A stretch of DNA of 33,032 nt. It comes from a virus. This document shows, one piece after another, positions 1 to 33,032 of this stretch. Location of the stretch: positions 1 to 33,032 of the IMG/VR virus record IMGVR_UViG_3300017744_000070, one strand, 5' to 3'. Both the position numbers and the translations under genes were made by a program. Position 1 is the stretch's first letter. Every line of letters starts with the position of its first letter. Under the pieces are notes generated by a model. That model was not told the DNA's origin, did not search any database, and was given only the letters and a program-made list of their open reading frames with translations.

Positions 1-543
1 AAAGCAGTAAACCCGTTAATTAACGGATTTACAACTTTCACGTCAGGTGACAATGAAGCTTTAATGAGTACGACACACCCAACGATCGCTGGTACTGTAT
101 CAAACAGACTTGCAACAAATGCAGACTTAAACGAAACTTCATTGGAGTCTTCTCTTATAGAGATAGCTGCGATGACAGACGAAAGAGGTCTAAAAATTGC
201 AGCTACAGGAGTAAAAATGATTATTCCTTCTCAGCTTCAATTTACTGCCGAAAGATTGATGAAATCTGAAGGTAGAGTTGGAACGGCTGACAATGATATC
301 AACGCAGTAAGATCTATGGGAATGATTCCTCAAGGTTATAGAGTGAATAATTTCTTAACTGATCCAGATGCGTTTTTCATTATCACTGATGTACCGAATG
401 GAATGAAAATGTTCGTAAGAACACCGATTTCTACGGCTATGGAAGGTGACTTTGATACTGGCAACGTAAGATACAAAGCTAGAGAAAGATACGTATTTGG
501 CGTATCAGACTTTAGAGGTATCTTCGGAACACCAGGCGTTTAA
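1..543 (+). CDS. Major capsid protein, C-terminal part (5' end cut by window)
   Basis: The reading frame is open from base 1, so this is the last 180 codons of a longer gene. The protein would form the icosahedral shell. The stretch around IIPSQLQFTAERLMKS, the later DPDAFFI and the C-terminal RYVFGVSDFRGIFG resemble the C-terminal half of HK97-fold capsid proteins of the Mu gpT-like and marine-phage type, where a region of this kind forms the P-domain and A-domain. The first in-frame ATG (base 64) is internal, because coding continues upstream without a stop. A strong rho-independent terminator follows within 15 bases of the stop codon, as is usual for a highly expressed capsid gene. The family call rests on remembered motif similarity; no alignment was possible here. 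Confidence 0.8.
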   Translation, partial: KAVNPLINGFTTFTSGDNEALMSTTHPTIAGTVSNRLATNADLNETSLESSLIEIAAMTDERGLKIAATGVKMIIPSQLQFTAERLMKSEGRVGTADNDINAVRSMGMIPQGYRVNNFLTDPDAFFIITDVPNGMKMFVRTPISTAMEGDFDTGNVRYKARERYVFGVSDFRGIFGTPGV

Positions 544-556
544 TCAAATAATACTT

Positions 557-587
557 AAGGGGCGGCCTAAAAACCGCCCCTTTTTTT
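557..587 (+). terminator. Rho-independent terminator after the capsid gene
   Basis: A perfect 7-bp GC stem (GGGGCGG at 559-565 with CCGCCCC at 574-580) has an 8-base A-rich loop and is followed by seven T residues (581-587). Two flanking A-T pairs extend the stem. This is a textbook intrinsic terminator and the strongest one in the window. It probably lowers or ends transcription after the capsid gene, so the genes after it need read-through or their own promoter. Confidence 0.93.
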
Positions 588-601
588 ATGCACTAAGAAC
601 T

Positions 602-868
602 ATGAGAGACTTTAAGGTAATAATCATCGCATACGGATACAGAACAAGCTTTACAGTTAAAGCTGAAGACAAGGCTGAATCTATTGAAAACGCAATAGTT
701 GACAGACTTGGAGATTCTGATATAAAATGGGAAAACGGTGGATTTTATTCACTAACTAAAAAATGGATTACCTACGAGGAGGTCCTAGATGAGAACACTA
801 CAAGACCTATACAAAGCAAAAAGGTCCTTGGAGTTGAAGTGGGAACAGCACCATCTTCATTCGGGTAG
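602..868 (+). CDS. Small hypothetical phage protein (88 aa)
   Basis: This is an unrecognised small protein beginning MRDFKVIIIAYGYRTSF. The frame is open further upstream (to 497), but the in-frame ATG at 602 is preferred because everything before it lies in the capsid gene or the terminator. The first 60 or so residues look like ordinary coding sequence (KAEDKAESIENAIVDRLGD, then WENGGFY). The last 26 codons overlap the next gene in another frame and look less protein-like, so the overlapping tail may be incidental. No good ribosome binding site is visible before 602. Function unknown; the gene order (after the capsid, before decoration-like proteins) suggests a late gene. Confidence 0.55.
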   Translation: MRDFKVIIIAYGYRTSFTVKAEDKAESIENAIVDRLGDSDIKWENGGFYSLTKKWITYEEVLDENTTRPIQSKKVLGVEVGTAPSSFG

Positions 869-1004
869 ATATACACTCGATATGGTTCGGATTGACCATA
901 AAGTCAGAGCAGTCATCGCTGACATTAAGATGAAAGAAGCTGAGTTAGCACACCATGTTAACAAAGTTGACGACGCTGCCCCCAAAGTTTCAGTAGCCAC
1001 TTAA
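789..1004 (+). CDS. Small hypothetical protein, charged, helical (71 aa)
   Basis: The protein starts MRTLQDLYKAKRSLELKWEQ and is rich in Lys, Glu and Ala. It is probably all-helical with a coiled-coil-like middle (IDHKVRAVIADIKMKEAEL). A strong ribosome binding site, GAGGAGG at 776-782, sits six bases before the ATG and fixes this start. It overlaps the preceding gene by 80 bases in a different frame. It has no recognisable domain. By position it could be a small head or neck accessory protein, but this is only positional inference. Confidence 0.65.
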   Translation: MRTLQDLYKAKRSLELKWEQHHLHSGRYTLDMVRIDHKVRAVIADIKMKEAELAHHVNKVDDAAPKVSVAT

Positions 1005-1049
1005 ATAAAAAGCTACATCGCTGAAATCGTACTTTCTTGTAAGGCTCTC

Positions 1050-1078
1050 TTGCACTCTATCAAAATCTACTATATATC
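1050..1078 (+). promoter_or_regulatory. Possible sigma70-type promoter for structural genes
   Basis: TTGCAC (1050-1055) and TATATC (1073-1078) are separated by 17 bases, in the 159-base spacer between the small gene ending at 1004 and the decoration-like gene at 1164. The -35 matches consensus at four of six positions and the -10 is AT-rich and only partial. A fresh promoter here would make sense after the terminator at 557-587. The call is weak because AT-rich phage DNA gives many chance matches. Confidence 0.3.
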
Positions 1079-1100
1079 TAAATCACTATACAATTAATTA

Positions 1101-1141
1101 GAACATAGACGCGTATAGTCGACGGCCTAGAGACTATGTTC
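1101..1141 (+). repeat. Inverted repeat upstream of the gene at 1164
   Basis: GAACATAG (1101-1108) and CTATGTTC (1134-1141) are perfect 8-base inverted repeats around a 25-base, GC-richer loop that holds GTCGAC. An alternative inner pairing, TAGTC (1116-1120) with GACTA (1132-1136), would compete with the outer stem. No T run follows, so it is not a terminator. The ribosome binding site AGGAGG (1150-1155) lies just downstream. It could be an mRNA leader structure or an operator. Confidence 0.5.
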
Positions 1142-1163
1142 GGAAAACTAGGAGGATATAATT

Positions 1164-1706
1164 ATGGCAAATACTACGTTCAATGGACCAGTACGATCGG
1201 AAAACGGTTTTATTGGTGCAACAAAAAACACCGACACTGGTGTCTTCACAAATGTGTTCGCAATCAGTTCAACAGGTGCGTACACTGGAACTAAACTAGT
1301 AGCTCAAGGAACTGCTGATGTAGTCGTAGCGGCAACTGCTGGAATAACTGAGGTTGAATTTTCTCAACCTAATAATTCCATCATTACTTCTATCGATATC
1401 GTTTGTACATCTGCACCAACTTTAACAGGTGCTGGTGACATTGGTTTCAAAGTTGGAACTGCAACAGGCGGAGCGCAATTAGTTGCGGCTGTGACTGATG
1501 CTATATTAGATGGAGGAACAACTGTTCCTGCAGGAGCTGGTTACAATTTAACGTTGATCAATACAACAGGTACATCAACAAAAACTGTTTCTCCAGCGGC
1601 TAACGTTTCAGGGGCAGCAAGAAGTATATTCTGCCAAATTTCAAATACTGTAAACGCATCAGCAAGCGGTAACATGAGATTTATTATAAACGTACAACAG
1701 TTTTAA
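1164..1706 (+). CDS. Probable head decoration or other small virion protein (180 aa)
   Basis: This Ala/Thr/Gly-rich, beta-type protein starts MANTTFNGPVRSENGF. It has low charge, no cysteine cluster and no membrane segment. Its composition and its position directly after the capsid block fit a capsid decoration or other abundant virion protein. The middle (DIGFKVGTATGGAQLVAAVTD) resembles small beta-sandwich virion proteins of marine phages, remembered only as a type. AGGAGG at 1150-1155 lies eight bases before the ATG, one of the best ribosome binding sites in the window, which suggests high expression. It could instead be a fibre-like or head-fibre protein. Confidence 0.55.
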   Translation: MANTTFNGPVRSENGFIGATKNTDTGVFTNVFAISSTGAYTGTKLVAQGTADVVVAATAGITEVEFSQPNNSIITSIDIVCTSAPTLTGAGDIGFKVGTATGGAQLVAAVTDAILDGGTTVPAGAGYNLTLINTTGTSTKTVSPAANVSGAARSIFCQISNTVNASASGNMRFIINVQQF

Positions 1707-1718
1707 TAGATTAATTAT

Positions 1719-1770
1719 CTTGGTGGGAAAATTTGAGACATTGTTGAAGATGATCTTGATACCCACCGAG
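1719..1770 (+). repeat. Hairpin in the leader of the gene at 1793
   Basis: CTTGGTGGG (1719-1727) pairs with CCCACCGAG (1762-1770): eight Watson-Crick pairs and one G-T pair, with a 34-base loop. A small inner stem AAGA/TCTT is possible at 1747-1757. No T run follows, so termination is unlikely. The ribosome binding site AAAGGAG lies about 11 bases after the stem. It could be an mRNA stabiliser, a processing site or a translation control element. Confidence 0.5.
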
Positions 1771-1792
1771 ACCAAAAATAAAAGGAGAAAAT

Positions 1793-2101
1793 ATGTATCA
1801 AGCTGATATAGCGAACACAAACGTAACTACTGAGAATAAAACTGTTGTTGCAGGAAGAGCGAGAGCTTATGGCGTTGTATTAAATACAACAGGAGCTTCA
1901 GGAGACTTTCATTTAAAAGATGGCGGATCTTCAGGAACTGTAAAATTTAAATACAAAACTACAGGCACAGCTACAACTACGCTACCAATTGTTATTAATT
2001 TTCCACAACCAATTCTGTTTACTTCAGATTTGACAGTGGCGTTTGTAACGGAACATGTAACTGTTTGCTCTATATTTCATAGTGGCGGAAATAATACGTA
2101 G
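1793..2101 (+). CDS. Small virion-type hypothetical protein (102 aa)
   Basis: The protein is short, beta-rich and Thr/Val-rich, beginning MYQADIANTNVTTENK. It has the general look of small phage structural proteins that report on receptor or head surfaces: VVAGRARAYGVVLNTTG, then alternating hydrophobic strands to the end. A similar layout (leading strand, 'NSRAIVKSLLV'-type strand, short acidic loop) is seen in the small protein at 18135, so the two may be distant relatives. It is preceded by AAAGGAG and a leader hairpin. Its stop codon overlaps the AGGAGG-type binding site of the next gene, suggesting coupled translation. Function unknown. Confidence 0.5.
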   Translation: MYQADIANTNVTTENKTVVAGRARAYGVVLNTTGASGDFHLKDGGSSGTVKFKYKTTGTATTTLPIVINFPQPILFTSDLTVAFVTEHVTVCSIFHSGGNNT

Positions 2102-2112
2102 GAGGCTAAATT

Positions 2113-3054
2113 ATGCCAAATACTACTTCAGGCACTAATGTTTTTGAGAAAACATTTTATATAGATGAGATAATTGAAGAGTCTTATAATCGAATAGGAC
2201 AATTCGATATGAGCGGTTATAATTTAAAAACTGCTCGAAGATCTCTTAATATTCTATTTTCTGAATGGGGAAATAGAGGTCTTCATTATTGGGAAGTGGC
2301 AAATACAAATATCACTTTGGTAAATGGAACTAGCGAATATGTTTTGTTTAGATCCACGGGCGATGGTAACTCAAACGGTGTAACTACTACCTTATCCGCA
2401 GCCATTACTACTACATCACAAACCACAGGAATTACATTAGCTTCAAAAACAGGAATGCCAACTTCAGGTACAATTAATGTTGGTTCTGAAAATATTAGTT
2501 ACACAGGATTTAATAGTTTAGAATTAACAGGAGTTGCAAGAGGAGCCAACGGAACAACAGCTGCCACTCACAGTAACGGAGCAGCCGTTACTAATTTTGT
2601 AAATGGCGCTGCTGAAATTTTAGAAATGTCTTATAGAAATGCATCTAATGTTGATGCACCTTTAGAAAAAATATCTAGATCTCAATATCAGGCCCTATCT
2701 AATAAAACTTCAACAGGTCAACCATCACAATATTATATTCAAAGATTAATAGATAGAATTATAATTAGATTATATTTAACACCTAGTAATACTGAAAATG
2801 GAAATGTAATTAATTTTTGGTATGAACAAAGAATACAAGATTCAGGTGCTTACACTAATGCAACAAACGTCCCTTATAGATTCGTTCCATGTATGTGTGC
2901 AGGATTAGCTTATTATTTAAGTTTAAAATATGCACCAGAAAAAACACAAAACTTAAAACTATTGTATGAGGATGAGTTGAGTAGAGCTTTGGAAGAAGAT
3001 GGTTCGTCTACAAGTACGTACATTTCTCCTAAAACTTACTACCCAACAACTTAA
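2113..3054 (+). CDS. Head-to-tail adaptor / P22 gp4-like protein with inserted beta domain
   Basis: The N-terminal segment, residues 14-60 (FYIDEIIEESYNRIG, then ARRSLNILFSEWGNRGLHYW), resembles the helical start of gp4/gp11-type head-completion adaptors, which plug the portal and join it to the tail. Residues about 91-165 form a Thr/Gly-rich insertion containing INVGSENISYTG and LTGVARG followed by a His-Ser-x-Gly motif. The same insertion type recurs in the next gene. The C-terminal part (about 195-313) returns to a helical adaptor-like pattern with VPYRFVPCMCAGLAYYLSLKYAPE. The ATG has GGAGG upstream overlapping the prior stop. The adaptor call is family-style recognition, so the exact family is uncertain. 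Confidence 0.6.
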   Translation: MPNTTSGTNVFEKTFYIDEIIEESYNRIGQFDMSGYNLKTARRSLNILFSEWGNRGLHYWEVANTNITLVNGTSEYVLFRSTGDGNSNGVTTTLSAAITTTSQTTGITLASKTGMPTSGTINVGSENISYTGFNSLELTGVARGANGTTAATHSNGAAVTNFVNGAAEILEMSYRNASNVDAPLEKISRSQYQALSNKTSTGQPSQYYIQRLIDRIIIRLYLTPSNTENGNVINFWYEQRIQDSGAYTNATNVPYRFVPCMCAGLAYYLSLKYAPEKTQNLKLLYEDELSRALEEDGSSTSTYISPKTYYPTT

Positions 3055-3056
3055 TT

Positions 3057-3869
3057 ATGAGTAATTTATCAAAAGGAAAATACGCATTATTTATTTCTGA
3101 TAGATCAGGATTAGCTTTTCCTTATCGAGAAATGGTAAGAGAATGGAATGGTGCTAGAGTTCATACTTCTGAGTTTGAACCTAAACAACCACAATTAGAT
3201 CCTAAACCTTACACAGCAGATCCTCAAGGTTTACCTCATCCAAGACCTGCAAGAGTAGAACCTCCAACTGTAGATTTTTTAAACGATGATCCTTTCACAA
3301 CTATTGGATCTTCAACTTTAGTTACTGTAGCTCAAACAAACAGCACAATGTTAACAGATGATGCTGTAAGATTTCAAGCAGTTAAAAGTCCTGTCGGAGG
3401 AGTTACAACAAACACCTTACAATTAGGAACAACATTAAACGGAGATATTACAACAACAGCTAATACAATAATTTTAAATGACGCTTCTATTTTTCCAACT
3501 TCAGGATTTGTGGTGATTGAAAAAGTTCATGCTCAAGACGGTACAATTGATGCCGGAAGAATTGAAGATGAAACTGTTCAGTACACAGGAGTTTCAGGAA
3601 ACAGTTTAACAGGCTGTGTTAGAGGGACAGCTGCTCCGTTTAGAGGAAAAACTCCACCAAACACGACAGCTAGAACTCATTCAAGTGGAGCTAAAGTTTT
3701 TGGAAGCTATAAAATAACAATGATTGAGACTTCTATTCCTTACACAGGACAGCCATCAACTTTACCTAGAACCAATAGTTTTACTTTCAATTTAAAATCT
3801 AATGCAATATCAACAGAAACGGGAGGCGGTCTTGAAGTTTTGGTAGGACCTGTTAATGTAAGAGCATGA
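3057..3869 (+). CDS. Hypothetical virion protein with the shared beta domain (270 aa)
   Basis: The N-terminal 80 residues carry a conserved-looking marine-phage module: LFISDRSGLAFPYREMV, EWNG, then EFEPKQPQL and a Pro-rich stretch, ending DDPFTT. Residues about 129-216 hold a beta domain (FPTSGFVVIEKV, DETVQYTGVSGNSLTGCVRG, then THSSGAKV) very like the insertion in the preceding adaptor gene. The C-terminus (ISTETGGGLEVLVGPVNVRA) is beta-type. It starts two bases after the previous stop and its end overlaps the next gene by four bases (ATGA), so translation is probably coupled. It lies between two adaptor-like proteins, so a neck or tail role is likely; the biochemical function is unknown. 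Confidence 0.55.
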   Translation: MSNLSKGKYALFISDRSGLAFPYREMVREWNGARVHTSEFEPKQPQLDPKPYTADPQGLPHPRPARVEPPTVDFLNDDPFTTIGSSTLVTVAQTNSTMLTDDAVRFQAVKSPVGGVTTNTLQLGTTLNGDITTTANTIILNDASIFPTSGFVVIEKVHAQDGTIDAGRIEDETVQYTGVSGNSLTGCVRGTAAPFRGKTPPNTTARTHSSGAKVFGSYKITMIETSIPYTGQPSTLPRTNSFTFNLKSNAISTETGGGLEVLVGPVNVRA

Positions 3870-4519
3870 CATACGATGAATTAAAAACAAAAATTAGAGA
3901 CTACACAGAAGTAGACAGTAATGTTTTTACTGATACTATTATAAATGGTTTCATTGAAGATGCTGAATTTAGACTACTTAGAGAAGTTGATTCTGATAAT
4001 AATAGATTTTATGCTACAGCTACTTTGACTGTAAATCAGAGATATGTTCAAACTCCCGATGATCTTTTAATAGTTAGATCTGCTCAAATTGTTGATGCAA
4101 CAGGTGTAGGAGCAGGCACGGAAAGAGACTTCCTAGACTACAGAGATACCAATTTTATGGCAGAATATAACAAATCTGATGCTACAGGAGTTCCTAAATA
4201 CTACAGCTATTGGGATGAAAACCATTTAGTTTTTGCTCCGGTCCCTAATGCTACTTACACAATTCAATTAAATTATATCTTGAAACCACAAGGATTATCT
4301 AGTACAAATGCTACTACATACCTAAGTCAAAAATTTCCCAACGGCTTATTGTATGCTTGCCTGGTAGAGGCATATGGATTTTTGAAAGGTCCACTTGACA
4401 TGCTCCAACATTATGATAAAAAATACGTTGAAGCAGTTAAAGGATTCTCAATCGAGCAAATGGGAAGACGAAGACGAGATGAATATCAAAGTGGTGTTCC
4501 TCGAATTGGAAAACAATAA
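3866..4519 (+). CDS. Phage adaptor / tail tubular A-like protein (217 aa)
   Basis: The start MTYDELKTKIRDYTEVDSNVFTD is typical of the adaptor family seen in SU10-like and T7 gp11-like phages. These proteins form a ring beneath the portal that joins the head to the short tail. Other family-like traits are FIEDAEFRLLREVD, a beta block with TPDDLLIVRSAQI, YYSYWDENHLVFAPVP, and a C-terminal helix (LLYACLVEAYGFLKGP) before a basic RRRR-containing tail. Length is normal for the group. The ATG overlaps the preceding stop codon as ATGA. With the gp4-like protein at 2113 it makes a two-component neck, which supports a podovirus-type virion. Confidence 0.7.
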   Translation: MTYDELKTKIRDYTEVDSNVFTDTIINGFIEDAEFRLLREVDSDNNRFYATATLTVNQRYVQTPDDLLIVRSAQIVDATGVGAGTERDFLDYRDTNFMAEYNKSDATGVPKYYSYWDENHLVFAPVPNATYTIQLNYILKPQGLSSTNATTYLSQKFPNGLLYACLVEAYGFLKGPLDMLQHYDKKYVEAVKGFSIEQMGRRRRDEYQSGVPRIGKQ

Positions 4520-4527
4520 GGAGTTTT

Positions 4528-4977
4528 ATGGCAATAACACAAGCAGTATGTAGCAGTTTTAAAAAAGAACTTTTAGATGGAGATCATAGTTTTTCACAAT
4601 CAGGTGGAGACACTTTTAAACTAGCACTTTACACATCTTCAGCAACTTTAAATGCAAACACAGCAACCTACACAACAACGCAAGAAGTTGGTGCTTCAGG
4701 CACTTACGCAGCAGGCGGTAAAGCATTAGTTAACACTGGAACTTCAGTGGCTTCAGCAGTAGCGATAACTGATTTTGCTGATTTATCTTTCACGGGTGCA
4801 ACTATTACAGCAAGAGGTGCATTAATCTACAACACAACTATGGGGTCAGGTTCTAATACAACAGACGCTGTAGTAGTTTTAGATTTTGGTAGCGATAAAA
4901 CTGCAACTTCAGGAACTTTTACAATTCAGTTCCCAGCATTCACAACAGCAGCAGCGATATTAAGAATATCCGGATAA
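4528..4977 (+). CDS. Small beta-rich structural protein (149 aa)
   Basis: The start MAITQAVCSSFKKELLDGDHSF, a Ser/Thr/Ala-rich beta body with LALYTSSATL, and an EVGASGTYAAGGKAL segment resemble a small virion protein widespread in marine phages and prophages, usually uncharacterised. It has low charge and no membrane segment. The AAGGAG binding site lies directly before the ATG. The stop codon (4975-4977) falls at the base of a hairpin that masks the start of the next gene, so translation of this gene probably controls the next one. A tail or fibre-attachment role is possible but unproven. Confidence 0.55.
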   Translation: MAITQAVCSSFKKELLDGDHSFSQSGGDTFKLALYTSSATLNANTATYTTTQEVGASGTYAAGGKALVNTGTSVASAVAITDFADLSFTGATITARGALIYNTTMGSGSNTTDAVVVLDFGSDKTATSGTFTIQFPAFTTAAAILRISG

Positions 4978-4994
4978 TAGGAGAAACCTCCTAT
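4977..4994 (+). promoter_or_regulatory. Hairpin masking ribosome binding site and start codon of the Trp-repeat fibre gene
   Basis: ATAGGAG (4977-4983) and CTCCTAT (4988-4994) form a perfect 7-bp stem with a four-base AAAC loop. The stem contains the AGGAG ribosome binding site (4979-4983) and the A and T of the ATG at 4993. The upstream gene stops at 4975-4977, at the foot of the stem. A ribosome finishing there would melt the hairpin and allow re-initiation, which is a classic arrangement for translational coupling. The pairing is read directly from the sequence; the regulatory role is inferred. Confidence 0.75.
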
Positions 4995-6570
4995 GGCGGA
5001 TAAAACTTACACAGTCACAGTCGCAACTGGAAATCGTTATCCGTCCGGTTCAGGCACCGGAAGCGTTTATTTTTTAGACGGTGTTCGTGATTTAGATATT
5101 ACGTGGACACAAGGTGCTACTTTAAAATTTAATCAAGACGATGCCACAAACGATGGCCATCCATTATTATTTACTACCGATTCATCAAATCCTAACTCTG
5201 GAAGAATAGAAACAGGAGTTGTTTATAATTTAGATGGATCATCTGTTCCTTATTCTTCTTACGCTAGTGGATCTTTTAATTCAGCAACAACTCGATATGT
5301 AGAAATTACACCTGCAAGCGCAACTGATTTTTATTATTATTGTTTTTATCATGGCATCGGCATGGGAGGAGAAGTTGATATTGTTAATGATGGATGGTCA
5401 TCTTTAAGTTGGAGTACGGGTAGTTGGGGTGATCAAGATAACGCTACACCTCAAGTAACAGGATTTCCATTAACTTCAAATTTAGCTAGTGTAACTATAG
5501 ACGCAACCGTAGAAGAAGGTTGGAGTAGAAGATTTTGGGGATCTGATCAATGGGGCGCAGCTACAAACACTGATGCATTTCCAAGTGGCATAGGTATGTC
5601 AGCTTCATTAGGAAGTGTAACTATTTCATCTCAAATAAATAAAGGTTGGGGTAGATTTGGTTGGAACGAAGCATCTTGGGGTAGTTTTGGAACTGCTCTA
5701 GCAACAGGTATAGGAATGTCCGCAAGCCTTGGATCTGTATCCATTACAACTCAAGTTAATACTGGTTGGGGAAGAAAAACTTGGGGAGCAGAAGGTTGGA
5801 ATACTAACGAAACAGAATTAAATGTAAATGTAACAGGTCAAGCCTTATCAGCAAGTTTAGGATCTGTAGCCACAACGACAGAAGTAAATATTGGTTGGGG
5901 TAGAACAGAATGGGGAGCTCAAGCATGGGGGTCTCCAAACGAAGCTGCAGCAATTACTGGATTTGGTTTATCAGCTTCTTTAGGTTCAGTATCTATAACA
6001 AGTGAAGTTAATACTGGTTGGGGTAGACAACAATGGGGAAGATTAGGTTGGGGTATACCTGGAACACTAGTCACTGGAAGTTTTGATTTAACTGCTAATC
6101 TTGGTTCAGTATCTGTAACAGCAGAAGTTAACACTGGTTGGGGCAGACAAACTTGGGGTCAAGGTTTATGGAATAATGACGGAAACGATAAAGCTGATTT
6201 AGTAGGATTTGGATTAACTTCAACTGTTGCTGATGTAGGAGTATCTACTGAAATTAACGTAGGTTGGGGAAGATCTACATGGGGTGCTTTAGACTGGGGT
6301 GGAATATCTGATTCTATACAAGTAGCACCTTCAGGAATAGGACTAACAGCGACTCTTGCAAGTGTTGTAGCTACACCAAATACTATTGCATCTCCTTCAG
6401 GAATAGCCTTGACAAGTGCACTTGGTAGTGTAAGTTTAACTGGAACGGGGACAGTAAGTTTAACAGGAAATAACTTGACAACGTCTACTGGATCGCTTAA
6501 TGCTTTAATCTGGGAAACCGTCAATACCGGCACAACCGCTACTTGGAAAGAGGTTGACACCGCAGCTTAA
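4993..6570 (+). CDS. Trp-rich tandem-repeat virion fibre with cupredoxin-like N-terminus (525 aa)
   Basis: Residues 1-130 look like a cupredoxin-like beta sandwich: His56 in NDGHPLLF, then YYYCFYHGIGMGG with Cys117, His120 and Met124, matching the His...Cys-x2-His-x(n)-Met layout of type-1 copper sites. Marine phage structural proteins often carry such domains; copper binding is not shown. Residues 134 to about 464 contain eight tandem repeats of 40-43 residues, each opening GWGRxxWGxxxWG (first ones degenerate) and followed by a strand such as SASLGSVSITTEVN. Starts are near residues 134, 176, 218, 258, 301, 342, 382 and 424. The C-terminus has partial repeats without the Trp block and ends LIWETVN, TATWKEVDTAA. 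It is probably an elongated tail or head fibre. Its start is masked by the hairpin at 4977-4994. Confidence 0.7.
   Translation: MADKTYTVTVATGNRYPSGSGTGSVYFLDGVRDLDITWTQGATLKFNQDDATNDGHPLLFTTDSSNPNSGRIETGVVYNLDGSSVPYSSYASGSFNSATTRYVEITPASATDFYYYCFYHGIGMGGEVDIVNDGWSSLSWSTGSWGDQDNATPQVTGFPLTSNLASVTIDATVEEGWSRRFWGSDQWGAATNTDAFPSGIGMSASLGSVTISSQINKGWGRFGWNEASWGSFGTALATGIGMSASLGSVSITTQVNTGWGRKTWGAEGWNTNETELNVNVTGQALSASLGSVATTTEVNIGWGRTEWGAQAWGSPNEAAAITGFGLSASLGSVSITSEVNTGWGRQQWGRLGWGIPGTLVTGSFDLTANLGSVSVTAEVNTGWGRQTWGQGLWNNDGNDKADLVGFGLTSTVADVGVSTEINVGWGRSTWGALDWGGISDSIQVAPSGIGLTATLASVVATPNTIASPSGIALTSALGSVSLTGTGTVSLTGNNLTTSTGSLNALIWETVNTGTTATWKEVDTAA
5392..6384 (+). repeat. Eight tandem coding repeats (about 120-129 bp each)
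   Basis: The repeat units begin with a codon run for Gly-Trp at about 5392, 5518, 5644, 5764, 5893, 6016, 6136 and 6262, giving spacings of 120-129 bases. They are conserved at the protein level (three Trp per unit plus the LGSV strand) but diverged at the DNA level, so they are old repeats kept by selection and not a recent slippage product. Confidence 0.85.
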
Positions 6571-6604
6571 ATTTAATAAAAATAACAAATCGGAGTAAAT
6601 AATT

Positions 6605-7813
6605 ATGGCGAATTCAACATCAAGTTTTTTAAAACTTACAGTTCAAGCAACCGGTGAAAACTCGGGAACGTGGGGACAAATTACAAATACAAACTTATTA
6701 ATCGTAGAACAAGCAATTGCTGGTTATGAAGCAGTAGCTCTTAATGCTACAACAGGTGCAACATTAACAGTTTCAAATGGTGCGGTTTCCAATGGAAAAA
6801 ATGCAGTATTACAATTAACTGGAACTATTACAACAAACGTTAACGTAGTTGTTCCTGTAGTAGAAAAAGTTTACATAGTAGACAATGCCACTTCAGGCGC
6901 TTATTCAGTAACAGTCAAAACATCTTCAGGATCTGGAGTAGTATGGGCTGCAGCTGACAAAGGCACGAAGATGGTTTATGGTGATGGTACGAACATTGTG
7001 GACACAGCTTTCACAGAATTATCTTCTGACTTCTCACCACAACTTTCAGCGGACCTAGACACTAATGGTCAAAATATTATTATTGATAATACAAAATCAA
7101 TTAATGATGAAAACGGAAATGAGCAAGTTAAATTTGCTACAACAGGTTCAGCTGTAAATGAAGTCTCAGTAACTAATGCTGCTTCAAGTAATGGACCAAT
7201 TCTTTCATCTACTGGTGGTGACACAAACATTGATTTAAATTTAAATCCTAAAGGATCAGGGGTTCTTAAATCAGCAACAGCTGCAATTAAAATTGCTGGT
7301 AAAGAAACTATATGGATACCAGCTACTGCAATGTACGGACCTACAACTAATCCTGCAGATGTAGCTTTAGTAGAAACAACAGCTACAAGACCAGATTTAA
7401 ATGTATTTGATTTTGATGCTAGTACAAAACAATATACACAATTTACAATAGGAATGCCGAAATCATGGAATGAAGGAACATTAACTTATCAAGTTTATTG
7501 GTCTCCTTCTACTACAAACACAGGAAATGCTATTTTTGGTTTACAAGGTGTAGCGTGTGCAGATAGTGATACTATTGATGTTGCATACGGAACAGCTATC
7601 AACGTTACAGATGCTGGTATCGGCACAGTAAAAGACCAACAAATTTCAGATGAAAGTAGTGCTATGACCGTTGCAGGTTCCCCTGCAGCAGGTGAGCAAT
7701 CTTACTTTCAATTTTTTAGAGACGCAGCAGATGGTAGCGATACTTTTACAGGAGAATGTAGAGTTTTGGGTATTAAATTATTCTTTACTACTGACGCGGC
7801 TAACGACGCATAA
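6605..7813 (+). CDS. Tail fibre protein (402 aa)
   Basis: The N-terminal MANSTSSFLKLTVQATGENS followed by GTWGQITNTNLL is the common virion-attachment module of marine phage tail fibres. Residues about 149-221 hold a fibre-shaft motif of the type 'ADLDTNGQNI' ... 'DTNIDLNLNPKGSGVL', frequent in pelagiphage and cyanophage fibres. The C-terminal 170 residues (from KIAGKETIWIPATAMYGP) look like a beta-sandwich receptor-binding or trimerisation head with TIGMPKSWNEGTLTYQVYW. The gene sits between the Trp-repeat fibre and the glycine-rich tip. An ATG with CGGAG upstream fits the start. It would act in host recognition; the receptor is unknown. Confidence 0.75.
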   Translation: MANSTSSFLKLTVQATGENSGTWGQITNTNLLIVEQAIAGYEAVALNATTGATLTVSNGAVSNGKNAVLQLTGTITTNVNVVVPVVEKVYIVDNATSGAYSVTVKTSSGSGVVWAAADKGTKMVYGDGTNIVDTAFTELSSDFSPQLSADLDTNGQNIIIDNTKSINDENGNEQVKFATTGSAVNEVSVTNAASSNGPILSSTGGDTNIDLNLNPKGSGVLKSATAAIKIAGKETIWIPATAMYGPTTNPADVALVETTATRPDLNVFDFDASTKQYTQFTIGMPKSWNEGTLTYQVYWSPSTTNTGNAIFGLQGVACADSDTIDVAYGTAINVTDAGIGTVKDQQISDESSAMTVAGSPAAGEQSYFQFFRDAADGSDTFTGECRVLGIKLFFTTDAANDA

Positions 7814-7825
7814 GGAGAATAAAAC

Positions 7826-8593
7826 ATGTTTGGATATCAAGTACTAGGTTTTGGTGCAGGATCAGGAAAAAAATTATACAACGTTAGGTATTTAGTTATA
7901 GCTGCCGGCGGAGGCGGAGGCGGTGGACCCGGATCTGCAACTTCAGGCGGTGGCGGAGCAGGCGGATACCGTACATTAGCTTGTAAAACTTTTGAAGTTG
8001 AAGCTTGTGAATCTTACACTGTAACAGTTGGTGCTACACCAGGTGCTACATCAGCAGGTAGCAATAGCGCTTTTTCTTGTATAGCATCTACAGGCGGAGG
8101 AGTTGGTGGTAACCCAGGAGGTACTAACACTCCACAAAACGGAGGATCAGGAGCAGGTCCAGGCGGAACTGGAAATGCTGGAGGATACTCTCCTCCTGAA
8201 GGAAACCCAGCGCCCGGCGGTGGCGGAGGCGGAGCTGGAGGACCTGGCTCAGGAACTACAGGCGGACCCGGAGCTGTATCAAATATTGAAGGTTCTTGTA
8301 CAACTTACGCTGGAGGTGGCGGAGGTGGTGCAAATGGTGCAAATGGTGGACCAGGAGGCGGCGGCCGATCTGTTCACAGTAGTAACCCAGCAATCAACGG
8401 CTCAAACGGCTTAGGTGGCGGCGGAGGAGGTCATATGGGCCCTCCAGGACCACACGCAGGCGGCTTAGGTGGATCAGGAAGAGTTGTTATTAGAAGACTT
8501 ACAGCTTCTTCTTGTACAACATCAGGATCAGTAACAACAAGTGGGGCAGATACTATTCACACTTTTAACTCATCAGGGACATACGTAGCATAA
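7826..8593 (+). CDS. Glycine-rich tail-tip / adhesin-like protein (255 aa)
   Basis: The protein is dominated by Gly runs (27-34, 41-47, 131-140, 163-168, 177-180, 197-202), as in Gly-rich fibre-tip domains that pack as polyglycine-II helices (for example gp38-type adhesins of T-even-like phages). Residues 17-25 (LYNVRYLVI) and 219-224 (RVVIRR) frame the Gly-rich core like the standard 'glycine-rich domain' of fibre tips. Pro-rich spots occur at 122-130 (SPPEGNPAP) and at 205-210 (GPPGPH). Five or more Cys residues (C53, C61, C85, C158, C230) could form disulfides. It has AAGGAG before the ATG, and its stop overlaps the next start (TAATG). It likely determines host range. Confidence 0.7.
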   Translation: MFGYQVLGFGAGSGKKLYNVRYLVIAAGGGGGGGPGSATSGGGGAGGYRTLACKTFEVEACESYTVTVGATPGATSAGSNSAFSCIASTGGGVGGNPGGTNTPQNGGSGAGPGGTGNAGGYSPPEGNPAPGGGGGGAGGPGSGTTGGPGAVSNIEGSCTTYAGGGGGGANGANGGPGGGGRSVHSSNPAINGSNGLGGGGGGHMGPPGPHAGGLGGSGRVVIRRLTASSCTTSGSVTTSGADTIHTFNSSGTYVA

Positions 8594-8898
8594 TGGCAAT
8601 TCATAGTTTCGCAAAATTAGATGATAACAATTTAGTTCTTACAACGCTTGCTGTAGATGATGCTGATTGTAACAATGGTGATGAAGCCACTGGAATTTCT
8701 TTTTTAACAAATCTTACAGGTTGGTCTAAATGGAAGCTTATCGATCCAGCACAAAAAGGAATTGCGATTGGTGGAACTTTTGATGAATCTGATGGAGATT
8801 TTAAACCAAATAAACCAGGTGATGATTATGTTTGGAATAGTGAGTATAAAATTTGGAGATATCCAGACGATATAGCAGCGGGTAAATTACCCGAATAA
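8593..8898 (+). CDS. Small fibre-associated hypothetical protein (101 aa)
   Basis: MAIHSFAKLDDNNLVLTTLAVDD is the start of a small protein found next to tail fibres in many marine and cyano-phages. Family-like traits are the GISFLTNLTGWSKWKLID stretch, an IGGTFDESDGDF segment and a C-terminal aromatic tail (YKIWRYPDD). The ATG shares a base with the preceding stop (TAATG), so it is translationally coupled to the glycine-rich tip gene. It could be a fibre chaperone or a small virion component; the true function is not established. Confidence 0.55.
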   Translation: MAIHSFAKLDDNNLVLTTLAVDDADCNNGDEATGISFLTNLTGWSKWKLIDPAQKGIAIGGTFDESDGDFKPNKPGDDYVWNSEYKIWRYPDDIAAGKLPE

Positions 8899-8901
8899 AA
8901 A

Positions 8902-8918
8902 TTCTTTTTAAAAAAGAA
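8902..8918. repeat. AT-only inverted repeat at the left edge of the accessory cassette
   Basis: TTCTTTTT (8902-8909) and AAAAAGAA (8911-8918) are perfect inverted repeats around one base. The RNA stem would be weak, with six A-U or G-C pairs after loop formation. It marks the boundary between the tail genes and the oxygenase cassette. Function unknown; it could be a weak attenuator or chance in AT-rich DNA. Confidence 0.3.
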
Positions 8919-8921
8919 CAT

Positions 8922-9482
8922 ATGAAAGAAAAAGTTTTAGAAAAAAAGATAGCTTACACAGGTGAAGTTACTTTTCCTAATAAGGATAGATTTCCAAGAG
9001 AGGTTATAGCTGGCTCAGTATTAGAAAGTTTTTATCTAACTAATAAAAGAAGAAATAATAATCCAACAGATAGTAGATATGAAGACTATTCTGTTCGTCA
9101 CTCTATAGAAAAAACAGCTTTAAATACTTACTTTATTGATTATTTAGTTGCGTTGTACAAATATAATGCGGTGCCAACAGAGTCGTGGGGTAATTATTTA
9201 ATGCCTAATGAAAGAACACAAACAAGAAATAATTTTCAATACAAAGATTTAAGTTACATACCTTCTTGTCAAGCGATCTATGGAGCATCAATTGAAAACA
9301 GTATTGATGTTGTTTTAGAAATAACTCCATACAAAAAACATATTTTTAAATTAAAAAATAACGATTACGTTATTTTTGATGCGGACATCAATTATCACAT
9401 AGGTAAAAACAATTCACACAAACCTGCTATATTACTAACTACTTTGTTTGCAGAGTCAAATGACATAGGACAGTTCCTGTAA
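8922..9482 (+). CDS. Hypothetical protein, first gene of the oxygenase cassette (186 aa)
   Basis: This protein is not recognised. It begins MKEKVLEKKIAYTGEVTFPNK and has an aromatic middle (YSVRHSIEKTALNTYF, then IDYLVALYKY). Its C-terminal half alternates hydrophobic strands (SIDVVLEITPYKKHIFKL, NDYVIFDADINYHIGK, KPAILLTTLFAE), which could be a double-stranded beta helix like its neighbours. However, no HxD iron motif is visible; only a possible distal His in NYHIG. It may therefore be a catalytically inactive relative of the oxygenases or an unrelated beta protein. It ends one base before the next gene and shares the cassette's strong AT bias. Confidence 0.5.
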   Translation: MKEKVLEKKIAYTGEVTFPNKDRFPREVIAGSVLESFYLTNKRRNNNPTDSRYEDYSVRHSIEKTALNTYFIDYLVALYKYNAVPTESWGNYLMPNERTQTRNNFQYKDLSYIPSCQAIYGASIENSIDVVLEITPYKKHIFKLKNNDYVIFDADINYHIGKNNSHKPAILLTTLFAESNDIGQFL

Positions 9483-9483
9483 G

Positions 9484-10044
9484 ATGTATTATAAATTTCC
9501 TTATTGGTATTGGAACAACGGAGTTGATGATAAATGGATAAACAAACTTCATAAAGTAGCTAAAAAACAAAAACTAAGAGAAGCAAAAGTAGGTGATAAA
9601 CTAGAAGTAGATCCTAAGATGCGAGACACTAATATAGCTTTTCTTGATGAGCCTTGGATTCATCAAACACTTCATTCTTTTTTAACTAAAGCAAACGAGA
9701 AAGCAGGTTGGAACTTTGAGTGGTTTCGAACAGAACAAGTACAATACACGGAATATCTTTTAAATCAATTTTATGATTATCATGTAGATAGCCATGTTAT
9801 CCCAACTAAAAATAAAAGACAAAGAAAATTGTCCGCTGTAATTTCTTTAAATGATTCGTCAGAATATACAGGAGGCGAATTTAAGATGATGATAAGTCCA
9901 CAAGAAGTTAGAGAGATACCTGAATTAAAAAAGAAAGGAACTGTTATTGTTTTTCCTTCTACTATGTGGCACAAAGTAGAACCTGTTACTAAAGGTAAAA
10001 GATATAGTTTAGTGGCATGGGCAGAGGGTTTTGATTTTAGATAA
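9484..10044 (+). CDS. 2-oxoglutarate/Fe(II)-dependent oxygenase, PKHD/prolyl-hydroxylase type
   Basis: This is a 186-residue double-stranded beta-helix oxygenase. Members of the superfamily use 2-oxoglutarate, O2 and Fe(II) to hydroxylate or otherwise oxidise a substrate, releasing succinate and CO2. Visible ligands are His100-x-Asp102 (YDYHVDSH), distal His163 (STMWHKVEP) and 2-oxoglutarate-binding Arg173 (KGKRYSLVAW). The spacer strand LSAVISLNDSSEYTGGEF is typical of PKHD-type hydroxylases. All catalytic residues are present, so it is predicted active. It starts one base after the previous stop and its own stop shares a base with the next start (TAATG). Substrate unknown; proline, lysine or another peptide residue is possible. 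Confidence 0.88.
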   Translation: MYYKFPYWYWNNGVDDKWINKLHKVAKKQKLREAKVGDKLEVDPKMRDTNIAFLDEPWIHQTLHSFLTKANEKAGWNFEWFRTEQVQYTEYLLNQFYDYHVDSHVIPTKNKRQRKLSAVISLNDSSEYTGGEFKMMISPQEVREIPELKKKGTVIVFPSTMWHKVEPVTKGKRYSLVAWAEGFDFR

Positions 10045-10526
10045 TGAAAATCATACCTAATTTTTTAGAGCCTAACATCTTCAAAAAAATTAAAGAGACT
10101 ATTTTTTCTGATCAGTTTCCCTTTTATTATAGTGATCAAACCGGCTCATTAAGTGATGATTCTGATTTTATGTTTACGCATAAATTTTTTTCTGAGAACA
10201 GCCAACAGAGTGGTTATTTCAGTAATATTCTCATGCCTATACTAGGTAAATTAAATTTTAATTATTTGTTACGTGCTAAATTAAATTTTTATACAAGAAA
10301 AAATAAATTTGTTTATACAGAAATGCATAGAGACTTTGACGAACCTCATACAGTTGCTTTGTATTCATTAAATAAAAACAATGGCTTTACTTATTTTGAA
10401 GACACTAAAGAGAAAATACCATCGGTTGAAAATCAATTACTTTTATTTGATGGTCTTAGAAGGCATTGTAGTGTATCACAAACAGACACTAAGATTAGAG
10501 CAAACATAAATATTAATTTAAGATAA
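10044..10526 (+). CDS. 2-oxoglutarate/Fe(II) oxygenase, short marine-phage type (160 aa)
   Basis: A compact member of the oxygenase fold that begins MKIIPNFLEPNIFKKIKETI. Iron ligands read as His95-x-Asp97 (EMHRDFDEPH) and His141 (LRRHCSV), with Arg152 as the likely 2-oxoglutarate anchor in KIRANININ. The intervening VALYSLNKNNGFTYFED matches the 'YxNxNNGxTxFE' pattern of a subfamily common in marine phages. The gene at 15188 is a clear paralogue (same spacing, NNGYTKFE). All key residues are present, so activity is likely; substrate unknown. Confidence 0.82.
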   Translation: MKIIPNFLEPNIFKKIKETIFSDQFPFYYSDQTGSLSDDSDFMFTHKFFSENSQQSGYFSNILMPILGKLNFNYLLRAKLNFYTRKNKFVYTEMHRDFDEPHTVALYSLNKNNGFTYFEDTKEKIPSVENQLLLFDGLRRHCSVSQTDTKIRANININLR

Positions 10527-10527
10527 C

Positions 10528-11055
10528 ATGGAATCGTTTATATACTCGGAACAAATATCAGAAACGATGTGTGATAAGTTAGTAAAATTTTATAAAGATA
10601 ACCCTGATAGATATGTTCCTGATAAATACTGTAAAGGAAAAACTTCTAGTGAAATTATCTTAACTAGAAAAGATAGTATATACAAAGAATATAACAATCA
10701 TTTAAACAAAGTTTTACAAAGTTATTTAAAAACATATAAGCATGCTAACTACACTGTTAGATTTGAAATATGTCCAACTATAAAAATTCAATATTATAAA
10801 CCCGGCGATGGTTTTCCTGTTTATCATTTTGAAAATGATGGACAAGACGAATGTATAACAAGGCATTTAGTTTTTATGACTTACTTAAATACTGTGGAAA
10901 ATGCAGGAACTGAATTTAAATATCAAAAACTTAAAGTCAAAGCTCTTAAAGGTAAAACAGTTATTTGGCCTGCAGCGTGGACACATACACACAAAGGCAT
11001 TGTTAATAACAAAAAAGAAAAAATAATTATTACTGGGTGGTTTAATTTTGTATAA
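10528..11055 (+). CDS. 2-oxoglutarate/Fe(II) oxygenase with HxE iron motif (175 aa)
   Basis: The core reads IQYYKPGDGFPVYHFEND, matching the 'G-x-H-x-E' prolyl-hydroxylase-like group found in T4-like cyanophages. The iron motif here is His100-x-Glu102 in place of HxD. After TYLNTVENAGTEF and the strand GKTVIWPAAW comes THTHKG (His153 or His155 as distal ligand) and a C-terminal ITGWFNF, also typical of the group. The usual Arg is Lys here (Lys156 or a later Lys). The gene overlaps the next one by eight bases. It is probably active with a Glu ligand, as some relatives are; substrate unknown. Confidence 0.78.
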   Translation: MESFIYSEQISETMCDKLVKFYKDNPDRYVPDKYCKGKTSSEIILTRKDSIYKEYNNHLNKVLQSYLKTYKHANYTVRFEICPTIKIQYYKPGDGFPVYHFENDGQDECITRHLVFMTYLNTVENAGTEFKYQKLKVKALKGKTVIWPAAWTHTHKGIVNNKKEKIIITGWFNFV

Positions 11056-11572
11056 CACAATACAAGCACCTAATTTTTTTGATAAGCCATTAGAACTCAT
11101 TAAGTATTCTAAAACCCTTAAATTTTATGAAAGTGACAAAACAAAAGATGATCAAAAATGGCCCGGTGTTAGAACAAAATCTATACATTCGTTAAACCCT
11201 GATTTATTTTCATTTGTTATTAAGAAGGTTTTAAGTTATTATTATGATATGAAAGAATTAGAAGGAGCTGATATTATAGCTAGAGTTTATTTTCATAAAT
11301 CAGATAAAAAAACATCTGTTGGTTTTAATAAAACTAATACTATTCACACAGATGAAAAGAATGTATTGGCTGGTTTAATTTATTTAAATAAAGGTAATGA
11401 TATAAATACAGGAACAACACTGTACGATAAAGACAATAACGAAACTGCTATTTTTTCAAATTGCTTTAATACTATGATCTGTTATGATGCGCAAAAAAAT
11501 CATGGTCCAACTTCGTTAGACTGTGCTAGATTAACTGTCCCCTTTTTTATAGAAAGGATAACTAAAAAATGA
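11048..11572 (+). CDS. 2-oxoglutarate/Fe(II) oxygenase, HxD type (174 aa), TTG start
   Basis: The protein shows PNFFDKPLELIKYSKTLKFY and KWPGVRTKSIH, an N-terminal signature of a marine-phage/cyanophage oxygenase subfamily. Ligands are His100-x-Asp102 (NTIHTDEK), distal His152 (KNHGPTS) and Arg161 (CARLTVPFF), with the middle AGLIYLNKG ... TGTTLYD. The start is TTG at 11048, supported by the upstream GGGTGG and by the N-terminal pattern, since no later ATG keeps the NFFD motif. It overlaps the previous gene by eight bases and the next by four (ATGA). Predicted active; substrate unknown. Confidence 0.82.
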   Translation: MYNTIQAPNFFDKPLELIKYSKTLKFYESDKTKDDQKWPGVRTKSIHSLNPDLFSFVIKKVLSYYYDMKELEGADIIARVYFHKSDKKTSVGFNKTNTIHTDEKNVLAGLIYLNKGNDINTGTTLYDKDNNETAIFSNCFNTMICYDAQKNHGPTSLDCARLTVPFFIERITKK

Positions 11573-12222
11573 GTGATTTATATAATTCAATTTTATTTCC
11601 AACACCTGTATGGGATGTTCAGGACCCATCATTTGTAAAACCATTAATTAAAACTACTGATCCTTATATTAAAGAAGCTAAAGCAAGGAACAAAGAATCT
11701 AGCAAAATTAGGGACAAAGATTTAAAAACTAAATTAGGAGATTTTGGTTTATCTCACCACTCTACTAAATTATACGATGACCCACGATTTGAAGGTTTTA
11801 TTAATCTTATTATGGCTACAAGTAATAATTTTTTAAAGGCACAAGGGTTTGATTTAAGTGCATACAAATTAAAATTAAATGAGTTATGGGTTCAAGAGTT
11901 TGGATCTAAAGGCGGACATCATTCTTCTCACATGCATTATAATCAACACGTATCTGGATTTTATTTTTTAAAGTGTTCAGATAAAACATCTTATCCTATA
12001 TTTCATGATCCGAGACCTGGCGCTCTTATGACTAAGCTACCTTTAGAACAGAGCAAAGAAATAAAGATGGGGTCCTCTTCAATTAATTTTAAAATTCAAC
12101 CAGGAACTTTTATATTCTTTCCTGGTTACTTAACACATGAGTTTCCTATAGATTTAGGAATAGATCCTTTTAGATTTATTCATTTTAATGTTCAAGCGGT
12201 GCATTCAGATATTACAAAATGA
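11569..12222 (+). CDS. Putative 2-oxoglutarate/Fe(II) oxygenase, TIGR02466/2OG-FeII_Oxy_5 type (217 aa)
   Basis: The opening LYNSILFPTPVWDVQDPSF and the core LNELWVQEFGSKGGHHSSH-MHYNQHVSGFYFLK correspond to the TIGR02466 family (marine phage and bacterial putative oxygenases with an HxH-type 'HxHxxxxxSGvYY' motif). His121 and His123 stand where HxD is found in other members. The dibasic-Pro stretch FHDPRPGA follows. The C-terminal GTFIFFPGYLTHEF (His190) and FRFIHFNVQA with Arg202 complete the site. The start overlaps the previous stop as ATGA. A hydroxylase role is inferred from the fold; this family has no well-defined substrate known to me. Confidence 0.82.
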   Translation: MSDLYNSILFPTPVWDVQDPSFVKPLIKTTDPYIKEAKARNKESSKIRDKDLKTKLGDFGLSHHSTKLYDDPRFEGFINLIMATSNNFLKAQGFDLSAYKLKLNELWVQEFGSKGGHHSSHMHYNQHVSGFYFLKCSDKTSYPIFHDPRPGALMTKLPLEQSKEIKMGSSSINFKIQPGTFIFFPGYLTHEFPIDLGIDPFRFIHFNVQAVHSDITK

Positions 12223-12782
12223 GTTGGCAATATGACTATTGGTATGTAGAAAATTATTATTCTGCAAAAGAAAGAAAAAAGATTTCAGAATATATTGAAA
12301 ACAACCATACAGATATAGAAAAACCTGATGCAGTTGCTATGGACAAAAACAATGCATCTAAAAAGAAAGCAAATACTCTTCTCATTGAATGGGGAAAAAT
12401 TAAAAACATGTTAGGTAATTTAGAATCAAGCGTACACTCTTACAATCAACATAACTTTGGATATCTTTTATCTCCATTTAATAATCTAAGTAAATGTTTA
12501 TTAAACGTATACGATAGTAAAAAGAAAAGCGAATATGGGTGGCATTATGATGCCTCAAGATCTGATATTTATGATGTCAAGCTGACGGTTCTAGTTAATC
12601 TATCTGATAAGTATACGGGTGGAAAATTTTGTATATTTAATGGTGAGGAACATGTTGTAGAAGAATTTAAACCCGGCACGTTATTGCTGTTTAAATCTTA
12701 TATTAACCACAAAGTAACTCCTGTGTTGAGTGGCGTAAGGAAAACATTAACTCTACTTGCTACAGGACCTAAATTAAGATGA
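12219..12782 (+). CDS. 2-oxoglutarate/Fe(II)-dependent hydroxylase, PKHD type (187 aa)
   Basis: This is a canonical PKHD-type member. The iron site is His109-x-Asp111 in YGWHYDAS. The middle VKLTVLVNLSDKYTGGKFCIF matches the family's 'LNDxYxGGxF' pattern. The distal ligand is His164 (YINHKVTPV) and the 2-oxoglutarate anchor Arg174 (GVRKTLTLLATGP). The N-terminus begins SWQYDYWYVENYYSAKER, a pattern typical of phage-borne hydroxylases. All residues are intact. Four-base ATGA overlaps at both ends couple it to its neighbours. It most resembles the genes at 9484 and 13441, but they are far too diverged to be recent duplicates. Substrate unknown. Confidence 0.88.
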   Translation: MSWQYDYWYVENYYSAKERKKISEYIENNHTDIEKPDAVAMDKNNASKKKANTLLIEWGKIKNMLGNLESSVHSYNQHNFGYLLSPFNNLSKCLLNVYDSKKKSEYGWHYDASRSDIYDVKLTVLVNLSDKYTGGKFCIFNGEEHVVEEFKPGTLLLFKSYINHKVTPVLSGVRKTLTLLATGPKLR

Positions 12783-13444
12783 GTTTTAAAAAAAACAAAT
12801 ATCAAGTTGTAAAAAATGTTGTTTCAAAAGAAACAGCAGAACTTGCTTTTAATTATTTAAAGATGAGAGAGGCCGCAGAAAAAAAGCTACGTTATTACGG
12901 TATCGCTACAAAATGGTTTGGTATTTTTGATGATCCACAAGTTCCCAACTCTTATGCTATTTACGGAGATTATTTAATGGAGACATTATTAATAAATACT
13001 TTACCTTTTATAGAAAAGAAAACTTCAACAAAATTAGTTCCAACGTATGCGTACACAAGACTATATAAAAAAGGAAATATTTTACATAGGCATAAAGATA
13101 GAGTTAGCTGTGAAATATCTTCTACAATGAATCTTGGTGGTGATGATTGGCCTATTTATATTAATTCAAAAGAAAACATAGGTTTGCCAGAAGTTGATGG
13201 GGGTAAGAAAGGTATTACCGCATCTAGCAATGCAAAAGGCACCAAAGTAAATTTAAAACCTGGAGACATGTTATTATATCGAGGAGTAGATTTAGAACAT
13301 TGGAGAGAGCCTTTTAAAGGTAAGTTATGTGGTCAAGTGTTCTTTCATTACAATGATAAAAATGGACCTTTTAAAACTAAAAATATGTTTGATGGTAGAT
13401 CTGTTTTAGGATTACCACAAGACTATATAAATGTGAAATTATGA
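12779..13444 (+). CDS. 2-oxoglutarate/Fe(II) oxygenase, LxxHxDR-type (221 aa)
   Basis: The central motif ILHRHKDRVSCEISSTMNLG is a hallmark of a marine phage and cyanobacterial oxygenase group ('LxxHxDRxxCExSxT'), with His105-x-Asp107 as iron ligands. After the PIYINS insertion and a Gly/Asn-rich loop, GDMLLYRGVDLEHWREPF supplies the distal His174. QVFFHYND follows as the closing strand. The anchoring basic residue is not obvious (Lys181 or Arg176 are candidates). The N-terminal half is longer than in the neighbours. ATGA overlaps at both ends. It is predicted to be a hydroxylase of unknown substrate. Confidence 0.83.
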   Translation: MSFKKNKYQVVKNVVSKETAELAFNYLKMREAAEKKLRYYGIATKWFGIFDDPQVPNSYAIYGDYLMETLLINTLPFIEKKTSTKLVPTYAYTRLYKKGNILHRHKDRVSCEISSTMNLGGDDWPIYINSKENIGLPEVDGGKKGITASSNAKGTKVNLKPGDMLLYRGVDLEHWREPFKGKLCGQVFFHYNDKNGPFKTKNMFDGRSVLGLPQDYINVKL

Positions 13445-14043
13445 TAATTGATACAGATAAATATATACAAGTATATTCTAATTGTTTTGATAAAGTTATT
13501 CTAAAAGAAACGATTAAAGAGTTACAGTCGTTAAAAACAATTAAGAAAAGCCCCTCTGAAAATATTAGTAATTCACATTGGGAATCTCATAGCTGGTATA
13601 ATCCCACAGAAAAAACACTTGAGGCTCGTAAAGATGGAAAAGAATTAGAGTCAACCGGAAAGACAGTAAAACACCATGATGTTATTATGAAAGTATTATT
13701 TAATTATATTCTTAAATATGTACAAGATTTAAAGCATAAATCTTTTTATGGGTGGACAGGCTATACTCCAATCTTATTTCATAGATATAAAAAAGGAACT
13801 ACCATGGCATCGCACATAGATCACATCACAAGTATTTTTGAAGACAAAAAAGGTGTTCCAGTTTTAAGTGTTGTGGGGCAACTAAATGACTCTTTTGAAG
13901 GAGGAGAATTTGTAGTATTAGATAAAACAATAAAGATGAAAGCAGGAGATTTATTAATCTTTCCTTCAAATTTTATATTTGAACATCAGGTAAAAAAAAT
14001 AACTAAAGGAACTCGTTTAAGTTTTATAAGTTGGGTTTATTAA
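13441..14043 (+). CDS. 2-oxoglutarate/Fe(II)-dependent hydroxylase, PKHD type (200 aa)
   Basis: Iron ligands are His125-x-Asp127 (MASHIDHITS) and His182 (FEHQVKK); Arg192 (GTRLSFISWVY) anchors 2-oxoglutarate. The middle strand LSVVGQLNDSFEGGEFVVL and GDLLIFPSNFIFEH are the standard family pattern. The N-terminal region (residues 1-100) is Lys/Ser-rich with SHWESHSWYNPTEKT and has no clear relative in the window. It overlaps the preceding gene by four bases and directly abuts the halogenase-like gene (TAA followed by ATG). Predicted active; substrate unknown. Confidence 0.88.
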   Translation: MIIDTDKYIQVYSNCFDKVILKETIKELQSLKTIKKSPSENISNSHWESHSWYNPTEKTLEARKDGKELESTGKTVKHHDVIMKVLFNYILKYVQDLKHKSFYGWTGYTPILFHRYKKGTTMASHIDHITSIFEDKKGVPVLSVVGQLNDSFEGGEFVVLDKTIKMKAGDLLIFPSNFIFEHQVKKITKGTRLSFISWVY

Positions 14044-15201
14044 ATGAAGATAGCAGTAATAGGAACAGGCACAGTTGGAGTAATGTCAGTTTTACATTTT
14101 TTAAAATATATAGAAAAGGCAGAAGTAACTTGCATATATAATCCTAAGAAAAAAATACTAGGCATTGGTGAAAGCAGCAATGTTAACTTACCCTCTTTGT
14201 TATGGGAAGCCGCTAACTATAATGTATTTATTGATTCTAAAGAACTAAGCTCAACTGTAAAGCTAGGCGTGCATTATAAAAATTGGAGAAAAAAAGATTT
14301 TATAAGTCCCATTCTGCCGACTCATTATGCGATGCATTTTGATAACTTTGCTTTGTCAGAAAAAATGTTTAGTAGAGCTAAAAAGATTTATGGAAAAAGA
14401 TTTAAAATATTAAACAAAGATATTAAAGAATTAAAACAAAATGATAAAGAGGTTACCGTTTTATTTACAAAAGGTAAAAGCACTTATGACTATGTAATAG
14501 ATTGTAGAGGTTATCCTGATGATTATTCTAACTACCATATGATTACTTCTCTTCCCATTAACAGAGCGTTTGTTAATCTTATTCCTGAACCAGGTACTTG
14601 GGATTATACTTATCACTATGCACATAAAAATGGTTGGATGTTTGGTATACCATTAACACACAGACAAGGATGGGGTTATTTATTTAATGACAACATAACT
14701 ACAGAGCAGGAAGCAGTTGATGAGATTAACGAAATATTTAAATCAAATAAAACTAAAAAAGATTTAAGGGATTTTAATTTTAAACCATACAGAGTAAAAA
14801 GTTTTTTAAATAATAGAATTATTAAAAATGGAAACAGAGCAATATTTTATGAACCTATGGAAGCATTATCCGGTGTGTTTTATGATTTTGTTAATAAATG
14901 TTTTTTTGATTATATTCATAATGATATGGATCAAGAAACTTTGAATATACTTCTTGATGAGAGAGCAAAACAATATGAAAATTTTATAGCTTGGGTTTAT
15001 AATCAAGGATCTATCCACAACACAAAGTTTTGGAAAAATGCAAATAAAATTACTACAGAGCATCTTACTAACAATCCTATATGGGAGAGAACAAAAAAAC
15101 ATTTAAATAAAACTCCGTATAAAGATGACTTGTTTCAAACATGGCCTTTTGGTAAAATATCATGGGACATATTATTAAAAGGATTTAATGCAAGTTTATA
15201 A
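14044..15201 (+). CDS. Flavin-dependent (tryptophan-type) halogenase-like protein (385 aa)
   Basis: This FAD-binding protein of the flavin-dependent halogenase superfamily would use reduced FAD, O2 and halide to make hypohalous acid. It carries the dinucleotide motif GTGTVG (7-12), a GEAT-like GIGESS (40-45), Lys73 in TVKLGVHYKNW at the position of the catalytic Lys of PrnA/RebH, VIDCRGY (151-157), and GWMFGIPLTHRQGWGYLF, equivalent to the WxWxIP motif (Trp198, Phe200, Ile202, Pro203: one Trp replaced by Phe). EPMEALSG matches the later 'EPLEatS' block. At 385 residues it is shorter than the roughly 500 usual for bacterial enzymes. A cyanophage halogenase (VirX1) is known, so a viral halogenase has precedent. 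Its neighbours are all 2OG oxygenases; the substrate is unknown. A flavin monooxygenase without halide use is possible. Confidence 0.82.
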   Translation: MKIAVIGTGTVGVMSVLHFLKYIEKAEVTCIYNPKKKILGIGESSNVNLPSLLWEAANYNVFIDSKELSSTVKLGVHYKNWRKKDFISPILPTHYAMHFDNFALSEKMFSRAKKIYGKRFKILNKDIKELKQNDKEVTVLFTKGKSTYDYVIDCRGYPDDYSNYHMITSLPINRAFVNLIPEPGTWDYTYHYAHKNGWMFGIPLTHRQGWGYLFNDNITTEQEAVDEINEIFKSNKTKKDLRDFNFKPYRVKSFLNNRIIKNGNRAIFYEPMEALSGVFYDFVNKCFFDYIHNDMDQETLNILLDERAKQYENFIAWVYNQGSIHNTKFWKNANKITTEHLTNNPIWERTKKHLNKTPYKDDLFQTWPFGKISWDILLKGFNASL

Positions 15202-15682
15202 AAATTTTATAGATCAAGTAAGGTTTGATGATTTAGTCGCCATAATGTCATCACCTCAATTTGCATGGTACTATAATCCTGTATTAGACAAAGAGGATTT
15301 AGATCCAAATGTTAAACAAAATTTTCAATTTACTCATACATTTTTTAATTTTAACAGAGTACAATCTGAGTATTTTGATTTGCTAACACCTATCTTTATA
15401 AAGATAAAACCTATTGCATTAGTAAGAGTTAAGGCTAACTTACTTCTTAATACCGATAAAATAGTTGAGCACGGTATGCATGTAGATTTTAAAAACCCCA
15501 AAGTTACAACAGGTATCTTTTATATAAATACTAACAATGGTTACACTAAATTTGAAAATGGTAAAAAAATTAAAAGCATTCAGAATCAATATATAGAGTT
15601 TGATTCACAGCTTAAACACACAGGTACAAGTTGCACTGATGCAGAAAAAAGACTTGTTATAAATTTTAATTATATTAAGTGA
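15188..15682 (+). CDS. 2-oxoglutarate/Fe(II) oxygenase, paralogue of the gene at 10044 (164 aa)
   Basis: MQVYKNFIDQVRFDDLVAIM opens a compact oxygenase. Iron ligands are His98-x-Asp100 (HGMHVDFKNP), distal His144 (QLKHTGTS) and Arg155 (EKRLVINFNY). GIFYINTNNGYTKFENG aligns with ALYSLNKNNGFTYFED of the gene at 10044, and both share the 'NxQFTHTFFN/FMFTHKFFS' segment before it, so they are paralogues. It overlaps the halogenase-like gene by 14 bases and the next gene by four (GTGA), making it part of the same transcript. Predicted active; substrate unknown. Confidence 0.84.
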   Translation: MQVYKNFIDQVRFDDLVAIMSSPQFAWYYNPVLDKEDLDPNVKQNFQFTHTFFNFNRVQSEYFDLLTPIFIKIKPIALVRVKANLLLNTDKIVEHGMHVDFKNPKVTTGIFYINTNNGYTKFENGKKIKSIQNQYIEFDSQLKHTGTSCTDAEKRLVINFNYIK

Positions 15683-16011
15683 CAATAGTAGAACGATTCT
15701 CCAAACACTTAACCGCTATAGAATATCCAAAAGAAAAAACTTCTTGGAACATAGCGGGCATAATAAAAGGACAAAATGCTTTTTACAGATTTGACGTTAG
15801 AGATATGTTTACATTACCTGATAAGGGACCTGTTCAAAGTGGGCATCTCAATTCACAAGCTCAAAAAATGGTTCTTGAAGGTAAAAAAGAATGGCTTATT
15901 TTAGATCTTGAAGAGCTTCATAAACATATACGCAGAGAAAAGAAGACCGAAGTATACATAAACGATTTGATCTCAGATCTAGAATGGACTATATTTTTGA
16001 CAAAAAAATAG
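15679..16011 (+). CDS. Hypothetical protein, last gene of the cassette, GTG start (110 aa)
   Basis: The gene starts with GTG inside the preceding stop (GTGA). The protein contains TAIEYPKEKTSWNIAGIIKGQNAFYRF and a C-terminal stretch of charged and aromatic residues (LEELHKHIRREKKTEVYIND, then DLEWTIFLTKK). It has no HxD motif and no membrane segment, and it is not recognised. Its tight coupling to the oxygenases suggests it works with them, for example as a partner or substrate-binding protein, but there is no direct evidence. The next gene at 16026 has its own strong ribosome binding site (GGGGAG), so the cassette probably ends here. Confidence 0.5.
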   Translation: MTIVERFSKHLTAIEYPKEKTSWNIAGIIKGQNAFYRFDVRDMFTLPDKGPVQSGHLNSQAQKMVLEGKKEWLILDLEELHKHIRREKKTEVYINDLISDLEWTIFLTKK

Positions 16012-16025
16012 TATAGTGGGGAGAT

Positions 16026-17978
16026 ATGGCATTAAAAAAAGTAAAATTTCAACCAGGCTTTGATAAACAAGGAACTCCCGCTGCCGCTCCAGGTAAGTGG
16101 GTAGATGGAGACTTTGTTAGATTTAGATATGGCATCCCTGAAAAGACTGGGGGTTGGCAACAGTTAACCAATGATCAAAATACTTTGCCTGGTGTTGCGA
16201 GAGCTCAACACACATGGACATCTTTAGCTGGAGAGAAGTATGCAGCTATAGGAACGTCACAAGGTTTATTCTTATATTATGGTGGTGCTTTTTATGACAT
16301 TTCACCTTTGGATTCAGCCATAGCGGGAACAGGAACTTTTACAACTTCAGCAGCAGCTGGTGCTACAGTAACCATTAATAAAACTGGACATGGCTTAGAA
16401 GCAGGAAGATACATTACTTTATCCTCTGTCTCTATGGGATCTAACACAACGTTGACAGCTGATGATTTTACTACTTACGCTTTTGAAGTTTTAACCACAG
16501 CAACTAATTCTTTTACTATTAGTCTAACTAACCCTGCAGCTGGTGTTACAACAACAGAGAACAATGGAACAGGAATGGCTGCGGGTGGATCTTGCACCAT
16601 TAATCCTTACGCTGTTATTGGACCCACAACTCAAACTCTTGGTTATGGTTGGGGCACATATCTTTGGGGAAACTCTACATGGGGTACAGAACGAGCAACT
16701 TCTAATGTTATTTTAGAACCAGGTAATTGGTCGTTAGATAATTTTGGAGAAACTTTAGTAGCTACAATAGCTAACGGTAAATCTTTTACTTGGGATGCTG
16801 GAGCTACAAACGCTAGAACAATAAGAGCTGCTCTCATGACGGGAGCGCCTACAGCTTCACGATTAACCATTGTATCTGAAAAAGACAGACACTTATTTCA
16901 TTTAGGAACAGAGACAACAATTGGAAATACTTCTACGCAAGATCCAATGTTTATTAGATTCTCTGATCAAGAGTCAACATCTGTATATCAACCAACAGCT
17001 ATCAACACAGCAGGAACATTTCAATTAGATAAAGGAAACAAAATTGTAGCTGCGGTTCAAGGTAAGGATTATATTCTAATTTTAACAGATCAAGCAGCTT
17101 ATGTTGCTCAATTTGTTGGACCCCCATTTACATTTAGTATTAGACAAGTAGGAACCAATTGTGGTTGTCTTGGACAACACGCTGTATCTTTTGCACAGGG
17201 CTCAGTATTTTGGATGGGTGTATCAGGAGGCTTTTTTCAATTCGACGGTACCGTTAAACAATTACCTTGTTTAGTTGAAGATTTTGTATTTACTACAGGT
17301 GATGGAAACTTGGGTTTAAACTTCAATGCTAGTGAAATTGTTTATTCAGGTCATAATAGTTTGTACACAGAAGTAAATTGGTTTTATCCAAAATCAGGAT
17401 CTACACAAATTGATAGAATTGTTACTTATAATTATGGTGAAGCAAGTTGGTACACAGGATCTTTAGATCGAACAACATATCAAGATGCCGATGTTTTTAC
17501 AGCACCTTATGCAACCGATTACATACCAAAAGATCAAAGCGGAACTAATGACCCGTCTGACGTTCCTTTATTTCCTATATCAGGAATTACTAATACTTAT
17601 GGGTCTACCGTCTATTACGTCCACGATATAGGCACAGATCAAATTAACAGCACAGGTACAAGTGCCATTGCTGCGTTTATTAGATCCTCTGACTTTGATA
17701 TTGATGACGGAGAATTTATAATGTCAATGAGAAGATTTATTCCTGACTATAAACAAATTGTAGGTAACTCAAAAATTTCATTGTTTATAAGTGACTTTCC
17801 TTCTGAGACTCAAACTGTTTCACCGTTAGGACCATTTACAATTACCAGTACTACAAAGAAAATAGATACTCGAGCAAGAGGAAGATTGCTTAGTGTAAAA
17901 ATAGAAAATGAATCAGTGGGAGAGACTTGGAGATATGGATCTTTAAGACTTGATGCACAACCTGATGGTAGAAGATAG
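16026..17978 (+). CDS. Tail protein, P22 gp10 / T7 gp12-like (650 aa)
   Basis: MALKKVKFQPGFDKQGTPAA, GKWVDGDFVRFRYGIPEKTGGW is the start typical of packaged-DNA-stabilisation/tail-nozzle proteins in marine podoviruses. These sit below the adaptor ring. Residues about 105-190 hold an inserted beta domain with NKTGHGLEAGRYITL ... FEVLTTATNSFTI, a common phage surface module. Residues 205-220 contain GYGWGTYLWGNSTWG, the same Trp block as in the repeats of the gene at 4993. The C-terminal half has many beta strands (QGKDYILILTDQAAYVAQF, FWMGVSGGFFQFDG) like a beta-propeller. GGGGAG precedes the ATG. The exact family is uncertain; a tail-tube-like role is favoured. Confidence 0.6.
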   Translation: MALKKVKFQPGFDKQGTPAAAPGKWVDGDFVRFRYGIPEKTGGWQQLTNDQNTLPGVARAQHTWTSLAGEKYAAIGTSQGLFLYYGGAFYDISPLDSAIAGTGTFTTSAAAGATVTINKTGHGLEAGRYITLSSVSMGSNTTLTADDFTTYAFEVLTTATNSFTISLTNPAAGVTTTENNGTGMAAGGSCTINPYAVIGPTTQTLGYGWGTYLWGNSTWGTERATSNVILEPGNWSLDNFGETLVATIANGKSFTWDAGATNARTIRAALMTGAPTASRLTIVSEKDRHLFHLGTETTIGNTSTQDPMFIRFSDQESTSVYQPTAINTAGTFQLDKGNKIVAAVQGKDYILILTDQAAYVAQFVGPPFTFSIRQVGTNCGCLGQHAVSFAQGSVFWMGVSGGFFQFDGTVKQLPCLVEDFVFTTGDGNLGLNFNASEIVYSGHNSLYTEVNWFYPKSGSTQIDRIVTYNYGEASWYTGSLDRTTYQDADVFTAPYATDYIPKDQSGTNDPSDVPLFPISGITNTYGSTVYYVHDIGTDQINSTGTSAIAAFIRSSDFDIDDGEFIMSMRRFIPDYKQIVGNSKISLFISDFPSETQTVSPLGPFTITSTTKKIDTRARGRLLSVKIENESVGETWRYGSLRLDAQPDGRR

Positions 17979-18142
17979 TGACTAAAATTACATCATATAT
18001 ACCAGAACCTACACCAGATTATAATCCACAAAATCAAAGACAAATTTTAGAATCCTTGACAACAATGAAGCAACAGCTTAATACTACATTCTTGAATGAA
18101 CAAAAGGAAGAACTAGAAAGGTTTAATTTTTTCAATGGCTAA
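17978..18142 (+). CDS. Very small hypothetical protein, GTG start (54 aa)
   Basis: GTG at 17978 shares its first base with the TAG stop of the preceding gene (TAGTG), and the frame stays open to TAA at 18140-18142, overlapping the next gene by eight bases. The product reads MTKITSYIPEPTPDYNPQNQ, followed by a short amphipathic helix rich in Gln, Glu and Lys (KQQLNTTFLNEQKEELERF). Two-sided overlap with real neighbours and near-absence of other explanations for the 157-base gap support it as a true gene. Function unknown; it could be a virion linker peptide. Confidence 0.7.
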   Translation: MTKITSYIPEPTPDYNPQNQRQILESLTTMKQQLNTTFLNEQKEELERFNFFNG

Positions 18143-18470
18143 TATTTATCTCAACGCTAAAAAAGATTTAACAGATACAAACCTTACAACTCTGTATACA
18201 TGTCCCTCTAATTCTAGAGCTATTGTAAAATCTTTGTTAGTAACTGAAGATGCTAACTCAGGGACAGAAATTAATATTACATTGGTTGATTCTTCTGCAG
18301 CCATATTTAATATTGTTAAAGATAAAACTATATCAGCTAAAGCTACAGAACAAATTCTTACAGAACCATTAATTATGATGGAAGGTGAAATCCTAAAAGT
18401 TCAAGCAACTCAAGCAAATGAGTTATTTGCAATAGCGTCAATTTTAGAAATGAATAGAGATGACAACTAA
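18135..18470 (+). CDS. Small virion-type hypothetical protein (111 aa)
   Basis: MANIYLNAKKDLTDTNLTTLYTC begins a beta-rich protein of a size and style common in marine phage virions, with SRAIVKSLLVTEDANS, INITLVDSSAAIFN and LIMMEGEILKVQATQANEL. It somewhat resembles the product of the gene at 1793. It overlaps the 54-aa gene by eight bases and the next gene by eleven bases. Such proteins often cap or attach tail components, but no specific function is known. Confidence 0.6.
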   Translation: MANIYLNAKKDLTDTNLTTLYTCPSNSRAIVKSLLVTEDANSGTEINITLVDSSAAIFNIVKDKTISAKATEQILTEPLIMMEGEILKVQATQANELFAIASILEMNRDDN

Positions 18471-18642
18471 GATAAAATGCGAAACTGTTTATACGTGGCG
18501 TAACACGAAAACAGGAGAAGTTTTTAAAGAAGAGAAAGCAGGACCCGATATTGTAAAAGACTGTACAGTAAAGGTAGATCCAAAAGGACTAGAAATAATA
18601 CAGAAAGTAATGCAACAACAGAATGATAAACCAAAATCCTAA
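18460..18642 (+). CDS. Small hypothetical protein (60 aa)
   Basis: MTTKIKCETVYTWRNTKTGEVF is followed by a Lys/Asp-rich tail. It starts inside the end of the previous gene and its last 20 bases overlap the glycosyltransferase gene. Double overlap and continuity with the operon support it as real. No domain is recognised; the two Cys residues (C7, C35) are widely spaced and do not make a zinc ribbon. Function unknown. Confidence 0.6.
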   Translation: MTTKIKCETVYTWRNTKTGEVFKEEKAGPDIVKDCTVKVDPKGLEIIQKVMQQQNDKPKS

Positions 18643-19555
18643 AGGTGGGACTGAACTACAATTAGAATACCTATCTAAATACGTTGATAAAGACTTATTA
18701 GACAAAGTACAGATTACAACATCTGTGCCTGAAAAGATTCCATTACATCCAACTAAACCGAATGTATTATGGCAAAAGAATTCTTGGGATCAGCCCAATA
18801 TCTACCCCTGGTTTAATGATCCCAAGAATACCAACAAATACGATATGTACGTATTTAATTCTCATTGGAACTTAGAACAATTTCGTAAAGTATTTAAGAT
18901 GCCTTTAGATAAATGTACTGTAATTAAAAATGGTATTGATGAAATACCTATGAGAAAACCTTATCAAAAAGGTGAGCCCATAAAGCTTATTCATCATTGC
19001 ACTCCTTGGAGAGGACTATCTGTATTGCTTGGTGCTATGCAACTTGTAAAGAGTGATGTAACTCTAGATGTATATTCTAGCTGTGAAGTATATGGAAAAG
19101 AATTTGCTGAAAAGAATGATCCTCAGTATCAAGGTTTATATGATCAAGCTAAATTATTAAAGAATGTAAATTACATAGGATACAAACCTAATAGTTATAT
19201 TAAAGAACATTTAAAAGATTATCATATGTTTGTTTACCCAAGTATCTGGGAAGAGACTTCTTGCATCTCGGCCATTGAATCTATGGCTGCGGGTCTTTAC
19301 TGTGTGCTCACGGACTTCGGAGCTCTTTATGAAACTTGCGCTGAATATGCTTTGTACATTCCTTTTGATAATAACTACAAAGCTTTATCTCAAAAATTTG
19401 CTTACGCTATTGATGCGGTCGTACCAACACTATCCGACCCTTCCTTACATGAACATTTAATGTTACAATCAGAATACGCAAGAAAGTATTATGGTTGGTC
19501 TAAGCAAGCTGTCAACTGGAAACGAACATTGGAAGGATTACTAAATGCAAAATAA
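18623..19555 (+). CDS. GT4-type glycosyltransferase (310 aa)
   Basis: This is a GT-B-fold enzyme that would transfer a sugar from a nucleotide sugar to an acceptor. The N-terminal MINQNPKGGTELQLEYL contains the GGTE loop of GT4 enzymes. VIKNGIDE (100-107) and PIKLIHHCTPWRGLSVLLGAM (119-139) match the inter-domain linker and start of the C-terminal domain. YPSIWEETSCISAIESMAAG contains the E-x7-E motif (Glu211 and Glu219) that binds the nucleotide sugar. It is shorter than typical GT4 enzymes (about 350-400), mainly because the N-terminal domain is small. It overlaps the next gene, a GT-A-type enzyme, by 11 bases. It could glycosylate virion proteins, host surface sugars or phage DNA; the target cannot be told. 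Confidence 0.8.
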   Translation: MINQNPKGGTELQLEYLSKYVDKDLLDKVQITTSVPEKIPLHPTKPNVLWQKNSWDQPNIYPWFNDPKNTNKYDMYVFNSHWNLEQFRKVFKMPLDKCTVIKNGIDEIPMRKPYQKGEPIKLIHHCTPWRGLSVLLGAMQLVKSDVTLDVYSSCEVYGKEFAEKNDPQYQGLYDQAKLLKNVNYIGYKPNSYIKEHLKDYHMFVYPSIWEETSCISAIESMAAGLYCVLTDFGALYETCAEYALYIPFDNNYKALSQKFAYAIDAVVPTLSDPSLHEHLMLQSEYARKYYGWSKQAVNWKRTLEGLLNAK

Positions 19556-20408
19556 TGAACCTATATGGTTTGGTGAAGGTGTAGAAACAATAGACCTAAC
19601 GAAAAAATCTACGATGATAAACCCTAAATATAAAATTATGGTATGCACCCCTATGCATGGTGGAGCAAGTATTCATTATGTACAAGCTATGCTTAAATTT
19701 CAACAAGCCTGTATCATAAATAATATTGTAGTCAGCTTTACTTTACTTAAATCATCACTTGTTCAACAAGGAAGAAATTTATGTGTGGCTGATTTTATTG
19801 GCCATAAAGATAACTATACTCATCTTTTATTTATAGACTCAGATATTGATTTTCAACACAAGACTATTTTTACGATGTTGGAGAAAGACAAGGATATCGT
19901 AGCTTGTCCCTATCCTATGAAGTTTATAGATTGGGATAAGATGTTTAGAAAGCTTCAAAGACATGGGGCTAAAGATGCTGATTATATGTCTAAGTTAGGT
20001 TTTACTTTTCCAATTAAAATGAAAGATCCTAAGAAGTTTAATGTGGAAGAAGGATTAGTAGAAGTTACACACGCTCCCACAGGATGTATGCTAATTAAAA
20101 GAAGTGTTATTGAAAAGATGATAGAGGCTCATCCAGAATTAGAGATCTATCAACCTACGTTTATCAATGGTAAAGAAACCAAAAAACCTAATATGTATAA
20201 TTTATTTGAGTGTTTACATGACCCTAAAACTAAAAGATATTTTGGAGAAGACTTTGGCTTTTGTCAAAGATGGTTGGAAATGGGCGGTAAAACTTATCTT
20301 TATGTGTTAGACTACATTACCCATGTAGGAGATCATCAGTATTGTGGTCGTTTTTGGGATGAACTAACGGGCCTCAAAACAGTTGACCCTGTTAAAAAAA
20401 TCAAATAA
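19545..20408 (+). CDS. GT-A-fold glycosyltransferase (287 aa)
   Basis: YKIMVCTPMHGGASIHYVQAML begins the nucleotide-binding half. FIDSDIDF holds a DxD motif (Asp98-Ser-Asp100) that binds the metal and nucleotide sugar, as in GT2-like enzymes. Later residues VEVTHAPTGCMLIKRSVIEKM and FGEDFGFCQRWLEMGG resemble the acceptor-side 'ED' block of GT2 members, supporting an intact active site. The C-terminus ends GDHQYCGRFWDELTG. It overlaps the GT4 gene, so the two probably act in one sugar-modification pathway. The substrate is unknown. Confidence 0.75.
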   Translation: MQNNEPIWFGEGVETIDLTKKSTMINPKYKIMVCTPMHGGASIHYVQAMLKFQQACIINNIVVSFTLLKSSLVQQGRNLCVADFIGHKDNYTHLLFIDSDIDFQHKTIFTMLEKDKDIVACPYPMKFIDWDKMFRKLQRHGAKDADYMSKLGFTFPIKMKDPKKFNVEEGLVEVTHAPTGCMLIKRSVIEKMIEAHPELEIYQPTFINGKETKKPNMYNLFECLHDPKTKRYFGEDFGFCQRWLEMGGKTYLYVLDYITHVGDHQYCGRFWDELTGLKTVDPVKKIK

Positions 20409-20461
20409 AGTCTTATATTACAGGATTCTGCGCCTGCCTAACAATTAATTTAATGGAAATT

Positions 20462-22507
20462 ATGGCTATATCAAGATCACAAATGCAAAGACAATTACAG
20501 AATCGGGGAGGTATTACTAACCTTTCACCGAGACAAAACTTTGGTTTAGGTAGTTCTCTTAAAAAATTTGCACGTAAAATTATACCTAACGAAGTTTCAA
20601 AAGTAGCCACGGCAGCAGCCCCCTTTGTTGCACCGTTTAATCCTGCATTAGCAGGAGCTATGGCAGGCATAGGATCTTTTGATCAAACAGGAAGTTTAAG
20701 TGATGCATTTAAATCAGGTGCGTTAACTTATGGAGGAGGACAAGCAGCTAGATATATTGGTGGTGCAGGTTTTCAAGGTAATCCTTTTGCATCAGGTGGT
20801 GCATTTACTCCAGCAGGTTTTACAGCAGGTTTTAGTTCACCAGTAGGAACTGATACTGGTTTAGGTAAATTATTTTCAAAACCTAATGCACCTATATCTG
20901 AAGTTCAACCTTTAGGTTATGAGGGTAGCGAAGTAGCTTTAACAAGTGGATCTCCAGTAGACTTAGGAGCAGACACCTTTACTGAGAACATGGTTTTTAA
21001 AGATAGTATAGTACCAACAAATTTAAATGACTATCAAGGCACAAAACAAGTTGTAGACTCAGTAAAAGAAAATGTGTTCCAAAGAATAATGAAAGATCCA
21101 AGTGTATCTAATATAGGTAGTGAAGCTTTGAACGCTGCTAAGAAAGCAGGTAAAGCTATCTTCTTTGATAAGGATGGTGATCTAGATAAAAATATTTTAT
21201 TAGGCACGATTGCTTTTGCTGCTAGTTATGCAGAAGCAGCATCTATAGCTAATGAGGCAGGTGTAGATTTAACTGAGGCAGAATATGATGAAGCAAGAAA
21301 AGCAGAAAAACAAGAACAGTATGCAAGTGATTTACAAAACTTTTTTGGCGGAAGAAAAGATGGCGGTCGAATAGGATTTCAAAACGGTAGTTTAGATGTA
21401 GAAGCTTTAATGGAAAATATTAAAAAATATCCTGAGAAGGTAAATGAAATTACAGACTTTGAGGTTGGTATCTTTGAACCTAATGAGCCAACAGATTTAG
21501 GACCCTACCCAATGGATGATGAAACTCAAGAAGAAAAAGAAGCAGAGATGCAAAAAGAATTAGCAGGTGAATTTGGCCTATACGATATGATAGATTTGGA
21601 GAAACCATCCGGAGAGGAAAATACTCCTTCACAAAAAATTATAGATATGCAGATAGAGTCAATTGAAAATATGTTAGATGCAGGAAAAGATGATAGAGAA
21701 GAAATTATATTTACTACTGGAGCTTCACCAAATTTAGTAGACCTTGTAATAAAACGAAGAACTAAAGAAGCTGACGGTGGCAGAATAGGATTTAGCAACG
21801 GTACTCTTAATTTAGACTCAAAAGCAAAAAAACATCTTAGAATGGTTTTCAAACAAAAAGGCGCTAATCCAGATGGATTATCTTTTAACGAATGGGTTCC
21901 TTTAAATTTTGAATGGGCTTTAGGATTTAAAGACGGTGGCAGAATAGGTTTAAGAGAAGGAACTGGTAGTAAAAAGAAATATGGCACGGGTATCCTGTCA
22001 GGAGTAAAACAAATAGATCCTTTACAATCAGGTCTTAATGAATTGAAATCAGGCGGAGGAGGTATACCTATGTTAACCTTTAGTAGACTAGAAAAATCTT
22101 TCTTATTTAAAAATTTAGCTAAATTAGGTGGAGCAGATAGATCTTTTACAATGCCTCAACTATATAAAATATTAAGTAACCCAAGTAAATTTCCTAAAGA
22201 TGCTGCAGCATTAAAAGCTTTTTTAAAAGTTAAAGGTTATCAAAAAGGTGGAGATGTAGGAACAGCACCTGAAGTACCTGTAAGAACAAATGCAGCTGGA
22301 GTTAAAGAATTAGATTATAGACAATCAGGTGGCTTTGTACCTGTAGGAGTTAAAGAAAAAGCAGATGATGTCCCAGCGATGTTATCTAAAAATGAGTTTG
22401 TTTTAACCGCTGATGCCGTTAGAGGTATAGGCGGAGGCAGTGTTGAAAAAGGCTCAGAAAAGTTATACAACGTAATGAAACAAGCAGAACAGGTAGGTAA
22501 AGCATAA
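20462..22507 (+). CDS. Large virion/internal protein with DGGRIGF repeats (681 aa)
   Basis: The start is set at the ATG at 20462 because MAISRSQMQRQLQNRGG is the N-terminus typical of this marine-phage family; an in-frame ATG at 20453 would add only three residues. Residues about 20-130 are Gly/Ala-rich, with a hydrophobic FVAPFNPALAGAMAGIG. Three copies of DGGRIG (DNA at 21359, 21773, 21932) mark spaced linkers. The C-terminus (VGVKEKADDVPAMLSKNEFVLTADAVRGIGGGSVEKG) is a well-conserved block of phage minor virion proteins. By position (before the ejection proteins) it is probably a tail or internal virion protein. No enzyme domain is visible. Confidence 0.6.
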   Translation: MAISRSQMQRQLQNRGGITNLSPRQNFGLGSSLKKFARKIIPNEVSKVATAAAPFVAPFNPALAGAMAGIGSFDQTGSLSDAFKSGALTYGGGQAARYIGGAGFQGNPFASGGAFTPAGFTAGFSSPVGTDTGLGKLFSKPNAPISEVQPLGYEGSEVALTSGSPVDLGADTFTENMVFKDSIVPTNLNDYQGTKQVVDSVKENVFQRIMKDPSVSNIGSEALNAAKKAGKAIFFDKDGDLDKNILLGTIAFAASYAEAASIANEAGVDLTEAEYDEARKAEKQEQYASDLQNFFGGRKDGGRIGFQNGSLDVEALMENIKKYPEKVNEITDFEVGIFEPNEPTDLGPYPMDDETQEEKEAEMQKELAGEFGLYDMIDLEKPSGEENTPSQKIIDMQIESIENMLDAGKDDREEIIFTTGASPNLVDLVIKRRTKEADGGRIGFSNGTLNLDSKAKKHLRMVFKQKGANPDGLSFNEWVPLNFEWALGFKDGGRIGLREGTGSKKKYGTGILSGVKQIDPLQSGLNELKSGGGGIPMLTFSRLEKSFLFKNLAKLGGADRSFTMPQLYKILSNPSKFPKDAAALKAFLKVKGYQKGGDVGTAPEVPVRTNAAGVKELDYRQSGGFVPVGVKEKADDVPAMLSKNEFVLTADAVRGIGGGSVEKGSEKLYNVMKQAEQVGKA

Positions 22508-23400
22508 TGGCAACAACATACGAAACACTTAGTAGACGAGCACCCTTTTTAGAAGCAGCTCAAGAAGAATACATAGATTTATTAACCAAACAGGTAGGTA
22601 GAGCGCCTGGTACAACGGGTGTACCTACATTGTCTGAATTAGGTCCACAGATAGCAGGTCAGAATGTTTTAACTCAACAAGCCCAACAAGCGGCGGCCAC
22701 ACAAGCGGGTTTAGGTCAATTAACTTTTGGAACAGAGGGACAATTAACAGGAGCTGGCACAGGCACAGGTGTAGCCGGATTTCAACCTTTCTTAGATCAA
22801 GCAGCAGCTTATTCAGGACCAACAGCTTACCAAGCTTTTATGTCTCCGTATCAACAACAAGTTCTTGATACAACATTAGCAGAGTTTGATGTCCAGGCAG
22901 CAAAAGGTATACCAGCAATTCAAGCTCAAGCGATTGGTGCTGGAGCCTTTGGTGGTGGACGAGAAGGAGTTGCATTAGCTGAGTATCAAGCAGGTTCAGA
23001 TAGAAACAGAGCAGCATTACAAGCTCAATTATTACAACAAGGATTTTCACAAGCTAACCAATTAGCAGGTCAAGCTTTTGCACAACAAAGAGGATTAGCA
23101 TCTTTACAACCATCTTTAATTGCAGCTAACGTTCAACAATTAGGTGCAGCAGGTACAGGCGGATTAGCTTACAACCAAGCATTATTAGATGCTCAACAGC
23201 AACAAGCGCAGTTAGCTTATCAAGAACCTATCAATAGATTAAATGTTTTAGGTTCAGGGTTAGCCTCTCAAGCTGGCGGTGTGCCAATCTCAACTCAAAC
23301 TGTACAACAAGGTGGTGCAGCTGGAGGTGGACCATTATCACAAGCTCTTTCAACAGGCTTACAAGCTTATGGTTTAGGAACAATATTTGGAGGTAAATAA
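22507..23400 (+). CDS. Gln/Ala-rich internal virion (ejection-type) protein (297 aa)
   Basis: The product is Ala/Gln/Gly-rich and helical (RRAPFLEAAQEEYIDLLTKQ at the start; QAQAIGAGAFGGGREGVALAEYQ and RNRAALQAQLLQQGFSQANQ later). Its style resembles small podovirus ejection proteins such as T7 gp14 or P22 gp7-like proteins. A Gly-rich central segment (TEGQLTGAGTGTGVAGFQPFL) separates two helical halves. Its start shares a base with the preceding stop (TAATG), and the ATG at 23400 overlaps its stop, so it is coupled on both sides. The role in DNA ejection is inferred from composition and position only. Confidence 0.55.
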   Translation: MATTYETLSRRAPFLEAAQEEYIDLLTKQVGRAPGTTGVPTLSELGPQIAGQNVLTQQAQQAAATQAGLGQLTFGTEGQLTGAGTGTGVAGFQPFLDQAAAYSGPTAYQAFMSPYQQQVLDTTLAEFDVQAAKGIPAIQAQAIGAGAFGGGREGVALAEYQAGSDRNRAALQAQLLQQGFSQANQLAGQAFAQQRGLASLQPSLIAANVQQLGAAGTGGLAYNQALLDAQQQQAQLAYQEPINRLNVLGSGLASQAGGVPISTQTVQQGGAAGGGPLSQALSTGLQAYGLGTIFGGK

Positions 23401-24947
23401 TGATTTTTAAAAGACCCTCTTTTAGACGCGGTGGTAATTCAGGCATAGCTTCTATAGGTGGTGGAACTATTCGAGGAAACCCTATGGGAAGTAGAACAGG
23501 TTTTGCTTTTCCTGGAATGGAATACTACGGTGAAAAACCTACTATAAGAACAAATCTACCTCTATCAACTCCTTTTGGAAATTTTATGAGAGGAGCTGTT
23601 TCTTATGGTGCACCCATAGCAGCTCAGGCAGGCCTAGCCTATCTTAACAGACCTAAAACTACTAAAGCATTAAAATATATGAAAGAAATGAGTGGAAAAG
23701 GTATAATGGATGAAACATCTGCATTAGATTATGAAGATTATGCAAAAACACTTCTTGAAAAAGAAAAAGAAGGAGATCCAATTAGTTTTACTGATGCTTT
23801 CTTTTTAGATCCTGAAACAGGAACCTATCCTAAAATATTAGGAAGAACTAAAGATATAAAAAAGCGTGCAGAAATAGAAAAACAAAAGAAAATAAAAGAA
23901 GAACTAGATAAACCTTCAATGTCAGGAGATCCCACTCAGTTTACAGGTGAGGATAAACTTACTGATTTTGAAGCAATAAAAGCGGCTCAAGGACCTGAAA
24001 AATCTGAAATAGATATTACTGAAGAAAGTTCTATTACTTTAGATCCTAAAGCAGAAATTGAAAAAGAAGCAAAATTTTTAAAAGAACTATTACAAAATGA
24101 AAGTCTTACAAGAGGAGAGAACGCTTTAATAATAGCAGAAGCTATTAAAGGAGGCGGTTCATTAAGTGAGAAAATATCTAAAGCTGCAGATCTAGCTTTA
24201 CCAACTATTAAAAGAAGAGATAAACAAGATAAGGCAATTACTTTAAAAGCTTATGAAAACTTTAAACGAAAAGAATTAGAACAGACTAAGGCAAATAAAC
24301 CAACTCCCGAAATGCGAAACATTAGAACAATTGCTGAAGCTAGAAAAAGACAAAACAATGATAAGAGACCATTAACTGTTATTATGGATGAGGTAATTAT
24401 TGAACAACAAGGCGGTAAAGAAGGAACTAAAATAGTAACAGCTGCAGCCAAAGAGATCATAGATGTAACAAGCAGCATTGATAAGCAAAGAGGTTTATTA
24501 GCAGTTGAACAAGGTAAGAAAAAACCTAACGCAGATAGAATTAAAAAAATAGAAGAAAATATTAGAAAACTTCAAAAAGAACTAGGGAGATATGCTACGT
24601 TTGAAGGTTTTGATAAAATATACAGAGGTTATAGAAAAGAATATTTAGCTGATGGTGGTAGAGTAAATAGAGCAAACGGTTCACCAATAGAAGGAGAAAC
24701 GATGGAGGTAGCAGAAACAATTGCTAATACACCAGGTGCTCCTACTCCTGAAAAACAAGTTCTTAAGTTGTCTTACGCTGAGTTAAGAAATAAATTACCA
24801 AAAGAAATAACAGATGATGTTGTTGAGCTATTAGCAAACAGCACGGAGGCATTACAAGACTTTGCTTACATTACAACACAAGATGATGTAGGTAACTTTA
24901 ATATTAAATATGGAGTCAACTTAGTCATTCCTCCAACAACCGCATAG
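23400..24947 (+). CDS. Internal virion protein, charged/coiled (515 aa)
   Basis: The N-terminus (IFKRPSFRRGGNSGIASIGGG) is basic and Gly-rich; residues about 150-420 are dominated by Lys and Glu, as in long helical or coiled-coil segments (KKRAEIEKQKKIKEELDK; IKKIEENIRKLQKELGRY). DGGRVNRANGSP (DNA at 24651) repeats the DGGRIG motif of the gene at 20462. The C-terminal 90 residues are a compact conserved-looking domain (LSYAELRNKLPKEITDDVVELL, then LVIPPTTA). No enzyme motif is seen. It is placed between two ejection-type proteins and probably belongs to the internal core. Start ATG at 23400 overlaps the previous stop. Confidence 0.55.
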   Translation: MIFKRPSFRRGGNSGIASIGGGTIRGNPMGSRTGFAFPGMEYYGEKPTIRTNLPLSTPFGNFMRGAVSYGAPIAAQAGLAYLNRPKTTKALKYMKEMSGKGIMDETSALDYEDYAKTLLEKEKEGDPISFTDAFFLDPETGTYPKILGRTKDIKKRAEIEKQKKIKEELDKPSMSGDPTQFTGEDKLTDFEAIKAAQGPEKSEIDITEESSITLDPKAEIEKEAKFLKELLQNESLTRGENALIIAEAIKGGGSLSEKISKAADLALPTIKRRDKQDKAITLKAYENFKRKELEQTKANKPTPEMRNIRTIAEARKRQNNDKRPLTVIMDEVIIEQQGGKEGTKIVTAAAKEIIDVTSSIDKQRGLLAVEQGKKKPNADRIKKIEENIRKLQKELGRYATFEGFDKIYRGYRKEYLADGGRVNRANGSPIEGETMEVAETIANTPGAPTPEKQVLKLSYAELRNKLPKEITDDVVELLANSTEALQDFAYITTQDDVGNFNIKYGVNLVIPPTTA

Positions 24948-24954
24948 GAGAAAC

Positions 24955-29118
<4,164 letters not shown>

Positions 29119-29121
29119 ATT

Positions 29122-29670
29122 ATGATTAAACCAATACAAGGATTAGAAGAGATATATCAAAGTAAATTTTTTTCTCCTGTGAGAACAGGAGTAAATTTCA
29201 TTGGTAAAAATTTAACAGGTTTACCTTTGGTGGGAACAATAGCATCAGGTATAGGATCTATGTTTCAACCCATGTCTCCAAGAGATCAACTTATGCAATC
29301 ACAATTTTCTGTCGGTGCTAATCCACAATTAGTTCAAACATACGGAGATAATCGTATAGGAGGTTCATCAATTCAAGATCCTTACGGTATTAATACAGTT
29401 TCTTTTGCAGGAAATTATCCAGTTTATGCAGCTGATAAAGTTGCACAGCTAGCAGCCAAAGGAAACCTAACACCATTTCAACAACAAAAATTAGATTTCT
29501 ATCAAAACGTTATTGATGAAGAATCAGCAAGAATAGATAGAGATTATCCAGGCGGAACAACATTTGATTTCGCTGATTATGAACAAGACACAGGAGGAGA
29601 TGTAGGAGGAGCTTCAACAGCATCAACAGCAGGAGATGCACCAGGATATGAAGGCCCTTCACCTTTTTAA
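29122..29670 (+). CDS. Hypothetical virion-associated protein (182 aa)
   Basis: The protein starts MIKPIQGLEEIYQSKFF and has a Gly-rich hydrophobic patch (IGKNLTGLPLVGTIASGIGSMF), which could insert into membranes or pack in the virion core. The rest is Gln/Asp-rich and helical (LAAKGNLTPFQQQKLDFYQN), and the last 30 residues are Gly/Ala/Ser-rich and disordered-looking. It starts three bases after the preceding gene. It is likely another late virion or ejection-associated protein. No specific family is recognised. Confidence 0.5.
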   Translation: MIKPIQGLEEIYQSKFFSPVRTGVNFIGKNLTGLPLVGTIASGIGSMFQPMSPRDQLMQSQFSVGANPQLVQTYGDNRIGGSSIQDPYGINTVSFAGNYPVYAADKVAQLAAKGNLTPFQQQKLDFYQNVIDEESARIDRDYPGGTTFDFADYEQDTGGDVGGASTASTAGDAPGYEGPSPF

Positions 29671-29672
29671 TT

Positions 29673-29864
29673 ATGAAAACAAATGCATTACAAAAAATAG
29701 AGGATCATGAAAAACTCTGCAGAATTATGCAGAAGCAAACTCATGACAAGATTCATAAATTAGAAAATCAAATTACTAGAGTAGAAAGAATATTATTGGT
29801 ATCTATGGGAGCAGTCATTACAGGTATGGGTGGTGTTATTTTAGTTCTCTTACAAAAACTTTAA
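29673..29864 (+). CDS. XhlA-like small membrane protein, putative holin (63 aa)
   Basis: MKTNALQKIEDHEKLCRIMQKQTHDKIHKLEN opens with a coiled coil, followed by ITRVERILL and a membrane segment, residues about 40-60 (ILLVSMGAVITGMGGVILVLLQ). An N-terminal helix plus one C-terminal membrane span is the layout of the XhlA (PF10779) holin-like family, which aids lysis by making membrane holes. The size fits. It is the last late gene on the plus strand. No endolysin gene is visible in the window. The call is good for fold, weaker for function. Confidence 0.65.
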   Translation: MKTNALQKIEDHEKLCRIMQKQTHDKIHKLENQITRVERILLVSMGAVITGMGGVILVLLQKL

Positions 29865-31294
29865 ATCCAATCTTTTAATTCTTCACCCATAATTTGATTA
29901 GCAATATTTATTTTTTTACGTAAAGCTTTTACAATTCTTTCATCAACAGTCTTTTCACAAATAATATCTACATAAGTCATTTTTCTTTTTTGGCCTATAC
30001 GATTAATTCTAGCTTCTGATTGTGTTCTTTTCTCAAGATCATAACCATTAGAATAATAAACCATAGTGTCAGCTTCGGTTAATGTAATACCATAACCACC
30101 CGTTTGAGGTGTTCCAATAATAAATCTAACTTCGCTTTTGGGATCTTGAATTTGTTTTATAGCTTTTTGTCTATCGTCTGTAGACGTATCACCATAGTAA
30201 GTAACATAAGACTTATCCCCAAATGTTTTTTTAACGTGTTTAACTATTGTTGCTATATCGTTCCTCCAATGTGCCCATATTACAACTTTACCCTGTGCTT
30301 CGTTTAACACATCAATCAAAGCGTTGACTCGATCATTTTTAATCTCAGTAACTTTTCCTGTGTCAGATTTAAAATGTCCACATGTAATTTGTTGTAGACG
30401 CATTAGCTGTACCAATGCTGTGGCCGTACTCATCGTTTCTCCATCTTGAATAGCCAAAGCCATTCTTTTCATCTGATCATATAATTTTTGTTGTTCAGGT
30501 GTAAGCTGTATAATTCTTTTTTGATAAGTATAAGCAGGCAGATCTAAACAATCTTCTTTTAATACACGATAAGAAAAAGGTTTAATTTTCTCTGATAGTT
30601 CTTCTAGGTTTTTATACCCCACTACAATCTGTACGGATCGTCCACCAAAATTAGCTGTAGCCATTTTGGCGTAACGGGTTCTAAACGTGTAGTAAGATGA
30701 ATGGCCTAACAACCAAGGATCAAGGAACTCACATTGTTTATATAAATCTAATGGTGATTTAGTTACAGGAGATCCTGTAAGTATTCTTCTATACTTAGAC
30801 ATCTCACCAAGCTTTACAATATTTTTAGTTCTCTTCGCATCAGGGTTTTTAATAGTAGTTGATTCATCTATAGCCATTAATGTGCTGTGAGAGTTCAAAA
30901 ATTTTTCTGCAAACTCTACACCTTTTGATGTACTAAAAGCTTCTACATTCATAATTAAAATGTGCAGATCTTCACCTGTTTTAAATAAGCTATTTAATAA
31001 TAATTTTTGTTTTTGGCTTTGAGTTGCTTTCCATAGCACTGTATTATTTTCTATGTGATCAGGTAAATGAGTTGGTATCTCACTATCAAACCAATTTTTA
31101 TACACACCTTTTGGTGCTATTAACAAGGCTCCGTTGATCTTACCTTTATCATAAAGCATAGCAATATTATCAAGAAGTACCTTAGATTTACCGGTACCCA
31201 TTTCCATAAAGTACGCGAATACCTCTTTATTCCAAGACATTTCTAATGCCTCAAGCTGATGCCCATAAGGCTTTGTTTTAAATCTATAATTCAT
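29861..31294 (-). CDS. SNF2-type DNA helicase/ATPase (477 aa)
   Basis: This is a superfamily-2 helicase of the SNF2 type that would move on or remodel DNA using ATP. Motifs are Walker A MGTGKS (Lys36), the Walker B variant DEST (143-146), TGSP (173-176), and in the second RecA domain GGYGITLTEADTMVYY, then EARINRIGQKRK, a signature of SNF2-like motif VI. Start: an upstream TTG is open at 31339, but the ATG at 31294 is favoured because NYRFKTKPYGHQ is the natural helicase start and the TTG lies in the promoter region. Phages use such proteins in replication or recombination. It reads against the late genes and ends with its stop codon overlapping that of the holin-like gene. Confidence 0.85.
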   Translation of the reverse strand: MNYRFKTKPYGHQLEALEMSWNKEVFAYFMEMGTGKSKVLLDNIAMLYDKGKINGALLIAPKGVYKNWFDSEIPTHLPDHIENNTVLWKATQSQKQKLLLNSLFKTGEDLHILIMNVEAFSTSKGVEFAEKFLNSHSTLMAIDESTTIKNPDAKRTKNIVKLGEMSKYRRILTGSPVTKSPLDLYKQCEFLDPWLLGHSSYYTFRTRYAKMATANFGGRSVQIVVGYKNLEELSEKIKPFSYRVLKEDCLDLPAYTYQKRIIQLTPEQQKLYDQMKRMALAIQDGETMSTATALVQLMRLQQITCGHFKSDTGKVTEIKNDRVNALIDVLNEAQGKVVIWAHWRNDIATIVKHVKKTFGDKSYVTYYGDTSTDDRQKAIKQIQDPKSEVRFIIGTPQTGGYGITLTEADTMVYYSNGYDLEKRTQSEARINRIGQKRKMTYVDIICEKTVDERIVKALRKKINIANQIMGEELKDWI

Positions 31295-31303
31295 TTTTCT
31301 TTC

Positions 31304-31332
31304 TTGCAATGTCTTACAATAATTATTATAAC
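31304..31332 (+). promoter_or_regulatory. Sigma70-like promoter for the 31353 gene, in a divergent region
   Basis: TTGCAA (31304-31309) and TATAAC (31327-31332) are separated by exactly 17 bases, a good host-type promoter on the plus strand. On the minus strand the overlapping bases 31330-31325 read TATAAT, a perfect -10, but its -35 match is poor. The two gene starts (minus ATG 31294, plus ATG 31353) lie 58 bases apart, so transcription initiates divergently here. This looks like the start of the early region. Confidence 0.55.
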
Positions 31333-31352
31333 TAGTCAAGAAAGGTTATGGA

Positions 31353-31748
31353 ATGTTAGGATCTATAAACACACCTATAAACAAAGGTGTATCTTCAGTA
31401 GTCTATGTAATACAAGAACTACCTGGAACTAGAATGGGAGCTCCAAAATTCAATATTATGGGGGCAAGCAGGTATGGTAATATAGTAACACTATTACCTG
31501 AGAACTCACAGATTATATTATCACCAGGCCCATTAATTTATAAATTAAGAAAATTATTAAAAGACTATAAATCCACAGACTATTTATTATTGACAGGAGA
31601 TCCTGCAATTATAGGTGCAGCGTGTTCTATAGTTTCTGATCTTACAAATGGTAGATTCAATCTATTAAAATGGGATAGACAAGAAAAAATGTACTATCCA
31701 ATAGAAATCAATCTATACGAGAAAGGTGAGATTGAAGAAAAATCTTGA
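31353..31748 (+). CDS. Hypothetical phage protein (131 aa)
   Basis: MLGSINTPINKGVSSVVYVIQ begins a protein with a compact alpha/beta layout. The conserved-looking parts are VVYVIQELPGTR, YGNIVTLLPENSQIILSPGPLIYKL and DYLLLTGDPAIIGAACSIVSDLT, which is a common marine-phage protein of unknown role. AAAGG lies upstream of the ATG; an ATG five bases earlier hits a stop at once. It is the first plus-strand gene after the divergent promoter and probably early. It has no HxD, Walker or nuclease motif. Confidence 0.65.
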   Translation: MLGSINTPINKGVSSVVYVIQELPGTRMGAPKFNIMGASRYGNIVTLLPENSQIILSPGPLIYKLRKLLKDYKSTDYLLLTGDPAIIGAACSIVSDLTNGRFNLLKWDRQEKMYYPIEINLYEKGEIEEKS

Positions 31749-31774
31749 CATAGGATATTAATCCATTATATATA
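31745..31774 (+). promoter_or_regulatory. Strong sigma70-like promoter before the early genes
   Basis: A perfect -35 box TTGACA at 31745-31750 is followed by TATATA at 31767-31772 (spacer 16) or 31769-31774 (spacer 18). It lies just at the end of the 31353 gene and before the AAAGGAG site of the gene at 31799. It is the best promoter match in the window and would drive the genes from 31799 onward using host RNA polymerase. Confidence 0.75.
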
Positions 31775-31798
31775 ACCCTATGAAAGGAGAAAATAAAA

Positions 31799-32344
31799 AT
31801 GATAAATCTCGAGGAAGACAAGTTAGAGTCGTTAGCAAATGTTAATGACGCTAAATCTTTATCTGCGCAATGTGTAAAACTTCAGGCAACTGAAACAGAT
31901 CTCAAAGCTGCAGAAGAACAAGTCAAAAAACTAAAAAAAGAGGTAGACCATTTATCTGGTGAAGTCATCCCAACGATGATGCAAGAGATGAATTTATCTA
32001 CTTTAAAATTAGCAGACGGTTCCGCTGTTGAAGTGAAACCCGTCTACGGTGCTTCTATTCCTATTGCAAAAAAGGAAGAGGCATTTAACTGGCTTCGTAG
32101 TAATGGCCTAGGGGACCTTATTAAAAATGAGGTAACCGTTTCCTTCGGTCGTAACGAAGATAACAAGGCGGCAGAATATGCTGACCTTGCACAAGGTCAA
32201 GGGTATCAACCTGTCCAGAAATTAAAGGTTGAACCTATGACACTTAAAGCATTGGTTAGGGAGCGTATCGAAGCTGGACAAGATATGCCCTCTGACCTAT
32301 TTAACGTGTTCGCAGGAAACAGAACAAAAATAACAAGGAAATAA
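31799..32344 (+). CDS. Conserved phage hypothetical protein, coiled-coil N-terminus (181 aa)
   Basis: MINLEEDKLESLANVNDAKS is followed by a coiled coil (LKAAEEQVKKLKKEVDHLSGEV, residues about 36-60). The C-terminal half, GLGDLIKNEVTVSFGRNEDNKAAEYADL and MTLKALVRERIEAGQDMPSDLFNVFAGNRTKI, is a block seen in many phages next to a single-stranded-DNA-binding-like protein. AAAGGAG precedes the ATG by eight to nine bases, under the TTGACA promoter. A replication or recombination role is plausible from the neighbours but unproven. Confidence 0.6.
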   Translation: MINLEEDKLESLANVNDAKSLSAQCVKLQATETDLKAAEEQVKKLKKEVDHLSGEVIPTMMQEMNLSTLKLADGSAVEVKPVYGASIPIAKKEEAFNWLRSNGLGDLIKNEVTVSFGRNEDNKAAEYADLAQGQGYQPVQKLKVEPMTLKALVRERIEAGQDMPSDLFNVFAGNRTKITRK

Positions 32345-32349
32345 GAAAA

Positions 32350-33032
32350 ATGAGCAAAGAACAGCTAATGAAAAAGACTAGTGCAGGTGCACTAGCCGTA
32401 TCTAACCTAGAGGCAGATGCGAATATGGGAATGGGAAACATAACTCAAGAAGATCTTGCGTTACCATTTCTTAAGATCCTTGGACAACTTTCACCGGAAG
32501 TTAACAAACGAGACGGTAAGTATGTCGAAGGGGCAACACCTGGCATGATCTACAATACAGTTACAGGTGATTTGTTTGATGGTGAGAAAGGTATTCAAGT
32601 AATACCTTGTTACTACAAACTAGAGTATGTTGAATGGAAAGACAGAGGTAAGGATGGATCGGGAGCTCCGGTGAACATTTATCCTTCTTCAAGTGATATA
32701 CTTTCAAAAACAACTAGGGGTGGGGACTTCAAAGATAGATTACCAAACGGTAATTATATTGAGAAGACTGCACAACATTTTGTTATTGTTAGTGGAGACT
32801 CTCCAGCAACAGCGTTGATCGCTATGAAATCTACTCAGTTAAAAACTAGTAGAACTTGGAATAGTATGATTCAACAAATTAAGCTGAAAGGTAAAGATGG
32901 AAAACTCTTTACTCCAGCTGCGTTTAGTCATCAATATCATTTAAAAACTGTGCAACAGTCTAACGACAAAGGCACATGGTTTGGATGGTCCGTAAGTAAA
33001 ATTGGAACTGTGCAAGATGGTGCTCTTTATTC
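32350..33032 (+). CDS. Conserved phage protein, possible ssDNA-binding or recombination protein (3' end cut)
   Basis: The frame is open from the ATG at 32350 to the window end (227 complete codons). The start reads MSKEQLMKKTSAGALAVSNL; the body carries LPFLKILGQLSPEVNKRDGKY, GATPGMIYNTVTGDLFDGEKGIQVIPCYYKLEYVEW, and ALIAMKSTQLKTSRTWNSMI. This is a widespread phage family located beside recombination or replication genes and sometimes annotated as ssDNA-binding; I recall the pattern, not a structure. AAGGAA upstream suits the ATG. The tandem placement with the gene at 31799 supports a DNA-metabolism role. Confidence 0.6.
   Translation, partial: MSKEQLMKKTSAGALAVSNLEADANMGMGNITQEDLALPFLKILGQLSPEVNKRDGKYVEGATPGMIYNTVTGDLFDGEKGIQVIPCYYKLEYVEWKDRGKDGSGAPVNIYPSSSDILSKTTRGGDFKDRLPNGNYIEKTAQHFVIVSGDSPATALIAMKSTQLKTSRTWNSMIQQIKLKGKDGKLFTPAAFSHQYHLKTVQQSNDKGTWFGWSVSKIGTVQDGALY

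Follow-up and report, generated by a model that had tools for sequence, protein, structure and literature searches.

Why would a marine virus carry nine 2-oxoglutarate (2OG)/Fe(II) oxygenase genes and a halogenase-like gene in one compact cassette? We examined this question in a viral sequence of 33,032 nucleotides (IMG/VR record IMGVR_UViG_3300017744_000070, taken whole and called the window here) that lies near the cultured phage HTVC027P of SAR11, the most abundant ocean bacteria. Its partial capsid, structural and helicase proteins are 81%, 60% and 62% identical to those of HTVC027P, and the three genes are colinear with their counterparts there, placing the virus among HTVC023P-type pelagiphages. 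The array consists of nine intact oxygenase genes (9484-14043 and 15188-15682), a ligand-less copy of the same fold (8922-9482) and a halogenase-family gene (14044-15201). All nine oxygenase reading frames named in the original prediction are present on the plus strand (Table 1), and the tight packing described there is confirmed, with successive junctions from 8922 to 16011 of +1, -1, +1, -8, -4, -4, -4, -4, 0, -14 and -4 bases (gaps positive, overlaps negative). Because four independent contigs (L001, L002, L003 and L018) repeat the array with 99-100% identity, and L007, L031 and L005 do so at 77-98%, a chimeric assembly is ruled out and the cassette is unbroken. Promoter and terminator scans of the cassette found sites no more often than in shuffled sequences, and a distant DNA search of phages returned short matches only (60-80% identity).

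Table 1. Genes of the fibre-linked slot and its 3' flank, with positions in the window.
Gene	Assignment	Position	Strand	Support
Gly	Glycine-rich fibre/adhesin-type gene	7826..8593	+	PF21722, Pfam E 2.2e-14
c101	Small conserved gene in the fibre-cassette interval, phrog_7759	8593..8898	+	
A	Pseudo-oxygenase; double-stranded beta-helix fold that lacks the metal ligands	8922..9482	+	Predicted model
B	2OG-Fe(II) oxygenase, PF13640, PiuC-like; H100-x-D102, H163, R173	9484..10044	+	
C	2OG-Fe(II) oxygenase-like, phrog_274	10044..10526	+	HxD and distal His kept in family
D	2OG-Fe(II) oxygenase, PF13640, H100-x-E102 form	10528..11055	+	
E	2OG-Fe(II) oxygenase-like, phrog_1644; H100-x-D102, H152, R161	11048..11572	+	
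F	2OG-Fe(II) oxygenase, PF13759/TIGR02466 type; H121-x-H123, H190, R202	11569..12222	+	
G	2OG-Fe(II) oxygenase, PF13640; H109-x-D111, H164	12219..12782	+	
H	2OG-Fe(II) oxygenase, phrog_2954; H105-x-D107, H174	12779..13444	+	
I	2OG-Fe(II) oxygenase, PF13640; H125-x-D127, H182	13441..14043	+	
HAL	Short-form flavin-dependent tryptophan-halogenase family; GxGxxG, K73, WxFxIP	14044..15201	+	Pfam E 7.3e-30
J	Second phrog_274-type 2OG-Fe(II) oxygenase; H98-x-D100, H144, R155	15188..15682	+	
K	Conserved 110-aa protein, in or beside many such cassettes	15679..16011	+	
STR	Virion structural protein, phrog_3287, closing the slot	16026..17978	+	
	Glycosyltransferase, PF00534, 3' of the slot, conserved in HTVC027P	18623..19555	+	

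Assignment to the double-stranded beta-helix fold draws on different evidence for different genes: B, D, G and I (PF13640) and F (PF13759) score above the cut-off of a Pfam oxygenase model, H has its predicted structure, and C, E and J have weak Pfam or profile evidence together with the motif. Pfam matched E and J weakly (E-values 0.025 and 0.01), and no Pfam model matched C or H; C and J have phrog_274 in common, E aligned to C/J in profile comparison (86.7%), and the HxD and distal His of C/J fell in register with those of B/G/I. Profiles of C/J, E and H compared with PDB sequences gave no meaningful match, and the name DNA endonuclease V, a misnomer for phrog_274 (C/J), is unsupported by any Pfam match. 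An iron triad and a basic 2OG residue are conserved in the family alignments of B-J, the triad opening as HxH in F and as HxE in D. Of 653 distinct family members, 645 carry the H-x-D/E/H...H...R/K pattern, compared with 75 among 470 other ORFs of similar length, a rate far beyond chance. The count of nine stands: B-J are intact 2OG-Fe(II) oxygenases, with catalysis predicted. The further claim of at least six subfamilies holds in part, as PHROGs recognizes five families, and at least six lineages are reached only if the four phrog_61 members are split, a division that the tree supports.

By fold the array has a tenth member, gene A, which that count left out. Its predicted model (pLDDT 85.8) matches prolyl hydroxylases of the P4H/PHD2 type at Z ~15; the iron-binding ligands are missing throughout the aligned family, the active-site motif appears there at the background rate (13/68), and dN/dS is 0.21-0.30. 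As modelled, A is a pseudoenzyme, an oxygenase fold without metal ligands. Comparing the profile of A or of H with those of B/G/I gave nothing significant, so both assignments rest on structure. That predicted for H is a 2OG-oxygenase barrel with an intact triad (Z 14.5-15.9), and searches for a ferrochelatase match found none at E <=1 in Pfam and none in NCBIfam; the oxygenase fold and the missing domain together rule out ferrochelatase, the published name of this gene. Judged by its model, then, the widely misnamed H (12779) is really a 2OG-Fe(II) oxygenase, a correction that touches published ecology, in which the misnomer underlies interpretations (PMC9599517, PMC11561400).

The halogenase-like gene was rightly identified at the family level. 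Its family profile matches LooH and RebH (E 6.3e-35 and 8.6e-34) and carries the FAD-binding GxGxxG, and an invariant K73 aligns with the catalytic Lys of RebH, K79. The family match, GxGxxG, the aligned Lys and a Glu-Pro region are common to HAL, VirX1 and RebH/PrnA/LooH, but HAL is missing ~70 residues between its positions 83 and 85 and reads WMFGIP, with W, M and F invariant in its family, in place of WxWxIP. The Glu aligned with RebH E357 is present in the HAL of the window but is Ser or Gln in distant relatives, so that the catalytic Glu is not invariant among them. Relatives at least 49% identical to HAL sit mostly within cassettes of this kind.

Related marine viruses use the same slot, in which a glycine-rich fibre gene is followed by the small conserved gene c101, 3-10 oxygenases and then tail or structural genes. 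Our survey recovered 95 places where two or more oxygenases follow c101; the gene directly upstream of c101 was glycine-rich in 89 of the 90 slots where it is known, a tightness that the survey overstates because c101 and relatives of H, C/J or HAL were the conditions for entry. The oxygenase count of complete slots is 3 (27 slots), 4 (17), 5 (8), 6 (3), 7 (2), 8 (1), 9 (7) or 10 (1). We see the array as an extreme case of a module common in marine phages and made up of a glycine-rich tail-fibre gene, c101 and 3-10 oxygenase-fold genes. K had no family match in Pfam, PHROGs or NCBIfam searches.

The link between fibre and oxygenases persists on different backbones, including those of HTVC023P and HTVC033P. 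Among T4-like marine phages it appears in seven of nine examined genomes with a glycine-rich gene (HTVC008M, Mosig, S-CAM8, S-MS29, P-RSM4, ACG-2014b and S-RIM50); these genomes are 141-179 kb long, and 1.2-3.6 kb separates the glycine-rich match from the H-family gene (P ~8e-8 on an assumption of independence that these genomes violate). In HTVC027P, the closest cultured relative, the slot contains three reverse-strand genes, all matched by oxygenase profiles and two of them clearly; the cassette is present there and a PF21722 match is absent, and any fibre link in that phage would therefore involve another fibre type. Oxygenase number was uncorrelated with how much Pro, His, Lys or Asp the glycine-rich protein contains; the Asn count fell slightly and Arg alone was clearly, and positively, correlated (40 uncorrected tests), and we read no interpretable signal in the composition tests against oxygenase number or halogenase.

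Large oxygenase sets are already known, and the idea that such a number is unique finds no support: S-SCSM1 has 24 diverse oxygenase genes (PMC9602691), which in the 50 kb examined, out of 229 kb, are mostly scattered alone or two together, S-CREM1 has nine adjacent, and 8-10 occupy this slot in further marine contigs. S-CREM1, with ten oxygenases counted in its genome (PMC9964418), resembles the window in that its contiguous run of nine includes an H relative, but the closest glycine-rich match is ~3-8 kb away from that run (8.2 kb from the H gene), which does not directly adjoin the glycine-rich fibre gene; its tryptophan halogenase, ORF69, falls just before the run by ORF numbering, whereas HAL lies inside the array, and a search of S-CREM1 for A and c101 found neither. 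HTVC023P and HTVC027P belong to the same phage group and use the same slot, with three or four enzymes against nine and a halogenase in the window; in HTVC023P, A, one PF13640-type gene, F and H follow glycine-rich genes. The co-location of oxygenases with the H-family gene in HTVC023P-type phages has been described in passages of PMC9599517 that take H for a heme enzyme and draw no link between cassette and fibre. The new elements are the slot's fixed tie to a fibre gene, the presence of a pseudoenzyme, a halogenase within the array and the correction to the annotation.

The placement of the cassette just after a glycine-rich tail-fibre gene suggests that the virus chemically finishes its own host-gripping fibre. 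The reading we favour, tentatively and at a little under even confidence, is that the cassette completes the neighbouring fibre by oxidation, and here by halogenation as well, late in infection; the glycine-rich protein (7826..8593) is the probable substrate. To our knowledge, sequence does not reveal what a 2OG oxygenase acts on. The fixed place after the fibre gene fits, in part, the dedicated tailoring system first envisaged, with its putative common purpose. In favour of the reading, the best fold matches of A and H take in protein hydroxylases (P4H with EF-Tu, PHD2 and P3H1), although small-molecule enzymes match too. Counting against it are the S-CREM1 run at a distance from its glycine-rich match, the dispersal of oxygenases in S-SCSM1, the missing PF21722 match in HTVC027P and the uninterpretable composition tests on the glycine-rich protein. 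Late in infection the enzymes would act on newly made fibre, or on another tail protein, each oxygenase using Fe(II), 2-oxoglutarate and O2 to hydroxylate a residue of its own, and HAL, supplied with reduced flavin by the host, oxidizing or halogenating aromatic side chains. The dead protein A may hold the substrate or a partner in the manner of CRTAP, the non-catalytic partner of collagen prolyl 3-hydroxylase. Position suggests that c101 is a fibre-assembly partner; c101 matched no solved structure in a PDB search, and its equation with the fibre chaperone of phage Pam3, whose glycine-rich fibre tips with their dedicated chaperone recognize the host (PMC9608196), is therefore positional only. 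More speculatively, the glycosyltransferase at 18623..19555 could be a follow-on modifier.

In collagen systems, likewise, a Gly-rich fibrous protein is worked on by several hydroxylases, by glycosyltransferases and by a partner without catalytic activity. The collagen machinery (P3H1-CRTAP; the mimivirus collagen hydroxylase and glycosyltransferase) works like the proposed cassette, and P3H1 is a fold match, but there is no homology as a system and the candidate substrate in the window is not collagen. Collagen-like proteins of E. coli prophages are reportedly the topic of a paper relevant to hydroxyproline in phage virions. Enzyme turnover in the fixed slot would vary the chemistry of the host-binding surface, and it is conceivable, if rather doubtful, that the module amounts to combinatorial post-translational diversification of a glycine-rich receptor-binding fibre, a slot whose 3-10 swappable oxygenases come with a non-catalytic partner and in some cases a halogenase, and in which enzyme swaps, beyond fibre mutation alone, change host-binding chemistry. 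2OG oxygenases are among the commonest unexplained marine-phage genes and are usually booked as metabolic; the fibre link in phages of different families offers the testable alternative that they may be virion-maturation enzymes. If true, hydroxylated or halogenated phage fibres would form a new class of post-translational modification, and auxiliary-gene surveys would read differently.

Auxiliary metabolism, in which the oxygenases drain 2-oxoglutarate or change how the host handles nitrogen, lipids or iron, has been proposed for cyanophage oxygenases in PMC3037559, PMC9602691 and PMC9599517, and agrees with their dispersal in S-SCSM1 and with the rise of iron-uptake genes during HTVC027P infection (PMC12753301). 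We think it unlikely: a single enzyme would be enough to drain 2OG, nine different lineages and a dead protein are at odds with it, the cassette sits among tail genes after a fibre gene in unrelated backbones, and the iron/heme argument was built in part on a "ferrochelatase" that is an oxygenase. Alternatively, the enzymes could hydroxylate host translation factors, surface or defence proteins during takeover. The structural closeness of A and H to the Pseudomonas P4H bound to EF-Tu speaks for a host target, and many targets would suit a high enzyme diversity; yet such a role leaves the fixed fibre-gene linkage across backbones unexplained, no defence-type gene was recognized within the window, and we judge it improbable.

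The closest pair in the array, C/J, is 36.8% identical, and each member examined in the tree clusters with genes of other viruses; these two observations rule out recent tandem duplication and uphold the proposal that the array grew, as its sequences indicate, through the collection of different lineages. Nearly all array genes are under purifying selection (dN/dS mostly 0.05-0.30). With each gene having relatives of its own elsewhere, gene content and order variable between slots (inversions in L015, L019 and HTVC027P) and dS uneven along the array (0.08 to 0.66 against L007), individually useful oxygenases might simply have piled up at a recombination hotspot. An open hotspot, however, should gather other moron genes too, and the slot is almost wholly of oxygenase type; most small cassettes keep F, H and a single gene of PF13640 type as their core, and S-SCSM1 has H fused to a phrog_61 oxygenase in a single 455-aa frame. 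A hotspot without common purpose seems to us a poor bet.

Finishing of the fibre must also be weighed against chemistry on small molecules or free tryptophan, in which halogenase and oxygenases would make a halogenated, hydroxylated metabolite. HAL belongs to a tryptophan-halogenase family, the phage halogenase VirX1 (PDB 6qgm) reportedly, by the title of its reference, iodinates diverse substrates, and small-molecule enzymes, antibiotic-tailoring ones included, are among the structural matches, those of A and H among them; but the halogenase is missing from most related cassettes and the window has nothing recognizable as a scaffold-making gene, a carrier protein or a transporter, making this very unlikely. 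Least credible of all is TET/AlkB-like modification of DNA or nucleotides: I has a sub-threshold match to PF13532 (2OG-FeII_Oxy_2, AlkB type) and PHROGs files C/J under nucleotide metabolism, but no DNA-modification partner gene was recognized within the window and the best structural matches are of prolyl-hydroxylase types.

The array of genes A to K (8922-16011, plus strand) was originally predicted to hold nine oxygenases, and these are real. Pfam searches place B, D, G and I above the PF13640 cut-off and F above that of PF13759; E and J match PF13640 weakly, and C and H have no Pfam match to it. Profile comparison aligned E to C/J with 86.7% probability, and lined up the C/J HxD and distal His with those of B/G/I, but with a probability of only 27%. 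C, E and J, placed by sequence, are the least secure members. The iron triad and basic residue are kept in the family alignments of C/J, E, H, B/G/I, D and F, as an HxE variant in D and HxH in F, and over the full set of loci compared, H-x-[DEH]...H...[RK] occurs in 645/653 distinct family members versus 75/470 other ORFs of like length. A model of H, built from 40 relatives (pLDDT 89), resembles PHD2, P4H, SnoN and P3H1 (Z 14.5-15.9). The window is a virus record of 33,032 bases, and all ORFs were confirmed on a single strand; neighbouring genes from A to K overlap by up to 14 bases or are separated by at most 1 base. The 110-residue K, conserved but functionally unassigned, accompanies oxygenase cassettes and lies inside some (L190, L198 and L217, among the comparison loci from other genomes).

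Gene layout of the array and its flanks
Gene	Start	End	Family or description
Gly	7826	8593	glycine-rich fibre/adhesin type, PF21722
c101	8593	8898	small conserved gene, phrog_7759
A	8922		
B	9484		phrog_61
C	10044	10526	phrog_274
D	10528		phrog_61
E	11048	11572	phrog_1644
F	11569		phrog_81
G	12219		phrog_61
H	12779	13444	phrog_2954
I	13441		phrog_61
HAL	14044		halogenase family
J	15188	15682	phrog_274
K	15679	16011	
STR	16026	17978	structural gene

Judged by modelled fold and residues, H is itself a 2OG-Fe(II) oxygenase, and we reject 'ferrochelatase', the name widely used for its phage family (phrog_2954) in general, as a misannotation. The name appears in two ecological papers: Wittmers et al. 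(PMC9599517) describe oxygenases co-located with ferrochelatases, taken as heme enzymes, in HTVC023P-type phages, and a time-series study (PMC11561400) reported that seasonal viruses are enriched in the two gene types. For C and J the label DNA endonuclease V, and for E the label minor coat protein, are likewise unsupported, the sequence features being oxygenase-like.

Gene A, modelled from 33 relatives (pLDDT 86), matches P4H and PHD2 with Z of about 15 across 160-176 residues, yet its family lacks the iron triad, and the oxygenase motif occurs in 13/68 members, the background-ORF rate. A nevertheless has a dN/dS of 0.21-0.30 and, where present, is usually the first cassette gene. The most fitting reading is a pseudoenzyme that would bind or scaffold.

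The predicted halogenase-like gene is borne out at family level: HAL matches PF04820 (E 7e-30), and a profile built from 18 relatives hits LooH, RebH, PrnA and VirX1 (E 6e-35 to 9e-30). Every family member keeps GxGxxG and the Lys corresponding to RebH K79; WMFGIP stands at the WxWxIP position, the counterpart of the catalytic Glu of RebH varies among distant relatives, and about 70 residues after position 83 are missing relative to known halogenases. HAL may halogenate, or it may be a flavin oxygenase of another kind. Halogenase genes have a direct oxygenase neighbour in 25/54 cases, versus a 17% oxygenase share of genes. At L036, L037, L038, L052, L054 and L055, two different halogenase-family genes are adjacent or close together, and oxygenase genes are beside them or nearby.

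An assembly artefact is ruled out: the array recurs in other IMG/VR records at 99-100% identity (L001, L002, L003, L018) and 77-98% (L004-L007, L031). Growth by recent tandem duplication is rejected too, as originally argued; the closest internal pairs share 37% (C/J) and 24% (B/G) identity, and B, C, D, G, I and J each group with genes of other viruses, not together. Array genes mostly have dN/dS of 0.05-0.30 (versus L007, L031, L005, L010, L011 and L009), except J versus L007 (0.56 at dS 0.08). Because dS versus L007 ranges from 0.08 (J; L007:8928-9422) to 0.66 (I), with 0.59 for HAL preceding J, sequence divergence suggests recombination within the array, recent at J. Gene content also varies: besides A, F, H and HAL, L008/L009 carry a B gene and a further F-type gene; six to eight oxygenases occur in L011 and L010; and L015, L016 and L019 have the core on the opposite strand. 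The cultured SAR11 phage HTVC027P has three reverse-strand genes at the same slot, the interval between Gly plus c101 and STR; its capsid is 81% identical to the window's partial capsid, a kinship by which the host is probably SAR11.

In a survey whose loci were selected by c101 and by relatives of H, C/J or HAL, at least two oxygenases follow c101 at 95 places, with Gly directly upstream in 89 of the 90 whose upstream gene is known. Complete slots, including some near-identical viruses, hold 3 (27), 4 (17), 5 (8), 6 (3), 7 (2), 8 (1), 9 (7) or 10 (1) oxygenases. Whole genomes were also examined, independently of that survey: among nine T4-like marine phages with an above-cut-off PF21722 match, seven have an H-family gene 1.2-3.6 kb from it (P about 8e-8 assuming independence, though the phages share ancestry); the exceptions are two cyanophages, S-CREM1 at 8 kb and S-SCSM1 at 31 kb. 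The sole S-RIM32 match falls below the threshold and is 14 kb off, and whole-genome searches of S-H9-2 and S-P4 returned no PF21722 match. In S-SCSM1 (MK867354.2, about 216920-218266) one 455-residue open frame joins an H domain to a phrog_61 domain, which hints that the two types may act together as a functional pair.

Large oxygenase sets are known: 24 genes in S-SCSM1 (PMC9602691) and ten in S-CREM1 (PMC9964418), whose record has nine adjacent. In the literature searched, largely open-access and without preprints, we did not find the oxygenase identity of the 'ferrochelatase', a slot set by the glycine-rich gene, pseudoenzyme A, a built-in halogenase or cassettes of up to ten genes.

The analysis establishes the enzymes, their constraint and their position; the substrate, the timing and the roles of A, c101 and HAL are proposals. 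Our best explanation, to which we give slightly less than an even chance, is that the array enzymes would oxidise the adjacent fibre, or another tail protein, late in infection, HAL possibly adding halogenation. The original observation holds, and the original reading as a tailoring system holds in part: the oxygenases are diverse, were collected and lie with a halogenase-family gene, and they may share a purpose. In the freshwater cyanophage Pam3 a glycine-rich fibre tip recognises the host and requires a chaperone (PMC9608196); c101 occupies the same position as that chaperone, with no detectable homology. Against fibre finishing count the S-CREM1 nine-gene run, which is not directly beside its glycine-rich gene, the HTVC027P cassette, which lacks a PF21722 match, and a residue correlation test that gave no interpretable signal.

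The S-CREM1 run (OP535465.1, 59290-64780; L234) comprises nine contiguous oxygenase-type genes, one annotated JmjC, with no fibre gene directly beside it. In the SAR11 phage Mosig EXVC030M (MT647606.1, 39650-44735; L227), six oxygenase-type genes precede two genes annotated as heme oxygenase and as phycocyanobilin:ferredoxin oxidoreductase, an unexpected pair given that the host does not photosynthesise. After the window's slot, a glycosyltransferase and a phrog_1574 gene (18623-20408), kept in HTVC027P (66% and 58%), are a possible second modification step. Three genes at 31353-33030 match Pfam families named for Pam3 proteins gp32-gp34.
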